From NCBI GenBank assembly GCA_900318535.1, contig ONKU01000001.1:124001-188000 (forward strand): 64,000 bases of DNA. Reading direction: 5' to 3'. The notes beneath the pieces were generated by a model. It did no database searches and was not told the DNA's origin. It was given only the letters and a program-made list of their open reading frames with translations. This document shows, one piece after another, positions 1-64,000 of this stretch; position 1 is the first letter of the stretch, and each line of letters begins with the position of its first letter. The stretch comes from an uncultured Prevotellaceae bacterium (lineage in GTDB: Bacteria > Bacteroidota > Bacteroidia > Bacteroidales > Muribaculaceae). A program made the translations under genes and the position numbers.

Positions 1-2060
1 AAGCCTCTGGTCAATCGCAGCATGATGCTCGTGTTCAGGTTGCTCCACTTCAGCGAGTCGGCCGCCAGATTGCAGGATTGGCTCAAAGTCAAATTCTCAA
101 TGAGGGAGATTTTCTTGAAACCGGTGCTGTCGTTCTCGCTCTTGACTTTAGCTTCCAGGTTGTTGGCGATGTTGAATGTTAAGGTTCCCGACTTGCCGTT
201 AGGTGCGCTGCCGTAGAGCCCATGCTGGAAATAGCTGTAGCGGTTGTTGTGGTGAACGCCCCTGCTGTCCACATAGTCCAGGTTGCCGTAATAGCCCCAG
301 AACGGAGCGCCAAAGTCAGGCGTTGCCGAGAACGAGATGGTGGGCGTCATCACATGGCGCACCATCTGCAGCTTTTCGCTGAGTTTACCCAGGAACTTCA
401 GGGGCTTGAAGAAACCATAGACCTTGGTACTGAACGAGACGCCGAAATTGAAGTCAAAAATGTTATAGAACCCGTAGGTCGTGTCCCTGACCACCGCACT
501 GGCATTAGGATCCCATTGCTGCCGTATCTTGCTGGTATACATGCGGTCGTTCACGGTCAGATTGGGCGTGATGTTGAAGTACTTCAACACATTGAACGTG
601 GCCTGAACAGGCACGGTGTGGCTCATGCCGTTGCGCCAGTCCTTGACCAGACTCTTGTGCAGAAATTCGTCCTGCTTGGCGGTCAACGAGTTCTGGAACC
701 GGCCATTGTAGCTCACCTTGATCTTCTCATACCAGCGCTCGTCGCCCACGGCGCGCTTGCGCTTGAACGGTGCCGTCTGGGTCATGTTGACAGTCAGGTT
801 GGGGAACGAGACAGTAATCGTCGAGTCGGATGTGCGCTGCGACACGTTGGCATTCGTCGAGAAGGTCCACTTGCTGTTGGGAATCTTGTAGGTCAGGTTC
901 ACCGTGCTGCTCTTGGTATTCTCGGTAAATGCACTGGTGTAGTAGGTGTTGAGGCTGTTGCGTGCATAGCCTGTTGTGGCAAAGTTCACGCTGGCCGAGA
1001 AAGTCAGGTAAGGATTAGCCTTCTGGTTCTGGCTATGGCTCCACACTACCTGGAAGTTGCGCATTTTGTTGTAATCGGGATCGCCTTTCTCGCCTGTCAC
1101 GGTCGTGAGGTAGTTGACGCTGAACGAGCCTGAGAACTTGTAGCGTTTGGAGTAGGATGACTGGGCCGACAGTCCCCAGGAGCCGCGTGTGTAGATCTCG
1201 CCAGTGAGCGCCAGGTCGGCGTGCTGTCCCAGTGCCAGGTAATAGCCACCGTTGCGCAGGTAGAAACCGCGGTTGTAGTCTTCACCGAAGGTTGGCACCA
1301 AAATACCGCTCTGGTACTTCTCACTGAAGGGGAAGTAGCCAAACGGCACCGCAATGGGCAGCGGCAGGTCTTCCAGTACCATGTAGGCAGGTCCCGTGAC
1401 CACGTTTTTCTTGGGTTTGACCTTGGCCTTGGTGAGCTGGAAATAGAAGTGCGGATGTTCGTGGTCGTCACAGGTGGTGTAACGGCCGTCCTTGATGTAA
1501 TAGTAGTCGTCCTCGGTCTTCTTGGTGATGCCGCCGGTGAGGTAGCCCTCACCCTGCTCGGTGACGATATCGGTGATGTAGCCGCGCTTCGTCTTGAAGT
1601 TGTACTTCATCTCCCTGGACTGGTACTCGCCGCTATTATCCTTAAAGACAGGTGTGCCGGTGAGTTCACCCACACTGTCAGGGACGCCGATGGCCTGCAC
1701 CTGGCTGCTGTCCATATCCATGCTGATCTGCGATGCCGACATGTCGATGTCGCCATACACGATCTTGCTGCCGCCGTACATCACCGCATGGTTGCGGCCA
1801 AACAGGATGATACTGTCCTTGGCATTGAATTCGACGACATGGTCAAGGTCGACCTTCTCGCGCACAAAACGCACTGTGTCACGGGCCTGAGGCTCACTGG
1901 AACTTACCGGAGCCGTATCGCCTTCGGCCTTGACAATAGAGTCAATCGCCTGGGTCAAGTCAAGGGTATTTCCCCTCACCTGGCCATGCGACAAAGTTGC
2001 TGGCAGCAGAAGAACTGCCAGCAGCGCCCACAGGATGATATGATGACTTCGTATCGTCAC
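1..2060 (-). CDS. lptD: LptD-like outer-membrane LPS assembly protein (3' end outside window)
   Basis: The first 686 codons are visible; the gene runs off the left edge. Reading the minus strand from 2060 gives a GTG start, a signal peptide (core IILWALLAVLLLPA, cut near SHG) and then a periplasmic OstA/LptA-like region, where the protein speaks of a stored segment KDSIILFGRNHAVMYGGSKI followed by MKYNFKTKRGYITDIVTEQG. Next comes KDGRYTTCDDHEHPHFYFQL and a long stretch rich in aromatic, alternating residues that fits an outer-membrane beta-barrel. This matches from memory the Bacteroidetes LptD family, which inserts lipopolysaccharide into the outer leaflet. The GTG start is fixed by an in-frame TAA directly upstream (2061-2063). 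A good promoter lies at 2081-2110. The family call is firm; the symbol is by homology. Confidence 0.88.
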   Translation of the reverse strand, partial: MTIRSHHIILWALLAVLLLPATLSHGQVRGNTLDLTQAIDSIVKAEGDTAPVSSSEPQARDTVRFVREKVDLDHVVEFNAKDSIILFGRNHAVMYGGSKIVYGDIDMSASQISMDMDSSQVQAIGVPDSVGELTGTPVFKDNSGEYQSREMKYNFKTKRGYITDIVTEQGEGYLTGGITKKTEDDYYYIKDGRYTTCDDHEHPHFYFQLTKAKVKPKKNVVTGPAYMVLEDLPLPIAVPFGYFPFSEKYQSGILVPTFGEDYNRGFYLRNGGYYLALGQHADLALTGEIYTRGSWGLSAQSSYSKRYKFSGSFSVNYLTTVTGEKGDPDYNKMRNFQVVWSHSQNQKANPYLTFSASVNFATTGYARNSLNTYYTSAFTENTKSSTVNLTYKIPNSKWTFSTNANVSQRTSDSTITVSFPNLTVNMTQTAPFKRKRAVGDERWYEKIKVSYNGRFQNSLTAKQDEFLHKSLVKDWRNGMSHTVPVQATFNVLKYFNITPNLTVNDRMYTSKIRQQWDPNASAVVRDTTYGFYNIFDFNFGVSFSTKVYGFFKPLKFLGKLSEKLQMVRHVMTPTISFSATPDFGAPFWGYYGNLDYVDSRGVHHNNRYSYFQHGLYGSAPNGKSGTLTFNIANNLEAKVKSENDSTGFKKISLIENLTLSQSCNLAADSLKWSNLNTSIMLRLTRG

Positions 2061-2080
2061 TTAATATGCCTATTAAACGG

Positions 2081-2110
2081 CAAAGATAGTGCAAATTGGT
2101 AGCACGACAA
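2081..2110 (-). promoter_or_regulatory. Bacteroidetes-type promoter of lptD
   Basis: On the minus strand TTG (2110-2108) is followed after 19 bases by TATCTTTG (2088-2081), matching the -33/-7 consensus of the Bacteroidetes main sigma factor (TTTG, about 19-21 bases, TAnnTTTG). Transcription would start near 2075, about 15 bases before the GTG start codon. Confidence 0.7.
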
Positions 2111-2171
2111 GCGAGATTTAATTTTTTATCTTTTTTTAGCAACAAGTGGCTAATAACTGATTTGTTTTTGC

Positions 2172-2179
2172 TATATTTG
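2172..2179 (+). promoter_or_regulatory. -7 promoter element upstream of hydG
   Basis: TATATTTG fits the TAnnTTTG -7 consensus, 35 bases before the hydG start. I see no good -33 TTG at the usual spacing, so the promoter may be weak or helped by a regulator. Confidence 0.45.
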
Positions 2180-2214
2180 CAGATTGTAACAACTAATAAC
2201 TACACTATAGTATC

Positions 2215-3630
2215 ATGTATAATGTCAAGTCTAATCACGCCGATGAGTTCATCGACGATAGCGAGATACTAGACACCCTAGCATACGCTGAAAAGAACAA
2301 GAGTAATCGTGCTCTGATTGAGGAGATTATCGATAAAGCCGCACTGTACAAGGGTCTTACCCACCGCGAGGCTGCCGTGCTGCTCGACTGCGACCAGCCC
2401 GACCTGATTGAACGCTACGAGCAGCTGGCCAAGGACGTGAAACGTCGTTTCTACGGCAACCGCATCGTGATGTTTGCCCCGCTGTATCTGTCCAACTACT
2501 GCATCAACGGTTGCGTCTATTGCCCCTACCATGCCAAGAACAAGACCATTCCGCGCAAGAAACTCTCGCAGGACGAAATCCGTGCCGAGGTAGAGGCGCT
2601 GGTCAAGATGGGTCACAAGCGCATTGCCCTCGAGGCTGGCGAGCACCCCGTTATGAACCCCCTCGAATACATCCTGGAGTCGATCCACACCATCTATAAC
2701 ACCAAGGTGGGCAACGGCGAAATCCGTCGCCTGAACGTGAACATCGCCGCTACCGAGGTCGAGGCCTACGAGAAACTGAAGGCCGCCGGCATCGGTACCT
2801 ATATCCTGTTCCAGGAGACCTATAACCGCAAGAACTACGAGGCCCTGCATCCCACGGGCCCCAAGAGCAACTACAGCTACCACACTGAGGCCATGGACCG
2901 TGCCCAGATGGGCGGTTGTGACGATGTGGGCATCGGCGTGCTGTACGGCCTGACCACCTACCGTTATGACTTCGTGGGTCTGCTGATGCATGCTGAGCAC
3001 CTGGAGGCCAAGTTCGGCGTAGGTCCGCACACCATCAGCGTGCCGCGCATCTGCCCCGCCGAGGACATTTCCCTCGACGAGTTCCCCGACGTACTGCCCG
3101 ACGACATCTTCTGCCGCATCATCGCCGTCATCCGTCTGGCCGTGCCCTATACTGGCATGATCATCTCCACCCGCGAGAGCCAGAGTGTGCGCGCTAAGGT
3201 GCTTGACCTGGGTGTGTCACAGATCAGCGGCGGCAGCCGCACCAGCGTGGGCGGTTACACCACTGTAGAGCGCCACGACGAGACGGCCCAGTTCGACGTG
3301 AGCGACACACGCACTCTCGACGAGGTCATCAACTGGCTGCTGTCCATCGGCTATCTGCCCAGCTTCTGCACCGCCTGCTACCGTTCGGGCCGCACGGGCG
3401 ACCGCTTCATGGCCCTGTGCAAAGCCGGCAAGATTGGCGACATCTGCACGCCCAATGCCCTGATGACGCTCAAGGAGTACCTCATGGACTTTGCCAGTGA
3501 AGACACCGTGGCCAAGGGCAATGCTCTGATTGAGCGGGAATTGGCCAAGATGACCAATGAGCGCGTGCGCGACATCGCCGCCCAGCACATCAAGGACATC
3601 GCTGGCGGCCAACGCGACTTCTACTTCTAA
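2215..3630 (+). CDS. hydG: [FeFe] hydrogenase H-cluster radical SAM maturase HydG
   Basis: At 471 residues the length is normal for HydG, the radical SAM tyrosine lyase that makes the CO and cyanide ligands of the H-cluster. The radical SAM motif is CINGCVYC (near residue 98), preceded by MFAPLYLSNY. The biotin-synthase-like barrel continues through LEAGEHP, NVNIAATEVEAYEKLKAAGI and FQETYNRKNYEALHPTGPKS. The C-terminal auxiliary cluster region is present with CTACYRSGRTGDRFM (near 390-405), the part that sets HydG apart from ThiH. hydF follows on the same strand after 89 bases that hold a 16-bp inverted repeat. Its targets, two [FeFe] hydrogenases, lie at 7739-12274 on the other strand. Confidence 0.96.
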   Translation: MYNVKSNHADEFIDDSEILDTLAYAEKNKSNRALIEEIIDKAALYKGLTHREAAVLLDCDQPDLIERYEQLAKDVKRRFYGNRIVMFAPLYLSNYCINGCVYCPYHAKNKTIPRKKLSQDEIRAEVEALVKMGHKRIALEAGEHPVMNPLEYILESIHTIYNTKVGNGEIRRLNVNIAATEVEAYEKLKAAGIGTYILFQETYNRKNYEALHPTGPKSNYSYHTEAMDRAQMGGCDDVGIGVLYGLTTYRYDFVGLLMHAEHLEAKFGVGPHTISVPRICPAEDISLDEFPDVLPDDIFCRIIAVIRLAVPYTGMIISTRESQSVRAKVLDLGVSQISGGSRTSVGGYTTVERHDETAQFDVSDTRTLDEVINWLLSIGYLPSFCTACYRSGRTGDRFMALCKAGKIGDICTPNALMTLKEYLMDFASEDTVAKGNALIERELAKMTNERVRDIAAQHIKDIAGGQRDFYF

Positions 3631-3650
3631 AAATTTCAAAAACAAGAAAC

Positions 3651-3700
3651 ACAAGAAATACAACAATTAATCTCCTTATTGTATTTGTTGTATTTCTTGT
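3651..3700. repeat. AT-rich 16-bp perfect inverted repeat between hydG and hydF
   Basis: ACAAGAAATACAACAA (3651-3666) is repeated as its exact reverse complement at 3685-3700, with an 18-base loop. T-rich sequence follows the right arm, so it could act as a weak terminator or an mRNA processing/stability hairpin between the two maturase genes. Confidence 0.6.
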
Positions 3701-3719
3701 TTTCATTAATATATTTGTT

Positions 3720-4925
3720 GTGAATATTTTTAATAGGGCTCCACAGAGTGAGAGGGTGCACATTGCGCTATTCGGACGGCGCAATGTGGGCAAGTCGTCG
3801 CTTATCAATGCCCTCACGGGCCAGCAGATTGCCATCGTGAGCGACGTGGCCGGCACCACGACCGACCCGGTGTGCAAGTCGATGGAAATCCTGCCGCTGG
3901 GACCGTGTGTGCTCATTGATACAGCGGGTTTTGACGACACGGGCAAGGTGGGCGACCTGCGCACCGAACGTACCCGCGAAGTCATCAAGCAGGCCGACAT
4001 CGCCATCGTTGTGACCGACGGCGCCACGCTCGACGACGAGGCGGCATGGGCCGGGCTACTCAAGCAGGCCAACGTCCCCTACGTTGCCGCGCTGAACAAG
4101 GTGGACCTGATGACTGAAATTCCCTCTACCCTACTCGCCGACATTGCCAAACGGCTGGGCTGCGACGCCATCCCCGTCAGCGCCATGAACGGAACGGGTC
4201 TCGATCTGCTGCGTAAAACCCTGGCCGGCTTGATGCCCGAAAGCGGCAATCAGTCACTCACGGGCAATCTGGCTCAAACGGGCGACACGGTGCTGCTGGT
4301 CATGCCGCAGGACCCGCAGGCCCCCAAGGGACGCCTCATCCTGCCGCAGGTACAGACCCTGCGCGACCTAATGGACAAAAGGTGTATCGCCATCTGCTGC
4401 ACGACCGAGGATATCGACCGCACTTTGGCAGCCCTCAAGGAACCGCCCCGACTCATCATCACCGACTCACAGGTATTTGACATCGTGGCGCAGAAAAAAC
4501 CAGCCGAAAGCCTGCTCACGTCCTTCTCGGTGCTGATGGCGGCCCATAAGGGTGACATCCATTATTTCGTCGAGAGCGCTCCCGCCATCGACCGCCTGAC
4601 GGAGCAATCGCGCGTGCTCATCGCCGAGGCCTGCACCCATGCCCCGCTGGCCGAGGACATCGGGCGCGAAAAAATTCCCCGCATGCTGCGACAGCGCGTG
4701 GGACAAGGACTGAAAATCGATATCGTTGCGGGCAAGGATTTCCCCAAGGATTTGACGGGCTATGACCTGGTCATCCACTGTGGCGGCTGCATGTTCAACC
4801 GCCGTTTCATGCTCCAGCGCGCGGAGCAATGCCGTGCCCAGGGCGTGCCGATGACCAACTACGGCATCACCATCGCCCACGTCAAGGGGATTTTGGGCAA
4901 AGTTACACTACCTCAGCCCATCTAA
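3720..4925 (+). CDS. hydF: [FeFe] hydrogenase H-cluster maturation GTPase HydF
   Basis: HydF is the scaffold GTPase that carries the [2Fe] subcluster precursor to apo-HydA. The 401-residue protein starts at GTG 3720. It has a Walker A motif GRRNVGKSS (near residue 20), switch elements GTTTDPV and DTAGFDD, and the NKVD base-recognition motif (near 124), all TrmE/Era-like. The central dimerisation domain and the C-terminal iron-sulfur domain follow, ending in HCGGCMFNRR and NYGITIAHVKGIL, conserved in HydF. It sits just after hydG. No third maturase gene (hydE) is next to it or elsewhere in the window. Confidence 0.95.
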   Translation: MNIFNRAPQSERVHIALFGRRNVGKSSLINALTGQQIAIVSDVAGTTTDPVCKSMEILPLGPCVLIDTAGFDDTGKVGDLRTERTREVIKQADIAIVVTDGATLDDEAAWAGLLKQANVPYVAALNKVDLMTEIPSTLLADIAKRLGCDAIPVSAMNGTGLDLLRKTLAGLMPESGNQSLTGNLAQTGDTVLLVMPQDPQAPKGRLILPQVQTLRDLMDKRCIAICCTTEDIDRTLAALKEPPRLIITDSQVFDIVAQKKPAESLLTSFSVLMAAHKGDIHYFVESAPAIDRLTEQSRVLIAEACTHAPLAEDIGREKIPRMLRQRVGQGLKIDIVAGKDFPKDLTGYDLVIHCGGCMFNRRFMLQRAEQCRAQGVPMTNYGITIAHVKGILGKVTLPQPI

Positions 4926-4985
4926 AGATCTTAAATAGAGGGTGGTTAAGTGAAAATTTGCCTCTTTCTTAGAATATCCATAAAC

Positions 4986-5912
4986 CTACTTGTTCATGAG
5001 GATTTCAAACAACTGACGGTGTTTTTTTCCAATAACCTCAAGAATAAGACCTGCAAAGAAGAAAAGGACGCTTACAATAATTAAGAATCCGCTGACTATG
5101 AGTGTAGGAAACCTTGGTACCAGTCCTGTCTGTATGTAGTCATAGAGCACCGGAATGACCATCACAAGCCCTACACCAAAGAAGAATAGGGCAAAAAACA
5201 AGAAGAACGTAAAGGGCCTGTAATCACGGAATAAACGAGTTATAGTCAAAAGGACCTTGAATCCATCTTTGTATGTATTCAGCTTTGACACACTACCATC
5301 AGGCCTGTCTCGATATTGCACTGGAATCTCTGCAAGTAAGAAATTCTTATCAAGAGCGTGTATAGTCATTTCCGTCTCTATTTCAAAGCCTTTGGAAAGA
5401 ACCGGGAAATGCTTGACAAAAGATTTGCTGAAAGCTCTGTATCCCGTCATGATATCCTTTACATCACTTTTGAAAATCGAATTAATGAGTTTCCTTACCA
5501 AGACATTACCAAAGTTATGGAATGGTCGCTTATTCTCTTGAAAATACGTACCAGAGAGACGGTCACCTATAACCATATCACAACCATCATTCAATACTTT
5601 ATCGCACATTTTGCGGGCAAACTCAGCAGGATATGTATCATCCCCATCTATCATGATGTAGCAGTCGGCATCAATCTCTCTGAACATGGAACGAATAACA
5701 TTTCCTTTACCTTGACGGTATTCATAGCGCACCTCAGCACCAGCCTCTCTGGCTATGACATCCGTTCCATCGGTTGAATTGTTGTCATAGACATAAATTG
5801 TAGCTTCAGGCAAAGCCTCTTTATAGTCAGCAACTACTTTAGCAATTGTTTTGCTCTCATTGTAACAAGGTATCAATACCGCAATTCTTTTGTCTTTTTT
5901 TTCCATATGCAT
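4986..5912 (-). CDS. GT2-family polyprenyl-phosphate-type glycosyltransferase
   Basis: Of 308 residues, the first 210 or so are a GT-A glycosyltransferase: AVLIPCYNESKTIAKVV at the N-terminus, YDNNSTDGTD, and the metal-binding IDGDDTYP. The last 80 contain two hydrophobic helices (about 222-245 and 260-285), as in DPM1/GtrB-like enzymes that load a sugar onto a lipid carrier. The start is MHMEKK (5912) or MEKK (5906); both overlap the end of the upstream membrane-protein gene by about 50 bases, so the two are likely translationally coupled. Base composition is clearly more AT-rich than the hydrogenase genes on either side, which suggests transfer. Substrate unknown. Confidence 0.85.
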   Translation of the reverse strand: MHMEKKDKRIAVLIPCYNESKTIAKVVADYKEALPEATIYVYDNNSTDGTDVIAREAGAEVRYEYRQGKGNVIRSMFREIDADCYIMIDGDDTYPAEFARKMCDKVLNDGCDMVIGDRLSGTYFQENKRPFHNFGNVLVRKLINSIFKSDVKDIMTGYRAFSKSFVKHFPVLSKGFEIETEMTIHALDKNFLLAEIPVQYRDRPDGSVSKLNTYKDGFKVLLTITRLFRDYRPFTFFLFFALFFFGVGLVMVIPVLYDYIQTGLVPRFPTLIVSGFLIIVSVLFFFAGLILEVIGKKHRQLFEILMNK

Positions 5913-7686
5913 GTGTTGAATAGAACATAATTAATGCCGCATTCACAACGAGCGGAAAGGAATATCTATATGTTGATACCGGGCTTATAAAAAATAAGCC
6001 CAAGGTTAAAAACATCGTGGCGAAAATTACCAATCCCGTGAGATCGCGACGATAGATGAATACTACAAAAAAGAATAAATATAGCCACGTATAGTAAGCC
6101 TTCGAGAAGATAAATTCCAACAATGGAGCACTTGACAGTCTGTTCATAATACGATTGGTTAAAGAACTAAAAGAAGCTCTACAATAAAAATCATATTCAG
6201 GAAGGAGATAAGGGCAAAGCTTCCAATCATCGATATAAAAAACACCTTCTGTATTGTAAAAGAAACCATTCACAAGGTTAATACTAGCCAAGACACATGT
6301 ACCTGGTAGTCTAAGAAAAGTAGTTAACCAAGATTTCATATAAGCAGATAATGCTTCTTTCTCCTCAATACTTGAATAATTGTTTTTTTCAGACCACTTA
6401 ATAACTGGCCTAAAACGATATCGTGACTTAACAGGGTCGGTCACAGTATCTTTATAAATTCGGTTGAGGGTATCGGGATCAATATTAACAATTGCCGTAA
6501 AAGCATGTTTCTCCTCAACAGTGAGTTTTTCAGGATGAGTGATCATACAAAGAGCCGATTGCTGTAAAAATACTCCAATCATTTCATGCTTACTAGCTTG
6601 TGCGACACCTATAGAAGGATAAAGTATCCGGACAACAAAGAAATATACAACAATACCTGGCAGATATGCGTATGTTATTCTCTTTGCCAAAGAACGGTAA
6701 AACAAAACAAGCAATAAATATTGAACCAATACAAAATATATCCCTTGATGACGCGAAAAACAAATCAAGATCACTGCTATTCCATGCATCAAAAGTAATC
6801 TTTTTTTTGGCATCTCCCCTTTTCTACTTCGCCACAACAAATCGGCCAATGTAACAACGAAAAATAGTGAAGAATAAGCAAATATTCCATCCTTAGTATC
6901 ATATATGTTAAGCAGTGAAAAGAATGGAAAAACTGCAAACAATAATACAAGCCATTTCTGTAAACACGAACCTGCACCTACCCTACCACAAAATCTGATT
7001 ACATAGACAAAAAGTGCAGACACAAGTAATATAAAGAGAAATGACATCAATGCTAATCCTATGGATGGATCACCAAGACATTTTCCTAAGTCAAAGAATA
7101 CTTTCTGCAGACAGGCTACAAGGAAAGGATGATGGTCATATAGCACTCTTCCATTTCCAAAACTGCTCAACGACACTGCAGCATCATAATCAAACAAACA
7201 AGGATAAAACACCACCAAATAAGGGATGCGACAGATGACAAAAAAAACGAACAGTTTGATATTGCTTATGCCTAACTTTTTCTCTCCTTCACTCGATTTA
7301 TTGTCAAGATGCCAAATCACATTGGAGAATGCACATAATATTATCTTATAAAACACATAGCTATAAATTGCCATTTTCAGAACAGCAATAGCTAAAAGAG
7401 CATTAGACCCAAAACACAAATCAAGAGAATGGGTGATATTTATACTGTAGCCTAAAGTACAGCAAGCAGCAAAAAAGAATGCCAGAATAATCGATAACCA
7501 CCTCATCAACCGATCAGAATCTTTAGTCCATTTATTCATCAATGTAAATACAATAGGTATTAGCAATGAATAAACACAAAACTTAATGTCGAAATATCCT
7601 GTCAAAGACCTAAAAAGAAGCCATACAACAAGAAAAAGAAAACCCGTAATAAGACCAGTATAACTAACTTTAATATGATTAATCAT
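5857..7686 (-). CDS. Multi-pass membrane protein, DUF6020/GT-C-like
   Basis: This 609-residue protein has about ten or more hydrophobic helices. A conserved-looking loop after an early helix reads YPCLFDYDAAVSL, followed by YDHHPFL; an aromatic-Pro...acidic-Asp loop of this kind occurs in DUF6020 and other GT-C-like membrane glycosyltransferases (family resemblance from memory). A likely role is using the lipid-linked sugar made by the downstream GT2 enzyme for a surface glycan or lipid. The gene is AT-rich and begins 52 bases after the stop of the second hydrogenase gene, with no convincing promoter of its own, so read-through is possible. Function is inferred only. Confidence 0.7.
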   Translation of the reverse strand: MINHIKVSYTGLITGFLFLVVWLLFRSLTGYFDIKFCVYSLLIPIVFTLMNKWTKDSDRLMRWLSIILAFFFAACCTLGYSINITHSLDLCFGSNALLAIAVLKMAIYSYVFYKIILCAFSNVIWHLDNKSSEGEKKLGISNIKLFVFFVICRIPYLVVFYPCLFDYDAAVSLSSFGNGRVLYDHHPFLVACLQKVFFDLGKCLGDPSIGLALMSFLFILLVSALFVYVIRFCGRVGAGSCLQKWLVLLFAVFPFFSLLNIYDTKDGIFAYSSLFFVVTLADLLWRSRKGEMPKKRLLLMHGIAVILICFSRHQGIYFVLVQYLLLVLFYRSLAKRITYAYLPGIVVYFFVVRILYPSIGVAQASKHEMIGVFLQQSALCMITHPEKLTVEEKHAFTAIVNIDPDTLNRIYKDTVTDPVKSRYRFRPVIKWSEKNNYSSIEEKEALSAYMKSWLTTFLRLPGTCVLASINLVNGFFYNTEGVFYIDDWKLCPYLLPEYDFYCRASFSSLTNRIMNRLSSAPLLEFIFSKAYYTWLYLFFFVVFIYRRDLTGLVIFATMFLTLGLFFISPVSTYRYSFPLVVNAALIMFYSTHAYGKKRQKNCGIDTLLQ

Positions 7687-7738
7687 AGTCCTCGTTAACT
7701 ATATTATTACCACCAACTTAATTCTTTATTCTGTTGCC

Positions 7739-9547
7739 TTAAAGGATGGATTTGTCGCGGTACTTGGTGTGGAGGATTTCGTGGGCCTTGCCTTGTAAGG
7801 GTTTGCCCAGGAACTCCCGGTAGAGACGCAGGATGACGGGATTCTCGTGGCTCTTGCGCAGTTTCTTGCCGACGTCCTCACTGTAGATGGCCCGCTGGCG
7901 TGCCTTGATGACCTCGATGTCGCCGTGGTGGTAGGGCTGGCCCGTGCCGCCGATGCAGCCACCGGGACACGCCATCACCTCGATGACATGATAGTCCAGC
8001 TCACCGGCACGCAGTTTGTCCATGACGATGCGGGCGTTGGCCAACGTATTGACCACGCACACCTTCAGTTCAAAGCCGTCGAGGTCGATGACGGCCTCAT
8101 GGATACCGTCTAGACCGCGCACCTGCTCAAACTCGACATGTGCCAGTTCCTTTCCTGTGAATTCCTCATACACCGTGCGCAAAGCAGCCTCCATGACGCC
8201 ACCCGTCGTGCCGAAGATGGCACCGGCGCCGCTGGAGTCGCCCAACGGCATATCGAACTCGCCGTCCTGAAGGCCGTCAAAGTCGATGTTCATGCGCTTG
8301 ATCAGTTCGGCCAGCTCGATAGTGGTAATCGAGTAGTCCACGTCGGGGTTGCCGGCGGTGATGAACTCGTCGCGGGCACATTCATATTTCTTGGACAGGC
8401 ACGGCATCACCGAAACCACCACCAGTTTGTCGCGGGGAATGCCCATGCGCTCGGCCCAATAGCTCTTGAGCACGGCGCCCAGCATCTGGGCGGGTGACTT
8501 GCAGGTCGAGGGATACTCGCGCAGGTCGGGATAATCGTTCTCGAAGAAGTTGACCCATGCCGGGCAGCACGAGGTGGTGATGGGAATGCGCACTGTCTTG
8601 TCGCCGGCGATGAACTTGCGCAGTCGGTCCACAATCTCGGCCGCCTCTTCCATGATGGTGATGTCGGCACCGAAGTCGGTATCGAACACATAGTCTACAC
8701 CTACCTTGCGCAGGGCCGTGATCATCTTGCCAGTGACAATGGTGCCCGGAGGCATACCGAACTCCTCGCCTAGCGCATAACGCACTGCGGGAGCCGTCTG
8801 GGCCACGACAATCTTATCGGGATCAGCCACATCGACCAGCAGGTCCTCGACGTAGTTGCGCTCGCTCAGGGCGCCCACAGGTCCGTGGATGGCGTCGAAC
8901 TTGCACTTGGTCGTGCAGTGGCCGCAGCAGGTACATTTATAGGGATTGACCACATGGGGATGACGCAGGTCGCCCACAATGGCCTGGCTGGAGCAGCCAC
9001 GCTTGCAGGCGCCGCAGCCCTTGCACTTGTCGGCATCGATCTTGTAAGACATCACCGACAGGAACTTCTTGCCGCCAATCTCGTAGATGTAGTCATGCAA
9101 CATGGCGTCCATCGACAGCTGCTTGGGATAGGAACTCCAGTGCTTGGAGTCGTCCATCAGCTGATGGGCAGTGAAATCGACATACTGCAGACGCTCCTCG
9201 AGCAGACGGCCATCGATGATGTGTGTCTTGACGATATCCTCAACATCCTCGGGGTGCACCTGCACGTAGGTCGTATTGTCGGGCATAATCCTGACGATGG
9301 GACCCTTGGCACAGAAGCCGAAGCAACCCGTTGCCACGACGTCAACACGGCTACCCAGACCGTAGTCGGCAATGACGCGAATGAAATTGTCAATGATTTT
9401 CAGGCTGCCCGATTCATAGCAGGATGAGCCGCAGCAGCACAGCACCTGAACGTGGGTGTTAGCGATCAAACCATAAGCCTTTTCGGCATAGTTCGACTGC
9501 ACTTCTCCATTCGAATTGTTTAGTGACTTATCTTGTTGAGATTCCAT
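7739..9547 (-). CDS. Second [FeFe] hydrogenase, mosaic of HydB ends and HydA core
   Basis: The 602-residue protein starts at ATG 9547 (a TTG two codons upstream is less likely). Domain order: a thioredoxin-like [2Fe-2S] domain (about 30-125; CCCGSSC and TGCFGFC); a two-[4Fe-4S] ferredoxin domain (about 170-222; CKGCGACKRGC and CTCCGHCTTKC); then the H-cluster domain with all three signatures, TSCCPAW (325-331), MPCLSKKYE (381-389) and EVMACPGGCIGG (from 523), and the small-subunit tail KLRKSHENP. All H-cluster cysteines and the proton-transfer cysteine are present, so it should be catalytic if matured. The N-terminal and ferredoxin parts resemble the ends of HydB (12289-14196) rather than HydA, and no NADH/FMN domain is present. 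It has its own promoter, 434 bases after hydC. Electron partner unknown. Confidence 0.9.
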   Translation of the reverse strand: MESQQDKSLNNSNGEVQSNYAEKAYGLIANTHVQVLCCCGSSCYESGSLKIIDNFIRVIADYGLGSRVDVVATGCFGFCAKGPIVRIMPDNTTYVQVHPEDVEDIVKTHIIDGRLLEERLQYVDFTAHQLMDDSKHWSSYPKQLSMDAMLHDYIYEIGGKKFLSVMSYKIDADKCKGCGACKRGCSSQAIVGDLRHPHVVNPYKCTCCGHCTTKCKFDAIHGPVGALSERNYVEDLLVDVADPDKIVVAQTAPAVRYALGEEFGMPPGTIVTGKMITALRKVGVDYVFDTDFGADITIMEEAAEIVDRLRKFIAGDKTVRIPITTSCCPAWVNFFENDYPDLREYPSTCKSPAQMLGAVLKSYWAERMGIPRDKLVVVSVMPCLSKKYECARDEFITAGNPDVDYSITTIELAELIKRMNIDFDGLQDGEFDMPLGDSSGAGAIFGTTGGVMEAALRTVYEEFTGKELAHVEFEQVRGLDGIHEAVIDLDGFELKVCVVNTLANARIVMDKLRAGELDYHVIEVMACPGGCIGGTGQPYHHGDIEVIKARQRAIYSEDVGKKLRKSHENPVILRLYREFLGKPLQGKAHEILHTKYRDKSIL

Positions 9548-9613
9548 TGGCAATTAGCTAGTTAATCATTCACGGGATTGGGACAATGATGGATATCAAC
9601 CCAAATTAACTCA

Positions 9614-9644
9614 CAAAATTACGAATTTTCTTCCAATCCTGCAA
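9614..9644 (-). promoter_or_regulatory. Bacteroidetes-type promoter of the second hydrogenase
   Basis: Minus-strand TTG (9644-9642), a 20-base spacer, then TAATTTTG (9621-9614). The predicted start near 9607 leaves a leader of about 60 bases before ATG 9547. This makes the second hydrogenase a transcription unit separate from hydBAC. Confidence 0.65.
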
Positions 9645-9689
9645 TAAATGGAATCATTTAACGTGAATTCGATAAAATCAACGTAGATT

Positions 9690-9855
9690 TCACGGGGGCT
9701 TACCCGCGACAGACTGCAACGTGTGGTCGCCACCGGCGGCGACGCGGGGATATGCCACCACCCGTGGTGCCTGCCACTGCACTCGCTATGCTCGTTTAGA
9801 TGGCAGGTATCACGGGTTACTCAAAGGACACCCTGCGGGTGTTGCTCCATCCTGG
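9690..9855. repeat. String of short hairpins, MITE-like intergenic element
   Basis: Successive self-complementary units can be read: GTCGCCACCGGCGGCGAC (9728-9745), CACCACCCGTGGTG (about 9758-9771), TGCCA...TGGCA (about 9774-9804) and ACACCCTGCGGGTGT (about 9829-9843). No gene is present. It resembles in style the folded element at 16511-16848. Confidence 0.5.
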
Positions 9856-9861
9856 TACCAA

Positions 9862-9887
9862 TAGAGACGCAAAATTTTGCGTCTCTA
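9862..9887. repeat. AGACGC palindrome, intergenic full copy
   Basis: A perfect palindrome with core AGACGCAAAATTTTGCGTCT. Near-copies occur inside lptG (34649-34673) and the M64 peptidase gene (53962-53986), and half a copy occurs upstream of the TPR gene (37851-37863). Confidence 0.8.
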
Positions 9888-9915
9888 CATCTTTGTCGAA
9901 TGCACAATAACTCAA

Positions 9916-9956
9916 GAAAGCGGGAGGGCTCTTCTGAGTTGAGTCCTCCCGCTTTC
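9916..9956 (-). terminator. Hairpin terminator after hydC
   Basis: GAAAGCGGGAGG (9916-9927) pairs with CCTCCCGCTTTC (9945-9956) as a 12-bp GC-rich stem, 26 bases past the hydC stop. No long T-run follows, so it may be a stabilising 3' hairpin or a weak intrinsic terminator. Confidence 0.55.
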
Positions 9957-9981
9957 GGGTAATTAGTGATGTTTAGTGTTC

Positions 9982-10476
9982 TTAGTCCTGAGCTGAAACG
10001 CTTTCGAGGATCTGGCGAACGTCCTTGACGTCGAGACGTCCATAGACGTGCTCACCGATCATGACAACGGGTGCAAGACCGCAGGCGCCCACGCAGCGCA
10101 GGCAGTCGAGCGAGAACTTGCCGTCGGGAGTGGTCTCGCCTACCTCGATGCCCAAGATGCGCTTGATTTCCTCAAGCAGACGCTCGGAACCGCGCACGTA
10201 GCAGGCGGTACCCAGGCATACTGAAATGGGGTGCTTGCCCTTGGGGGTCATGGTGAAGAACGAGTAGAACGTCACCACGCCATAAACCTTGGAAGCGGGC
10301 ACGCCCAGCTTGCGGGCGATGATGCGTTGCATCTCCTCGGGGAGGTAGCCATGCAATGCCTGGCACTCGTGCAGCACATTGATCAATTCACCGGGCTTGT
10401 TGCCGTGCTTGTCGCAGATCTCCTCGACCTGTTGAACTACGGTACACGCCAGTTTGATTTCTTCTTTCTTCTTCAT
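9982..10476 (-). CDS. hydC: HydC / NuoE-like [2Fe-2S] subunit of the hydrogenase
   Basis: At 164 residues this is the NuoE/24-kDa-type thioredoxin-fold subunit. A helical N-terminal part (INVLHECQALHGYLPEEMQR) is followed by GVVTFYSFF and the [2Fe-2S] ligands, CLGTAC (near 91-96) and CLRCVGAC (near 132-139). In trimeric [FeFe] hydrogenases this subunit works with HydB in electron transfer to and from NAD(P)H. The gene starts 28 bases after the hydA stop, so it is in one operon with hydB and hydA. The order hydB-hydA-hydC differs from the common hydC-hydB-hydA. Confidence 0.94.
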   Translation of the reverse strand: MKKKEEIKLACTVVQQVEEICDKHGNKPGELINVLHECQALHGYLPEEMQRIIARKLGVPASKVYGVVTFYSFFTMTPKGKHPISVCLGTACYVRGSERLLEEIKRILGIEVGETTPDGKFSLDCLRCVGACGLAPVVMIGEHVYGRLDVKDVRQILESVSAQD

Positions 10477-10504
10477 ATCTCGTTATTGATGTTTTGATTC
10501 GGAA

Positions 10505-12274
10505 TTAGTGAATGGATTTATCAAAATAGTGCGTGTGAAGCAGGTGATGTGCCTTCTCGCCACAGGGCTCGCCCAGGAAGTCCTTGTAGAGCTTCTGGAT
10601 GTCGGGGTTCTCGTGGCTCTTGCGCAGTGCCTTGCCCTCGTCCTCGCGGTAAACGGCAGCGGCACGTGCCTTGAGAATCTCGATGTTGCCGTGGTGGTAG
10701 GGCTGACCAGCACCGCCGATGCAACCGCCGGGACATGCCATCACCTCAACCACATGGTAGTTGAGCTTGCCGGCACGCAGCAGATCCATGACCTTGCGGG
10801 CATTGCTCAGGGTGTGAGCGATGCAGACCTTCAGCTCAAAGCCGTTGAGGTCGATGGTAGCCTCCCTGATGCCTTCCAGACCGCGCACTTCGTTGAACTC
10901 GAGGTGCGGCAGGGTCTTGCCGGTGTGCACCTCATAGACGGTGCGCAATGCAGCCTCCATCACACCACCGGTGTTGGCGAAGATAGCGCCTGCACCTGTG
11001 GACTCGCCCAGAGGAGAGTCGAAGTCGCCATCGGGCAGGTTGGCGAAGTCGATGTTGGCGCGCTTGATCAGGCGGCCCAGCTCGCGGGTCGAGATGCTGT
11101 AGTCCACATCGGGATTGCCATCCACCTTGAACTCGTCACGACCGCACTCGTACTTCTTGGCCAGACAGGGCATGATCGAAACGACAACGAGTTTCTCGCG
11201 GGGGATACCCATCTTCTCGGCCCAGTAGGTCTTAGCAACAGCGCCAAACATCTGAGCGGGCGACTTGGCAGTCGAGGGATAATCCAGCAGATCGGGATAC
11301 TCGTGCTCGTAGAAGTTCACCCAAGCGGGGCAGCACGAAGTCATCACGGGCAGTTTCACGTCCTTATCGCCAGCAAGGAACTTGTTGAGGCGACCCAGGA
11401 TCTCAGTACCCTCTTCCATGATGGTGAGGTCGGCGGCGAAGTCGGTGTCGAACACGTAGTCGAAGCCGAGGTCACGCAACGAGGTAGCCAGCTTGCCGGT
11501 AACGATGGTGCCGGGCTTCATGCCGAACTCCTCGCCCAGAGCAACGCGCACGGCGGGTGCGGGCTGAGCGATAACCACCTTATCGGGGTTGGTGAGGTCG
11601 TCCATGAGCTGGTTGGTATAATCATGCTCGGTGAGGGCACCGGTGGGACATACGGCGACGCACTGGCCGCAGTAGGTACAGTTGGTGTCCACGAACATCT
11701 TGTCGAAGGTGGGAGCGATGGTGGTGTTGAAACCACGACGGATAGCGCTCAGCACGCCTACGGACTGCACGTTGTTGCAGACGCTCTCGCAACGGCGGCA
11801 GTAAACGCACTTCTCCATGTTGCGGGAGATGGCGGGGGTGAGCTCTTGCTTGCGCTCGCTCTGTTCGCCACCGTTATAGGGCATTTGGCGGATGTTGAAG
11901 CGCATTACCAGGCGCTGGAGTTCGCAGTCGCTGCACTTGGGGCAGGTCAAGCAATCGTTGGGGTGGTCGCTAAGCATGAGCTCGGCAACGGTCTTGCGGG
12001 CGCGAATGACGCGGGCACTGTTGGTGTGAACCACCATACCCGGAGTCACGCGGGTGGCGCAGGCGGGAGCCAGATTGCGACGACCTTCGATCTCAACAAC
12101 ACAAATGCGGCACGAGGCGGGCATGTTCTGTACACAGGTGCCCTCCAGGTCAATGTGGCACAGGGTGGGAATGCTGATGCCAACGGTCTTGGCGGCATCA
12201 AGCAGCATGGTCCCTGCGGGAACAGTTACCTCGTGTTTATCAATCGTCAGAGTGATCATATTCTTTTCTTCCAT
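10505..12274 (-). CDS. hydA: HydA, catalytic subunit of the trimeric [FeFe] hydrogenase
   Basis: The 589-residue protein starts at ATG 12274 (MEEKNMITLTIDKHEV), 14 bases after the hydB stop. Domains: plant-type [2Fe-2S] ferredoxin fold (about 5-80; PASCRICVVEIEG); a His/Cys [4Fe-4S] domain (HPNDCLTCPKCSDC, about 104-117); a two-[4Fe-4S] ferredoxin (CVYCRRCESVC and CTYCGQCVAVC, about 156-210); and the H-cluster domain with TSCCPAW (312-318), MPCLAKKYE and EVMACPGGCIGGAGQP, plus the small-subunit tail. This is the layout of HydA in bifurcating hydrogenases (group A3-like), which oxidise NADH and reduced ferredoxin together to make H2, or run in reverse. An upstream extension of the frame to 12319 would overlap hydB and is not needed. 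Confidence 0.95.
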   Translation of the reverse strand: MEEKNMITLTIDKHEVTVPAGTMLLDAAKTVGISIPTLCHIDLEGTCVQNMPASCRICVVEIEGRRNLAPACATRVTPGMVVHTNSARVIRARKTVAELMLSDHPNDCLTCPKCSDCELQRLVMRFNIRQMPYNGGEQSERKQELTPAISRNMEKCVYCRRCESVCNNVQSVGVLSAIRRGFNTTIAPTFDKMFVDTNCTYCGQCVAVCPTGALTEHDYTNQLMDDLTNPDKVVIAQPAPAVRVALGEEFGMKPGTIVTGKLATSLRDLGFDYVFDTDFAADLTIMEEGTEILGRLNKFLAGDKDVKLPVMTSCCPAWVNFYEHEYPDLLDYPSTAKSPAQMFGAVAKTYWAEKMGIPREKLVVVSIMPCLAKKYECGRDEFKVDGNPDVDYSISTRELGRLIKRANIDFANLPDGDFDSPLGESTGAGAIFANTGGVMEAALRTVYEVHTGKTLPHLEFNEVRGLEGIREATIDLNGFELKVCIAHTLSNARKVMDLLRAGKLNYHVVEVMACPGGCIGGAGQPYHHGNIEILKARAAAVYREDEGKALRKSHENPDIQKLYKDFLGEPCGEKAHHLLHTHYFDKSIH

Positions 12275-12288
12275 GATGCTATCGAATT

Positions 12289-14196
12289 TTAATAAACCGA
12301 GATGGCGTCGAAGCGGCAATTAGACTTACACATACCGCAGCGGATGCACTCGAAGGGGTTAATAATGTGAGGTTTGCGAATGTCGCCCATGATGGCGTTG
12401 GCGGGGCACTTGCGGGCGCAGGCGCCGCAACCCTTACACTTGGAGGCTTCAATGCTGTAGGTCACAAGGGCCTTGCACTGCTTAGCGCGGCAGGTGTGCT
12501 GTTTCACGTGCTCCACATATTCGTCCCAGAAGTTGTTGATAGTCGATAACACGGGATTGGGAGAGGTCTGTCCCAGACCGCACAGGGCGGTGTCCTTGAT
12601 GATCTCGCCCAGCTCTTTCAGGCGGTCGAGGTCTTCCATAGTGCCCTTGCCCTCGGTGATGCGGGTAAGGATCTCGAGCATGCGCTTGTTACCGATGCGG
12701 CAGGGCGTGCACTTACCGCAGCTCTCGTCGCAAGTGAACTCGAGGTAGAACTTGGCCACGCTGACCATACAGTCGTCCTCGTCCATGACGATCATACCGC
12801 CAGAGCCCATCATTGAGCCCGAAGCAGCCAGATGCTCATAGTCGATGGGGGTGTCAAGGTGCTTCTGCGTCAAGCAGCCGCCCGAGGGGCCACCGGTCTG
12901 CACAGCCTTGAACTCCTTACCGTTCTTCACGCCACCACCGATGTCGTAGATGATCTCGCGCAGGGTGGTACCCATGGGAACCTCGATAAGGCCCACATTA
13001 TTAATCTTACCTGCCAGTGCGAACACCTTGGTACCCTTGCTCTTCTCGGTACCGATCGAGGCGAACCAGTCGGCGCCCTTGGTCAGGATGATGGGCACGT
13101 TGGCGAGGGTCTCGACGTTGTTCACGTTGGTGGGCTTCATGTTGTAACCGGCCTCGGCGGGGAAGGGAGGCTTCAGGGTGGGCTCGCCACGCTTGCCTTC
13201 CATCGAGTGGATGAGCGCGGTCTCCTCACCGCAGACGAATGCACCGGCACCGTAGCGGATTTCGATATCAAAGTCGAAATCGGTGCCCAGGATGCTCCTG
13301 CCCAGCAAGCCGTATTCGCGAGCCTGCTGGATAGCGACCTTCAGGCGGTGTACAGCCAGGGGATACTCGGCGCGGATGTAGATCAGACCCTTGTGTGAGT
13401 TGATGCAGTAACCGCAGACGGTCATTGCCTCGATCACCGAGTTGGGGTCACCCTCCATGATGGAGCGGTCCATGAATGCACCGGGGTCGCCCTCGTCGGC
13501 ATTGCAGACCACATACTTCTCATCGGCATCATAGCCACGGGCAAAGCCCCACTTCATGCCGGTGGGGAAGCCGGCGCCACCGCGTCCACGCAGACCTGAG
13601 GCCTTGATGATCTCGATCACCTCCTCGGGGGTCTGGTTGAGCAGTGCGTTAGCAATACCCTGGTAACCGTCACGGGCGATGTACTCCTCTATGTTCTCGG
13701 GGTCGATGAGGCCGCAGTTGCGCAGAGCGATACGCATCTGCTTGCGGTAGAAGTCCATGTGCTTGCTGTCGCTCACGGTCTTGTTGGTCTTGGGGTCAAC
13801 ATAGAGCAGACGCTCTACACGGCGACCGCCGATGATATGCTCCTTGACAATCTCGGCAGCGTCCTCGGGCTTCACCTGGGTGTAGAAGGTGTTGTCAGGC
13901 ATGATCTTGACAATGGGGCCCTTCTCGCAGAAGCCGAAGCAACCGGTAGTGATCACATCCACCTTGTCGGTGATACCGTTCTCTTCAATAGCGGCCTTGA
14001 GGTTATCTACGATTTTGTGGCTGTTGGACGCCTTGCAACCGGTACCGCCGCAGCACAGCACTTGCAGGTGCTCGGCTCCCGTAGCAAGACCACAACACTG
14101 CTCTGACGACTGGTCAGAACTTTCCTCACGCAGTGCCAACAGTTGTTGCGCACGCTTCCTCAAACTGTTGAGGTCGTTAATAGAAAGTATTTTCAC
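12289..14196 (-). CDS. hydB: HydB, NADH/FMN-binding subunit of the hydrogenase (NuoF-like)
   Basis: The 635-residue protein contains: an N-terminal thioredoxin-like [2Fe-2S] domain (about 42-130; CCGGTGC at 48-54, TGCFGFC at 84-90); a NuoF FMN/NADH domain with GLRGRGGAGFPTG (201-213) and NADEGDPGAFMDRS (232-245); an SLBB region (about 390-440); the NuoF [4Fe-4S] domain, CGKCTPC (493-499) with CGLGQTSPNPV; and a C-terminal two-[4Fe-4S] ferredoxin (CKGCGACARKC 587-597, CIRCGMCKSNC 617-627). It is the flavin electron-splitting subunit in this family. It is the first gene of the hydBAC operon. A possible -7 element (TAATTTTG, minus strand 14270-14263) lies upstream, without a clear -33. Confidence 0.95.
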   Translation of the reverse strand: MKILSINDLNSLRKRAQQLLALREESSDQSSEQCCGLATGAEHLQVLCCGGTGCKASNSHKIVDNLKAAIEENGITDKVDVITTGCFGFCEKGPIVKIMPDNTFYTQVKPEDAAEIVKEHIIGGRRVERLLYVDPKTNKTVSDSKHMDFYRKQMRIALRNCGLIDPENIEEYIARDGYQGIANALLNQTPEEVIEIIKASGLRGRGGAGFPTGMKWGFARGYDADEKYVVCNADEGDPGAFMDRSIMEGDPNSVIEAMTVCGYCINSHKGLIYIRAEYPLAVHRLKVAIQQAREYGLLGRSILGTDFDFDIEIRYGAGAFVCGEETALIHSMEGKRGEPTLKPPFPAEAGYNMKPTNVNNVETLANVPIILTKGADWFASIGTEKSKGTKVFALAGKINNVGLIEVPMGTTLREIIYDIGGGVKNGKEFKAVQTGGPSGGCLTQKHLDTPIDYEHLAASGSMMGSGGMIVMDEDDCMVSVAKFYLEFTCDESCGKCTPCRIGNKRMLEILTRITEGKGTMEDLDRLKELGEIIKDTALCGLGQTSPNPVLSTINNFWDEYVEHVKQHTCRAKQCKALVTYSIEASKCKGCGACARKCPANAIMGDIRKPHIINPFECIRCGMCKSNCRFDAISVY

Positions 14197-14331
14197 GTTG
14201 TAGAAAATGAATTAGTTATAAGTTGATTATTCCTTTTGAGTTTATGTTCGGTTTTCAGGCTTCAAAATTACTCCTATTTTCTGAATTACAGAAATATTTC
14301 GGCAAATAATTATACTAATTGGGTAAAAATG

Positions 14332-14377
14332 CAAAAAAAGAGCTGGCACCCCGTCAATAGAGGCGCCAGCCGTTTTT
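14332..14377 (-). terminator. rpsA terminator (works on both strands)
   Basis: GCTGGCACC (14342-14350) pairs with GGCGCCAGC (14362-14370). On the minus strand the hairpin is followed by seven Ts (14339-14333), a good intrinsic terminator about 20 bases past the rpsA stop. On the plus strand TTTTTT also follows. Confidence 0.8.
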
Positions 14378-14392
14378 TGATTTCGATTAGGA

Positions 14393-16219
14393 TTACTCCT
14401 CGGTCTTGGGAGCTTCGTCCTTGCCCTCGTTCTGCTCGAGCTGAGCCTTCAGAGCGGCCAGGCCGTCATTCACGTCACCCAGGGTAGTCTTCTCCATCTG
14501 AGGAACTGCGGGAGCAGCCTCGGCAGCGGGTTTGTTAGCGGCTGCGGCAGCCTGGCGGCGTGCCTTGCGAGCCTCACTGCGCTGCTCATCCTCAAAGATG
14601 CGGCTGTGCGACAGGATGATGTGCTTGCTGTCCTTGTTGAAGTCGATCACCTTGAACTGCAAGGTCTCGCCCTGCTTGGCGGTGGTGCCGTCTTCCTTGG
14701 TCAGGTGCTTGGGAGTTGCAAAGCCCTCAACGCCGTAGGGATCCAGACGGATCTGGCCACCACGCTCGGTGAGCTCGCTGATGGTACCCTCGTGCACGCT
14801 GCCCTTGGTGAAGATGGTCTCGTAGGTTTCCCAAGGATTCTCCTCGAGCTGCTTGTGACCCAGGCTCAGACGACGGTTCTCCTTGTCGATGTCGAGAACG
14901 ACAACGTCGATGGGAGCGTCAACCTTGGTGAACTCGCTCGGGTGCTTGATCTTCTTGGTCCACGACAGGTCGCTGATGTGAATCAGGCCCTCAACACCCT
15001 CTTCCATCTCAACAAAGATGCCGAAGTTGGTGAAGTTGCGCACCTTGGCGGTGTGCTTGCTGCCAACGGGGTACTTCTCCTCGATGGTGTCCCAAGGATC
15101 GTTGGTGAGCTGCTTGATGCCCAACGACATCTTGCGGTCCTCGCGGTCCAGAGCCAGGATAACGGCCTCGACTTCGTCGCCCACCTTCATGAAGTCCTGA
15201 GCAGGACGCAGGCGCTGTGACCAGCTCATCTCGCTGACGTGAATCAGGCCCTCGACGCCGGGAGCCACCTCAACAAATGCACCGTAGTCGTACATAACGA
15301 CCACCTTGCCCTTGATGTGGTCGCCCACCTTGAGGTCGGGATCCAGGGCATCCCAGGGATGCGGCTGGAGCTGCTTCAGACCCAAAGCGATGCGGTTCTT
15401 CTCCTCATTAAAGTCGAGGATCACCACGTTGAGCTTCTGCTCGGGTTGAACGATGTCGGCGGGATTGTTTACGCGACCCCACGACAGATCGGTGATGTGA
15501 ATCAGACCGTCCACGCCACCCAGATCGATGAACACACCGTAGTTAGTGATGTTCTTGACGGTACCCTCGAGTACCTGACCCTTCTCGAGCTTGGACATGA
15601 TCTCTTTCTTCTGCTGTTCGAGCTCGGCCTCGATGAGTGCCTTGTGGCTCACAACAACATTGCGGAAGTCCTGGTTGATCTTCACGATCTTGAACTCCAT
15701 GGTCTTGTCAACGTAGTCATCATAGTTGCGGATGGGGCGTACGTCAATCTGCGAACCGGGCAGGAAGGCCTCGATGCCAAATACATCGACGATCATACCA
15801 CCCTTGGTGCGGCACTTGATGTAACCCTTGATGATCTCGTTGTTCTCAAGCGCTTCGTTAACGCGGTCCCAGCTCTTGGCCTGACGTGCACGACGGTGCG
15901 AGAGCACGAGCTGACCCTTCTTGTCCTCACGGTTTTCTACATACACTTCAACAGTGTCACCCACCTTGAGGTCGGGGTTGTAACGGAATTCGCTAACGGG
16001 AATGATGCCGTCCGACTTAGCACCGATGTTAACCACTACCTCGCGCTTGTTGATCGAGATAACAGTACCTTCGGTCACTTCATCCTCCTGGAACTTGTTC
16101 AGGGAGTTGTCGTAGGTTTTTTCCAGTTCTTCAAAAGATTTGTCTCTTTTGGTCTCGCCTTTTTCATAGGCGTCCCAATCGAAATCGGCGATTGGAGAAT
16201 TTTTTAATTCTTCGCTCAT
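14393..16219 (-). CDS. rpsA: 30S ribosomal protein S1
   Basis: The 608-residue protein carries six S1 RNA-binding repeats, recognisable from their turns: EGTVISINKREVVVNIG, KGYIKCRTKGGMIVDVFG, EGTVKNITNYGVFIDLGG, KGKVVVMYDYGAFVEV, TAKVRNFTNFGIFVEMEEG and EGTISELTERGGQIRLDP. Repeats 3-5 are the most typical (GLIHxSxLSW endings). An acidic N-terminus and an Ala/Glu-rich tail (about 560-608) complete it. S1 helps the 30S subunit bind mRNA. The gene stands alone with its own promoter (16284-16313) and terminator (14332-14377). Confidence 0.97.
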   Translation of the reverse strand: MSEELKNSPIADFDWDAYEKGETKRDKSFEELEKTYDNSLNKFQEDEVTEGTVISINKREVVVNIGAKSDGIIPVSEFRYNPDLKVGDTVEVYVENREDKKGQLVLSHRRARQAKSWDRVNEALENNEIIKGYIKCRTKGGMIVDVFGIEAFLPGSQIDVRPIRNYDDYVDKTMEFKIVKINQDFRNVVVSHKALIEAELEQQKKEIMSKLEKGQVLEGTVKNITNYGVFIDLGGVDGLIHITDLSWGRVNNPADIVQPEQKLNVVILDFNEEKNRIALGLKQLQPHPWDALDPDLKVGDHIKGKVVVMYDYGAFVEVAPGVEGLIHVSEMSWSQRLRPAQDFMKVGDEVEAVILALDREDRKMSLGIKQLTNDPWDTIEEKYPVGSKHTAKVRNFTNFGIFVEMEEGVEGLIHISDLSWTKKIKHPSEFTKVDAPIDVVVLDIDKENRRLSLGHKQLEENPWETYETIFTKGSVHEGTISELTERGGQIRLDPYGVEGFATPKHLTKEDGTTAKQGETLQFKVIDFNKDSKHIILSHSRIFEDEQRSEARKARRQAAAAANKPAAEAAPAVPQMEKTTLGDVNDGLAALKAQLEQNEGKDEAPKTEE

Positions 16220-16283
16220 TTAAATTGTTAATAATAAGTTAGTTAAACAGCCTTTTCGGACACGTTCCCGAAAAGCGCGACTG

Positions 16284-16313
16284 CAAAGGTACAACAAATT
16301 TCCTGATCCACAA
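16284..16313 (-). promoter_or_regulatory. Bacteroidetes-type promoter of rpsA
   Basis: Minus-strand TTG (16313-16311), a 19-base spacer, then TACCTTTG (16291-16284). The predicted start near 16277 gives a leader of about 55 bases before ATG 16219. This is one of the best promoter matches in the window. Confidence 0.8.
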
Positions 16314-16510
16314 GCAAAAACGCCACGTTTTTTCGTTGAAAACGATTTTTTCACGAATAGCATCTCACCAAGCATAACAAACAAGCAATCTGTGCTTTGC
16401 AACACAGATTGCATTAACCTAAATAAAACCTTAAATTATGATTTTAAGATTACGTCGGCAAATTTACAAACAAAATTTCAAATATTGTGCCTATACGGTC
16501 TTTTTTTTTT

Positions 16511-16848
16511 AGGGCAACCGCACCAAAATGTGTCGCAAAAAGCACCCGGAGGGTGGCCTCTGAGTAACCCCCAGTAACCTAATTCGCTGAGCGATAGCGA
16601 AGTGGATTGGGTTACTCGGGGATAAGCATGCAACAATCCATGTCGCTGAAGGCGACCCCTTACTTGTCATCAACATTGGGGTCGCCTTCAGCGACCCGAG
16701 GAGATGACCTCAGTACCCCCAGTGAATCAGGTGTCCTCGCTCACGCTCGGTCGCCTGATTTACTGGGGGTTATTTAACGGGCCGCCCTTTGGGCGTCTGA
16801 CACATAGCATGACTTGTCGCTCACAACCGATTTTGGTGCGGTTGCCCT
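16511..16848. repeat. Nested-hairpin element closed by a perfect 19-bp inverted repeat
   Basis: AGGGCAACCGCACCAAAAT (16511-16529) recurs as its exact reverse complement at 16830-16848. Inside are further stems: CACC/GGTG (16543-16555); GAGTAACCC/GGGTTACTC (about 16562/16609) around TTCGCT/AGCGAA; GTCGCTGAAGGCGACCCC (16642-16659) pairing perfectly with 16678-16695; ACCCCCAGTGAATCAGG (about 16715) pairing with about 16754-16770 with one G-U pair; and CGCCC/GGGCG near 16782-16794. T-runs border the element on both sides (16501-16510 and 16850-16857). It could be a non-autonomous transposable element (MITE) with 19-bp terminal repeats, or a structured RNA. No coding frame is supported. Confidence 0.7.
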
Positions 16849-16855
16849 ATTTTTT

Positions 16856-17071
16856 TTACGCAAAAAATGCCCGAGGGCAGTCATGAGTCCTCAACTCGCC
16901 CTCGGGCATCGAGGTGATTACCCGCTGCGGCTGGTTGAGCTGCTGGGCCTGGAGTTCCATGGCTTGGGACTGCGTGATCACAGGATTTGTCACCTGGTGT
17001 TTCTTGATCTGATGATGATTGCCGGCATGCAGACGCAGCACACCAGCCTGGGCGCTGAAGGCCAGCGCCAC
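16856..17071 (-). pseudogene. Possible remnant of a secreted-protein gene
   Basis: The minus-strand frame starts at GTG 17071 with VALAFSAQAGVLRLHAGN, which looks like the end of a signal peptide whose start is missing; a TAA lies three codons upstream. The 71-residue frame goes on to PEGELRTHDC and then ends inside a hairpin with a T-run. The PEGELRT-like stretch recalls the N-terminal part of some secreted Bacteroidales proteins (weak, from memory). It may be a truncated relic or chance. Confidence 0.3.
16868..16912 (-). terminator. Strong hairpin with T-run on the minus strand
   Basis: ATGCCCGAGGGC (16868-16879) pairs perfectly with GCCCTCGGGCAT (16901-16912). On the minus strand it is followed by six Ts, the form of an intrinsic terminator for leftward transcription, such as of the remnant at 16856-17071. 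Confidence 0.6.
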
Positions 17072-17279
17072 AACAGTTTACAGTAATGATAATTATTTCA
17101 TAATAAGTTATATTAATGGTTCATATAATGAATTCTGGTCAACGGTTTCATCCAAATCCCATGGAGAAAAAAAGATATCAAATCAGTACCGCAAAAAGAG
17201 ACAATAATCCTGACATCCACAATATAATCACTAAAAATATAAAAAATGCTTAACAATGTTTTCTTTGCTTCTCCGTTAA

Positions 17280-17311
17280 TTGACAACTAAGGAAAGTTTG
17301 CACTACCTTTG
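17280..17311 (+). promoter_or_regulatory. Bacteroidetes-type promoter of the 5-formyl-THF cyclo-ligase gene
   Basis: TTG (17280-17282), a 21-base spacer, TACCTTTG (17304-17311); the start codon is 25 bases downstream. Confidence 0.7.
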
Positions 17312-17336
17312 CACATAGTTTAAACAGATGTAAAAA

Positions 17337-17909
17337 ATGAACAAAAAGGAACTTAGACAGCAAATCAAGCAGTTAAAGGCGATGACTCCCTTGGCAGTCC
17401 GCCAGGTGGAGGCACCGATGGTTTTCAGCACGATAGAGAAGATGGCCGTGTGGCAACAGGCACAGCACATCCTGTGCTACTGGTCGCTGCCCGACGAGTT
17501 GCCCACCCACGAGGCGGTGAACCAGTGGCTGGCAAGCGGCAAGAACATCTACTTGCCCCGCGTGGTAGGCGACGACCTGGAGATTGTCCCCTACCACGGC
17601 GCTCAGAGCCTTGACGACAACAACAAGTTCCACATCGGCGAGCCCGTGGGCGACGCGGTGGATGCGACATGCCTTGAGCTCATCATCGTGCCCGCCGTGG
17701 CACTGGACGGGAAGCGCAACCGCCTGGGACGCGGCAAGGGCTTCTATGACCGCCTGCTGAGCACGACGGCCTGTCCCACCATCGGCGTAGCATGTGACTT
17801 CCAGCTGGTCGACGAGGTGCCTGTCGAGCCCCACGACCGTCCGCTGGACTGCATCGTCACCAGCGACACGGTCATTGCCGACCCGGAAAAACAGGGCCTG
17901 TTCGAATGA
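17337..17909 (+). CDS. 5-formyltetrahydrofolate cyclo-ligase
   Basis: At 190 residues this is of normal length for the MTHFS/YgfA family, which uses ATP to turn 5-formyl-THF into 5,10-methenyl-THF in the cytoplasm. It has the typical N-terminus KKELRQQIKQLKAMT, YWSLPDELPT, the PAVALDGKRNRLGRGKGFYD loop that binds phosphate and substrate (near 137-156), and the late VPVEPHDRPLDCIVT. It has its own promoter. A small GC-rich hairpin (17931-17946) follows before the next gene. Confidence 0.93.
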   Translation: MNKKELRQQIKQLKAMTPLAVRQVEAPMVFSTIEKMAVWQQAQHILCYWSLPDELPTHEAVNQWLASGKNIYLPRVVGDDLEIVPYHGAQSLDDNNKFHIGEPVGDAVDATCLELIIVPAVALDGKRNRLGRGKGFYDRLLSTTACPTIGVACDFQLVDEVPVEPHDRPLDCIVTSDTVIADPEKQGLFE

Positions 17910-17988
17910 CACATTGTCTCGCGTGAATAACCGCCCTAACGGGCGGGAAATTTATCAAATTATTAAATTAAAATTTCATATAAGAGCC

Positions 17989-18471
17989 ATGACAGCCAAA
18001 GAGCATAATGAATTCTACCGATTCTTTCATGAAATCACTGGTGAAGCCATGCTTGTCCATAGCGAATATCACGAGGGATTGCTGGAATCGGCTTATGAAG
18101 CTGCTCTCACCTACCTGCTAAGACAAAAAGGATATACGGTTGAAAAACAAGTCTATCTACCTATGTTTTGGAAAGACATAAAACTTGAGCAGCATTATTG
18201 CATGGACCTGGTGGTCAACAAAGACATCATAATCGAGCTCAAAGCCATCAAAAACATAGCAAAGCCGCATCGCCAACAATTGTTCAATTACATGCATTTG
18301 ACACATAAGCCTTTTGGCATGATCATGAACTTCGGCGCTGAAAGTTTTTATAGCGAGTGGTATCATCGACATGAAGATGGATCTATCGAAAAAATCAACT
18401 GGCGAAATCCCATAGAAGAGTTTACTGAAGAGAGAATGAACAAAGCTACGGGGCAGCAGAATTTAAATTAA
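17989..18471 (+). CDS. GxxExxY protein (PD-(D/E)XK nuclease-like fold)
   Basis: The ATG at 17989 gives a 160-residue protein beginning MTAKEHNEFYRFFHEIT. The family signature is GLLESAY (near 26-32). The putative nuclease core follows: MDLVVNKDIIIELKA, an acidic residue then a (D/E)xK, and the helix KPHRQQLFNYMHL. The frame is open further upstream but that part overlaps the previous gene and looks unlike the family. The family is common and dispersed in Bacteroidetes, with no proven function. The gene is more AT-rich than its neighbours. A second member begins at 63818. Confidence 0.85.
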   Translation: MTAKEHNEFYRFFHEITGEAMLVHSEYHEGLLESAYEAALTYLLRQKGYTVEKQVYLPMFWKDIKLEQHYCMDLVVNKDIIIELKAIKNIAKPHRQQLFNYMHLTHKPFGMIMNFGAESFYSEWYHRHEDGSIEKINWRNPIEEFTEERMNKATGQQNLN

Positions 18472-18527
18472 TTTGAAAAATTTCCCGTGCGCCAGCACGG
18501 TATATATTGCTAGAACAGAATAGATGA

Positions 18528-21335
18528 ATGGACAAATGGATATGTAGATGGGTAATGGCACTTGCCCTGCTTGCCGTGGTGCAGGTGGCGGAAGCACGTG
18601 AGAAGGAGTTGCCGATAGACCCGGAGTTGAGGATTGGGCGGCTGGAGAACGGGCTGACCTATTATATCCGTCACAATGAGCAGCCCAAGGGACGTGCCGA
18701 ATTCTGGCTAGTGCAGAACACCGGCTCGCTGGTCGAGGACGACGATGAGCGGGGCCTGGCACACTTCATCGAGCACATCGCCTTCCAGGGCACACGCAAC
18801 TTCCCCGGCATCGATATGGTGGACATCCTGCAGAACAACGGGGTGTCCTACGGCCGCGACATCAACGCCTCGACGGGATTTGACGACACGCGCTTCCAGA
18901 TATCCAACGTCCCGACCGAACGCACCGCTCTGCTCGACACCGTGCTGCTGATGTTGAAGGACTTGTCCTGTGAACTCAGCTTCGACGACCGTGCCATCGA
19001 GGAGGAGCGCGGCGTGATTCAAGAGGAGTGGCGCATGCACGCCGACCAAACGATGCGCATGTATGAGAACACACTGCCCATCCTGCTGTCGGGCAGCCGC
19101 TATGCCTACCGCATCCCCATCGGCGACATGACCATTATCCGCAACGTCACTCGCGGACAGTTGCTCTCGTTTTATCATCGCTGGTACTGCCCGCAGCGGC
19201 AGGCGGTGATCATCGTCGGCGACATTGACATCGATAGCATGGAACATCGCGTCAAGCGCATCATGGGCCAAATTCCCAAGCGCGACAATCCCGATTCTGA
19301 CGTCAAGCTCAAGCAAGTGCCTGGCCATAGCGGGGTGAATTATGCCCTGAACACCGACCCCGAGGCCTCGGGCACAATGGTGTACTTGATGTTTGAACAC
19401 GAGCCCATGCCGTGGGCACTGCGCAACACGATGACCAATGTGCATCAACAGGTGCTGTCACGTTTGGCACAAGACATGCTCAACGAGCGCATCAGCGAGA
19501 TTACGCGCCTGCAGGATTCGCCTTTGGACTATGGTGCGGCCTATGACCGTCAATTCCTGGTGACCAACAGCCGCAAGGCACTCACTCTGGCAGCGCTTGT
19601 CAAGCAGGGACGAGCACAAGAGGGACTAGACTCGCTCACCACCCTTGTTGCACGAGTGATACAGCATGGATTCACCAGCGGTGAACTGGAGCGTGCCAAG
19701 CTCAACGTGGTGGCCAGTTACCGCAACGAGCTATCAGAGGTGGGCAAACACGAGAACCGCCTCTTTGTCGAGGAGTGTATCAATCACTTTGAAGATGGCG
19801 GCCACATACTCGGCGTCAGTACCGAGATGCAGATTTTCATTGAAGAGACACAGCACATCACTGATAGCGAGGTCAACGACTATATTCGCTCGATTGCAGG
19901 CAAGGACAATGTGAGTGTGCTGATTTCGGGTCCCCAGTCGTTGGGCGGCAAGAGCCTCTACCCCACCTCACGCGATGTGATTGCCCACTACAACCGCATC
20001 ATGAGCACGCCCCAGTCGCCCTATATCGATATGGCTGCAGGCGAGAAACTGCTCGAGATTGAGCCCATCAAGGGAGGCATCGTCAACGAGACCTATGACG
20101 AGAAGACAGGTATCACGACCATGACCCTGCACAACGGAGCAACCGTCAGGCTCAAGCCCACCACGTTCAAGAACAACGAGGTGCTGTTCAACGCCTTCAG
20201 CCTGGGCGGCGAGTGGGCCTATGGCGACTCGGCGGCCGATGTGAACGTGCGCCTGATGGACCAGGTCATCGAAGACTGCGCCCTGGGCGGCCACACCATC
20301 AACCAACTCAACCGCATGCTCAGTGGCCGGCAATTGGGCATATCGTTTGTCCTTAACGATGCCAACGAGCAGTTGACCGGCGGATGCCGAAGTGCCGACC
20401 TGGAGACGCTGTTGCAGTTGTGCTACCTGTATTTTACCGACGTGAGCCTTGATGAGGAAGCTTTCCAGGGTGTCAAGACCCGCGTCCGCTCCCAGTTGTC
20501 GCAAGCCAGCTATAATCCCAAGATGATTTACAGCGACTCCATTGGCAGTACGCTCTTTCAAGGTAATCCCATATACCGCCAACTCAGTCCTGAGGAGGTG
20601 GACCAGCTTGACGGAGAACGGGTGCTGGAACTCTATCGCAGGCGGGTAGCCAATGCGGGAGATTACACGTTCTCCATTGTGGGCGCCTTTAACGTGGATG
20701 AAGTGAGGCCCCTCATCAGGAAATATCTCGCATCGCTGCCCGACAACGGCAAGCGGGAAACCTATGGTAGCGGCAATCGTACCACAATGGCGACAGGAAT
20801 GGTTGATAACTATTTTGAGGTGCCTATGCGCAACCCCAAGTCATCCATTTTTGTGAGCATTATAGGCGACAGGGCATACAGTTATGACGACGAGTTCATG
20901 ATGGACCTTGTGGGCGATGCGGTAGGCACAGCACTGCTCACCTACTTGCGCCACGAGAAGCATGGAACCTACGATGTGGCATCTGATGGTTCCCTGTCCA
21001 TTTATCACAACCGATGGATGATCAACTACGAGTTCGAGACCAGCACGGCGGACAGGGACAGCATGCTCATCTATGCCGACTATGCCGTTGGCGCCATCTT
21101 CAACAGCGGTGTGAGCGATGACCTCTTCAACAAGATGAAAGAACGGGTAAGCAGCCAGCACGAGAGCGCATTGCAGACCAATGAATACTGGATGCAGGCC
21201 TTGAAACAGCGCGCCCTGGGCATCGACATCATCGGCGGTTACGACGCCCTGTTCCCCACGTTGACGGTGGACCTTCTCAACAACTACATTGCTGCCCTGA
21301 GGCCACACACGCGATTGCGCATCGTCATGAATTAG
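18528..21335 (+). CDS. M16 family zinc metallopeptidase, secreted
   Basis: The 935-residue protein has a signal peptide (VMALALLAVVQVAEA, cut near 23). The inverted zinc motif HFIEH lies at 79-83, with the third ligand region EEERGVIQEEW near residue 160, so the first M16 half is the active one. A second, inactive M16 half runs to the C-terminus. This is the full-length pitrilysin/insulinase-like arrangement seen in Bacteroidetes (PqqL-like). The likely location is the periplasm or outer membrane; substrates are peptides. The TAG stop begins a heptamer repeat tract (21332-21395). Confidence 0.92.
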   Translation: MDKWICRWVMALALLAVVQVAEAREKELPIDPELRIGRLENGLTYYIRHNEQPKGRAEFWLVQNTGSLVEDDDERGLAHFIEHIAFQGTRNFPGIDMVDILQNNGVSYGRDINASTGFDDTRFQISNVPTERTALLDTVLLMLKDLSCELSFDDRAIEEERGVIQEEWRMHADQTMRMYENTLPILLSGSRYAYRIPIGDMTIIRNVTRGQLLSFYHRWYCPQRQAVIIVGDIDIDSMEHRVKRIMGQIPKRDNPDSDVKLKQVPGHSGVNYALNTDPEASGTMVYLMFEHEPMPWALRNTMTNVHQQVLSRLAQDMLNERISEITRLQDSPLDYGAAYDRQFLVTNSRKALTLAALVKQGRAQEGLDSLTTLVARVIQHGFTSGELERAKLNVVASYRNELSEVGKHENRLFVEECINHFEDGGHILGVSTEMQIFIEETQHITDSEVNDYIRSIAGKDNVSVLISGPQSLGGKSLYPTSRDVIAHYNRIMSTPQSPYIDMAAGEKLLEIEPIKGGIVNETYDEKTGITTMTLHNGATVRLKPTTFKNNEVLFNAFSLGGEWAYGDSAADVNVRLMDQVIEDCALGGHTINQLNRMLSGRQLGISFVLNDANEQLTGGCRSADLETLLQLCYLYFTDVSLDEEAFQGVKTRVRSQLSQASYNPKMIYSDSIGSTLFQGNPIYRQLSPEEVDQLDGERVLELYRRRVANAGDYTFSIVGAFNVDEVRPLIRKYLASLPDNGKRETYGSGNRTTMATGMVDNYFEVPMRNPKSSIFVSIIGDRAYSYDDEFMMDLVGDAVGTALLTYLRHEKHGTYDVASDGSLSIYHNRWMINYEFETSTADRDSMLIYADYAVGAIFNSGVSDDLFNKMKERVSSQHESALQTNEYWMQALKQRALGIDIIGGYDALFPTLTVDLLNNYIAALRPHTRLRIVMN

Positions 21336-21395
21336 GCTTAATTTAGTTTCTAGTTTCTAGTCCCTAGTTTCTAGTTGTTTGTTTTTAGGTGTTAG
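21332..21395. repeat. Heptanucleotide repeat tract starting at the M16 stop codon
   Basis: After the TAG stop, eight 7-base units can be counted from 21340: AATTTAG, TTTCTAG, TTTCTAG, TCCCTAG, TTTCTAG, TTGTTTG, TTTTTAG, GTGTTAG. The period of seven is kept while the first bases of each unit vary. Confidence 0.75.
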
Positions 21396-21442
21396 GTTGG
21401 TTTTTGGTGGGATTGCGCATGTATTGTATGGAGAAAAAATGC

Positions 21443-21450
21443 TATCTTTG
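21443..21450 (+). promoter_or_regulatory. -7 promoter element upstream of uvrB
   Basis: TATCTTTG fits TAnnTTTG, 17 bases before the uvrB start; the nearest TTG upstream gives a spacer of only 16 bases, so the -33 part is uncertain. Confidence 0.45.
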
Positions 21451-21467
21451 CAGATTAAACGACCGCA

Positions 21468-23549
21468 ATGACCATGGAATATAAATTACATGCCGAATAT
21501 GACCCCACAGGTGACCAGCCGCAAGCCATTGCCGAGCTGGCTGGCGGTGTGAACGACGGCGTACCCTACCAGACGCTGCTGGGCGTGACGGGCTCGGGCA
21601 AAACCTTCACGATGGCCAACGTCATTGCCCAAACGGGACGTCCTACCCTGGTGCTGTCACACAACAAGACCCTGGCGGCACAGCTCTATGCCGAATTCAA
21701 GAGCTTTTTCCCCGAGAATGCGGTGCATTATTTCGTATCCTACTACGACTACTACCAGCCCGAGGCCTATATTCCCTCGACTGACAAATACATCGAAAAA
21801 GACCTCGCCATCAACGACGAAATCGAGCGCCTGAGGCTCTCGACGGTGACGGCACTGCTGAGCGGACGCCGCGACATCGTGGTGGTGTCGAGTGTGTCGT
21901 GCCTTTACGGCATGGGCAACCCCGAGGACATCACCGCCAATGCCATCCAGCTGCGTGTGGGCGACCAGATCGGGCGCGACGAACTCTTGCACCGCCTGGT
22001 GGACGCTCTGTACTCGCGCAGCGACACTGAGCTGAGGATGGGCACCTTCCGCGTCAAGGGCGACACGGTTGACGTGTTCCTGAGCGACGAGGACATCATG
22101 CTCAGGATCATCTTCTGGGGGAACGAGATTGAACGCATCCAGATTCTCGACAGCGAGACCCAGTTGCCCACCGAGGACGTCGAGGGCTTCAAGATATTCC
22201 CTGCCAACATCTTTGTCACGACAAAGGAGCGGATGCGCAATGCCATGGGCCAGATTGACCTGGACCGTGAAAACCAAGTCGCTGCCTTCGCCCGCGAGAA
22301 CCGTTTTGCCGAGGCCAAGCGTCTGAACGAACGCGTGACCTATGACATGGAAATGATGCGCGAGGTGGGCTACTGCTCGGGCATCGAGAATTATTCAAGA
22401 TATTTCGACGGACGTCGGCCCGGCATGCGTCCATTCTGCCTGCTGGACTACTTCCCCGATGATTTCCTCACCATCATCGACGAGAGCCACGTGACTGTGC
22501 CTCAAATCCGCGCCATGTATGGCGGAGACCAGTCGCGCAAGACCAATCTGGTGCACTACGGCTTCCGTTTGGAGGCTGCATTGGACAACAGGCCCTTGCG
22601 GTTTGAGGAATTTGAGGAATTGACCCATCAGACCATCTACGTGAGCGCCACACCCGCCGACTACGAACTCAACAAGAGCGAGGGCATCATCACCGAACAG
22701 CTCATCCGCCCGACGGGCCTGCTCGACCCGCAGATCATCGTGCGTCCGTCACAGGGACAGGTCGATGACCTCGTTGAGGAGATACAGCTGCGCATCGAGC
22801 GTGGCGAACGCACCTTGGTAACCACGTTGACCAAACGCATGGCCGAGGAACTGAGCGACTACCTCAAGCGGCTCGACATCCGCACTGCCTATATGCACAG
22901 CGATGTCGAGACGATGGAGCGTATTGAGATCATCGACAACCTGCGTGCCGGTGCCATCGACGTGCTGGTGGGTGTGAATCTGCTGCGTGAGGGCCTTGAC
23001 CTGCCCGAGGTGTCGCTGGTGGCCATCCTCGATGCCGACAAGGAGGGTTTCCTGCGCAGTCGCCGCTCACTGACACAGACGGCTGGACGTGCAGCACGCA
23101 ACCTGAACGGCACCGTCATCATGTATGCCGACAACATCACCGACTCGATGAGGCAGACCATCGACGAGACCGAGCGGCGCCGCACCCTGCAGCTCAAGTA
23201 CAACGAGGAGCACAACATCACCCCGACGGCCATCATCAAGGCCCGCACGGCCATCATCGGTCAGGATACCGACATGCGGCACCCGACAGCACCCAGCCGC
23301 CACAACCAGTCACCCATGCCAGCTGCACCCAAAGCGCCCAGCATGCGTTACACCGAGGAATTTGACGCCAGTGCCGGCGTTGCAGCCGATCCTGTTGTCG
23401 CCTACATGGGCGTCAAGGACATGCAAGCGGCTATCGACCGCCTGAAGACCCAGATGATTGAGGCTGCCAAACGGATGGACTTCCTCGAGGCCGCCCAGTA
23501 CCGCGACGAAATCCTCAAGTTGGAGGAAATGCTGAAGGAAAGGCTTTAG
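21468..23549 (+). CDS. uvrB: Excinuclease ABC subunit B
   Basis: The 693-residue DNA damage recognition helicase of nucleotide excision repair. It shows Walker A GVTGSGKTFTMAN (near 39), the beta-hairpin YYDYYQPEAYIPSTD (near 95-108), the helicase box DESH, motif VI QTAGRAARN, and a C-terminal UVR motif (from about 655, MIEAAKRMDFLEAAQYRDEI) that contacts UvrC. The start is ATG 21468, with a second ATG two codons later. The stop TAG at 23547-23549 lies inside a heptamer repeat tract. UvrA and UvrC are not in the window. Confidence 0.98.
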   Translation: MTMEYKLHAEYDPTGDQPQAIAELAGGVNDGVPYQTLLGVTGSGKTFTMANVIAQTGRPTLVLSHNKTLAAQLYAEFKSFFPENAVHYFVSYYDYYQPEAYIPSTDKYIEKDLAINDEIERLRLSTVTALLSGRRDIVVVSSVSCLYGMGNPEDITANAIQLRVGDQIGRDELLHRLVDALYSRSDTELRMGTFRVKGDTVDVFLSDEDIMLRIIFWGNEIERIQILDSETQLPTEDVEGFKIFPANIFVTTKERMRNAMGQIDLDRENQVAAFARENRFAEAKRLNERVTYDMEMMREVGYCSGIENYSRYFDGRRPGMRPFCLLDYFPDDFLTIIDESHVTVPQIRAMYGGDQSRKTNLVHYGFRLEAALDNRPLRFEEFEELTHQTIYVSATPADYELNKSEGIITEQLIRPTGLLDPQIIVRPSQGQVDDLVEEIQLRIERGERTLVTTLTKRMAEELSDYLKRLDIRTAYMHSDVETMERIEIIDNLRAGAIDVLVGVNLLREGLDLPEVSLVAILDADKEGFLRSRRSLTQTAGRAARNLNGTVIMYADNITDSMRQTIDETERRRTLQLKYNEEHNITPTAIIKARTAIIGQDTDMRHPTAPSRHNQSPMPAAPKAPSMRYTEEFDASAGVAADPVVAYMGVKDMQAAIDRLKTQMIEAAKRMDFLEAAQYRDEILKLEEMLKERL

Positions 23550-23569
23550 GTGTTAGGCTTTAGGCTTTA
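23542..23569. repeat. Heptanucleotide repeat tract spanning the uvrB stop codon
   Basis: Four 7-base units in a row: GGCTTTA, GGTGTTA, GGCTTTA, GGCTTTA. The uvrB TAG stop (23547-23549) lies across units one and two, and the YgiQ-like gene starts 12 bases after the tract. Confidence 0.8.
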
Positions 23570-23580
23570 AAAAAGAATAC

Positions 23581-25431
23581 ATGAGTCAGGACAAACGACA
23601 TACCGACCACCGCATCAAGGGGCAATGGCTGCCCACCACACGCAAGGAGATGGAACACCTGGGCTGGGAACAGGCCGACGTGATTCTGTTCACTGGTGAC
23701 GTCTACATCGACCACCCCTCGATGGGTTGCGCTGTCATCGGTCGCGTGCTGGAGGCCCATGGCTACAAGGTGGCCATCGTTCCGCAGCCCAACTGGCGCG
23801 ACGACCTGCGCGACTTCAAGAAGTTGGGCAAGCCACGGCTTTACTTCGGTGTGTCGGCCGGTGCCATGGACTCGATGGTCAACCACTACACAGCCGCCCG
23901 CCGCAAGCGCAGCGACGACGCTTACACGCCCGACGGCCGTGCCGGTGCCCGCCCTGACTACCCCACCATCGTCTATAGCGAAATACTGAAAAAACTCTTT
24001 CCCGACGTGCCCGTGGTGGCCGGGGGCATTGAGGTGTCGTTGAGGCGTCTGGCCCATTACGACTACTGGCAGGACCGGCTCAGGCCTTCTATCCTCATCG
24101 ATTGTCCTGCCGACATGCTCGTCTATGGCATGGGAGAATTGCCCAATATCGCCATTGCCGATGCACTGGCTGCCGGCAAAAGCATCAAGGAACTGACGGA
24201 TATTCCCCAGACGGTGGTAAGAAGGCCCTTGAGTGAACTGCCCACGGCCAACAGCGAGAGCGACGTGGTGCTGCACTGCTACAAGGAATGCCAGCAGTCG
24301 ATGAAGGCTCAAGCCCAGAATTTCAAGGTGATTGAAGTCGAGAGTAACCTGTGGCACGGCCACAACGTGTGGCAGGCCACCGGTGACATTGCCGTCAAGG
24401 TCAACCGCACCAACCCACCGATGACCACCGAGCAGATCGATGCCTCGTTTGACCTGCCCTACACGCGTCTGCCACACCCCCGCTACCAGGGCAAACGCAT
24501 TCCGGCCTATGAGATGATCCGTCACTCGGTGTGCATGCACCGCGGCTGCTTTGGCGGCTGCGCCTTTTGCACCATCAGCGCCCATCAGGGCAAGTTCATT
24601 GCCTCGCGCAGCAAGCAGTCCATCCTGCGCGAAGTCAAGCAGGTAGTACAGATGGAGGACTTCAAGGGCTATATCAGCGACCTGGGCGGCCCCAGTGCCA
24701 ACATGTACGGCATGCACGGCAAGGACCTGGAACGCTGCCAGCGCTGTCAGCGCCCCTCATGCCTGCACCCGCAACCGTGCAGCAACCTGAATACCGACCA
24801 TAGCCAGTTGCTGGACATCTACCATGCCGTGGATGCCTTGCCACAGGTGAAGAAATCATTCATCGGCAGCGGCGTGCGCTACGACCTGTCGATGCACCGC
24901 ACCGGCGACCCGCGTGTGGACAAGGTCAATGCCCAGTATAACGAGGAGCTCATCCGCTTCCACGTGTCGGGAAGGCTAAAAGTCGCTCCCGAGCACACCA
25001 GCGATGATGTGCTGATGCTCATGCGCAAGCCGTCGTTTGAGCTGTTCAAGCGTTTCAAGGCGTTGTTTGACCGGGTGAACGTGAAATACAACCTGCGGCA
25101 ACAGCTCATTCCCTACTTCATTTCGTCCCACCCCGGCTGCCACGAGGCCGACATGGCCGAACTCGCAGCCATCACCAAGGAACTGGACTTCCGTCTGGAG
25201 CAGGTGCAGGATTTCACCCCCACCCCGATGACCGTCTCGACCGAAACCTATTTCACAGGCCTTCATCCCTACACGCTCAAGGCCGTCTATTGCGCCAAAA
25301 CTCCGATGGAGAAGCAGGCCCAGCGGCTGTTCTTCTTCTGGTATGACCGCAAAAACCGCGCCACCATTACTGCAGCGCTGAAACGTATCCACCGCAGCGA
25401 CCTGCTGCGCAAACTCTATCCCCAGCGATGA
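23581..25431 (+). CDS. YgiQ family radical SAM protein
   Basis: The 616-residue protein begins with the YgiQ-specific N-terminal region (LPTTRKEMEHLGWEQADVI and TGDVYIDHPSMG), a cobalamin-binding-like fold. It is followed by the radical SAM cluster motif CFGGCAFC (near residue 323) within HRGCFGGCAFCTISAHQG. A cysteine-rich patch (CQRCQRPSCLHPQPC, near 383-397) may hold an extra iron-sulfur centre. The family is widespread but its reaction is unknown. It lies 31 bases after uvrB, and its stop overlaps the next gene by 4 bases (ATGA), so these two are coupled. Confidence 0.93.
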   Translation: MSQDKRHTDHRIKGQWLPTTRKEMEHLGWEQADVILFTGDVYIDHPSMGCAVIGRVLEAHGYKVAIVPQPNWRDDLRDFKKLGKPRLYFGVSAGAMDSMVNHYTAARRKRSDDAYTPDGRAGARPDYPTIVYSEILKKLFPDVPVVAGGIEVSLRRLAHYDYWQDRLRPSILIDCPADMLVYGMGELPNIAIADALAAGKSIKELTDIPQTVVRRPLSELPTANSESDVVLHCYKECQQSMKAQAQNFKVIEVESNLWHGHNVWQATGDIAVKVNRTNPPMTTEQIDASFDLPYTRLPHPRYQGKRIPAYEMIRHSVCMHRGCFGGCAFCTISAHQGKFIASRSKQSILREVKQVVQMEDFKGYISDLGGPSANMYGMHGKDLERCQRCQRPSCLHPQPCSNLNTDHSQLLDIYHAVDALPQVKKSFIGSGVRYDLSMHRTGDPRVDKVNAQYNEELIRFHVSGRLKVAPEHTSDDVLMLMRKPSFELFKRFKALFDRVNVKYNLRQQLIPYFISSHPGCHEADMAELAAITKELDFRLEQVQDFTPTPMTVSTETYFTGLHPYTLKAVYCAKTPMEKQAQRLFFFWYDRKNRATITAALKRIHRSDLLRKLYPQR

Positions 25432-25973
25432 AAACGGTCAAAATACTCCTAGCAGCCCTGATGCTGGCTTGCAGCATGCAAGTTCAGGCCAAGGATGACG
25501 CCTTGCGCCACACGACCGATGTATTGTGCCTGCTGCCCGACGCTACAGCGCTGGGGGTTGCCATCGCAAAACACGATACCGAGGGACTAAAACAACTGGG
25601 TCTGAGTACCGCCACCTGCCTGGCCGTCAATTATGGGCTGGAGCTGTGCATCCGCAAAGACCGCCCCGACGGAACCGGTCACCACGCTTTTCCCAGCACC
25701 CACACGGCCGTCGCCTTCAACGGCTCAACCTTCTTGATGAAACGCTATGGCTGGAAGTGGGGCGTTCCCGCCTATGTCGTCTCAAGTTTCGTGGCTTGGG
25801 GACGAGTTCACACCGACCGTCATGACTGGTGGGACGTACTGGGCGGTGCCGCCATCGGAGCCGGGAGCGCATTCATCTTCACCCGGCCGTTTATGGGAAA
25901 CGTTGACGTAGCAATAAGCCCGACCACCTTTGGTGACCGGGCCTATGGATTAACCGCTACTGTTCAGTTCTGA
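25428..25973 (+). CDS. PAP2-family phosphatase, exported
   Basis: The 181-residue protein has a signal peptide (KILLAALMLACSMQVQA). The three phosphatase motifs are KDRPDG (near 77), FPSTHTA (near 87-93) and GRVHTDRHDWWD (near 123-134), with the catalytic histidines in the last two. This is the periplasmic acid-phosphatase branch of PAP2, acting on lipid phosphates or small phosphate esters. It lacks the multiple helices of the membrane-bound type. It overlaps the YgiQ-like gene by 4 bases. Confidence 0.85.
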   Translation: MKTVKILLAALMLACSMQVQAKDDALRHTTDVLCLLPDATALGVAIAKHDTEGLKQLGLSTATCLAVNYGLELCIRKDRPDGTGHHAFPSTHTAVAFNGSTFLMKRYGWKWGVPAYVVSSFVAWGRVHTDRHDWWDVLGGAAIGAGSAFIFTRPFMGNVDVAISPTTFGDRAYGLTATVQF

Positions 25974-25976
25974 TTC

Positions 25977-27785
25977 TTACTTCACCAGCACTTTCTTGGC
26001 TGTGCCATTGCTCATCTTCACGATGTTGATGCCCTGACGCGGACCTTCCATCCTGCGGCCCATCACATCATAGTACTCAACGGGTACTGCATCATCATCG
26101 GTGAGAATCTCGTCAATGCCGTGGGATGGGTTATAGAGCTTTACTGACTCAGCGTTATTCAATTCCATATCGGTATAAACGCCAGCGGCAATGGGACGTG
26201 AGATAAACGCGACAACGTTCAGGTTGCCCAATACCCATTCGTCGGGAATGGTAACCGTAAACTCGTTGCAGTAGCCGCCATCAACCCTATTGAAATCAAC
26301 ACCCTTGACTGATCCCAAAGCCTGGCGGAAGACGCCATTGTGGACATACTTGGTAACCCACGTTCCACTGTTCAGCTGGGGAGCGACAACACTATCCTCA
26401 GTAATAAAGACGTTGAGCACATTGTCATCGCCCAATAGCAAATCAAAGTCGGGAGACATCTCACCCTTGACGGTGATGATGGCCTCGCGTGTTTCAGGAT
26501 CCACTACAGGAGTGATCTCGATGGTAGCAAACGTGGGATTCTGTTCCGTAATTTTGTCAAAGAAGCGGCCCAATTCCTCAGCTATCTGCGCGTGATACTC
26601 GGCATAGTAGCCGATGCTGTTGACCAGTTGCCTGTCGTTTTCCCAACCGGTTGAACGGTCGAAAGTGGCTGAAGGATAGGAATTATTGCCGACATAATCC
26701 ATGATGCTGTCGCCCTGGGCGGTGGACATGGGATCAGTGCCGTTGAAGTTGGCATGCACGCCCACCCAGATGATATCGTCACGCTGCTGAGTAAGGATGC
26801 TCAGCATCGAGTTGCCTAGCGGGCAATAGGTGCAATAGGTCGATGTGTACTGCTCCACATAGTGTTTCTGGCGGGGATAGACTGCGCTGTAGAGCATGAA
26901 CGAGGCATTCATCGGATAGACGTAATCCAGCGTCTCGCCAAGGGCCACCGCATTGTCGATGGTCAAGGTGTGGCTACCGCTGGACAGGTCATCGGTCACG
27001 AGGCCGTACTGGACAGTAATGGTGGCACCGGGCTCAATCACCTGGGCATTGTAAGCGAATCCAACTTTTTCGCCATCAACATTCACGTCAAAGGTCACTG
27101 CTGCGCTGTCAAGAGCTTGGGTGCCCCTGTTCTTCACATTGAAGGTGACTGGCATCTCATCTCCCTTTTTCACAAAGTCGGGACACTGCAACGCGCTGGC
27201 CTTGATCAGAACTTCGGGGAAATGGTCTTTTTCAACGACGCACTGAACACACAGGTTGCCATAAGGCTTCAGGCCGGCAGTCGTCCAACGGTACTGAGCA
27301 CCTGCTTTCTTGTACCAGTAAGTATCATAAGCCTCATCACCCTCGTGAACCAGGGCCAGGGGTTTATTGGTGCTGGTCTGTTCGTACTCGAAGCCAATCA
27401 GCAATCGGCCGCCCTCGGGCAGATTGAGTTGGTATGGAGACGGCAGATTAATGACATTCCATCCCGTACTGCTCACATTACAAGGCCAGGAAACCATCGA
27501 CCCGTAGGCACCGCCTGCGGTGATGGGAACGACAAAGACCTTGGTGACGGGAGTACTCTCGGCAAGGCCGACACGGAATGAAACGATTTTACCGCCAGCA
27601 AAAATGTCAAGTTCCTCAGATTCCAGGATTGTACCAATCGAGACCTTGCCGGTAGTGGAGGTCAAGCCAACGCCTTCGGTTCCGACCACATCGCTGTCGT
27701 AATGACCCATTATCCTCTGGATTTGGGCACTGGCAACCAAAGGGAGCAGCATGGCTGCCGCTAAGAGAAGAAAGAATTTTTTCAT
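25977..27785 (-). CDS. Secreted Omp28-like protein with T9SS-type tail
   Basis: The 602-residue protein has a signal peptide (FFLLLAAAMLLPLVASA). A jelly-roll-like N-terminal half is followed by a CARDB-like segment (PVTFNVKNRGTQALDSAAVT, about 210-290). Then comes an Omp28/thioredoxin-like region with a CxxC motif (EQYTSTYCTYCPLGNSM, about 310-326). The tail YYDVMGRRMEGPRQGINIV...KKVLVK has the form of a type IX secretion C-terminal signal, so it is probably surface-attached or released. Function unknown. It ends 4 bases from the convergent PAP2 gene. Confidence 0.75.
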   Translation of the reverse strand: MKKFFLLLAAAMLLPLVASAQIQRIMGHYDSDVVGTEGVGLTSTTGKVSIGTILESEELDIFAGGKIVSFRVGLAESTPVTKVFVVPITAGGAYGSMVSWPCNVSSTGWNVINLPSPYQLNLPEGGRLLIGFEYEQTSTNKPLALVHEGDEAYDTYWYKKAGAQYRWTTAGLKPYGNLCVQCVVEKDHFPEVLIKASALQCPDFVKKGDEMPVTFNVKNRGTQALDSAAVTFDVNVDGEKVGFAYNAQVIEPGATITVQYGLVTDDLSSGSHTLTIDNAVALGETLDYVYPMNASFMLYSAVYPRQKHYVEQYTSTYCTYCPLGNSMLSILTQQRDDIIWVGVHANFNGTDPMSTAQGDSIMDYVGNNSYPSATFDRSTGWENDRQLVNSIGYYAEYHAQIAEELGRFFDKITEQNPTFATIEITPVVDPETREAIITVKGEMSPDFDLLLGDDNVLNVFITEDSVVAPQLNSGTWVTKYVHNGVFRQALGSVKGVDFNRVDGGYCNEFTVTIPDEWVLGNLNVVAFISRPIAAGVYTDMELNNAESVKLYNPSHGIDEILTDDDAVPVEYYDVMGRRMEGPRQGINIVKMSNGTAKKVLVK

Positions 27786-27833
27786 GAATGTTTTTATTGT
27801 TTAATGGTTAGAAATCTTTCAGTCTAACAGGTC

Positions 27834-28517
27834 TTACGAGTTGAGGATGATATCGATAATGGCGTTGACATCGGCAATGTTCACCTCACCGTCACCATTG
27901 ACATCACCGTTTTCGGCGGGACTGTCCAAAATCATGTTGATAACGGCATTCACATCGGCAATATTCACCTCACCGTCACCATTCACGTCACCGACAATAG
28001 GCTCAATTACATTTCCCTTGACAAATCTCAGGGTAATGGTAGGGCCATCGGCTTTGTGAATATAGGTGGGCGGGAAAAAGCCCATTTTGGTGAAAATCTC
28101 AATCGTCAATGTTACGACACACTCACCGTCGGCAACGGGGAACCACTCGCTCTGGATATCCTGCAGGTCGCCCATGAGCTGGCCAATGCCTGTCTCATAG
28201 ACACCCACCTCGGTCTGCATGTTGCAGGTGGTGGGGAAACAGATCTGATAGGTGCCATTGTCAATCCTGTTGATGACATAATTCATCTTGATGTGGTCGG
28301 TGGTTGAGCCACCCAAATTCAGCACCGAAATGCCGGAATAGATGACGTCACTCACCTCGTCAAACGACTCAACGACATTGCGGACAACGGTAGCTCCGTT
28401 CTCGATGATGTTGCCCTCCTCGTCCATAAACACATAGCTCTCATCAATCTCTTGAGCCATTGCAGGCCATGCCAGCATGGACAGGCCAAACAGTAATAAA
28501 GTAAAGAATTTCCTCAT
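27834..28517 (-). CDS. Small secreted protein with C-terminal dockerin
   Basis: The 227-residue protein has a signal peptide (FFTLLLFGLSMLAWPAMA), a central domain of about 140 residues that I do not recognise, and a C-terminal type I dockerin made of two near-identical EF-hand-like repeats, GDVNGDGEVNIADVNAVIN and GDVNGDGEVNIADVNAIID. The two repeats are also nearly identical as DNA. Dockerins bind calcium and cohesins; no cohesin is seen in this window. It lies between two Omp28-type genes on the same strand. Confidence 0.8.
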   Translation of the reverse strand: MRKFFTLLLFGLSMLAWPAMAQEIDESYVFMDEEGNIIENGATVVRNVVESFDEVSDVIYSGISVLNLGGSTTDHIKMNYVINRIDNGTYQICFPTTCNMQTEVGVYETGIGQLMGDLQDIQSEWFPVADGECVVTLTIEIFTKMGFFPPTYIHKADGPTITLRFVKGNVIEPIVGDVNGDGEVNIADVNAVINMILDSPAENGDVNGDGEVNIADVNAIIDIILNS

Positions 28518-28537
28518 ATTTCAGTCTTTGATAAAGT

Positions 28538-29335
28538 TTAGTCAATCAGTTTCTTTTTAGCTACCTGATGCACGCCTGAATCGTCGTACAGGAAGGTAAC
28601 GACACTGCAGTGTTCAGGCACCCATGCGGGATCGAGCTTCAACTCATAGTTCTTAACAGCCACCTGGCCATGGCTCACGCTCAACGCGTCGCCCCAAGGG
28701 TCGTTCACGCTTGCACGAAACACATGCATGTGGTTGTAGTGTTCTTCCCTGCTGCCATCGGGCATTAACTGGAAACTGTCGATACTGTCCTCGACAAGCC
28801 AAACCTGCAACTTGCCGCTGACAAGAGCAGAGTCCAGACCGATGGTCTGCACCTCGATGGCCGCATCGCGCGTTTCTGCGTCGTAATCGATATCGGTCAG
28901 GAAACTCACCGGGGGCTCGATAGCCACTTCATAGTTCACGCCACCGGCCCAATCAGTGTAACTGAATGGGGTTGAACCAAACAGCCTGTCAATCAAGCCT
29001 ATCGGCTGGGCCGACATTCCCCACGTGTTGAAATACATATCACCCACCTCGGTGTAGAGTGGTGACGGCTCACCCTTAGATTTGCCGAAGGGTCCCGAAT
29101 GGATTGCCACGGCAATCACAATCGAGTCGCCATACTGTTCAATCAGACGCTCAATTTCCTCGGTGGCGCGGGGGCAGTTCACACAATACTGGCCCGTGTA
29201 GTCCTCGATAAGGACAGCACGGCTCACTTGCGGCGGTTCCACATAGATGAGTCGGTCGTTAACCGATACCTCATCACAGGCGACCATCAGTCCTAGCGCA
29301 GCCCACATCAAAAATATATAGTACAACTTTTTCAT
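28538..29335 (-). CDS. Omp28-related outer-membrane lipoprotein
   Basis: The 265-residue protein has a lipoprotein signal (WAALGLMVAC, lipid-modified Cys near 20). A thioredoxin-like N-terminal part follows with the pair YTGQYCVNCPRATEEIERL (near 48-66), as in the Omp28 family. It is the last of a compact set (TlpA-like, DUF6029, Omp28) on the minus strand and starts 3 bases after the stop of the DUF6029 gene, so it should be co-transcribed. A role in envelope redox or delivery to a TlpA-like partner is a guess from the neighbours. Confidence 0.82.
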   Translation of the reverse strand: MKKLYYIFLMWAALGLMVACDEVSVNDRLIYVEPPQVSRAVLIEDYTGQYCVNCPRATEEIERLIEQYGDSIVIAVAIHSGPFGKSKGEPSPLYTEVGDMYFNTWGMSAQPIGLIDRLFGSTPFSYTDWAGGVNYEVAIEPPVSFLTDIDYDAETRDAAIEVQTIGLDSALVSGKLQVWLVEDSIDSFQLMPDGSREEHYNHMHVFRASVNDPWGDALSVSHGQVAVKNYELKLDPAWVPEHCSVVTFLYDDSGVHQVAKKKLID

Positions 29336-29338
29336 CGC

Positions 29339-30988
29339 TTAGAACGTGTAATTATATGATAATGTGAAACCCTTGCTGGCGGGCACCCAACGGCACACAC
29401 CGCCCGAGCAGTTATAACCGTCGTCGGTGCGGCCATATCCCACCTGGATGCGGTGTGACTTGAGGCTGTAGGTCACCAAAGCCTGATAGTAATGTAGCTT
29501 AGTTTCTCCACAGTTCCACTGGTCGCTCACCGTGAACATCCAATGTGGAGCCAATGAGAGTTCTGCCAGGCCAAATGCCCAGTCACCCTCGTCACCCTCA
29601 CAGAACTGGTATTGCAACTCACAACGCAATGCCAGTTTGGGCGAGAACTTGTATTTTCCGTCAGCAACCAGGATGTTAGACTTGATCATGCCGCCATGCC
29701 CCTCGACAATCGTCATGTTATAACGCTGGTTCATGTACATGAATATCAGCGAGAAGTCTCGTGTGAAGCGTTTTTCCATCATCACGTTGATATCCTGATA
29801 ATAGGTTTCTCCCATCTTAAAGAAGGAGGTCTTGTAGCCGTCACTGCCCATTAGGCGATCGGGGACTGCCGCATTCTTGATATCGCCCTTGTCCAGCGCA
29901 CGCACATGCGAGAAGTTAAATATCAGCTTGGTGCCGTACTTTCCGCCCAAGGGAGTGTTCTTCTTGAACGAGTAAGCCGCCTCGGCCTGGAAAGCCCACT
30001 CGCCATCCAATTGGGTGGCATAAGGATAAGAGGCCGGCAAGGCATAGGTGTGCTCATGCGTGAAAGCAGGCAAGTGGTTGATGAAACTTGACGTGCCAGC
30101 CATACTACGGTCGCTGCGGAACGACATACCCTGGCTGCGCTTTGCCTGCAGCAGCACACTCAATCCCTTTTTGGAATAGGAAGTGCTGAGCATGGCCACA
30201 TTGCCCTTGCCATAGTGGTACCCGTTGTCAAATGACGGGTCCTGGGTCTTTTGGGCATATTCGGCCAAGATGCCGAAACCCTTGTGAATCAAATTGATTC
30301 GAGCATCCCATGCATTTACGTATTCGGGCATCTTGAGCTTGTGTGTCGCGTCCACAAAGATGGCATCATCATCGGCCTTCTCGTGCTTGTTTACCCACGA
30401 GCCGCCGATGGTGACATGGGTATCATGCGACTCCAGCGACTTGATGAACTGCTCAAGACCGATTTCCAGGTCCACACCGCTCACGAGGGCATCGTTGTGA
30501 TGCCAATAGCGGCGCTGCTTTCCCGTCAAAGCCTTGAGGGTCACGCCATCCACAGGTTTGTAACTCAAGTGGGCACCTCTCAAGGCATTGTCAATGCCAA
30601 GCGAGCGTTCCTCATAGGTGCGCAGGACAAAACCCGAGCCAAACTGCTCGTAATAGTCACCTACAGTCAGTTCCACTTTCTTGTAGTGTCCCTTGACATA
30701 GAAATGGGGGACACCCCACCCCTTGAAATCGGGCTCATAACCCGGCAACGGGTATTTCAGGAACTCGAAACGGGCCCCGGCATCCACATACTTGCTGCCC
30801 AGGTTCAAATCCAGGTAAGTGTTGGTCAGCACTTTGTCCTTGGAATGCTCGGTACCGATTTCCTCATCGTCTTGCGGTATCAGGACATCACTCTGGATGC
30901 TACCGTTCAGTGTCACTTGCGAGAATGCGGGCACTGCTGCCAACAGCAATACCGGCAGTAACAAGTGTATCAGGTTCTTAGGGTTCAT
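29339..30988 (-). CDS. DUF6029 family outer-membrane protein
   Basis: Starting at ATG 30988 (MNPKNLIHLLLPVLLLAAVPAFS) gives a 549-residue protein with a clear signal peptide; the longer open frame upstream lacks one at its start. The mature part opens with VTLNGSIQSDVLIPQDDE and is rich in alternating hydrophobic and aromatic strands, ending in FTLSYNYTF with a terminal aromatic, as in beta-barrels. This corresponds to DUF6029, a Bacteroidetes family of unknown function that often sits with TlpA and Omp28 genes, as here. Confidence 0.8.
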   Translation of the reverse strand: MNPKNLIHLLLPVLLLAAVPAFSQVTLNGSIQSDVLIPQDDEEIGTEHSKDKVLTNTYLDLNLGSKYVDAGARFEFLKYPLPGYEPDFKGWGVPHFYVKGHYKKVELTVGDYYEQFGSGFVLRTYEERSLGIDNALRGAHLSYKPVDGVTLKALTGKQRRYWHHNDALVSGVDLEIGLEQFIKSLESHDTHVTIGGSWVNKHEKADDDAIFVDATHKLKMPEYVNAWDARINLIHKGFGILAEYAQKTQDPSFDNGYHYGKGNVAMLSTSYSKKGLSVLLQAKRSQGMSFRSDRSMAGTSSFINHLPAFTHEHTYALPASYPYATQLDGEWAFQAEAAYSFKKNTPLGGKYGTKLIFNFSHVRALDKGDIKNAAVPDRLMGSDGYKTSFFKMGETYYQDINVMMEKRFTRDFSLIFMYMNQRYNMTIVEGHGGMIKSNILVADGKYKFSPKLALRCELQYQFCEGDEGDWAFGLAELSLAPHWMFTVSDQWNCGETKLHYYQALVTYSLKSHRIQVGYGRTDDGYNCSGGVCRWVPASKGFTLSYNYTF

Positions 30989-31007
30989 TATTGAAGTAAT
31001 GGAAATA

Positions 31008-31499
31008 CTAGTTGGCCAGTAGCTTGCGCACCTCATCTATCAGTTCATTCTCGGCACCGTCGGTGTATCCGCTGTGCTTGGCAACGATGTTGCCGTTGCC
31101 GTCCACAACGACAACAAAAGGAATCATCTGGCCACCCAAGGCTTTGAGCAACTCACTGTTGGGGTCGAGCAGGACATCGTATTCCCATTCATTCTGGTCC
31201 ACCAGCGGCTTAACCTTATTGATGTTCTGAGCCTGGTCAACGCTCACAGCAAAGATCTTGACACCAGTCTCCTCCTGCCACTCGTCATAGACCTCGGCGA
31301 TGGCCGAGAGCTCGCGGTTGCATGGCTTGCACCATGTGGCAAAAAAATCGATGATAAACGGCTTGCCGTCGTTACTCAAAGTCTCGGTGTTGATGGACGA
31401 GCCGTCAATCGTCTTCAGTGACACGGCAGGCAGTTGTGCCTGGGCAATACCAAATGCAGCCAGGAAACAAATCACAGTAGCTAAAACACACTTTTTCAT
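31008..31499 (-). CDS. TlpA-like periplasmic thioredoxin
   Basis: Start chosen at ATG 31499 (MKKCVLATVICFLAAFG), giving 163 residues with a signal peptide. The active site is FFATWCKPCNRE (CKPC near 58-61), and the cis-proline region PFVVVVDGNG follows, typical of the TlpA/ResA group of disulfide reductases. It is the first gene of the TlpA-DUF6029-Omp28 set, 19 bases before the DUF6029 start. A -7 element TAATTTTG (minus strand 31546-31539) lies upstream. Confidence 0.88.
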   Translation of the reverse strand: MKKCVLATVICFLAAFGIAQAQLPAVSLKTIDGSSINTETLSNDGKPFIIDFFATWCKPCNRELSAIAEVYDEWQEETGVKIFAVSVDQAQNINKVKPLVDQNEWEYDVLLDPNSELLKALGGQMIPFVVVVDGNGNIVAKHSGYTDGAENELIDEVRKLLAN

Positions 31500-31637
31500 A
31501 TACCTCTTGTATTCTAATTTCACATAATTAATGACGCGCAAAATTAACCCATAAAAAGCAATTATCGTACAAAAAGCACTTGAAAATAATCAAAATCAAT
31601 CAATTTATGATTTTTTAACAACCAATCATAAAAGCAA

Positions 31638-31667
31638 CCCCATGCCTGGTTTTGTGCCATGCATGGG
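31638..31667 (-). terminator. Hairpin after the gene at 31711
   Basis: CCCATGC (31638-31644) pairs with GCATGGG (31661-31667), 44 bases past the stop of the upstream minus-strand gene, followed by a short T-run. A modest terminator candidate. Confidence 0.4.
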
Positions 31668-31710
31668 ACTGTAAAAAGCGCTGTCAGTCAACAATCAGAC
31701 GGCCAACAGA

Positions 31711-33369
31711 TCAGTTCATCACCTTCTTGGTGGTAACGATACCGTTCTCATCGGTGGTACGGATGATGTTCATGCCGGGCTGCAGTTCATTCACCTTGCG
31801 GCCATCAACCGTGTAGATCTCGACGGTGTTGATGCGGGTGCTGGTCTCGACCTCATTGATCGCACTGGGGTTGTCTTCACCAATCTGTACACACATCACG
31901 AACATGCCACCACTGCCGGGGATCTCCTCCCAGTTGTCATCATACTGAGGATCCTGGGTGTAGAAAATATAGGCATAATTCTCATCGTAGGTAACTGAGA
32001 AGCCGTTCGACTTGAAGTTGTCCTCGCAGATTTGCTTGGTCCATACGATCTCACCGAATTCATCCAGCATAACGACCATGAAGTTGGCGCCATTCCAGCT
32101 GGTGCAGTTGCCGTAAAGCAGAACCCAACCATCCAGGACGGGAATCACCTTAACAGGCTTGAAGCCCCAATCCTCATTGAAGTCGAGGGCCTTGCCATGG
32201 ATGTCCTCACCGGTCCAGAAGTAGTTGTTGTAATCGTCAACCACGTTCACGTTCATGTAGTGGGCTGAGCCCGAGTAGCTCCATTCCCAAGCCACGAATG
32301 CGCGGTTTTCCTTCACGCCCATTTCAGCGCTACCGGCATCGCCATCGATGCTGGCGTTCAGGCTGACAGCCTCGGCGGCCGTCTCGCCCTCGGGGGTCAG
32401 CTGGTTAACCACCTGATAGCCGTAGAAGTCTGCCAACACGCGATAAGACAGCATCAGGTTCTCATTCTCGTTAACAGCCATGAGAGGAGTGGGCATGTAC
32501 ATGCCGCCCGACAGCGACCTCTCATCGATTGTAACAGGAGCCTCCCATTCATTGGCAAGACCGGCATTGAGCAACTGGCCATCAAGGCCTGAATTCTCGT
32601 TGTCATAGACCAGGTAGATGTTGCCCTCGGGAGCAGGCTGCATCGCCAGGATTCTGGAAGCCATCGACATGGGTGCCTCGTTAGCAACAGTGCCGTCGTT
32701 GTTCAGGGCGACAAGCAGCCAAGCGCTGTCATTTACCTGTACCGAGTCGGGCATCGGCTGGTTGGGGAACCAGGGTGAAGGCGACCAGTTGTCCTCGGTG
32801 GCCTTTTCCATGTAATACTCAGAGTGGTTAACAGCGGCAAAGATGTTGTCACCGCTCACACAGATGGCGGGAGCCACATCCTCGATAGCAAACGCGGTCT
32901 CGTGAATCTTGCCTGCAGGGAACAGGATACCGTCAGCATCCCAGACGGGTTGGCCCTGCTGGTTGTAGCGATAAAGGTAGGATTCGGCATTCTCCTCGTT
33001 GGGATCATTGCGCACATCGGTGTAGCCCAAGAGGATGTCACCGTTGGGTGCCAATGCCAGTGCATAATCGGTAGTCCAGGTGCGGGTGCGCTTGTCGCAA
33101 ACGATTACGCCCTCGTCGCCGAACATGGCATTGCCATTGGCGTCAAAAATCTGCAGGTGCAGCTTGTAAGAGAAAACGCCGTCGGCTCTCTCACCACGCA
33201 GCCAGGTGAGAATGATCTTGCCATCATCGGTGCGCAAGGTTTTCATCTGCGTCTGGCCCTGAGTGCCTTCTGCGTCCAGGCGGGTAGCCTCGGTGTCACT
33301 GGGTTGCCACTGGGCCATCATTACTACGGCGGTCAATGCCACCATCATCAACGTAAAGATTCTTTTCAT
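31711..33369 (-). CDS. Secreted protein with T9SS-type tail, function unknown
   Basis: The 552-residue protein has a signal peptide (FTLMMVALTAVVMMAQ). The body contains repeated blade-like segments (GKIILTWLRGERADG, GDILLGYTDVRNDP, RAFVAWEWSYSGS), which suggest a beta-propeller fold. The tail VEIYTVDGRKVNELQPGMNI...GIVTTKKVMN fits a type IX secretion signal. No catalytic motif was recognised. It stands alone with a likely hairpin after it; a TACTTTTG element lies upstream (minus strand 33429-33422). Confidence 0.7.
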   Translation of the reverse strand: MKRIFTLMMVALTAVVMMAQWQPSDTEATRLDAEGTQGQTQMKTLRTDDGKIILTWLRGERADGVFSYKLHLQIFDANGNAMFGDEGVIVCDKRTRTWTTDYALALAPNGDILLGYTDVRNDPNEENAESYLYRYNQQGQPVWDADGILFPAGKIHETAFAIEDVAPAICVSGDNIFAAVNHSEYYMEKATEDNWSPSPWFPNQPMPDSVQVNDSAWLLVALNNDGTVANEAPMSMASRILAMQPAPEGNIYLVYDNENSGLDGQLLNAGLANEWEAPVTIDERSLSGGMYMPTPLMAVNENENLMLSYRVLADFYGYQVVNQLTPEGETAAEAVSLNASIDGDAGSAEMGVKENRAFVAWEWSYSGSAHYMNVNVVDDYNNYFWTGEDIHGKALDFNEDWGFKPVKVIPVLDGWVLLYGNCTSWNGANFMVVMLDEFGEIVWTKQICEDNFKSNGFSVTYDENYAYIFYTQDPQYDDNWEEIPGSGGMFVMCVQIGEDNPSAINEVETSTRINTVEIYTVDGRKVNELQPGMNIIRTTDENGIVTTKKVMN

Positions 33370-33521
33370 AATTACATGCGGTTAATGGTTGATAATTAAA
33401 AATAGTCCAAAAATTGATGCACAAAAGTAATAAAAAAAAGGCAATCCCTCCCTTTTTTAGAAAAAAAATCGCCAATCAGGCCAAAACCACGAAAAGCAGT
33501 AAGGATTTTCCGGAAAAACCA

Positions 33522-34712
33522 TTACCGCGACGCCCGGTAATAGAGCACGGCTGCGATGATGATATAGACAAAGTTGGGAATCCACATCGCCACACGAGGG
33601 CTGGTGTAACCCGAAACGGCAAAGGTAGAGGTCACCGTCATGAAAAGAATATAGGAGAAGCTCAATAACAGTCCCAGACCGATGTTTAGGCCGATTCCTC
33701 CCCTCACCTTGCGGGACGAGAGCGACAGGCCGATAATGGTGAGGATAAACGAGGCTGCCGTCATGGCTATGCGGCGCTCATACTCGATTTCAAAGTTCTT
33801 GATATTGGCCACGCCACGGGCTTTCTGCTTATCTATGTACTGCTTGAGCTCGGGCGATGTCATGGTCTGCTCGTCGTTTTTGGAGATGAGGAAGTCACGC
33901 GGGTCGATGTTGAGCAGTGTGTCCATCACCGTGCCTTGGATCATGGTCTCCTTCATTCCCTTGAAATGGCGGATGGTGTAATTGCGCACGGTCCACAGGC
34001 CTACCGAGTCGTAACGGATCGTCTCGGCGGTGAGACGCGACTTGAGGGTTGTTCCGTCAAATTCCTCCAGCGAAAAACGGAAACCGCTACGGGTCGAATT
34101 ATCATAGCGCGCCATGTAAGCCATCACGCCGGGTTTGACCTGCAGCTGGATATTGTCACCATAAACCACTTCCTTGTTCTTGACCCACTTGTTGGTGTAG
34201 GCAATGCGCTCAACGTTGGCCGGCGGAATGATATAGGCCGACAGCACATAACTGCCCACGGCAATCACGGCTGCCGAGAAGAGGTAAGGCAACGTCAGGC
34301 GATGGAAGCTGATGCCGTTAGACAGCATGGCAATGACCTCGCTGCGGTCGGCAAGACGCGAGGTAAAGAAAATCACTGCGATGAAGGTAAACAGCGGGCT
34401 GAACTGGCTGAGTACGAAGGGCAGGAAGTTCATGAAGTACTGGAACACGGTCGCCTTGAGCGGTGCAGTGAGCACAGCGTCCAGTTTCTCGTTGATATCG
34501 AAGATGACGACAATGGCAAACAGCAGCAGGATGGCAAAGAAGAAGGTACCCAAGAAATTCTTGATGATATAGCGGTCGAAGCGCTTCACGTAATACCACG
34601 GGTAGCGCTTGCGGGCAGCTTTCTCGGGAGCCGGCTTTGACTGTTCGGTAGACGCCAGATCTTGCGTCTCTACAGGCTGCAACGCTATGTCGTTGAGTTC
34701 CTCTTCCATCAC
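33522..34712 (-). CDS. lptG: LptG/LptF-type LPS export permease
   Basis: The 396-residue YjgP/YjgQ-family permease has the usual six helices, three before and three after a periplasmic beta-jellyroll. The first begins DRYIIKNFLGTFFFAILLL; a late one is FSYILFMTVTSTFAVSG. With LptB and LptF it pulls lipopolysaccharide from the inner membrane. The N-terminus is extended by about 40 residues before DRYIIKNFLG, and part of this (VETQDLAS) is encoded by an AGACGC palindrome copy at 34649-34673. The gene starts 21 bases after the tgt stop. The choice between LptG and LptF is not certain. Confidence 0.88.
   Translation of the reverse strand: MMEEELNDIALQPVETQDLASTEQSKPAPEKAARKRYPWYYVKRFDRYIIKNFLGTFFFAILLLFAIVVIFDINEKLDAVLTAPLKATVFQYFMNFLPFVLSQFSPLFTFIAVIFFTSRLADRSEVIAMLSNGISFHRLTLPYLFSAAVIAVGSYVLSAYIIPPANVERIAYTNKWVKNKEVVYGDNIQLQVKPGVMAYMARYDNSTRSGFRFSLEEFDGTTLKSRLTAETIRYDSVGLWTVRNYTIRHFKGMKETMIQGTVMDTLLNIDPRDFLISKNDEQTMTSPELKQYIDKQKARGVANIKNFEIEYERRIAMTAASFILTIIGLSLSSRKVRGGIGLNIGLGLLLSFSYILFMTVTSTFAVSGYTSPRVAMWIPNFVYIIIAAVLYYRASR
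34649..34673. repeat. AGACGC palindrome copy inside lptG
   Basis: TAGACGCCAGATCTTGCGTC and the following TCTAC are a slightly decayed copy of the palindrome at 9862-9887. Read on the minus strand within lptG it encodes VETQDLAS. Confidence 0.75.
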
Positions 34713-34744
34713 CTAAAACCTAATACCTAATGCCTAAAGCCTTA
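34710..34744. repeat. Heptanucleotide repeat tract between tgt and lptG
   Basis: Five 7-base units on the plus strand: CACCTAA, AACCTAA, TACCTAA, TGCCTAA, AGCCTTA (TTAGGNN when read with the genes). The tgt stop codon (34734-34736) is inside the tract, which ends 2 bases into the lptG start region. Confidence 0.8.
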
Positions 34745-35864
34745 CCTGCACGTCATGAAGCATCTGGCGTTTCCAAGCGGGGAAATCGCCTTCGATGATG
34801 TGTTTGCGGGCCTCGCCCACGAGCCACAGGTAGAAAGCCAGGTTGTGGATGCTCGCAATCTGCATGGCGAGGATTTCCTGAGCGATGAACAGGTGGCGCA
34901 CGTAGGCCTTGCTGTAAATGTGGTCAACAATCGAGGGGCCATCCTCCTGCAGCGGCGAAAAATCATCGGCCCACTTCTTATTGCGCATGTTCATGATGCC
35001 GTGGCGGGTGAAGAGCATGCCGTTGCGGCCGTTGCGGGTAGGCATCACGCAGTCCATCATGTCCACGCCGCGGTCGATAGCCTCGAGTATGTTGGCAGGA
35101 GTTCCCACACCCATCAGGTAGCGGGGACGGTCCTGCGGCAGGATATCGTTGACGATTTCTATCATCTCATACATCACCTCGGTGGGCTCACCCACGGCGA
35201 GGCCGCCAATGGCGTTACCGTCGGCACCCAGGTCGGCAACGAACTTGGAGGATTCCTGTCTCAGGTCCTTATACACGCACCCCTGCACAATGGGGAAATA
35301 GGCCTGGCTGTGACCATAACGGGGCTGAGTGTTCTTGAAATGCTTCCAGCCTCGCGCTAGCCAGTTGTGGGTCAGCGTCAACGACTTGCGGGCATAGTTG
35401 TAGTCACTGGTGCCGGGAGGGCACTCGTCCAAGGCCATCATGATGTCGCTGCCGATGGTGCGCTCGATGTCCACCACCTTCTCAGGCGTGAACAGGTGCT
35501 TGCTGCCATCGATATGGCTGCGGAAAGTCACACCCTCGTCGGTCAACTTGCGGTTCTCGGCCAGCGAAAAGACCTGAAAACCGCCGCTGTCGGTCAAGAT
35601 GGGGCGGTCCCAGCCGTTGAACTTGTGCAGGCCACCTGCACGCTCAATGATGTCCATACCGGGACGCAGGTACAGGTGATAGGTGTTGCCCAGGATGATT
35701 TGGGCCTTGATGTCCTCGCGCAGTTCCGTCATGTGGACGGCCTTGACGGCGCCCACAGTGCCCACGGGCATGAAAATGGGAGTCTCGATCTGGCCATGGT
35801 CGGTCGTGATGAGTCCGGCACGGGCATTGGTGCCCTCGGGGGTGGCTATGAGTTGATAGTCCAT
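34734..35864 (-). CDS. tgt: Queuine tRNA-ribosyltransferase (tRNA-guanine transglycosylase)
   Basis: The 376-residue enzyme swaps guanine 34 of tRNAs with GUN anticodons for a queuine precursor. Visible features: MPVGTVGAVKAVHMTEL, the loop ILTDSGGFQVFSL with the catalytic-region Asp (near 92), GGLAVGEP (near 217-224) and RYLMGVGTP, with the nucleophile region VDMMDCVMPTRNGRNG (near 267). A -7 element TACCTTTG (minus strand 35897-35890) lies just upstream. Its C-terminus looks complete although the usual C-x-C-x2-C zinc ligands are not obvious: I see DDFSPLQEDGP where many enzymes have a Cys-rich segment. Confidence 0.93.
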   Translation of the reverse strand: MDYQLIATPEGTNARAGLITTDHGQIETPIFMPVGTVGAVKAVHMTELREDIKAQIILGNTYHLYLRPGMDIIERAGGLHKFNGWDRPILTDSGGFQVFSLAENRKLTDEGVTFRSHIDGSKHLFTPEKVVDIERTIGSDIMMALDECPPGTSDYNYARKSLTLTHNWLARGWKHFKNTQPRYGHSQAYFPIVQGCVYKDLRQESSKFVADLGADGNAIGGLAVGEPTEVMYEMIEIVNDILPQDRPRYLMGVGTPANILEAIDRGVDMMDCVMPTRNGRNGMLFTRHGIMNMRNKKWADDFSPLQEDGPSIVDHIYSKAYVRHLFIAQEILAMQIASIHNLAFYLWLVGEARKHIIEGDFPAWKRQMLHDVQVRL

Positions 35865-35948
35865 TCAGTCGTCTGATCTAAAAAACGTGCAAAGGTAGTG
35901 ATTTTTTTAGTTTTAACTGCCAGTCGTCTTTATCCCACACAAGAATAA

Positions 35949-36016
35949 ACGCGAATTTCGCTAATTTTAACGAATTTCACCTTTGTGTCATTCGCTCCGA
36001 TTAGCGAGATTCGCGT
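35949..36016. repeat. 17-bp inverted repeat after a coiled-coil gene
   Basis: ACGCGAATTTCGCTAAT (35949-35965) pairs with ATTAGCGAGATTCGCGT (36000-36016) with one mismatch, and the loop holds another CGAATTTC. It lies 20 bases past the stop of the minus-strand gene at 36037 and could be a REP-like or terminator element. Confidence 0.55.
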
Positions 36017-36036
36017 TCCAAATTCAGTTTAGAGAC

Positions 36037-36663
36037 TTAATTGTATTTCTCCATTTCCTTACGGGCCTTCTCGAGGTCTTCGGTAGCCTTGTCGTAATTC
36101 TTGATGGCCTTCTCGAGATTCTTCTGAGCCTTCACGTTCTGCTTGGCATGCTTCTCGTCGAGTTTCAGTTTCTCGCCGTCCTGTTTCAGGCGCTTGGTGT
36201 CGTCGAGTCCCTTGGCTTCGGCCTTTGCATGCTTCTCATCGAGTTTGGTCTTCTCTTTCATCTGCTGCTCTGGCAACTTGCCATAGGCTTTTTCGGCCTC
36301 AGATTTCTTCTTCTCGGCGTCTTTCATCTTGTCAACAGCCTTGTTGTACTTCTCGGTGGCCTTCTGGCGCTTTTGGGCTTCTTTTTGAGCCTTTTTTGCC
36401 TCTTTTTCGGCTTTCTTGGCTTCTTTTTCCTTTTTCTCGGCAGCCTTCTTGGCCTCCTTGGCCTGCTTCTCTTGCTGCTTGTAAGCATCCTTCTGCTTCT
36501 TAGCTGCCTCGGCCTGTTTTTTGGCGGCCTCAGCATTCTTTTCATACTGAGCATTATCCACCTTGACAGGTTCTACCTTCTGCGGCGTCTCATAGTTCTG
36601 CGCCATTGCGGCTGGTGCTGCAGCAAAGCAGAACAACACTGCCATCAATAATAACTTCTTCAT
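36037..36663 (-). CDS. Secreted Lys/Glu/Ala-rich coiled-coil protein
   Basis: The 208-residue protein has a signal peptide (LLLMAVLFCFAAAPAAMA). Almost all of the rest is a highly charged helix of K, E and A with heptad spacing (QAEAAKKQKDAYKQQEKQAK and onwards), so one long periplasmic coiled coil. No known domain was recognised. It has its own good promoter (36703-36733). A second protein of the same general type is at 41622-42188. Confidence 0.7.
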   Translation of the reverse strand: MKKLLLMAVLFCFAAAPAAMAQNYETPQKVEPVKVDNAQYEKNAEAAKKQAEAAKKQKDAYKQQEKQAKEAKKAAEKKEKEAKKAEKEAKKAQKEAQKRQKATEKYNKAVDKMKDAEKKKSEAEKAYGKLPEQQMKEKTKLDEKHAKAEAKGLDDTKRLKQDGEKLKLDEKHAKQNVKAQKNLEKAIKNYDKATEDLEKARKEMEKYN

Positions 36664-36702
36664 AATCGTTGTATTTTAAATTAAACTTGAGTTTTCTAAT
36701 TG

Positions 36703-36733
36703 CAAAGATACGAATAAGACATGAATTGACCAA
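36703..36733 (-). promoter_or_regulatory. Bacteroidetes-type promoter of the coiled-coil gene
   Basis: Minus-strand TTG (36733-36731), a 20-base spacer, TATCTTTG (36710-36703); the start codon lies 40 bases further on. Confidence 0.7.
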
Positions 36734-36795
36734 AAAAGTTTAAAAAAACAACGCGATGACAATAAAGCCGCTTACCTCGTCAAATAAAAGATGAT

Positions 36796-37632
36796 TTATT
36801 TCGCATCAATTTGAACCGTACTCAAGTATTGACGCTTTACACTAGGAATGTTGAATTTAATCGGCAATTTAAACAGGACTTCGACCGGCTCTCCATTCAC
36901 CGTGGCAGGAATGAAATCAGGCAATAACCGGCAAACTCGGAGAGCTTCTTTGTCAAGGTCTTTATCTACCGATTCAACAACCCTTACATCATGAACTTTT
37001 CCTGTCTTATCAACCATAAACTCCACGTCGACACGTCCCTGGATTCTCTTCTTGGCGGCCTTGGGCGGGTACTTAATATGCTCCTTGAGAAATTGAGCCA
37101 AAGCATCCTCACCGCCAGGAAATTTTGCTTTCACTTCCACGTCCTTAGGCTTGGCTGGTTCTAATTTGTCCTGCAACTTGAAAGTAACAGGCAAGGTGTA
37201 CCACATGCTGACCGCTTTTCCGAACATTCGCCCTGGAACGAATCGGGGCAGTGTTTTGACAACTCGTACAGCCTCTGCATCAAGTTCTTCACTCACCGAG
37301 CGGACCACTTTCACTTCACCCACACATCCAGCCGGGTCAATCAAAAACTGAACCACAACGCGGCCTTGTATGCTATCCTTGACAGCCTTGGGTGGATACT
37401 TTACATTCTCTTGCAAGAATTTCAATAAAGCGGTTTCGCCTCCAGGAAAGTAGGGCTGCTGTTCTGGATCTGCAAATATTTCAACCTTTCCCGTTGAGTC
37501 ATTCACCTGGCATGAAGCAATGGGGTTGGACGCAAAGGCCGAAAAGGCCATTGCCACAAAACTCATGAGTACGGCTACCTTGGCAACCGTGACCGAACCG
37601 ATATTGAATTCTGCCTGTTTCATAACATTCAT
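36796..37632 (-). CDS. Protein with two TonB C-terminal domains
   Basis: The 278-residue protein (start at 37632 or at ATG 37623) has one hydrophobic segment near the N-terminus (VAVLMSFVAMAFSAFA, about 20-36) that reads as a signal peptide or anchor. Two tandem TonB-C domains follow, each beginning FPGGExALxxFLxExxKYPP and containing IQGRVxVxFxxDxxGxVxxVxVVxSV, at about 61-150 and 168-260. There is no Pro-rich spacer between anchor and domains, unlike classic TonB. Such domains contact outer-membrane transporters. A -7 element TAACTTTG (minus strand 37662-37655) is upstream. Confidence 0.82.
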   Translation of the reverse strand: MNVMKQAEFNIGSVTVAKVAVLMSFVAMAFSAFASNPIASCQVNDSTGKVEIFADPEQQPYFPGGETALLKFLQENVKYPPKAVKDSIQGRVVVQFLIDPAGCVGEVKVVRSVSEELDAEAVRVVKTLPRFVPGRMFGKAVSMWYTLPVTFKLQDKLEPAKPKDVEVKAKFPGGEDALAQFLKEHIKYPPKAAKKRIQGRVDVEFMVDKTGKVHDVRVVESVDKDLDKEALRVCRLLPDFIPATVNGEPVEVLFKLPIKFNIPSVKRQYLSTVQIDAK

Positions 37633-37850
37633 TCTTGTGTTAATCTTTCGCTTGCAAAGTTACAACCGATTATTGAGATAATGCCCAAAACGGCCAACAT
37701 TCGCAGGTCATTTCTCGAAACAGCAACATCTGATTATCAACTGTTTAGAAAACAAAAAGGTCATTTGCTAGTAATTTGCGGATTTTAAGATACAATTCCC
37801 ATTAAAAAATTGCTTATTTTTGCAGTGAGAATCCCCAAAAGGCCTCGCGC

Positions 37851-37863
37851 AGAGACGCAAAAT
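37851..37863. repeat. Half copy of the AGACGC palindrome
   Basis: AGAGACGCAAAAT in the leader of the TPR gene equals the left half of the palindrome at 9862-9887; the right half is missing. Confidence 0.45.
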
Positions 37864-37886
37864 CATCAATTAATTAAGGCATTGAA

Positions 37887-39602
37887 ATGAGAAACAAACA
37901 TCATATTATATGCACGGTGACAACTGTCATGATGCTGATCGTGATGGTGGGATGTGGACATCCTACCGACAATGAGCAGCTGATTGCCGCGGACTCTTTA
38001 TTGGCCCAGAATCGTGGCGAGGAAGCATTGCAGATGCTCCAGATGCTCAACACCTCGTCTTTCAATCATCATGACAAAGCCTACCTGGCATTACTGACCA
38101 CCCAAGCCAACCTCGCCTGCAATATTGCCGCGAGAAGCGATAAAGACATCAACGAGGCAGCACGATACTTCCAGGCCCACGGCGACAAGGAGAAGCATGC
38201 CCGTTCCCTACTCTATCAGGGAAGCGTCAACAAGCAACTGGGTCACCTTGACAAGGCGATAGCCAACCTGCGCCAGGCCGAGGACGTTGCAGCCGATGAT
38301 GATGTCAAGAACCATGCGATGGCTAAGATGATGATGGGCGAACTTTACCAGAGCCAGGTTGTGGGCGCCAAGACCGTGGGTGCCGAAAAATACCGCGAGG
38401 CACTAGAACTATTCCGCCAAATCGATGACAAGCATCATCAGATCATCTGCCTGAGCGAGTTAGGCGGCCTGTACCGCATCACCCAGGAGAAACAGGATAG
38501 CGCCATGTACTTCATCAACGCTGCCATCGACTTGGCCAAGCAGGAAATCGAACCAAACTATGTAGTGGCCAACCTCTTTAGCCGTGCCGAGTACCGAGCT
38601 GCCCACGGCGATTACCAGAGTGCTAAAGATGACGCTGTCGAGGCGATTGCATGGAGTGGAAACCTGAAAATCCACCCGAGGATCCATTACACCGCCGCAT
38701 CGGCTTTCCTGCACTTGGGACAAACCGACTCGGCCCGTTACTACTTGAGTCAAGCCCCAGAGATGAGTACCGCCGCCGACAGCATCATGCACTTCCAGTT
38801 GCTGGCCGACATGGCCCGCCATGACCACAACCTGGAAAAGGCGATCAGCTACCTGACCGCTGCCCACAACCTGGCCGACTCGGTGACGATGAGCAGCATG
38901 AACGACCGGCTGATGGAGGTGGAGAAACAATACGACACCCAAAAGGCCAAACTCGAAAACGCCATGCTGAGTTCACGCCTCAAAGGCACCCTGCTGGCAG
39001 TGACACTGCTGGCTCTGGCGGCACTGGGACTCGCCTTCCTGGTGTGGCGCTACCGCAACCGCCTGAAAATCCAGCAGGCCGAATATGAGTTGATGAAGTC
39101 TGACCTGGACCAGTCCATCACCAGCCTGCAGCAGATGCAGGCAACGCTCTCGCAGCGTGAGACATCCAATCAGCAGTCCGATGAGCTGAAGAGCATTGTG
39201 GACAATCAAATCCAAGTCGTTCACCAGCTGCTGCAGTGGTCCTACGAGTGCAACGAGACGACCTTTGCCAAGCGTTTCAATAAGCTGATGACGATGCGCG
39301 GCCCTGACGAAGTGGGCGCATCCTACTGGGATAACCTGCAAGCGCTGGCCAACGAATTGTATGGCAACGTTTTGGTCAAGGCACAGGAAGCTGCCGGCGG
39401 CACCCTGCGCGACGACGAAATCAACATGATTGCGCTGCATTGCCACGGCTTCTCGAGGACGGTGATCATGATATGCATGCGTTACACCAACCTGAGAACC
39501 GTTTCCAACAAGAGAACCCAGATTGCCCACAAACTGCACGTCACCACCCTCGACGAATTCCTGCAGCCATTCTTGCACCAAGAAAAACGGGATGGCGAAT
39601 AA
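37887..39602 (+). CDS. Membrane-anchored TPR protein, possible signalling protein
   Basis: The 571-residue protein has a lipoprotein-type signal (TVMMLIVMVGCG, Cys near 23). A TPR-like helical repeat region covers about 30-330 (for example LLYQGSVNKQLGHLDKAIAN and FSRAEYRAAHGDYQSAKDDA), followed by a transmembrane helix (TLLAVTLLALAALGLAFLVW, near 370-388), a coiled coil (ISSLQQ-type, about 395-440) and a cytoplasmic C-terminal domain of about 120 residues (LRDDEINMIALHCHGFSRTV ... NKRTQIAHKLHV). This layout matches Bacteroidetes TPR regulators with a C-terminal helix-turn-helix, but the HTH here is weak. A -7 element TATTTTTG is at 37815-37822. Confidence 0.7.
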   Translation: MRNKHHIICTVTTVMMLIVMVGCGHPTDNEQLIAADSLLAQNRGEEALQMLQMLNTSSFNHHDKAYLALLTTQANLACNIAARSDKDINEAARYFQAHGDKEKHARSLLYQGSVNKQLGHLDKAIANLRQAEDVAADDDVKNHAMAKMMMGELYQSQVVGAKTVGAEKYREALELFRQIDDKHHQIICLSELGGLYRITQEKQDSAMYFINAAIDLAKQEIEPNYVVANLFSRAEYRAAHGDYQSAKDDAVEAIAWSGNLKIHPRIHYTAASAFLHLGQTDSARYYLSQAPEMSTAADSIMHFQLLADMARHDHNLEKAISYLTAAHNLADSVTMSSMNDRLMEVEKQYDTQKAKLENAMLSSRLKGTLLAVTLLALAALGLAFLVWRYRNRLKIQQAEYELMKSDLDQSITSLQQMQATLSQRETSNQQSDELKSIVDNQIQVVHQLLQWSYECNETTFAKRFNKLMTMRGPDEVGASYWDNLQALANELYGNVLVKAQEAAGGTLRDDEINMIALHCHGFSRTVIMICMRYTNLRTVSNKRTQIAHKLHVTTLDEFLQPFLHQEKRDGE

Positions 39603-39645
39603 TCGCCACCCCGTAAGCAGTTGGTAATCAGCCCGACATGCAACG

Positions 39646-41415
39646 TCAGCTCAGCAGCATGTCAATCAGGCCTGTAACATCGGCAATATTGATCGTGACA
39701 TCATTGTTGATATCAGCACATTCGGTACAAACGCCATCTTCATTTCCCAGCAGATAGTCAATCAGTGCCGTCACATCGGCAATGTTGACGCTGCCGTCGT
39801 GGTTCACATCACCCAAATCAAAGCCGTGAGCGGGAGCGGTGCCGTCACCATTTACCACGCCAAAGGTGATGATGCCATCATTCTCGGCGATATTGGCAAT
39901 GCCAAACTCACAATCCAGGCCACTCCAGGTCTTGAGGCTCGGGGTAGTCAGGTTGTTCAGTGAGCTCACGCCATTGGTTCCCGGGAACGGATCGCTATCG
40001 CTGGATTCAGAGCTGTTACCGGCCCGCAGCAGTTGATAAAGCATGTGATAGGAATATATGTTGATGGTATTTTCCCACCACCGGTCTTCGTCATATTCTA
40101 CTCGAGTAACCAGCATGCCATGACCGGGCAGATATGCATCCCAGCCCGTCTGCTGACGGTTCTCGATCATGAAGAACTCATTCTCGTTGGGAGACTGAAT
40201 CCAGTAGCCCTTATTACTAGTGTTCACAGGCTCCAGCGTGTAGCCAGCACGTTTCTCGGTAATCTGTTCCGGTTCAGCAAAACCCAAACGGTAGCGCTCC
40301 CAAATGGAGAAGCCTGCCGGAGTGCGTGATTCGTTCAGGTAACTGCCACCCGACATCACATCCCATTCTCCGGGATCGTTGGCCGCGCCATTGGTTCCAT
40401 AATCGGTATCATACAGGTCCGCCAGGCCCAACGCATGTGTGAACTCGTGCACGATGGTCCCGATGCCGTCAGGATCAGTATATCCATAGTATTCCCAGCC
40501 GTAAATCTCGCCAGAGCAGGAATAACGGCCCAAATACACCCCGTCATACAGTTCATCAGTATAATAGTACATATAAAACTGATGAGGCCACAAATAGCCG
40601 CTGTTGTTACCTGAGAAATTGGCTGTATAGCCCGCCACGATAAAGTAGATCATGTCCACAAGACCATCGCCGTCGCCATCATACTGGCTGAAGTCAACCG
40701 ACGAATCGAGTTGATCGATGGCCGACACAAAAATATCTCCACAATTATCGTAACCTTGCGGTGTCGTGCTGGAATAATCCACCAGCACGGGGCCTACAAC
40801 GTCAAACTGGGGGTCGAACACACCCATGCTGTTGTCATGGTAATAGTCCCTGGCACTGCCTGTACACGGCACAAAATAGCCTCCTGAACTATAATAGCCC
40901 GTATAGTTCTCCTTATTCATCATGTCATCGAAATAATCGTTGCCATAGGTGAACGAACGGTCAGTGTACTCGATAAGCACCACCAGGCCACGGAAATTCT
41001 GATAGTCGGTCCTTGCAGGAGCCATCAGCTTGTCTCGGTTGGAGCGCATGCGCCTGCCCTGTGCCACTGCGGCTTTGTCAGTCAATCCTTTTTGGAGACT
41101 GGACACCATTTTCATTTCGCTGGCACTGCGCATTTGCGGGTTGTGGGCAATAACACTGCTTGGGACAATCCGCTCTCCCGCTTGAACAGCATACACATAG
41201 TCACCGTTGCTCCTTTGAAGCACAGTGTAACCGTCGGCAGTGGCCGTGTAATGATGGAACTCATCGCCCACCAGCTTCAGCGTCAGGGTGGTACCATCAC
41301 TCTGCTTAACGTCAACAGGCCGTGGATGGGCAGGAATAGCACTAGCAGACATTGCACCGGCAATCATCAGCAATAGCACACACACACTTTTCTTCATCTT
41401 CAGATTCATTTTCAT
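39646..41415 (-). CDS. M6 family metalloprotease with C-terminal dockerin
   Basis: The 589-residue protein has a signal peptide (SVCVLLLMIAGAMSASA; the start may also be ATG 41397). The family prodomain (PAHPRPVDVKQSDGTTLTLK) is followed by the M6 catalytic domain with zinc motif HEFTHALGLADLYD (near 323-336). The C-terminus has a type I dockerin of two repeats, GDVNHDGSVNIADVTALIDY and ADINNDVTINIADVTGLIDM. It is a secreted immune-inhibitor-A-like peptidase. Promoter at 41467-41497. Confidence 0.9.
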   Translation of the reverse strand: MKMNLKMKKSVCVLLLMIAGAMSASAIPAHPRPVDVKQSDGTTLTLKLVGDEFHHYTATADGYTVLQRSNGDYVYAVQAGERIVPSSVIAHNPQMRSASEMKMVSSLQKGLTDKAAVAQGRRMRSNRDKLMAPARTDYQNFRGLVVLIEYTDRSFTYGNDYFDDMMNKENYTGYYSSGGYFVPCTGSARDYYHDNSMGVFDPQFDVVGPVLVDYSSTTPQGYDNCGDIFVSAIDQLDSSVDFSQYDGDGDGLVDMIYFIVAGYTANFSGNNSGYLWPHQFYMYYYTDELYDGVYLGRYSCSGEIYGWEYYGYTDPDGIGTIVHEFTHALGLADLYDTDYGTNGAANDPGEWDVMSGGSYLNESRTPAGFSIWERYRLGFAEPEQITEKRAGYTLEPVNTSNKGYWIQSPNENEFFMIENRQQTGWDAYLPGHGMLVTRVEYDEDRWWENTINIYSYHMLYQLLRAGNSSESSDSDPFPGTNGVSSLNNLTTPSLKTWSGLDCEFGIANIAENDGIITFGVVNGDGTAPAHGFDLGDVNHDGSVNIADVTALIDYLLGNEDGVCTECADINNDVTINIADVTGLIDMLLS

Positions 41416-41466
41416 TAGTTCGATAGTTTGATATAGTTAATATTGATTCAATGATTATATCCCCGG

Positions 41467-41497
41467 CAAAGGTAGTGCAAGTCAAACGAAATGACAA
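41467..41497 (-). promoter_or_regulatory. Bacteroidetes-type promoter of the M6 protease gene
   Basis: Minus-strand TTG (41497-41495), a 20-base spacer, TACCTTTG (41474-41467); leader of about 45 bases. Confidence 0.72.
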
Positions 41498-41563
41498 ATA
41501 AAAACTGAATTGTTTGGCATTCTTCAAGCATTTCAATTGCCCAAGCAGTTCGGTTGTCGCATC

Positions 41564-41599
41564 ACAAAACGGGGCCAGCAGAAGCTGACCCCGTTTTGT
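41564..41599. terminator. Bidirectional hairpin terminator
   Basis: ACAAAACGGGGCCAGC (41564-41579) pairs with GCTGACCCCGTTTTGT (41584-41599), one mismatch, with T-runs in both directions. It lies 23 bases past the stop of the minus-strand gene at 41622. Confidence 0.75.
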
Positions 41600-41621
41600 T
41601 CTTATTATATTCTAACCACAG

Positions 41622-42188
41622 TTAATGTCCTCCTAATTTCTCGTACTCAGCTTTGGTCTCATGCACCCAGTCCTGAGCGCGTTCCATCTCAATGAGCGCA
41701 TTATCATAGTCCATCTGGGCCTTAGAGATCTTGTGAGCGTATTTTGTGTCAATCTTTTTCATCTCATTTTCCAATTCTGCGGCTTGCTCGGCAGTCAATT
41801 CCTTTCCTGACTGAGTTAACCTCTTGGAAACCGACATCTTTTCGGCAACAAGCTGATCACGCAGTTTTGCCAATGTGCTCCTGGCGGCATCCAGTTTGTT
41901 CTGCATCTTTCTGGCCTGTTTCACAGCCCTGTAATACTTAGCCTCAGCTTGATCATGGGCAGTATTCATTTTCGTTTTCTCGGTCTTCTTGACCTTTTGT
42001 TGAGTCTGTTCAGTTTTTCTGATCTGTTGAATGGGCTGTTGGTTTTTTTCCTTCTTCTGTAGCGATTTCCCTCTGTCAATTTGTTGACTCGTGGTGGCAG
42101 GTTCCGGAACATGTTTGGCTGCTTGGGCAAAAGTTGCAGTCGTAGCCGTGAGGCAAAGAAGCAATGATATCACAATAAATCGTCTCAT
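41622..42188 (-). CDS. Secreted coiled-coil protein
   Basis: The 188-residue protein has a signal peptide (FIVISLLLCLTATTATFAQA), a Gln/Lys-rich linker (about 35-75) and a long helical part (KYYRAVKQARKMQNKLDAAR to the end) with heptad spacing. No known domain. It resembles in build, though not clearly in sequence, the protein at 36037-36663. Confidence 0.65.
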   Translation of the reverse strand: MRRFIVISLLLCLTATTATFAQAAKHVPEPATTSQQIDRGKSLQKKEKNQQPIQQIRKTEQTQQKVKKTEKTKMNTAHDQAEAKYYRAVKQARKMQNKLDAARSTLAKLRDQLVAEKMSVSKRLTQSGKELTAEQAAELENEMKKIDTKYAHKISKAQMDYDNALIEMERAQDWVHETKAEYEKLGGH

Positions 42189-42353
42189 AATCTTGATGTT
42201 TAAACGTTAAACTTCAATCAATTAGTTCATTTATTATTAAGACTACCATTTTTTAAAAAAGTTTAATGCGTCAGTCATAATGATTATTGCCAGTAGCAAA
42301 GACAGGGGGTTATTTTTACCGGAATAAATGAGGTTTGTATCCCTATAAAGAGT

Positions 42354-42361
42354 TACCTTTG
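42354..42361 (+). promoter_or_regulatory. -7 promoter element directly before the methyltransferase gene
   Basis: TACCTTTG ends 5 bases before the ATG at 42367, so a transcript would start at or within a few bases of the start codon (leaderless). A TTTG lies 16 bases upstream of the element, shorter than usual. Confidence 0.5.
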
Positions 42362-42366
42362 CAATC

Positions 42367-43563
42367 ATGATGAAAAACGAAGCGACGATACAGTTTGTGA
42401 AGGAGCATCGCCAGGAGGATGTGCGGACACTGGCCTTGAAGGCAGGGCGCAACAGCGACATCGACCTGCCGTGGGCGCTGGACCAGATTCAGGGCTGGCA
42501 GATGGCACGCCGCAAGCTGCCGTCGTGGTCGGCAATCGACGGCATCATTTATCCGCCCCACCTGTCGATGGAACAGTGCTCCAGCGAGCTGACGGCACGC
42601 TATAAAAGTGGCATCGTCGTCAGTCTTCCTGAAGGGAGCCACGAGACATTGGTCGACCTGACTGGAGGCTTCGGCGTCGATTTTGCTTTTATGGCCAGCA
42701 GCTGCCATCGGGCCATTTATGTCGAGCGGCAGGAGCACTTGTGCAAGACAGCCAGCCACAATTTTGAGTTGCTCGGGCTGAGCCATGCCACCGTCATCAA
42801 TAAGGATGCCGAAAGTGTCCTGGATGAGCTCACGACTGCTCCCGCCTCTACCCTGCTCTTTCTGGATCCAGCACGTCGCGACAGCAACAGCGCCCGCACC
42901 TATGCCATCGCCGACTGCACACCCAATGTGCTGGAATTGCTGCCCAAGTTGTTTAAGGCAGCACATCACATCCTCATCAAGCTGTCTCCCATGCTCGACT
43001 GGCACAAGGCGGTGAGTGACTTGGGCAACCGCGTTGCCGAGGTGCACATTGTAAGCGTAGCCAATGAGTGTAAGGAACTGTTGATGCTCCTGGAAGCCGA
43101 CCATGAAGGCGAGCCTGCCGTCCATTGTGTGAATGATGAGCAGCGGCTCATCATCATGGCATCACAAAATGATGTGCCACTGTCAGCTGCCGATAGCAGC
43201 GATGCGGCCTTCCTGTACGAGCCCAATGCATCGGTCATGAAAGCGGGCTGTTTCGGGGTGCTCACACAGCGTTATCCCATCAAGGCCATAGCTGCAGATA
43301 GCCACCTGTTTGTATCGGACGAAAAAATCAAGGACTTTCCTGGACGCAGCTTTAGGGTTGACACTATTACTACGACCAATAAAAAAGAGCAGTCACGGGC
43401 TCTTACAGGCATCACCCGCGCCAACGTCGCCACCCGCAATTTCCCGATTAGCGCCCAGCAACTGCAGCAGCGTCTGCGGCTGAAAGACGGTGGAGACACC
43501 TATATCTTCGGTACTACGGATGCCATGGGCAAGCATCTTCTCTACATCTGCCATAAAATCTGA
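42367..43563 (+). CDS. Class I SAM-dependent methyltransferase with THUMP-like domain
   Basis: The 398-residue protein has an N-terminal region with LPWALDQIQGWQMARRKLPSW. A Rossmann methyltransferase domain follows with the SAM loop LVDLTGGFGVDFAFMA (near 95-110) and LFLDPARRDSNSART (near 165-179; DPAR in place of the NPPY-type motif). The C-terminal THUMP-like domain is from about 310 on. The target is probably RNA, but the exact base is unknown. The gene may be leaderless. It is followed by holA after a gap with its own promoter. Confidence 0.85.
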   Translation: MMKNEATIQFVKEHRQEDVRTLALKAGRNSDIDLPWALDQIQGWQMARRKLPSWSAIDGIIYPPHLSMEQCSSELTARYKSGIVVSLPEGSHETLVDLTGGFGVDFAFMASSCHRAIYVERQEHLCKTASHNFELLGLSHATVINKDAESVLDELTTAPASTLLFLDPARRDSNSARTYAIADCTPNVLELLPKLFKAAHHILIKLSPMLDWHKAVSDLGNRVAEVHIVSVANECKELLMLLEADHEGEPAVHCVNDEQRLIIMASQNDVPLSAADSSDAAFLYEPNASVMKAGCFGVLTQRYPIKAIAADSHLFVSDEKIKDFPGRSFRVDTITTTNKKEQSRALTGITRANVATRNFPISAQQLQQRLRLKDGGDTYIFGTTDAMGKHLLYICHKI

Positions 43564-43584
43564 TGACCGGAGACGAGATATTAT

Positions 43585-43615
43585 TTGTGTCTCTGTAAAA
43601 AATCAATTACCTTTG
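43585..43615 (+). promoter_or_regulatory. Bacteroidetes-type promoter of holA
   Basis: TTG (43585-43587), a 20-base spacer, TACCTTTG (43608-43615), 22 bases before the start codon. Confidence 0.75.
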
Positions 43616-43637
43616 CAGGTAGAAAAATAACGGACCT

Positions 43638-44684
43638 ATGGCAGTAAAACGAGATACGGTTACCTTCACATCGCTGAACAAGGAGATCAAGAGTGGAAGC
43701 TTTAAGAACATCTACGTCCTGCAGGGCGAAGAGCCTTACTTCATCGACCGGCTGCAAGAGCTCATCATAGAAACTGCCCTCACCGAGGATCAGCGCGATT
43801 TCAACCTGTCGCTGTACTACGGCAATACGGCCAATGTGCGCGAGGTCATCAGTGCCTGCCAGCAATATCCCGCGTTCTCGCAATACAAGGTAGTGGTCGT
43901 TAGAGAAGCGCAGCTCATCTCCAAGCAACCCGGTCACAAAAACGATCTGGACCTGTTTGCGTCCTATGCCGAGAAACCGCTACCGTCCACCATCCTCGTC
44001 ATCTGCCACAAAGGGGACGCCCTCAAGAGCAAATCATTTACCGACGCGCTCAAGGCCACTAAGAGCGGCGTGGTCTTCACATCCAAGAAAGTGCGTGAAG
44101 GGCGTGACCTGGAGACAATGATCGTGAGCTATGCCACATCGCTGGGATGCAACATCGACAGCAAAGCCACCAGCATGCTGGCCGACCACATCGGCACCGA
44201 CATCAGCCGTCTTTTCAGCGAACTGGACAAACTGGCCATGCTGACTGACGACAACAACATCAGTCCATTGCTGATTGAACAGAACATCGGCATCAGCAAG
44301 GATTATAATAACTTTGAACTTGAGGAGGCCTTGGCCAGACGCGACGCAGCGAAAGCGTTCCGCATCGTGGACTATTTTGAGCGCAATCCAAAAAACAACC
44401 CTTCGGTCGTGAGCATTGCGATGTTGTTCTCGTTCTTCTCTAACGCGTTGCTAACCGCTACCGCCAGTGACAAATCGCTCGAGGGCATCATGGATGTGGT
44501 GGGAACTCGCAGCCAGTGGCGTGCCCGCAAATTTTTGGATACCACACGTGTTTATAGCACACGTTCTCTTGTCAACATCATCGGCTATCTGCGCGAGTGC
44601 GACACCCGCAGCAAGGGCATCGGCTCGCGTCAAGACCAATATGCCCTGCTCAAAGACCTGGTCTATAAAATCCTGCACGCCTGA
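43638..44684 (+). CDS. holA: DNA polymerase III subunit delta
   Basis: The 348-residue protein is of normal length for HolA, the clamp-loader subunit that opens the sliding clamp. Features: FKNIYVLQGEEPYFIDRLQE near the N-terminus, ACQQYPAFSQYKVVVVREAQ, the middle DHIGTDISRLFSELDKLAML, and the helical C-terminal collar domain. The Walker motif is degenerate, as expected for delta. The gene has its own promoter. Confidence 0.93.
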   Translation: MAVKRDTVTFTSLNKEIKSGSFKNIYVLQGEEPYFIDRLQELIIETALTEDQRDFNLSLYYGNTANVREVISACQQYPAFSQYKVVVVREAQLISKQPGHKNDLDLFASYAEKPLPSTILVICHKGDALKSKSFTDALKATKSGVVFTSKKVREGRDLETMIVSYATSLGCNIDSKATSMLADHIGTDISRLFSELDKLAMLTDDNNISPLLIEQNIGISKDYNNFELEEALARRDAAKAFRIVDYFERNPKNNPSVVSIAMLFSFFSNALLTATASDKSLEGIMDVVGTRSQWRARKFLDTTRVYSTRSLVNIIGYLRECDTRSKGIGSRQDQYALLKDLVYKILHA

Positions 44685-44770
44685 CAGGGCAAGACACATT
44701 ATATTTAAGCATTTTGGCTTGATTTCAGTAAAAACCTGCTGAAATCTGCAAGTTTTTGGTGATAATTCAC

Positions 44771-44778
44771 TATTTTTG
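44771..44778 (+). promoter_or_regulatory. -7 promoter element upstream of the GH53 gene
   Basis: TATTTTTG fits TAnnTTTG, 28 bases before ATG 44807. No TTG at the usual distance. Confidence 0.4.
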
Positions 44779-44806
44779 CAGATTCACAACCGTACTAACT
44801 ATTATC

Positions 44807-46468
44807 ATGACGAAAAGGTTATTACTGATTATCAGCCTGCTGACGTTTACATGCATGGCAGCATGGTGCGGAACCCAATATGCAGGTGGAGACATATCCC
44901 TTCTTCCCAAATATGAGGAAAAAGGTGCCATTTATTATGATGAGAACGGGAAACGCATCACCGATATGCTCAGTTACCTGAAAGCAACAGGGCTGAATGC
45001 TATGCGCGTGCGCTTGTTCGTTGATCCCTCTAAGGCCAATGCCGAGGATCAAGGCGAAGGCGTCTGTCAAGATTTACCCTTTGTTGCCTCATTGGGCCAA
45101 CGCATCAAAGCGGCAGGCTTTAAGTTGCTGCTCGACATTCATTACAGCGACACCTGGACAGATCCAGGACAACACAGTATGCCATCGTCATGGACGGTTC
45201 AGAGCGCCCTGGCCGATAGCGTGTATAGCTATACCGAGCGGGTGCTCTATACCTTGATTGCCGCTGGTGCGACACCTGATTTCATCCAGGTGGGCAACGA
45301 GGTGACCTACGGCATGCTGTGGCCCACCGGCCATTGTTATCCCAACGGCACGAACTACGGCAACGGCACATTTGAGACGTTCGCCAATTACCTCAAGCGC
45401 GGCATTCAAGCTTGCCGTGAAGTGTGCCCCAACGCCAAGATTGTCGTACACACCGAGATGAGCCGCGCATCCAACGTGACATCATTCTACAACACCCTAA
45501 AGGATTATACTACCGACTTTGACATCATTGGGTTGAGTTATTACCCTTACTGGCACGGTGGCATAAGTGTCCTGGACGGCTTGCTGACTACGCTGGAAAA
45601 TTCTTATCCCGACAAAAAGATACAAATTGTAGAGACCGGCTATCCGCATGCCTACTATCCCTCGGGCGCCAACTATGACCTGCAATCGACTTGGCCAGCT
45701 ACCGAAGCCGGGCAGAAGGCCTTTGCATCGGCTCTCGTAGAGACACTGAATGCCCACCGCAATGTAAACGGACTCTATTGGTGGTTCCCTGAGGCCAATG
45801 AATATGGCATCAGCTACGTGAACCATGTGACAACCGACTGGTATAATTGCGGCTGGTGGGATAACCAAAACGGACAGGTGATGGACGCACTGTTTGAGGT
45901 GGCCAAATACGCAGACAGCAGCGAAGATGAGCCTACAGACAGTGCCAGCATCTATATTGTGGGTGGAGAGGGAAACTGGAGCTTGACCGAACCATTATCC
46001 AAAATGACATATTCGGGCAACGGCATATACATGGACACACTGACCATCAGCGCCCCAATCTATTTCGTTTTTGCCGATGGGGGACCTGCATACTGGAACA
46101 ACGATTGGACAGCCTTTAACGCCAATTACCGTTACGGTCCCACAGCCACAACGACCGTCACAACGGGAGCCACCTACTCTACCGCCAAGCGAGACAACAA
46201 CTATTCTTACTATTTCACTGGCGACGGCAGCGATTACCTGTTTACATTCGATGCCGATAATCTCACCTTCACACTGGACCGCGTCGGACTGTTAGGCGAT
46301 GTGAATAACGACAGGCAGGTAAACATCCAGGATGTGACCATCCTCATCGACTATCTGCTGGGCAGCACTATGACGTCATTCGATACAACTAACGCTGACG
46401 TCAATCAGGACAAAACCATCAACATTGCAGATGTAACCTCGCTTATCGACCGCTTGCTGGCAGGTTAA
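44807..46468 (+). CDS. GH53 endo-beta-1,4-galactanase with dockerin tail
   Basis: Start chosen at ATG 44807 (MTKRLLLIISLLTFTCMAAW), which gives a proper signal peptide; 553 residues. The GH53 domain covers about 22-365: YAGGDISLLPKYEEKG, MRVRLFVDPS, LLDIHYSDTWTDPGQ, the acid/base Glu in QVGNEVTYGMLWP (near 165) and the nucleophile in IVETGYPH (near 276). A small beta domain like SusE/F starch-binding modules follows (about 375-490; IYIVGGEGNWS). The C-terminus has a two-repeat dockerin (GDVNNDRQVNIQDVTILIDY, ADVNQDKTINIADVTSLIDR). It should cut galactan side chains of pectin outside the cell. No SusC/D pair is next to it. Confidence 0.92.
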   Translation: MTKRLLLIISLLTFTCMAAWCGTQYAGGDISLLPKYEEKGAIYYDENGKRITDMLSYLKATGLNAMRVRLFVDPSKANAEDQGEGVCQDLPFVASLGQRIKAAGFKLLLDIHYSDTWTDPGQHSMPSSWTVQSALADSVYSYTERVLYTLIAAGATPDFIQVGNEVTYGMLWPTGHCYPNGTNYGNGTFETFANYLKRGIQACREVCPNAKIVVHTEMSRASNVTSFYNTLKDYTTDFDIIGLSYYPYWHGGISVLDGLLTTLENSYPDKKIQIVETGYPHAYYPSGANYDLQSTWPATEAGQKAFASALVETLNAHRNVNGLYWWFPEANEYGISYVNHVTTDWYNCGWWDNQNGQVMDALFEVAKYADSSEDEPTDSASIYIVGGEGNWSLTEPLSKMTYSGNGIYMDTLTISAPIYFVFADGGPAYWNNDWTAFNANYRYGPTATTTVTTGATYSTAKRDNNYSYYFTGDGSDYLFTFDADNLTFTLDRVGLLGDVNNDRQVNIQDVTILIDYLLGSTMTSFDTTNADVNQDKTINIADVTSLIDRLLAG

Positions 46469-46529
46469 AAGCCACTGCGATTTATTTCATTTTTGAAAAT
46501 CACAAATCAATTATAATAGCATCAAGACA

Positions 46530-48830
46530 ATGAAGAGACAAGTCATCACTTTTACAGCTTTATTGACGCTTGCAGCAGGATTCGCACAATTACAGGGCAT
46601 GATGTCCCCAACTGTGTTCCAGTTCCTTGAAGAACAGTCAATGAACAGCGGTCTTCTCACAAATCAAGGTGCAGATGCAACTGAATTGCTGAAATCCCGG
46701 TTCGCACCCACACGTATCATCAATGGCATTGAGATGGCAGATGTATTCATCGACTATGAGAGCACTGGAGTCATCCCTCTGCTCAAAGCTAACGGAGTGC
46801 GGGTGAATTGTGTGTTTGACGACTTTTTGACTGCTCAAGTTCCCGTTAACCGACTTGATGCCATATCCAAGATCAAAGGAGTAATCAACATGGAAATCAG
46901 TGGCGTGGCAGAACTGTGCAGCGATAGTACGTTAGTAGCAACCCAAGCAGGGATGGTGCTTAATGGACCGCAATACGGATTACCACAAGCATATGACGGA
47001 ACCGGAGTCATCATCGGTATGATTGATGTAGGCTATGACTACCAGCACACTGCGTTCCGTCGCTCGGATGACATAACCAAGACCCGCATCGTGCGCGTTT
47101 ACGATCCAGACAATTCAACGGGACATCCAGCTATCATTGACGGAAACGAGTTGTCTGGCTCAATTTTCATGGGCGCACAAATAGACACTTTGACTACCGA
47201 TTCCTATGATAATTCCCACGGCACTCACACGACAGGGATTGCCGCCGGAAGACACGTGAACGGTTACGGCGGCATGGCACCAGGCGCGGATATTGTTTTG
47301 TGTACCCTGCGCAACCTGCATGCTAGTTTCTCGGAACTAGACATGATCAACTGCATCAAGTATATCTACGCTTATGCTGATAGTGTCGGCAAGCCCTGTG
47401 TCATCAACATCAGCATGAGCAACCGGTTTGGCCCGCATGACGGCAATGACCGGGTCTCGAAAGCCGTAGCCAAATGCGTAGGTCCAGGTCGTATCTTTGT
47501 TGTAGCCGCCGGCAATAACGGGAACATTTCTTTCTATTCCCATGGTCCCGCATTGGCTAACAAACCCATGAGCATGGCTATCGGATATGTCTACCCCCAA
47601 GCTGATGAATCGTTTTTTTATTACAATACATGGCTGACGGCGTGGGTGCGTGACAAAAATGTTCTGCCCGTCCTACAATTTCACATCCTTGACAAACAGA
47701 CTAACCATATCGTATGGGAGTCTGAATTGATTAAAATATATAAAAAGTACTCAACATCTTCAGAAATCCAAGAATATTTTCAGCCTCAAATAGGGACAAT
47801 GGGCAATACGGGTTATATGTCCGGACTAGTTTCCATAAACCCCAGCAATTCGAAGTATACAGTAACTTGTGAATTCAAGAACCTGTTGAGCAAGCACTAT
47901 ACTGTAGATGCTGATGGCAATATTACAAGCCGTTATCAGATTGGTATTTCCATTTATCCCCCCTCAGCAGCCATCCCCAACCAACCAGACAGTTGCTATA
48001 TCGACTCTTGGATCTGCACTGCTAACGGTCGCAGCTTATTTTACACTGCTCCAATTCACCGCGACGTGATCTCTGAGAATGGCGATACAGTTACCCAAAC
48101 GATTGAGAACTTCTATGTTAGTCCCAGCACCAGGTGCAGTGTGGGCTCATACACTGTTAATGATTCCATCATCTCGGTAGGCGGCTATTTTGCGCGTAAT
48201 AGTTACTTTTCGCTGCCTGATAATCAAACCATTGTAATGGAGAATTGCCCCATGGGCAACTGGTGGTGGCAGACGAGCTATGAGTATCCTGGATATGGGC
48301 CAACAGGAAAGGCTTTACCAACGATTACAGCCCCTTGCTTTAATGTAATATCGGCAGTAAACCATCTTGCAGGCGTTAATGACACGGTTCCCAATACTGT
48401 AATGAGGGTGGGCAAAGATTACTGGGCGATCATGACCGGAACTTCGATGGCTGCCCCTGCTGTAGCTGGTATCATTGCCCAGTGGCTGCAGATCAACCCT
48501 AACCTATCTCCTGGCCAAATCAAGGACATCATCGCTCAAACCGCCATCAAAGACGATTACACAAATAATCCCGAAAGCGGTTTCCGTTTCGGGCCTAACG
48601 GCAAGATTGATGCCCTGGCTGGAGCAAGGCGGGTGCTGGGTATTAATTACATGATAGGTGACGTGAATGGTAACGGGTTTATTAACATTCAGGATGTTAC
48701 CTGGTTGGTTGATTACCTGCTGGAAATGCCCAACGAGAACTTCGTCTTGGAAGCTGCTGATGTATTTCCTGATGGCACAATCAATATCCGCGACCTTACC
48801 CGCTTGATTGATATCTTATTAGGATTATGA
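46530..48830 (+). CDS. Secreted S8 subtilisin-like protease with dockerin tail (first of a pair)
   Basis: The 766-residue protein has a signal peptide (VITFTALLTLAAGFAQ). An inhibitor-like prodomain (to about 135) is followed by the catalytic triad: Asp in IIGMIDVGYDY (near 166), His in NSHGTHTTGIAAG (near 230) and Ser in GTSMAAPAVAG (near 638). A large insertion of about 400 residues lies between His and Ser, part of it with beta-rich character. The C-terminal dockerin has a typical first repeat (GDVNGNGFINIQDVTWLVDY) and a looser second one (ADVFPDGTINIRDLTRLIDI). A paralogue follows directly. Its DNA is more AT-rich than the paralogue. Confidence 0.9.
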   Translation: MKRQVITFTALLTLAAGFAQLQGMMSPTVFQFLEEQSMNSGLLTNQGADATELLKSRFAPTRIINGIEMADVFIDYESTGVIPLLKANGVRVNCVFDDFLTAQVPVNRLDAISKIKGVINMEISGVAELCSDSTLVATQAGMVLNGPQYGLPQAYDGTGVIIGMIDVGYDYQHTAFRRSDDITKTRIVRVYDPDNSTGHPAIIDGNELSGSIFMGAQIDTLTTDSYDNSHGTHTTGIAAGRHVNGYGGMAPGADIVLCTLRNLHASFSELDMINCIKYIYAYADSVGKPCVINISMSNRFGPHDGNDRVSKAVAKCVGPGRIFVVAAGNNGNISFYSHGPALANKPMSMAIGYVYPQADESFFYYNTWLTAWVRDKNVLPVLQFHILDKQTNHIVWESELIKIYKKYSTSSEIQEYFQPQIGTMGNTGYMSGLVSINPSNSKYTVTCEFKNLLSKHYTVDADGNITSRYQIGISIYPPSAAIPNQPDSCYIDSWICTANGRSLFYTAPIHRDVISENGDTVTQTIENFYVSPSTRCSVGSYTVNDSIISVGGYFARNSYFSLPDNQTIVMENCPMGNWWWQTSYEYPGYGPTGKALPTITAPCFNVISAVNHLAGVNDTVPNTVMRVGKDYWAIMTGTSMAAPAVAGIIAQWLQINPNLSPGQIKDIIAQTAIKDDYTNNPESGFRFGPNGKIDALAGARRVLGINYMIGDVNGNGFINIQDVTWLVDYLLEMPNENFVLEAADVFPDGTINIRDLTRLIDILLGL

Positions 48831-48868
48831 ACTGTTTTGGACAAGATAAACTAAAAACAAGAGATAAT

Positions 48869-51097
48869 ATGGTAAAAAAGACGATAATTACTGTGTGCTT
48901 GCTGTCTTTGCTCCACATCGGCATTCAAGCGCAGCACGTTCTCCCGCCCACAGTGAGGCAATACATGAATGAGCGTGCTCTGGGTGAGCACGAAACGGCA
49001 GTTTCCCGTTTTGCCTCTTCCCGTATGGTCGAAGGCCGTGAAATGGTTGATTGTTTCATTGCCATCGACAACCCAGGAACTATCTCCAGGCTGCGGGCGA
49101 CAGGTGTAGCGGTCAACTGCGAGTTTGACGGTTTCGTCACCGCCCAGGTACCGGTTAATCTGTTGGCACAGGTGTCACAGATCGTTGGTGTGAGTGATGT
49201 TGAGGTCAGCCCCAGGATTAAATTGTGCACTGACAGCACCATGAATGCCACCCATGTCATCGATGTGCTGAACGGCACTACCAACAATCTGCCACTCAAT
49301 TATGATGGCACGGGAGTTATTGTCGGTGTCATTGATACGGGTTTTGATTATCAGCACAGGGCTTTCAGGGATCCTGACAATCCATCGCTGTGTCGCATTT
49401 CCAGGGTCTATGACACGAGTGACAAAACGGGCCACAAGGTCAGATACAGGAGTTCGGTTCTGCCCGGGTCGGTGTTCATTGACGACGAGATTCTTACATT
49501 GACCACTGACAATGCTGAGAGCACACACGGCACCCACACCTCGAGCATTGCTGCTGGAACCCATGTCAACGGTTATGGAGGCATGGCCCCTGGAGCCGAT
49601 ATCGTCCTGTGTGCCGTGAGCGAGATGGGTACGGGCCTGTCTACTGTCGAAGTGGCAAACTGCGTCCGGTATATCAGTTGCTACGCCGACAGTGTGGGCA
49701 AACCTTTCGTTGTCAGCGTGAGCGTGAGCACAACCGACGGCCCCCACGACGGCAGGGACTACCTGTCCAAGGCTATTGCCCAGCTCGTAGGCCCTGGCAA
49801 GGTGTTTGTCATTGCTGCGGGCAACAACGGCAGCAACCCCACCTATGCCCATTGCACCGCTTCACCGTCCCAGACCAAACGTTTCCTTTTCATGCAGAAG
49901 GACGGCTCGGGCTACGACTCGACCTACTGCTATGTAAACTTCGTGGCCGACCTGTGGACGCGCAACGATTTCACGCGCTTTGACTTCAAGTTCCACGTGC
50001 TTGATTTGACTACCAACCAGATTGTATGGGAATCGGAGGAGAGTGTTTCCACTGTGAACATAGATCTGTCGCTGCTGTCCGATTACTATACTCCCGTCCC
50101 CGGTTCGCCAACCCATTATCTGAAGGGAACTGTACAGACCTCAACTGATGGAAAGAAGTATCACCTGATTGTCCAGGCCCGCAACCTGCAGAGCACCCAG
50201 TACACCACCTCGGGCAGCAGCAACACCAAAAAGAGCCGTTATGCACTGGGCTTGACGATCACTCCTCGCAAGGAAACCGACATCGATGCGTGGGTGAGCA
50301 ACAGCAACGCCCGTTTTCCTCAATACACCAACGCAATAACAACGATGGACGGCGAGTCGGTCTCAGATTCTTATGTACCTTCCAACAGCGATTGTTCCAT
50401 CGGCACCTATGCCGTTCACGACTCCATCATTTCGGTAGGTGCCTACGCAGCCCGCAACTCCTACTATTCGTTATTGGGCGACAAAATAGTCACTACCAGC
50501 TCAGTCACCATCGGACAGATCGCCAGTTTCTCGAGCTACGCGCTCGAGGGTACCGGTCCCACTGGCAAGGCGCTGCCCACCATCTGTGCGCCAGGCTATA
50601 ATGTGGTGGCCGCAGGCAGCAGCTACAACGCATACGCTAACAACTCGGGGTACACCGTGATGAAGACCGAGGACGGCAGTCCCTGGTGCGTCATGAGCGG
50701 CACCTCAATGGCCACGCCGACTGTGGCCGGCATCATCGCCCTGTGGCTGCAAGCCAATCCCCGTCTCTCAGTCAGGGAGATTAAGGACATCATGGCCCAA
50801 ACGGCTATTCGTGACAAATACACCAATGGCAGCATGGGCACCCACTTCGGCCCCAATGGCAAGATTGACGCCCTTGCCGGCATTAAACTCATCCTCCAGC
50901 GCCAAGGCTATGGCAGCGGCGATGTGAACTGCGATGGCATCGTCAGCATCAATGATGTGACCGACCTGATTGACTATCTCCTGGGCACTATGCCCAAAAT
51001 CTTCAACGACAAGGCCGCCGACGTTGACTTAGACGGCCAGGTATCGATCGGGGACGTAACGGGTCTCATCGACCTCCTCTTGACGGGTAACGTGTAA
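48869..51097 (+). CDS. Secreted S8 subtilisin-like protease with dockerin tail (second of a pair)
   Basis: Start chosen at ATG 48869 (MVKKTIITVCLLSLLHIGIQ), which gives a signal peptide; the frame is open back to an ATG overlapping the previous stop at 48827. The 742 residues contain the triad: Asp in IVGVIDTGFDYQH (near 155), His in STHGTHTSSIAAG (near 220), Ser in GTSMATPTVAG (near 611). The C-terminal dockerin repeats are GDVNCDGIVSINDVTDLIDY and ADVDLDGQVSIGDVTGLIDL. It is similar along its whole length to the gene before it, so the pair arose by tandem duplication, followed by divergence in composition. Confidence 0.9.
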   Translation: MVKKTIITVCLLSLLHIGIQAQHVLPPTVRQYMNERALGEHETAVSRFASSRMVEGREMVDCFIAIDNPGTISRLRATGVAVNCEFDGFVTAQVPVNLLAQVSQIVGVSDVEVSPRIKLCTDSTMNATHVIDVLNGTTNNLPLNYDGTGVIVGVIDTGFDYQHRAFRDPDNPSLCRISRVYDTSDKTGHKVRYRSSVLPGSVFIDDEILTLTTDNAESTHGTHTSSIAAGTHVNGYGGMAPGADIVLCAVSEMGTGLSTVEVANCVRYISCYADSVGKPFVVSVSVSTTDGPHDGRDYLSKAIAQLVGPGKVFVIAAGNNGSNPTYAHCTASPSQTKRFLFMQKDGSGYDSTYCYVNFVADLWTRNDFTRFDFKFHVLDLTTNQIVWESEESVSTVNIDLSLLSDYYTPVPGSPTHYLKGTVQTSTDGKKYHLIVQARNLQSTQYTTSGSSNTKKSRYALGLTITPRKETDIDAWVSNSNARFPQYTNAITTMDGESVSDSYVPSNSDCSIGTYAVHDSIISVGAYAARNSYYSLLGDKIVTTSSVTIGQIASFSSYALEGTGPTGKALPTICAPGYNVVAAGSSYNAYANNSGYTVMKTEDGSPWCVMSGTSMATPTVAGIIALWLQANPRLSVREIKDIMAQTAIRDKYTNGSMGTHFGPNGKIDALAGIKLILQRQGYGSGDVNCDGIVSINDVTDLIDYLLGTMPKIFNDKAADVDLDGQVSIGDVTGLIDLLLTGNV

Positions 51098-51104
51098 CAA
51101 ACAC

Positions 51105-51144
51105 ACTAGGGGCCATTACCACCATCGCGGTAACGGCCCCTAGT
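51105..51144. terminator. Bidirectional terminator between the subtilase and gpmI
   Basis: ACTAGGGGCCATTACC (51105-51120) pairs with GGTAACGGCCCCTAGT (51129-51144), one mismatch. It lies between two convergent genes, 8 bases past one stop and 23 before the other. Confidence 0.8.
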
Positions 51145-51167
51145 ATTTAAACGTATCTATTTATCTG

Positions 51168-52691
51168 CTACTTGGTCACGTCGATGAGGCCGTGGCCAGT
51201 CATCTCCTTCGGCTGCGGCAATCCCATGATCTGCAGGATGCTGGGTGCCACGTCGGCCAAGCGGCCCGTGTTGATGATCAGTTCGGGATCCTCGGTCACA
51301 TAGATGATCGGCACGGGATTCAGCGAGTGGGCCGTGTTAGGCGTGCCGTCGCTGTTGATAGCATGGTCAGCATTGCCGTGGTCGGCGATGAGGATGACCT
51401 CATAGCCCGTGGCACGTGCGGCCTCGACGGTGTCGTGCACACAGCGGTCAACGGCCTTAACGGCCTGGGTGATGGCACCATACACGCCGGTGTGACCTAC
51501 CATGTCGCCGTTGGCGTAATTCACCACAATAAAGTCGTACTTGTCCTCGCGAATGGCAGCCACCAGCTTGTCGCGCACCTCATAGGCGCTCATCTCGGGC
51601 TTCAGGTCATAGGTAGCCACATCGGGTGAGGGCACCAGGATGCGGTCCTCGTTCTCGAAGGGCTGCTCACGGCCGCCACTGAAGAAGAACGTCACGTGGG
51701 CATATTTCTCAGTCTCGGCAATGTGCAGCTGGCGCTTGCCCTGGCTGGCCAGGTACTCCGACAGCGTGTTATCCACATTCTCCTTGGGGAAGAGCACGTG
51801 CACGTTCTTGAACGTGGGGTCATAGGGCGTCATGCAGTAGTACTGCAGGCCGGGGATGACCTTCATGCCGTCCTCGGGCTTGTCCTGCTGTGTCAGGGCG
51901 ATGGTAATCTGCTTCGCACGGTCGTTGCGGAAGTTGAAGAAAATCACCACGTCACCCTCCTGGATGCGGCCGTCCACGGTCGAGTTGACGATGGGCTTGA
52001 TGAACTCGTCGGTCACGCCCTCGTCATAAGACTCCTGAATGGCCTTCACCATGTCGTCGCTCTTCTTGCCCTCACCGGCGGTGAGCATGTCATAGGCGAT
52101 CTTGATGCGGTCCCAGTTGTTGTTTCGGTCCATTGCATAGTAGCGGCCGATAACCGTGGCCACCGTGCCGGCGCTTTGCTTGCAGTGCTCGGCTACCGTG
52201 TTCACAAAGCCCTTACCGCTCTCGGGGTCGGTGTCACGACCATCCATGAAGCAGTGCACAAACACGCGCTCCAGGCCATATTCCTTGGCGATGTCGCACA
52301 GGGCCATCAGGTGCTCCTGCGAACTGTGCACGCCGCCAGTGCTCGTCAGGCCCATGATGTGCAGGGCCTTGCCGTTCTCCTTGGCGTAGGTGTAGGCATT
52401 TACGATCTCGGGATTCTTCAGGATAGAGCCATCCTTGATGCTCTTGTTGATTTTCACCAGGTCCTGATAGACGACACGACCGCCGCCGATGTTCAAGTGA
52501 CCTACCTCGCTGTTACCCATCTGTCCGTCGGGCAGACCCACATCCTCGCCGCAAGCCTTGAGCGTGCTGTGCGGATAGGCTGCACGCAGGAAGTCAAGAT
52601 AAGGAGTCGGGGTACTATAAATTGCATTGCTGTGACCTTTGGGACCCTCGCCCCAACCGTCCAGAATCATCAATAATGCTTTCTTTGCCAT
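51168..52691 (-). CDS. gpmI: 2,3-bisphosphoglycerate-independent phosphoglycerate mutase
   Basis: Start chosen at ATG 52691 ([14 protein letters not shown]), giving 507 residues, the usual length; the frame is open for 46 more codons but without family sequence. The alkaline-phosphatase-like metal and phospho-serine site is recognisable: LILDGWG at the start, [20 protein letters not shown] with the catalytic Ser (near 62), [24 protein letters not shown], and late metal ligands in [12 protein letters not shown] and [10 protein letters not shown]. It is Mn-dependent and interconverts 2- and 3-phosphoglycerate in glycolysis. A -7 element TATCTTTG (minus strand 52745-52738) lies upstream. Confidence 0.97.
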
Positions 52692-53080
52692 AATTGTATT
52701 ATTACCTATTTTGTTGTTAAACCTGATTTTGGGACTGCAAAGATAGTACAAATTGTTTTCATTTAATACTTTATTTCGTTTGTTTTGTTCGTTTCTTCCG
52801 TTTTGTCCGCACGTGCACGCCCCACGCAACGTTTATCAAACAACTCATACAACTAGGCTGTAGCGCTCATTACAAAAAAGGAAAACAATAAATACAACAA
52901 ATACTAAGGGCATCCGCACTCCTGTTGCAGGAATGCGAATGCAATCATTTTAATCCTTATTATCCGCCGAGAAGAAATAAGAATGAGGATGCTAATTAGT
53001 TTAATTCGTTTAATTTGTAGACAGAAATAATTTGCCGACCTTTAAGATCTTGGCGGCTTAGCGTGGGGTTGTAGCGAGCA
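52692..53080. other. 389-base gene-free stretch between gpmI and the M64 peptidase gene
   Basis: It holds the gpmI -7 element (52738-52745) and a hairpin at 52910-52942, where GCATCCGCACTCCTG pairs with CAGGAATGCGAATGC with two wobble-type mismatches. The rest is AT-rich and shows no convincing open frame. Confidence 0.55.
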
Positions 53081-54493
53081 TCAGTGGCTGGTGTAGAAGT
53101 CGGTGATGCGTTGGATGGCGCGGGAGCAGACGGGGCAGAAGTCGGTGACCTCGTTGACCTTCATGCGGCACTCTTGGGCGGGACGATAGACGCCCTTGCT
53201 CTGGTATCCCCCACCCTCAAAGACACCGACGCGCTGCGTGGCGGCATCGAGCAGGCGTTGTTCCTTCTCGTTGGTGATTTTGCGGTAGTTGGGCACTTTG
53301 GGATCGGGAGGTGTGGGTACTGGCGTGCCCTTGGGCAACATGTCGGCCCATTTGCTCTGGAAATCGACCAGCGTGGTGAGGTTGGGCTCCCACGGCTCGG
53401 TGTCGGCAGGATACATGGTTTCGTAACCGTCATCGTAGAAATACTCGTCACCCAAGCCGGCATAGGAATGGCCGAACTCATGGACCAGCACCTGGGCAAA
53501 AGTGGGATGGTCGCTGGTGGTGACCATCACCTGATTGTAGATGCCTCCTCCGCCGTAGGTGTCGCTGTTGACCAGCACGATAATGTGTTCAAAGGGAACA
53601 CATGCCAACAGGTCATAGAGGTGGTGGATGTCACGCGTGGTCAAATAACGGTCGCTGTAGAAGGTGTCATAGTTGGTGCTGACGGCGGTGTTGCGCCATC
53701 GGCCCAGATGGGGCACACTGGGACCTCCCTCAAGCGACTCGGCAGCAACGGCCACGACATTGAAACGGCTCTTGAGCGACTTGAACGGCTCACGGGCAAA
53801 CAAGGCATCAACAGCACGCTGGCAGTCACTGTAGAACTTACCCATCTGGGCATGGGTATAGCCCTCGGCGACAATGGCCAGGTCGATGCATGAGGTGATA
53901 TCGGGGTTGCCGTCAAGAGGGCCCTCGGTGGGCATGTAGTTGCGCTTGCCGGGAACATCCTGAGACGCAAGATTTTGCGTCTCTACTTTTCCTTTCCACA
54001 CATAGTGGTAGGGAATGCCATTGTCACCCAATCGGCGGATAAGAATATCAGCAGGGTCCACGGTATGGGTCATCGAGGCGACGACCTTGCCGTGGAAGTC
54101 GGTTAGCGTGACCGTAATGTCCACGGGCTGCTTGGGCTGAGGTATGTTGTAACTGGTCTCGAAGGCGCGGTTGACGCGAGTCGCCTCCTCGGTTGCCTGC
54201 CACTCCTGGAAGAGCGTGGAGAACGTGTGGACATAGAGCAGCTGCCCCGTGGCATGATCCTTGACGGTCAACTGGCCGTTGCCCTTGAGGGGCACATCGG
54301 TGAGGCGGCCCTTGCGCCCGGCCCATCGAGGCAAGGAACAGGCTTTCTCAAAAAATATCTGCTGGTCATGGTTGTTGCCGGCAAAAATGTAGTCGAGCCG
54401 CAGGGTGCTGTCGTTGAACCATTCATCAAACGACTGGGCACACGCTGCCAGGCCGGAAATGACGATTAGCAGGGAAATGAGCAATCTTTTCAT
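53081..54493 (-). CDS. M64 family (IgA-peptidase-like) secreted metallopeptidase
   Basis: Start at ATG 54493 (MKRLLISLLIVISGLAACA) gives 470 residues with a signal peptide. An N-terminal beta domain (about 20-140) is followed by the M64 catalytic domain: INLAIV-type start (SCIDLAIVAEGYTHAQMGKF), then the zinc motif HEFGHSYAGLGDEY (near 338-351). The stretch VETQNLAS (about 170-177) is encoded by an AGACGC palindrome copy at 53962-53986 and looks like an insert between the two domains. A -7 element TACCTTTG (minus strand 54521-54514) overlaps the promoter of the divergent neighbour. Confidence 0.9.
   Translation of the reverse strand: MKRLLISLLIVISGLAACAQSFDEWFNDSTLRLDYIFAGNNHDQQIFFEKACSLPRWAGRKGRLTDVPLKGNGQLTVKDHATGQLLYVHTFSTLFQEWQATEEATRVNRAFETSYNIPQPKQPVDITVTLTDFHGKVVASMTHTVDPADILIRRLGDNGIPYHYVWKGKVETQNLASQDVPGKRNYMPTEGPLDGNPDITSCIDLAIVAEGYTHAQMGKFYSDCQRAVDALFAREPFKSLKSRFNVVAVAAESLEGGPSVPHLGRWRNTAVSTNYDTFYSDRYLTTRDIHHLYDLLACVPFEHIIVLVNSDTYGGGGIYNQVMVTTSDHPTFAQVLVHEFGHSYAGLGDEYFYDDGYETMYPADTEPWEPNLTTLVDFQSKWADMLPKGTPVPTPPDPKVPNYRKITNEKEQRLLDAATQRVGVFEGGGYQSKGVYRPAQECRMKVNEVTDFCPVCSRAIQRITDFYTSH
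53962..53986. repeat. AGACGC palindrome copy inside the M64 peptidase gene
   Basis: GAGACGCAAGATTTTGCGTC and the following TCTAC differ from the copy at 9862-9887 by one base in the core. Read on the minus strand it encodes VETQNLAS, in the same frame as the copy in lptG. Confidence 0.8.
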
Positions 54494-54510
54494 CGTTGTC
54501 AGTATTTTTC

Positions 54511-54541
54511 TTGCAAAGGTAATCATTTTCCACTAATTTTG
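54511..54541 (+). promoter_or_regulatory. Promoter of the HsdR-N gene, overlapping a divergent -7 element
   Basis: TTG (54511-54513), a 20-base spacer, TAATTTTG (54534-54541), 23 bases before the start. The spacer contains the minus-strand -7 element TACCTTTG (54521-54514) of the M64 peptidase gene, so the two promoters occupy the same DNA. Confidence 0.65.
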
Positions 54542-54564
54542 TCGATAGAAAAAGAAAGACTTGC

Positions 54565-55029
54565 ATGGAGAAACTGAATTTGCCGGAATATGAGTACAAG
54601 GTGAAGAAGCGGGAGGATGGCTCGTGGGCTATCTGGGACCGGCTGCGCAAGCGTTGGGTGGCCCTGACGCCCGAGGAATGGGTGCGCCAGCACTTCGTCG
54701 AGTGGCTCATCACCGACAAACAGTTCCCGGCCGCGCTGATGGGCAACGAGGTGTCGCTGACGCAGAACGGCATCGCCCGCCGCTGCGACACGGTGGTTGG
54801 CGACCGCACGGGGCAGCCGCTGGTCATCGTCGAGTACAAGGCGCCAAGCATCAACGTGACACAAAAGACCTTTGACCAGATCGTGCGCTACAACATGGTG
54901 CTGAAGGCCAAATATCTGATCGTGAGCAATGGCCTGGAGCACTACTGCTGCCAGATCGACTACGACAAGAACAGTTACCGCTTTCTGGAGGACATCCCGT
55001 GTTATGGAGATTTAGTTGTCAGGTTTTAG
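54565..55029 (+). CDS. HsdR N-terminal-domain protein (PD-(D/E)XK fold)
   Basis: The 154-residue protein corresponds to the type I restriction enzyme R protein N-terminal domain alone. Features: LTPEEWVRQHFVEWLI, MGNEVSLTQNGIARRCDTVV with the first acidic residue (near 75), and LVIVEYKAPSINVTQKTFDQ with the E-x-K pair (near 90-92), then a helix and YLIVSNGLEHYCC. No HsdM, HsdS or helicase part is nearby, so this is not a restriction system; single-domain proteins of this kind are common in Bacteroidetes, with unknown role. The stop TAG begins a short heptamer tract. Confidence 0.88.
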   Translation: MEKLNLPEYEYKVKKREDGSWAIWDRLRKRWVALTPEEWVRQHFVEWLITDKQFPAALMGNEVSLTQNGIARRCDTVVGDRTGQPLVIVEYKAPSINVTQKTFDQIVRYNMVLKAKYLIVSNGLEHYCCQIDYDKNSYRFLEDIPCYGDLVVRF

Positions 55030-55034
55030 GCTTT
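55021..55034. repeat. Short heptamer tract at the HsdR-N stop codon
   Basis: AGGTTTT and AGGCTTT, two 7-base units across the TAG stop (55027-55029), the same type as the tracts at 21332, 23542 and 34710. Confidence 0.55.
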
Positions 55035-55124
55035 AGTGTGTACTATGGAAATATTTTATTGACAAAATGGCTGATTATTCAGTAGAATATTATAATTTTG
55101 CGAATAGATAAACGATTTAGGCTT

Positions 55125-55658
55125 ATGAAGAAATTTATATTGATTACTATTGCAGCATGTGTTGCAATGTTTGTGTGTGTAGGTAACAAGGCATTTGCTG
55201 CTGTTCCAGATGGTTACAAAACCCATCAATTAACTGGATTCAGTGTTGGTTTACCCGCTGAATTCGTAAAAGCGGATGGTTGGAGCAGCGAGTCAAACCT
55301 GAGTTTTAATTCCAATGCTGTCAACGTGCGCGACGACGGCGATGAGTACCTCTCCAGTGCCAACATCAACGTGTATGACATGGATGGTGACATCGAGGAG
55401 ATAAATGATTATGCCCAAAACATGGTTGGGTCGGCCAAGGCCATGGACGAGGTCTGTGACGAGCCCATCGTCGAAGGCAACACCGTCATCCTGCACTCGA
55501 AAAGTGAACTAGACGAAGGTTACGTGGTCTACTGGCGCTTCATCGTTATCAACGAGGACGGCAGGGTCGCAGGCGGAACCATCTCATACTATGGCGCCGA
55601 TGCCAAGTTCTATGACGGTATCGTGATGCCGATTATCCAATCCATCCAGTTCAAGTGA
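55125..55658 (+). CDS. Small secreted protein, function unknown
   Basis: Start at ATG 55125 (MKKFILITIAACVAMFVCVG) gives 177 residues with a signal peptide (cut near KAFA). One compact domain follows, beginning GYKTHQLTGFSVGLPAEFVK and ending YYGADAKFYDGIVMPIIQSI. It recalls PsbP-like/lipoprotein domains that start with a sensitive-to-peptide P-x-x-F pattern, but I cannot name the family. First gene of a run of five secreted-protein genes. Confidence 0.65.
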   Translation: MKKFILITIAACVAMFVCVGNKAFAAVPDGYKTHQLTGFSVGLPAEFVKADGWSSESNLSFNSNAVNVRDDGDEYLSSANINVYDMDGDIEEINDYAQNMVGSAKAMDEVCDEPIVEGNTVILHSKSELDEGYVVYWRFIVINEDGRVAGGTISYYGADAKFYDGIVMPIIQSIQFK

Positions 55659-55659
55659 G

Positions 55660-56505
55660 ATGAGAAAGCTATTGACCATATTGACGTTGTGCAGTTGCCT
55701 GCAGCTGCTGGCACAGGACATTGAGGTGGGACGCAGGTTTGCGGACGACGAGACCAGCGTGACCTATACCGTGCGCGATGTGCGCATGGGGAAATACGTC
55801 TATATGACTGACGACAGCGAGGACAACCTGCTGAGCCTGACCAAGGTGGACGGCCATGAGGGCGAATATACCCTGGAGCCCAGTCGCCAAGCCGATGACC
55901 CGCCCGTGGCAGGAGCCGAGTTCGGTTGGCCTGTCAAGTACATGCCTGGCAAGGGAGCGCTCGAGTTCTACACCCCTCAAGGCCAGTTGATTCACATGCT
56001 GGAAGCCGTGCATGGGCAGGGCGTTGCCTGCCGTGAGGACTACCGCTTTGACGTGTCGTTCGGCACCGATAGCGAGGGCTACATCGGGCGGATATTTGTC
56101 AGGGGCTACACGTCGCAGGGCGATAGCACCCGGATGGAATATGAACGCGATCTGGTTGAGAGGCTAGCCGAAATGCCCAGCGCCGAAGAGGCCGCAGGCT
56201 ATGTGAACGACAAGACGGACATCAACTTTGACGGCATCCCCGACCTGATGGTTTTTATCGGCCGCAACTGCGTGGGGCGCGTGGCGGAGTACTATGACGC
56301 CTTTGTGTGGAATGACGAGGACAAGTGCTTCTCCATGGTTCTGGACTTTGACGAAATCAGCAACCCCATCGTGCATCCCGACAGCAAGACTATCACCAGT
56401 AGCCTCCGTACCGATGCGGTGGAAATCACTACATGGACCTATGCGTGGGTAGACGGATACCTAGAAATAATTGACGAAACCACAAGTACATTTGGCGATG
56501 AATAA
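55660..56505 (+). CDS. Secreted XAC2610-like protein
   Basis: The 281-residue protein has a signal peptide (LLTILTLCSCLQLLA). The second half reads KTDINFDGIPDLMVFIGRN, then YYDAFVWNDEDKCFSMVLDF and a segment of alternating strands, similar to the XAC2610-type domain (recalled, moderate). It starts 1 base after the previous stop. Its own stop overlaps the start of the next gene by 8 bases. Confidence 0.65.
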   Translation: MRKLLTILTLCSCLQLLAQDIEVGRRFADDETSVTYTVRDVRMGKYVYMTDDSEDNLLSLTKVDGHEGEYTLEPSRQADDPPVAGAEFGWPVKYMPGKGALEFYTPQGQLIHMLEAVHGQGVACREDYRFDVSFGTDSEGYIGRIFVRGYTSQGDSTRMEYERDLVERLAEMPSAEEAAGYVNDKTDINFDGIPDLMVFIGRNCVGRVAEYYDAFVWNDEDKCFSMVLDFDEISNPIVHPDSKTITSSLRTDAVEITTWTYAWVDGYLEIIDETTSTFGDE

Positions 56506-57946
56506 TAAATTATTACTTACTTTGATTTTTGCATGCAGTATTCTTCCCCTGATGGCAGGCAGCGGTCCTGACAAGAAGGGCGGGGCCAATCTCCCACCGA
56601 TGTTCCTGCTCGGCAACAACAACGGCATGATGCAGATGGTTTATTGGACTTATGTTGAAGAGCCTCAGATGGACGAAGAATATCCCGAGTACTATGAAGA
56701 GGCACATCGGGTATGGGAATTACAGGAGCAATTCCGCCACAATGCATCCAAGTACACCAAACTGATTGTTGACGGCATGAAGACGCGGGACGTGAAATAC
56801 GTGGATGAGATTCTGCTCAACCCCGACGGCGAGGAAATTTTCCCGGACGAATTGCACGCCAGGCCCGAAATCCCTTCGTCTGGAGCCCGATTCGCCCTTG
56901 TGGGTGAGCCCAAACTGGATAGAGAAAACATACCCGGCGTTGTTGCCGTTACCGACAGCTATCTAGCCAACCACAAGGCACTAAGTATCAAACCTGCCTC
57001 GACCGAAGGTGAAGAGCCGCTACCATCATCTGTTATCAAGAAGATGGAGGAAAAATATGGCATGAAGGTCAATCATTCGGTGAAAAGCACCATCATCGGT
57101 GACCGTTACACCTATGGCGTGCTGCAATTCGAGGGCGAATACAAGAACAGCACCAGAAAGAAGCATGATCCGAACGAGAAATCGGCATTGGCGCTGGAAA
57201 TCATCATTGACGGTGATAAAGTTTATTCCTATCCCGTCGAAGGGTGGTATGACCCGGAATTTGGCCCCACGTGGAATGCCGATGACGGCGGGGAATACTT
57301 CCCGAGCGACATCGCAGCGGCATTTGAAGGTCCTCAAGGTGTGGAGCTTTGCTACCTCCATTGGGCTCCTGAAAGTGCCACCACAGGCATCATGCTCCTG
57401 AATAACGGCAACCTCGACCGCCAGGAATATACCGTTTACCATTCCCTGATCGACGAGCCCATGCCTGTATGGAAAAAGGACATCGAGGAAATGAAGCGGC
57501 TCTATGTCGCCGAAGACCCAGGCGAGAACGAGAACGTGGAACTGACCAAGTGGGCCCACGTCTTTATCGACTATGAAGGAGAGCAGATCTGGATCAGTGA
57601 CAATGAGGAGGAGAACGGCGCATTCTTCAGCCGCGAAGACGGCAAATTAAAACTCGTTGGCACCGTCAGACCCAATCTCAAGCCCTCGTTCCCCGAGAGC
57701 CGAGACAGCAAACATTACCTGGTGATTTCGGGACCTGCCGGAGGACCGTCCTATTATACTGAAATCTTCAAGTTCCAGGGTGGCAAGTTAGTTGAGAGTT
57801 TCAATGCCCTAGAAGTTTACGGTGAAATTGAGGGTTGCGCCCTCAACGGCAAGGAAGTCAGCCCTGAGCAAGGGAAAGCCTACATGAAGGCTGTACCTGA
57901 TGCCATTGAGCCCTTCATCTTCTGGACCGACATCAACGGACAATAA
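56498..57946 (+). CDS. Secreted protein, function unknown
   Basis: Start at ATG 56498 (MNNKLLLTLIFACSILPLMA) gives 482 residues with a signal peptide; it overlaps the previous gene by 8 bases. A Gly/Lys-rich linker is followed by a region with YPEYYEEAHRVWELQEQFRH, and then beta-rich domains (ALEIIIDGDKVYSYPVEGWY, VFIDYEGEQIWISDNEEENG). No cysteine or catalytic motif stands out. No family recognised. Co-transcribed with its neighbours. Confidence 0.6.
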   Translation: MNNKLLLTLIFACSILPLMAGSGPDKKGGANLPPMFLLGNNNGMMQMVYWTYVEEPQMDEEYPEYYEEAHRVWELQEQFRHNASKYTKLIVDGMKTRDVKYVDEILLNPDGEEIFPDELHARPEIPSSGARFALVGEPKLDRENIPGVVAVTDSYLANHKALSIKPASTEGEEPLPSSVIKKMEEKYGMKVNHSVKSTIIGDRYTYGVLQFEGEYKNSTRKKHDPNEKSALALEIIIDGDKVYSYPVEGWYDPEFGPTWNADDGGEYFPSDIAAAFEGPQGVELCYLHWAPESATTGIMLLNNGNLDRQEYTVYHSLIDEPMPVWKKDIEEMKRLYVAEDPGENENVELTKWAHVFIDYEGEQIWISDNEEENGAFFSREDGKLKLVGTVRPNLKPSFPESRDSKHYLVISGPAGGPSYYTEIFKFQGGKLVESFNALEVYGEIEGCALNGKEVSPEQGKAYMKAVPDAIEPFIFWTDINGQ

Positions 57947-57956
57947 TCGTTTAGCG

Positions 57957-59174
57957 ATGAGAAAGGCAATCACCCTATTCATTTTGTGCTGGGCACTGGC
58001 CTTTAATGCCAGCAGCATGGGCACTGATTTCCTGCCGTTCGCAGCCATCGACGGCGGCTGGATGAGCGAGCGCATCCCCGTGAACGGCGGGGGCTCGACA
58101 CCCGACGTGAAGCAGTTGCTCAAGGCATTTCACAAGGCATGGCCCACCCAGGTGGTGCAGTCGATTATCGACGCTGCAGGCGACAACAGCTTTTACCAGC
58201 ATGATGAATTGACAATGCCGCCCGGTTGCCACGGCATTGTGTATATGGACTGTGAGGACTTCAATTGGGCCTATTTCCGCCATGTCGAGGGTGGGACCCA
58301 AGACGTTGAGGCTCGCGCCTGCCTGTGCGATAACGGGCACACACTGTTTGTCATCACGTTTGCGGGAACCGATAGCAAGGTGCAGCCCTTCTACTGCTTC
58401 TACGACTACGACCCCGCGAGCCGGATGATGACGCCCGAGGACCCCATCTACAAGGCCCTCCCGCATCGAATGTGGGAAAATTCGACATTACGCTATCATT
58501 TGGGATTTGAATATGACCAGACCATCATCGTGGAAGAAACGTCCCCCACCGGAGAGAACTGGTACCACCATTATTCCTTCACCGGCATGACCTATGTGTA
58601 CTCCCACACTAGCTCCGAGCCCTATGATTACGCGGAAGAAACGGAAGACATGGAAGAAGCGGACGTGAGACTGCCCGAAGAGGCCGAGTTAAAAGATGAG
58701 GACAACGACAGGGAACTGTATGTGAACGTCGACGGCGTAGGCTCGGAAAACGGCCAGTGGTCGGTGTGGATGAGAGACAAAATCACGGGTATCGTGACCT
58801 ACCTCTTTGCCACCGAAAACACCGCCGAGCCGCGGTGGAGCGAGATGCAGGACGGCAACGGCATCAAGGTCTCGATCGACGAGATTGCCGCAGGTAACTG
58901 CTATACCACCCTATTCATTCCCTGGGACAGCGACAAGATCTTTGTCGAGGGTTGCCCCGACGACCGCAACGTCTGGTCCTACATCATCGACATCAACACC
59001 AAGGAGGCCATTCAGTTGCCCACCAACGAAGGGCTGATAGCCATCGACCCCGAAAAACGTGAGATCCACATGAGCAATTACCTCTACCATCCCGAAGGAG
59101 GCCGATACTCGGTGGAGCGCGTCTATACCCTCGACGGCAAATTCACCGGCAAGGAATACCGTATTCCTGATTAA
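57957..59174 (+). CDS. Secreted protein, function unknown
   Basis: Start at ATG 57957 (MRKAITLFILCWALAFNAS) gives 405 residues with a signal peptide, 10 bases after the previous stop. The first part (SMGTDFLPFAAIDGGWMSER) is followed by a domain ending near PYDYAEETEDMEEADVRLPE, an acidic linker (about 225-250), and a beta-rich second part (MRDKITGIVTYLFATENTAE). No domain recognised. The last residues (YTLDGKFTGKEY) do not make a convincing T9SS tail. Confidence 0.6.
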   Translation: MRKAITLFILCWALAFNASSMGTDFLPFAAIDGGWMSERIPVNGGGSTPDVKQLLKAFHKAWPTQVVQSIIDAAGDNSFYQHDELTMPPGCHGIVYMDCEDFNWAYFRHVEGGTQDVEARACLCDNGHTLFVITFAGTDSKVQPFYCFYDYDPASRMMTPEDPIYKALPHRMWENSTLRYHLGFEYDQTIIVEETSPTGENWYHHYSFTGMTYVYSHTSSEPYDYAEETEDMEEADVRLPEEAELKDEDNDRELYVNVDGVGSENGQWSVWMRDKITGIVTYLFATENTAEPRWSEMQDGNGIKVSIDEIAAGNCYTTLFIPWDSDKIFVEGCPDDRNVWSYIIDINTKEAIQLPTNEGLIAIDPEKREIHMSNYLYHPEGGRYSVERVYTLDGKFTGKEYRIPD

Positions 59175-59204
59175 CAGAGAATCATCACAACAAAATCATT
59201 ATCA

Positions 59205-60146
59205 ATGAGAAAAACTGCAATCATCCTATTACTGCTCAGCGCCCTCACAGCAGGGGCACAATACCTCGAGCATGGCAGCATGTGGTACAACGGCGCACTC
59301 GTCTATACCGCCACCCTGCATGAAGGGGGAAAAGTGATCTTCGACTCGACAGTCGAGGGCGAGGAACTCGAATTCATGCTGGTGCCCGTGAAAGGTGAAC
59401 CCGGCACCTACACCATCGCCCAGGGCCCCAACGACGCCATGATGATCGAAGAAGTAGGGCACACCGTTCGTCTCATCCAGCAGGAGGACTTGAATATCCT
59501 TTGTTTCTATGACGCAAAAGGCACCTTGTACAAATTGATGAGCGCAACCGCAGAAGAGGACAACCAGAAACTCAATGTGGAAAACTGGATGACACTCCTC
59601 AGGGGCGACTACACCATGACCGACGGCACCCGCGTGTCTATCGATTGGAACAAAGCCAACGTAGGGGGAACTTATGTGCCCATCGAAGCCATGACCTTTA
59701 ACGGCCATACGACAGGCATCCTCAGCATCGACGGTGAAGGCACCGCCTTGAACGGCTGCATGGAAGTGGAGTTCATCAAGGACGGCCTGTGCCTGTATCC
59801 CGTGGGGTTTGATGAGTACGAATTTCCGCACCGCTTGCTTGTTGACAGTTTCACCCTCATCGAATCCAATCCCAACTACGGCTGCTATGACTACGTCTGC
59901 AACACGTTGCTCCACGGCAGCGAACTGAACTACTTTGACAAACCCACGCTGCGCCTGATGCGCAATTTCATCCTTGCGCGTCGCGGCTATGTGTTCCAGT
60001 CCAAGGATCTGAAGGAATACTTTGAAAAAGAGCCGTGGTACAGACCTGCCGAGAGCAACGACGACGTCCAGCTCTCGCTCCTCGAGCGGTTGAACATCGA
60101 GTTAATCAAGTATAGGGAAGCTACTTTCGATGACATTGCACATTAG
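59205..60146 (+). CDS. Secreted YARHG-domain protein
   Basis: The 313-residue protein has a signal peptide (AIILLLLSALTAGA). A beta-rich N-terminal part is followed by a C-terminal YARHG domain (about 255-300): LRLMRNFILARRGYVFQSKD then YFEKEPWYRPAE. The family signature YARHGY appears as LARRGY. YARHG domains are extracellular modules of unclear role. It is the last of the five-gene run and ends 72 bases before the helicase gene. Confidence 0.75.
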   Translation: MRKTAIILLLLSALTAGAQYLEHGSMWYNGALVYTATLHEGGKVIFDSTVEGEELEFMLVPVKGEPGTYTIAQGPNDAMMIEEVGHTVRLIQQEDLNILCFYDAKGTLYKLMSATAEEDNQKLNVENWMTLLRGDYTMTDGTRVSIDWNKANVGGTYVPIEAMTFNGHTTGILSIDGEGTALNGCMEVEFIKDGLCLYPVGFDEYEFPHRLLVDSFTLIESNPNYGCYDYVCNTLLHGSELNYFDKPTLRLMRNFILARRGYVFQSKDLKEYFEKEPWYRPAESNDDVQLSLLERLNIELIKYREATFDDIAH

Positions 60147-60204
60147 ATCGGAAGCTATCTGATTTTTGCTCCATATAACCTGAAGACACACCGAAAAAAA
60201 TTAG

Positions 60205-60212
60205 TATTTTTG
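60205..60212 (+). promoter_or_regulatory. -7 promoter element directly before the helicase gene
   Basis: TATTTTTG ends 5 bases before ATG 60218, so the transcript would be leaderless or nearly so. No clear -33. Confidence 0.45.
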
Positions 60213-60217
60213 CAACC

Positions 60218-62578
60218 ATGAATGAAGATTATCTGGAGAAACTGAACGACCAGCAGCGCGCCGCGGTCGAGTATTGCGATGGGCCGCAACTGGTAATTGC
60301 CGGTGCGGGGTCGGGAAAGACGCGTGTGCTGACCTATAAGATCGTGCACCTGCTCCATCAGGGCTATGAACCGTGGCGCATCATGGCGCTCACGTTCACC
60401 AACAAGGCCGCCCGCGAGATGCGTGAGCGCATCGAGCCGCTGGCAGGTCCCGATGTGGCAGCCCAGCTGTGGATGGGCACCTTCCACTCCATTTTCTCCC
60501 GCCTGCTGCGCCGCAATGCCGAACTCATCGGCTTCAAGCCCGATTTCACCATCTATGACCAGAGCGATTCCCGTTCGCTCATCAAACTCATTGTTAAGGA
60601 CATGGGGCTGGACGACAAAGTCTATAAGCCAGCAAGCATCCAGACTCAGATCAGCAATGCCAAGAACGCGCTCATCTCGCCCGAGGACTATGCCCGCAAT
60701 CAGGCCCTGATAGATGCTGACCGCGATGCCCAACGTCCCGAGACGGCCGCCATCTACAAGGCCTACTGGAACCGGTGCCGCATTGCAGGAGCAATGGACT
60801 TTGACGACCTGCTGTTCTACACCAACCTGCTGCTGCGCGACAATCCCGAGGTGCTGGAGCGCTATCAGGAATTTTTCCGCTACATCCTTGTTGACGAGTA
60901 TCAGGACACCAACTTCTCTCAGCACTTGATTGTGCACCAGCTGAGCAAGAAATATAACCGCTTGTGCGTCGTGGGCGACGATGCCCAAAGTATCTACAGC
61001 TTCCGCGGAGCGAATATTGACAACATCCTGCGGCTGCAGAAGTTCTACCCCGACATCAAGACCTTTAAACTCGAGCGCAACTACCGTTCGACCCAAACCA
61101 TCACCGACGCGGCCAACAGCCTCATCGAGAAGAACAAAGGACAAATCCGCAAGCACCTGTTCAGCAAAAACCAGGTAGGCGACAGGATTCCCGTCATCAG
61201 ATGCCATGATGAAGAAATTGAGGCTAATGAGGTAGTTTATCAGATAACAGCTCTCAAGGCTCGACAAGGATGCAGCTATGAAGATTTCGCCATACTATAC
61301 CGTACTAATGCCCAATCGCAGGCTCTGGAAGAAGCCCTAAAAAATGGCGGGCTTCGTAACCGACACGGCAATACGCGCAATGGAATTCCTTATCGTATCT
61401 ATGGTGGCCTGACATTCTACCAACGCAAAGAAGTAAAAGATGCCATCTGCTATTTCAGACTCATCATTAACCCTGATGACGATGAAGCCTTGCGACGCAT
61501 CATCAACTATCCGCCAAGGGGAATCGGCGACACTACTGTGGGAAAGATCTCCCAATGTGCCAACGTGAATAGCGTAAGTCTATGGCAAGTAATCACGAAT
61601 GCTGAACGATATGGTTTGAACGTGAATCGCGGTACACTAGCCAAGCTGGAAAGTTTCGCAAACTTAATGAAAGGCCTTATTGAACTAAACCAAAATGGAG
61701 AGTTTGCCATGACAGTCGCAGATGAAACAATCAAGCGTACTCGCATCATGAGTGTACTCATGGGAGACAACACACCAGAGAATATCAGCCGCATCCAAAA
61801 CATTGATCAGTTGATGAATGCTGTAAACAAATTTCAGCTGGAAAAAGAAGAAGAAAATGACGAGCATTACCAGATTGGTGACTTCCTGGCCGAGACATCG
61901 CTGCTCACCGATCAGGACATGAACGACCCCGACGGTGAGAAGGTCACCCTGATGACCGTCCATGCTGCTAAGGGGCTGGAATTCAGGAATGTCATCATCG
62001 TGGGCGTGGAGGAAGACCTGTTCCCCAGTGCCATGAGCATGGATTCGCTGTCGCAGATTGAAGAGGAAAGGCGGCTGCTGTATGTCGCCATCACGCGTGC
62101 CGAAGAGAACTGCATCATAACTTACACTAATCAACGACGGGTATTTGGAAAAATCAAGAGTTGCGTGATGAGCCGTTTCCTGCGTGATATCGACCAGGAT
62201 TTCCTGCTCTTGGGCAGCACCAATTCGGCTCCTGTGCCGACGAGGACGAAAACGCGTTATCGTACCGAGGCAGAGCCGCGGTCCACGTGGACAATGCCGA
62301 CTGCAAAGTCCAAACCCAAGCCGGCACCTGTGCCGCCCTCGCCTGTGACGACGGCAAGGCCCGCCTCGCCTACCCCGCCGCCGGCTGCGGGCAACGGTAA
62401 TTTCACCATCCACACGATTGATGAATTGAGCGTGAGGAGTGAGATACTGCATCAGCGGTTCGGGCGCGGGACCGTCACCAATATCGACACGAGCGGTGAC
62501 CCCAAGATTGATGTCGTTTTCCACGACGGGCAGACGCGCAAACTGCTGCTTAAATTCGCCAAATTTGAAATCCTTTAA
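60218..62578 (+). CDS. UvrD/PcrA-type ATP-dependent DNA helicase
   Basis: The 786-residue superfamily 1 helicase shows: motif I VIAGAGSGKTRVLTYKI (near 26-42), motif Ia LTFTNKAAREM, motif II DEYQD (near 228), motif III DDAQSIYSFRGA, motif IV ERNYRS, motif V VTLMTVHAAKGLEF (near 578) and motif VI YVAITRAEE. A Pro/Ala/Thr-rich linker (about 670-715) precedes a C-terminal SH3-like domain (GRGTVTNIDTSGDPKIDVVF), as in PcrA. It unwinds DNA in repair and replication restart. Bases from about 61190 to 61870 are visibly AT-richer, with a different codon choice, than the rest of the gene. Confidence 0.95.
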   Translation: MNEDYLEKLNDQQRAAVEYCDGPQLVIAGAGSGKTRVLTYKIVHLLHQGYEPWRIMALTFTNKAAREMRERIEPLAGPDVAAQLWMGTFHSIFSRLLRRNAELIGFKPDFTIYDQSDSRSLIKLIVKDMGLDDKVYKPASIQTQISNAKNALISPEDYARNQALIDADRDAQRPETAAIYKAYWNRCRIAGAMDFDDLLFYTNLLLRDNPEVLERYQEFFRYILVDEYQDTNFSQHLIVHQLSKKYNRLCVVGDDAQSIYSFRGANIDNILRLQKFYPDIKTFKLERNYRSTQTITDAANSLIEKNKGQIRKHLFSKNQVGDRIPVIRCHDEEIEANEVVYQITALKARQGCSYEDFAILYRTNAQSQALEEALKNGGLRNRHGNTRNGIPYRIYGGLTFYQRKEVKDAICYFRLIINPDDDEALRRIINYPPRGIGDTTVGKISQCANVNSVSLWQVITNAERYGLNVNRGTLAKLESFANLMKGLIELNQNGEFAMTVADETIKRTRIMSVLMGDNTPENISRIQNIDQLMNAVNKFQLEKEEENDEHYQIGDFLAETSLLTDQDMNDPDGEKVTLMTVHAAKGLEFRNVIIVGVEEDLFPSAMSMDSLSQIEEERRLLYVAITRAEENCIITYTNQRRVFGKIKSCVMSRFLRDIDQDFLLLGSTNSAPVPTRTKTRYRTEAEPRSTWTMPTAKSKPKPAPVPPSPVTTARPASPTPPPAAGNGNFTIHTIDELSVRSEILHQRFGRGTVTNIDTSGDPKIDVVFHDGQTRKLLLKFAKFEIL

Positions 62579-62591
62579 TCCAAGCATCAAT

Positions 62592-63737
62592 ATGGAAGAG
62601 TACAAGACGCCCTATTATATCGTATATGAGGAGAAGCTGCGCCGCAACATCGAACTGATTACCGGTGTGGCCGAGCGCACGGGAGTGGATATCATCATGG
62701 CCTTCAAGGCCAACGCGCTGTGGCGCACGTTTGATGTATTCAGGGAATATGGCATCGAGTCCACCGCCAGCTCAATCAACGAGATGCTGCTGGCTATCGA
62801 TGAGCTCAAATGCCGCACCCACACCTATTGCCCTGCCTATACCGACGAAACCATCGACGCCTACATCGCCGGCAGCTCACACATCACCTTCAACTCGATA
62901 GAGCAGTATCAGCGCTTTGCCGACAAGGTGAACCGGCACAATGCCGACTGGCCCGGTGAACAGGTAAGCTGCGGCCTGCGCGTCAACCCCATGTGCTCGG
63001 TGATTGAGACCGACATCTACAATCCTTGCTGCCCCGGCTCGCGATTCGGTGTGCTGGCCGATGACTTAAAGGAACTGCCCGAGGGCATCGAGGGCTTCCA
63101 TTTCCACGCCTTGTGCGAGAGCACAAGTTTTGACCTGGAAAAGGTGCTGCTGGCCCTCAAGCAGCAGTTTGGCCAATACCTGCCCCGCCTGAAGTGGCTC
63201 AACATGGGCGGCGGGCACCTGATGACCCGTGAGGGCTACAACATCAGGCACTTGGAGCAGGTTCTTGGCGCCTTCCAGGGTGCTTATCCCAACCTGCAGC
63301 TGATTCTGGAGCCCGGCAGTGCCTGGTGCTGGCAAACGGGCGATCTGGAGGCCACCGTGGTCGATGTGGTGAGCAACAGCGGCATCAGCACGGCGATACT
63401 GGATGTATCTTTCGCCTGCCACATGCCTGACTGCCTGGAGATGCCCTACAAACCCAAGATTACTCAAGCGCTCGACGAGGTGGACCCGTCGAAACCGACC
63501 TACCGCATGGGTGGCAATTCGTGCCTGAGCGGTGATTATGTGGGCGACTGGAGCTTTGAAAAGCCGCTAAAACGCGGCGACCGCATCACCCTTGAAGACA
63601 TGAACCACTACACAACCGTCAAGACCAACATGTTTAACGGCATACAGCATCCCTCCATCCTGTTCAAGCGACTGGACGGCACCATTGAAGTACTACGTGA
63701 ATTCGATTACATCGACTACAAGTCAAGAATGTCCTAG
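62592..63737 (+). CDS. nspC: Carboxynorspermidine decarboxylase
   Basis: Start at ATG 62592 (MEEYKTPYYIVYEEKLRRN), 13 bases after the helicase stop, gives 381 residues. This is a fold-III PLP enzyme: the PLP lysine is in IIMAFKANALW (near 38), with HFHALCES (near 176), LNMGGGHLM (near 205-213) and LEPGSAWCWQTG (near 241). NspC makes norspermidine or spermidine from the carboxy precursor in the Bacteroidetes and Vibrio polyamine pathway. The partner, carboxyspermidine dehydrogenase, is not in the window. Confidence 0.93.
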   Translation: MEEYKTPYYIVYEEKLRRNIELITGVAERTGVDIIMAFKANALWRTFDVFREYGIESTASSINEMLLAIDELKCRTHTYCPAYTDETIDAYIAGSSHITFNSIEQYQRFADKVNRHNADWPGEQVSCGLRVNPMCSVIETDIYNPCCPGSRFGVLADDLKELPEGIEGFHFHALCESTSFDLEKVLLALKQQFGQYLPRLKWLNMGGGHLMTREGYNIRHLEQVLGAFQGAYPNLQLILEPGSAWCWQTGDLEATVVDVVSNSGISTAILDVSFACHMPDCLEMPYKPKITQALDEVDPSKPTYRMGGNSCLSGDYVGDWSFEKPLKRGDRITLEDMNHYTTVKTNMFNGIQHPSILFKRLDGTIEVLREFDYIDYKSRMS

Positions 63738-63817
63738 ATGCCTTGAATTTGACGACACTTTTTAAAAACACGAATGTCCGTAAATGACCACGAATGGACA
63801 TGAATATTTTTAATAAT

Positions 63818-64000
63818 ATGGAATTCAAAAAATATAAGGCAATCGTTTACAAGACAATAGGGGCAGCAATGGAGGTCCATCATGAGATGAATTGGGGGCT
63901 TCTTGAACCGCTTTATAATGAGGCTCTTCATCTGGAATTACAAGCCAGAGGAATTCCCCACGAGACACTGAAAAACATCCCTTGCTTCTACAAGGGCTCT
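63818..64000 (+). CDS. GxxExxY protein, second copy (3' end outside window)
   Basis: The first 61 codons are visible from ATG 63818 (MEFKKYKAIVYKTIGAAMEV). The family signature GLLEPLY (near 27-33) and a following helix (LHLELQARGIPHETLKN) are clear. In-frame ATGs at 63800 and 63794 are also possible starts. The leader (63765-63805) holds CACGAAT repeats. Same family as 17989-18471, but the two proteins differ much in sequence. Confidence 0.85.
   Translation, partial: MEFKKYKAIVYKTIGAAMEVHHEMNWGLLEPLYNEALHLELQARGIPHETLKNIPCFYKGS

What the first reader, a model, noticed from the sequence alone, without database searches (positions are those of the whole stretch)
7739..9547. A mosaic [FeFe] hydrogenase built from HydB end domains and a HydA core
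Seen: the N-terminal [2Fe-2S] domain (QVLCCCGSSC, TGCFGFCAKGPIV, DDSKHWSSYPKQ) runs closely parallel to HydB of the same locus (QVLCCGGTGC, TGCFGFCEKGPIV, SDSKHMDFYRKQ). The ferredoxin part (KCKGCGACKRGC, GDLRHPHVVNPYKC) matches the C-terminal ferredoxin of HydB (KCKGCGACARKC, GDIRKPHIINPFEC), not that of HydA. The H-cluster part matches HydA. So the NuoF flavin/NADH domain appears to have been replaced by an H-cluster domain. Inferred: either an alternative catalytic arm of the complex, taking electrons where HydB would, or a ferredoxin-linked single-chain enzyme or H2 sensor.
Basis: partly seen in the sequence, partly recalled or inferred. Interest (0 to 1): 0.75.

Follow-up and report, generated by a model that had tools for sequence, protein, structure and literature searches.

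The report
Hydrogenase spliced from bifurcating-complex parts
A gut bacterium of the rumen type carries, next to its ordinary two-fuel hydrogen enzyme, a single-chain hydrogenase made by joining that enzyme's ferredoxin-handling ends to its hydrogen-making core without the NADH part, which probably lets the cell make hydrogen from ferredoxin alone.

Summary
Confirmed: window 7739-9547 (minus strand) encodes an intact 602-aa [FeFe]-hydrogenase ("X"). Residues 15-144 match the HydB N-terminus and 160-220 the HydB C-terminal ferredoxin (52% each); the H-cluster core matches HydA (64%). Trees put the H-domain inside the genus's own HydA clade and the N-domain beside genus HydB. A fusion scar settles the ferredoxin part, which its tree leaves open: last Fd cysteine to H-domain is 36 residues in 64/64 X rows, 29 in 111/111 HydA rows; the extra seven match HydB's C-terminal tail. 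Correction: the NADH/FMN domain was not swapped for an H-domain; it is missing, as is HydA's N-terminus, collinear with the hydB-hydA gene order. X is in 55 fetched loci, mostly hydBAC-X-hydFG, under purifying selection, with a promoter motif of its own in 31/31 loci of the window's subclade. In the graded genome samples only one genus had it. Most likely: a non-bifurcating, ferredoxin-driven hydrogenase. An alternative arm of HydBC is disfavoured, because X lacks HydA's N-terminal clusters, but not excluded; a sensor is unlikely. New variant of a known kind; function untested.

The parts
7739..9547 (-). gene X: 602-aa mosaic [FeFe]-hydrogenase (stop codon included)
9113..9460 (-). X residues 30-145: thioredoxin-like [2Fe-2S] domain from the HydB N-terminus (cysteines 37/38, 43, 75, 79)
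9059..9112 (-). X residues 146-163: linker; aligns to HydB just before its ferredoxin, with HydB's HTC..C stretch lost through a 5-residue gap
   Evidence: that this stretch is the zinc/B2 site of PMC9499530 (passages) is my reading
8882..9058 (-). X residues 164-222: 2[4Fe-4S] ferredoxin domain from the HydB C-terminus (cysteines 175, 178, 181, 185, 205, 208, 211, 215)
8882..8902 (-). X residues 216-222 (KFDAIHG): seven-residue fusion scar, matching the HydB C-terminal tail, in front of HydA's P-V-G-A-L
7742..8881 (-). X residues 223-602: H-cluster domain plus small-subunit tail from HydA (TSCCPAW, MPC, ACPGGC)
9614..9644 (-). promoter-like TTG-N20-TAATTTTG, 66 bases upstream of the X start codon
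9982..10476 (-). hydC (NuoE-like)
10505..12274 (-). hydA (source family of the X H-domain)
12289..14196 (-). hydB (source family of the two X ends)
2215..3630 (+). hydG (H-cluster maturase)
3720..4925 (+). hydF (H-cluster maturation GTPase)

Best explanation
X is a catalytically competent, non-bifurcating [FeFe]-hydrogenase that arose in a lineage of Bacteroidales (record titles say Muribaculaceae, Prevotellaceae or Porphyromonadaceae; several name ruminants) from a copy of its own hydB-hydA pair. The HydB N-terminal [2Fe-2S] domain and the HydB C-terminus (2[4Fe-4S]), which in the bifurcating complex is the ferredoxin-binding arm, stand directly before the HydA H-cluster domain; the FMN/NADH module, HydB's HTC..C (zinc/B2) stretch and HydA's N-terminal clusters are missing (architecture, scar and phylogeny shown here; the order of fusion and losses is inferred). 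Inferred: reduced ferredoxin (from PFOR) donates electrons to the HydB-derived clusters, which pass them to the H-cluster to make H2 without NADH. X thus works like a ferredoxin-only (A1-like) hydrogenase beside confurcating HydABC, and a promoter of its own would let the cell choose between the two.
For: Pairwise matches and absent FMN/NADH and HydA N-terminal domains. H-domain: X clade 99* inside the genus HydA clade 99* (SH-aLRT only). N-domain: X 100/100 as one clade, with 10 near HydB against 27 others at 100/97. Mean identity of window X: N 52% to genus-side HydB (48% other HydB), Fd 54% (44% other HydB, 45% to PDB 9rkm, 27% genus-side HydA), H 73% to genus-side HydA (54% other HydA). 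Scar: 36 residues in 64 of 64 X rows (55 distinct) against 29 in 111 of 111 HydA rows (99 distinct) and 29 in 9rkm; the extra seven match the HydB tail, where FDAI stands in 52 of the 54 genus-side tails printed. 24 of 24 cofactor and proton-path positions in 26 of 26 rows. dN/dS of the N- and H-domains 0.015-0.09 in 13 comparisons (several dS near saturation). Promoter motif within 200 bases in 38 of 56 loci, that is 31 of 31 in the window's subclade and 7 of 25 in the other; 100 shuffles mean 1.2, maximum 6; coding windows 0 of 56. hydF and hydG converge on X in 42 of 55 loci. PFOR in 10 of 10 genus genomes, RnfC over cut-off in 0 of 10. Published: in the related NiFe complex ferredoxin binds and is reduced at a HydB [4Fe-4S] cluster (PMC8880783 abstract); the lack of an N-terminal [2Fe-2S] and a C-terminal [4Fe-4S] in S. 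wolfei HydB is discussed as a reason why it does not use ferredoxin (PMC6288185 passage); a BfuB subtype without B5 and B3B4 is said to lack bifurcation (PMC11406978 legend).
Against: No activity, expression or complex data. The Fd tree alone does not separate X from M2-type and other ferredoxin domains (weak 71/40 split). X rows have long stems in the N-domain tree, and the thioredoxin-like Pfam match is below its cut-off. The AF2 model has pLDDT under 50 over residues 140-228, so cluster distances are unknown and the seven extra residues might loosen the Fd-to-H contact. X mostly sits with hydBAC (45 of 54 loci) and HydB is in 43 of 50 X genomes examined, so a role inside that complex is not excluded. 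The promoter motif was not found in 18 of the 25 loci of the second subclade (one of the 18, L104, is cut there; L007 and L099 look like the same gene). How the N-terminal [2Fe-2S] (B5) takes part is disputed even in HydB (PMC11406978 passage).
Confidence: 0.66

Rival explanations
1. Alternative catalytic arm: X binds HydB and/or HydC in place of HydA, or at the bridge position of HydB's C-terminus, and works only within the complex.
For: Genetic linkage, 45 of 54 loci with hydC or hydA upstream on the same strand, 36 of 54 within 600 bases of the X frame; HydB in 43 of 50 X genomes examined; X carries the ferredoxin-like domain that takes part in HydB's mobile bridge (PMC9499530 passages).
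Against: X lacks the Fer2_4 / NADH-G_4Fe-4S_3 / Fer4_Nqo3 region present in HydA, the part recalled from HydABC structures as wiring the H-cluster to HydB; X lost HydB's HTC..C stretch; separate promoter motif in 38 of 56 loci; no hydBAC within at least 5 kb upstream in 5 of 54 loci.
Confidence: 0.15
2. H2 sensor: X senses H2 and signals through its N-terminal domain.
For: It is an accessory hydrogenase beside the main one; hydrogenase expression in a rumen bacterium responds to H2 (PMC6776011 passages).
Against: No PAS or output domain listed; [quoted passage not shown] Genes around X other than the hyd genes were not annotated, so a regulator nearby was not tested for.
Confidence: 0.04
3. 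Uptake direction: X oxidises H2 and reduces ferredoxin.
For: Function and direction cannot be read from sequence alone (PMC8924675).
Against: The genus has PFOR (10 of 10) and no RnfC over cut-off (0 of 10), so it more likely needs an outlet for reduced ferredoxin than a source; inference only.
Confidence: 0.1
4. Ordinary M2/A1-type ferredoxin hydrogenase that only resembles HydB by convergence.
For: PDB search ranks CbA5H-type chains first and DdH-type chains among the best, within residues 167-600; Fd identity to PDB 9rkm is 23 of 51; the Fd tree does not exclude it.
Against: H-domain nested in genus HydA; seven-residue HydB-tail scar absent from HydA and 9rkm; N-domain groups with HydB.
Confidence: 0.03

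Closest known systems
HydABC (group A3, electron-bifurcating [FeFe]-hydrogenase; T. maritima, A. woodii, T. kivui)
   Same: All three X segments derive from HydB and HydA of this type in the same lineage; maturases nearby.
   Different: X has no FMN/NADH module, no HydB HTC..C stretch and no HydA N-terminal clusters, so it should not bifurcate on its own.
Ferredoxin-dependent M2-type / group A1 hydrogenases (DdH, CbA5H core; CpI as larger relative)
   Same: Same functional core: two [4Fe-4S] clusters in front of an H-domain; likely the same reaction with ferredoxin.
   Different: Different descent of the H-domain; N-terminal thioredoxin-like [2Fe-2S] domain; Fd-to-H spacing 36 instead of 29 (9rkm). 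The type names are recalled.
Non-bifurcating NADH-dependent HydAB/Hyd1ABC (S. aciditrophicus, S. wolfei)
   Same: Another uncoupled derivative of the HydABC kit.
   Different: The mirror image: S. wolfei HydB lacks an N-terminal [2Fe-2S] and a C-terminal [4Fe-4S] and uses NADH alone (PMC6288185 passage); X keeps these ends and lacks the NADH part.
Nyctotherus ovalis fused hydrogenase and C. perfringens hydrogenase-rubrerythrin chimera
   Same: Natural fusions that change the electron partner of an H-domain.
   Different: N. ovalis fuses equivalents of all three subunits and is proposed NADH-dependent (PMC7311640 passage); the C. perfringens enzyme is a rubrerythrin chimera (PMC11926857, search listing only).

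Membership tests
[FeFe]-hydrogenase group A (TIGR02512) | score over the curated cut-off and intact H-cluster motifs | tested here: met
   464.9 bits against 405.95; C328, C383, C527, C531 in 26 of 26
NADH-dependent HydA (NF040763, 'group A6' in NCBIfam) | score over the curated cut-off | tested here: not met
   580.4 bits against 765, match starts at model position 143; window HydA scores 878
Group A3 / NADH-dependent HydA | Nqo3-like N-terminal clusters (Fer2_4, NADH-G_4Fe-4S_3, Fer4_Nqo3) | tested here: not met
   present in HydA, not listed for X
Group A3 bifurcating complex | hydB and hydC beside the catalytic gene | tested here: met
   hydC or hydA upstream on the same strand in 45 of 54 loci
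Group A3 bifurcating complex | simultaneous use of NADH and ferredoxin | not testable with these tools
   needs purified enzyme
M2-type ferredoxin hydrogenase (group A1) | 2[4Fe-4S] domain directly before the H-domain with the usual spacing | tested here: not met
   domain present, but spacing 36 against 29 in 9rkm, the one such enzyme compared
M2-type ferredoxin hydrogenase (group A1) | H-domain outside the A3 HydA clade | tested here: not met
   X nested in genus HydA, 99*
M2-type ferredoxin hydrogenase (group A1) | H2 evolution from ferredoxin alone | not testable with these tools
   inferred from domains only
Group B monomeric (TIGR04105) | score over cut-off | tested here: not met
   163.3 against 450 bits
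Group C sensory | PAS or other signalling domain; altered proton-path cysteine | tested here: not met
   no such Pfam domain listed; C327 in 26 of 26

The most novel reading that the evidence does not exclude
X is a second catalytic head that docks on the HydBAC complex through the HydB-derived ends it shares with it, so that low-potential electrons on the ferredoxin arm can be discharged as H2 inside the complex: a two-headed hydrogenase whose coupling can be opened or closed by expressing X.
Probability: 0.1. Interest if true: 0.85.

Novelty: new variant of a known kind. Interest (0 to 1): 0.6.

Why it matters
X is a natural subtraction experiment on an enzyme whose bifurcation mechanism is debated: it keeps the proposed ferredoxin arm (the C-terminal clusters and the N-terminal [2Fe-2S]) and the H-cluster and lacks the flavin. 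If it runs on ferredoxin alone, that shows the HydB ends suffice as a ferredoxin entrance. It also matters for ruminant hydrogen and methane budgets: at least one major survey classed group A enzymes by flanking proteins (PMC6776011 passage), and because X sits in hydBAC clusters it could be counted as bifurcating A3 although it probably is not (I did not run such a classifier).

Tried and rejected
Convergence with M2-type enzymes: rejected on the scar and the H and N trees. Other carriers: the order sample (344 genomes, at most 8 candidates scored in each) and the phylum sample (345 genomes, at most 6) gave a contiguous match only in the window's own genome; 1 of 30 genera in the family sample had any match. 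Other phyla could not be sampled with the X profile (one search returned an error; the single genome-contig scan uses exact 8-residue patterns and keeps the best 80 of 168 relatives), so 'one genus' is a statement about these samples, and the genus of the loci is not told. The hydrogenase N-termini visible (loci L134-L202) were HydA-like, group B-like or short ferredoxin types, apart from window X itself; its output was cut in the middle.

Structure: first AF2 model poor (pLDDT 54.8); alignments A3 and A4 misplaced the HydB segments and were dropped; the second model has mean pLDDT 80.5 but under 50 over residues 140-228. Foldseek put CbA5H, DdH and T. kivui HydA at the top, which says nothing about the ferredoxin part.

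Rows dropped: L146 was labelled X by script (a 675-aa hydrogenase with a Fer2-type start and a match to the HydB N-domain); it adds to the '3 changes' for X and was removed by hand afterwards. L107 (cut by a contig end) counts as H_other and is not in the 54 loci. Rows include repeats of the same gene from overlapping loci. Seven of 50 X genomes had no HydB: in L058, L060, L067 and L105 the record ends inside the hyd operon, L068 and L104 begin near X, and L089 is the only one without that excuse. Five of the 55 X loci (L071, L074, L101, L102, L109) were not given.

Literature: no paper describing this architecture appeared in the listings (88 listed none); subscription papers (for example Meyer 2007, Calusinska 2010, recalled) were not looked up. 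Papers were seen as passages found by terms, except PMC8924675 (part 1 of 5 of its main section) and those marked as listing.

Full report
What is there. The finding's coordinates hold one intact gene on the minus strand, 602 aa, ATG at 9547. It lies 434 bases behind hydC in the order hydB (14196-12289), hydA (12274-10505), hydC (10476-9982), X; beyond two unrelated minus-strand genes, hydF and hydG lie on the plus strand. HydA and X are the only two Fe_hyd_lg_C matches in the genome, which is 92.3% complete.

Mosaic test. BLASTP: X 15-144 to HydB 25-154 and X 160-220 to HydB 572-632, 52% each; X 173-601 to HydA, 64%. With the fetched relatives, the mean identity of window X is: N-domain 52.1% to 43 genus-side HydB rows and 47.7% to 32 other HydB; ferredoxin 54.0% to 54 genus-side HydB, 43.7% to 54 other HydB, 26.6% to 50 genus-side HydA, 33.3% to 61 other HydA, 45% (23 of 51) to PDB 9rkm; H-domain 72.6% to 49 genus-side HydA and 53.5% to 60 other HydA. 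'Genus-side' means loci of the same genus in the genome search plus the X loci, whose genus is not told; rows include repeats of the same gene.

Trees. H-domain, 63 rows after reduction at 88%: X rows of both subclades (with the cut L107) form one clade (99*), which lies inside a clade of 10 rows with the genus's HydA (99*) (quick method, SH-aLRT only; L146 carries a wrong X label there). N-domain, 50 rows: X one clade 100/100 on a long stem; X plus 10 HydB (genus side, G156, G206, L111) stand against 27 other HydB at 100/97. Ferredoxin, 72 rows, 67 columns: X one clade 90/96; a set of 28 rows (X 12, genus-side HydB 8, three near HydB and five poorly placed outgroup rows) stands against 44 others at 99/99; X plus genus-side HydB as one clade is not rejected (p-AU 0.545), but the split from M2-type and other ferredoxins is weak (71/40).

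Fusion scar. The number of residues from the last ferredoxin cysteine to the APA motif of the H-domain is 36 in all 64 X rows (55 distinct sequences) and 29 in all 111 HydA rows (99 distinct) and in 9rkm. The extra seven, KFDAIHG in the window, resemble what follows the last cysteine of HydB (printed tails run eight residues to the end; FDAI in 52 of the 54 genus-side tails printed), after which HydA's own P(V/T)GAL begins. So the HydB C-terminus with most of its tail stands in front of HydA just behind HydA's last ferredoxin cysteine. This is collinear with the gene order hydB-hydA. A readthrough of this kind exists: L061 has hydB and hydA as one 1232-aa frame, as assembled. Two further losses are inferred, the NuoF part of HydB and the N-terminus of HydA. 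HydB's HTC..C stretch is gone through a five-residue gap; that it is the zinc site of T. maritima HydB (PMC9499530, passages) and cluster B2 of the Bfu scheme (PMC9304861, passages) is my reading, not a call.

Distribution. Family sample: matches in 9 of 149 genomes, all in one genus; X in 6 of these 9 (6 of the 10 genus members listed). Order sample, 344 genomes, and phylum sample, 345 genomes: contiguous X match only in the window's genome. The genome-contig scan gave 55 X loci (L057-L110, L114), titled uncultured Bacteroidales, Prevotellaceae, Porphyromonadaceae or Muribaculaceae; titles that name a host say goat, sheep, roe deer, red deer or yak. X falls into two subclades, 80% or more and about 62-67% identical to the window.

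Neighbourhood and selection. Of 54 X loci, 45 have hydC or hydA upstream on the same strand, 36 of them within 600 bases of the X frame; 5 have none in at least 5 kb; 4 have too little upstream sequence. hydF and hydG stand convergent behind X in 42 of 55 loci; 13 show none, of which L083 ends just behind X. dN/dS against window X over 13 loci is 0.015-0.09 for the N- and H-domains and 0-0.04 for the ferredoxin where defined (Nei-Gojobori, several dS near saturation, one undefined). A TTG-N18-22-TAnnTTTG motif, the Bacteroidetes promoter type (recalled), lies within 200 bases upstream of X in 38 of 56 loci, against a mean of 1.2 and a maximum of 6 in 100 shuffles and 0 of 56 coding windows: 31 of 31 in the window's subclade (28 of them 64-66 bases from the start codon, with diverged flanks) and 7 of 25 in the other. 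The loci are related, so these are not independent events.

Mechanism. The cysteines of the [2Fe-2S], two [4Fe-4S] and H-cluster, and the proton-path residues recalled from CpI (C327, E300/E301, E304, S347), are identical in 26 of 26. No flavin or NADH domain is listed. Published work on the related NiFe complex places ferredoxin binding and reduction at a [4Fe-4S] cluster of HydB (PMC8880783 abstract); the absence of HydB end clusters is discussed as the reason why S. wolfei Hyd1ABC does not use ferredoxin (PMC6288185 passage), and as the cause of lost bifurcation in a BfuB subtype (PMC11406978 legend). X is the mirror image: it has the ends and lacks the flavin. The genus has PFOR (10 of 10), no RnfC over cut-off (0 of 10) and HydE wherever it has hydABC (9 of 10; G109 lacks both). 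A ferredoxin-only outlet beside a confurcating enzyme has a precedent in Ruminococcus albus, whose gene cluster with the ferredoxin-only hydrogenase falls 111-fold in co-culture, put down to low H2 (PMC6776011 passages). Hence the reading: X is a ferredoxin-driven, NADH-independent hydrogenase. Electron path, direction and oligomeric state are inferred.

Limits. HydB is found in 43 of 50 X genomes examined, so co-action with HydBC is possible. The AF2 model (mean pLDDT 80.5) leaves residues 140-228 unresolved, so the geometry of the Fd-to-H contact with its seven extra residues is open.

Noticed in passing
L061:1660-5358: hydB and hydA form one 1232-aa open frame (HydB ...CRF joined to GLLKFDSIMEEKN...HydA), as assembled; a natural or assembly-made readthrough close to the point where X was fused.
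   Followed up: partly
L094:5601-7805: hydA and hydC form one 734-aa frame; the H-domain match stops about 25 residues short of its end and a HydC match follows.
   Followed up: partly
window 9864-9885 and 53962-53983: A perfect 22-base palindrome between hydC and X recurs with one mismatch 44 kb away; no match in 100 shuffles.
   Followed up: partly
window 5857-7686; L064:2658: A DUF6020 gene lies between X and hydF in the window, while a relative lies between hydC and X in L064, as if mobile.
   Followed up: no
L057, L061, L062, L081, L088, L095, L105 between hydC and X: Large unassigned ORFs (about 560-1200 aa) stand between hydC and X in these loci, with X intact.
   Followed up: no
G109 (same genus): A genus member with PFOR but without a hydABC or X match and without HydE.
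   Followed up: no
window 39646-41415, 44756-46468, 46530-48830, 48827-51097: Secreted-type proteins end in dockerin-like repeats, seen by eye only.
   Followed up: no
L146:1018-3045: A 675-aa Fer2-type hydrogenase of another family that also matches the HydB N-domain; where in the chain was not looked at.
   Followed up: no
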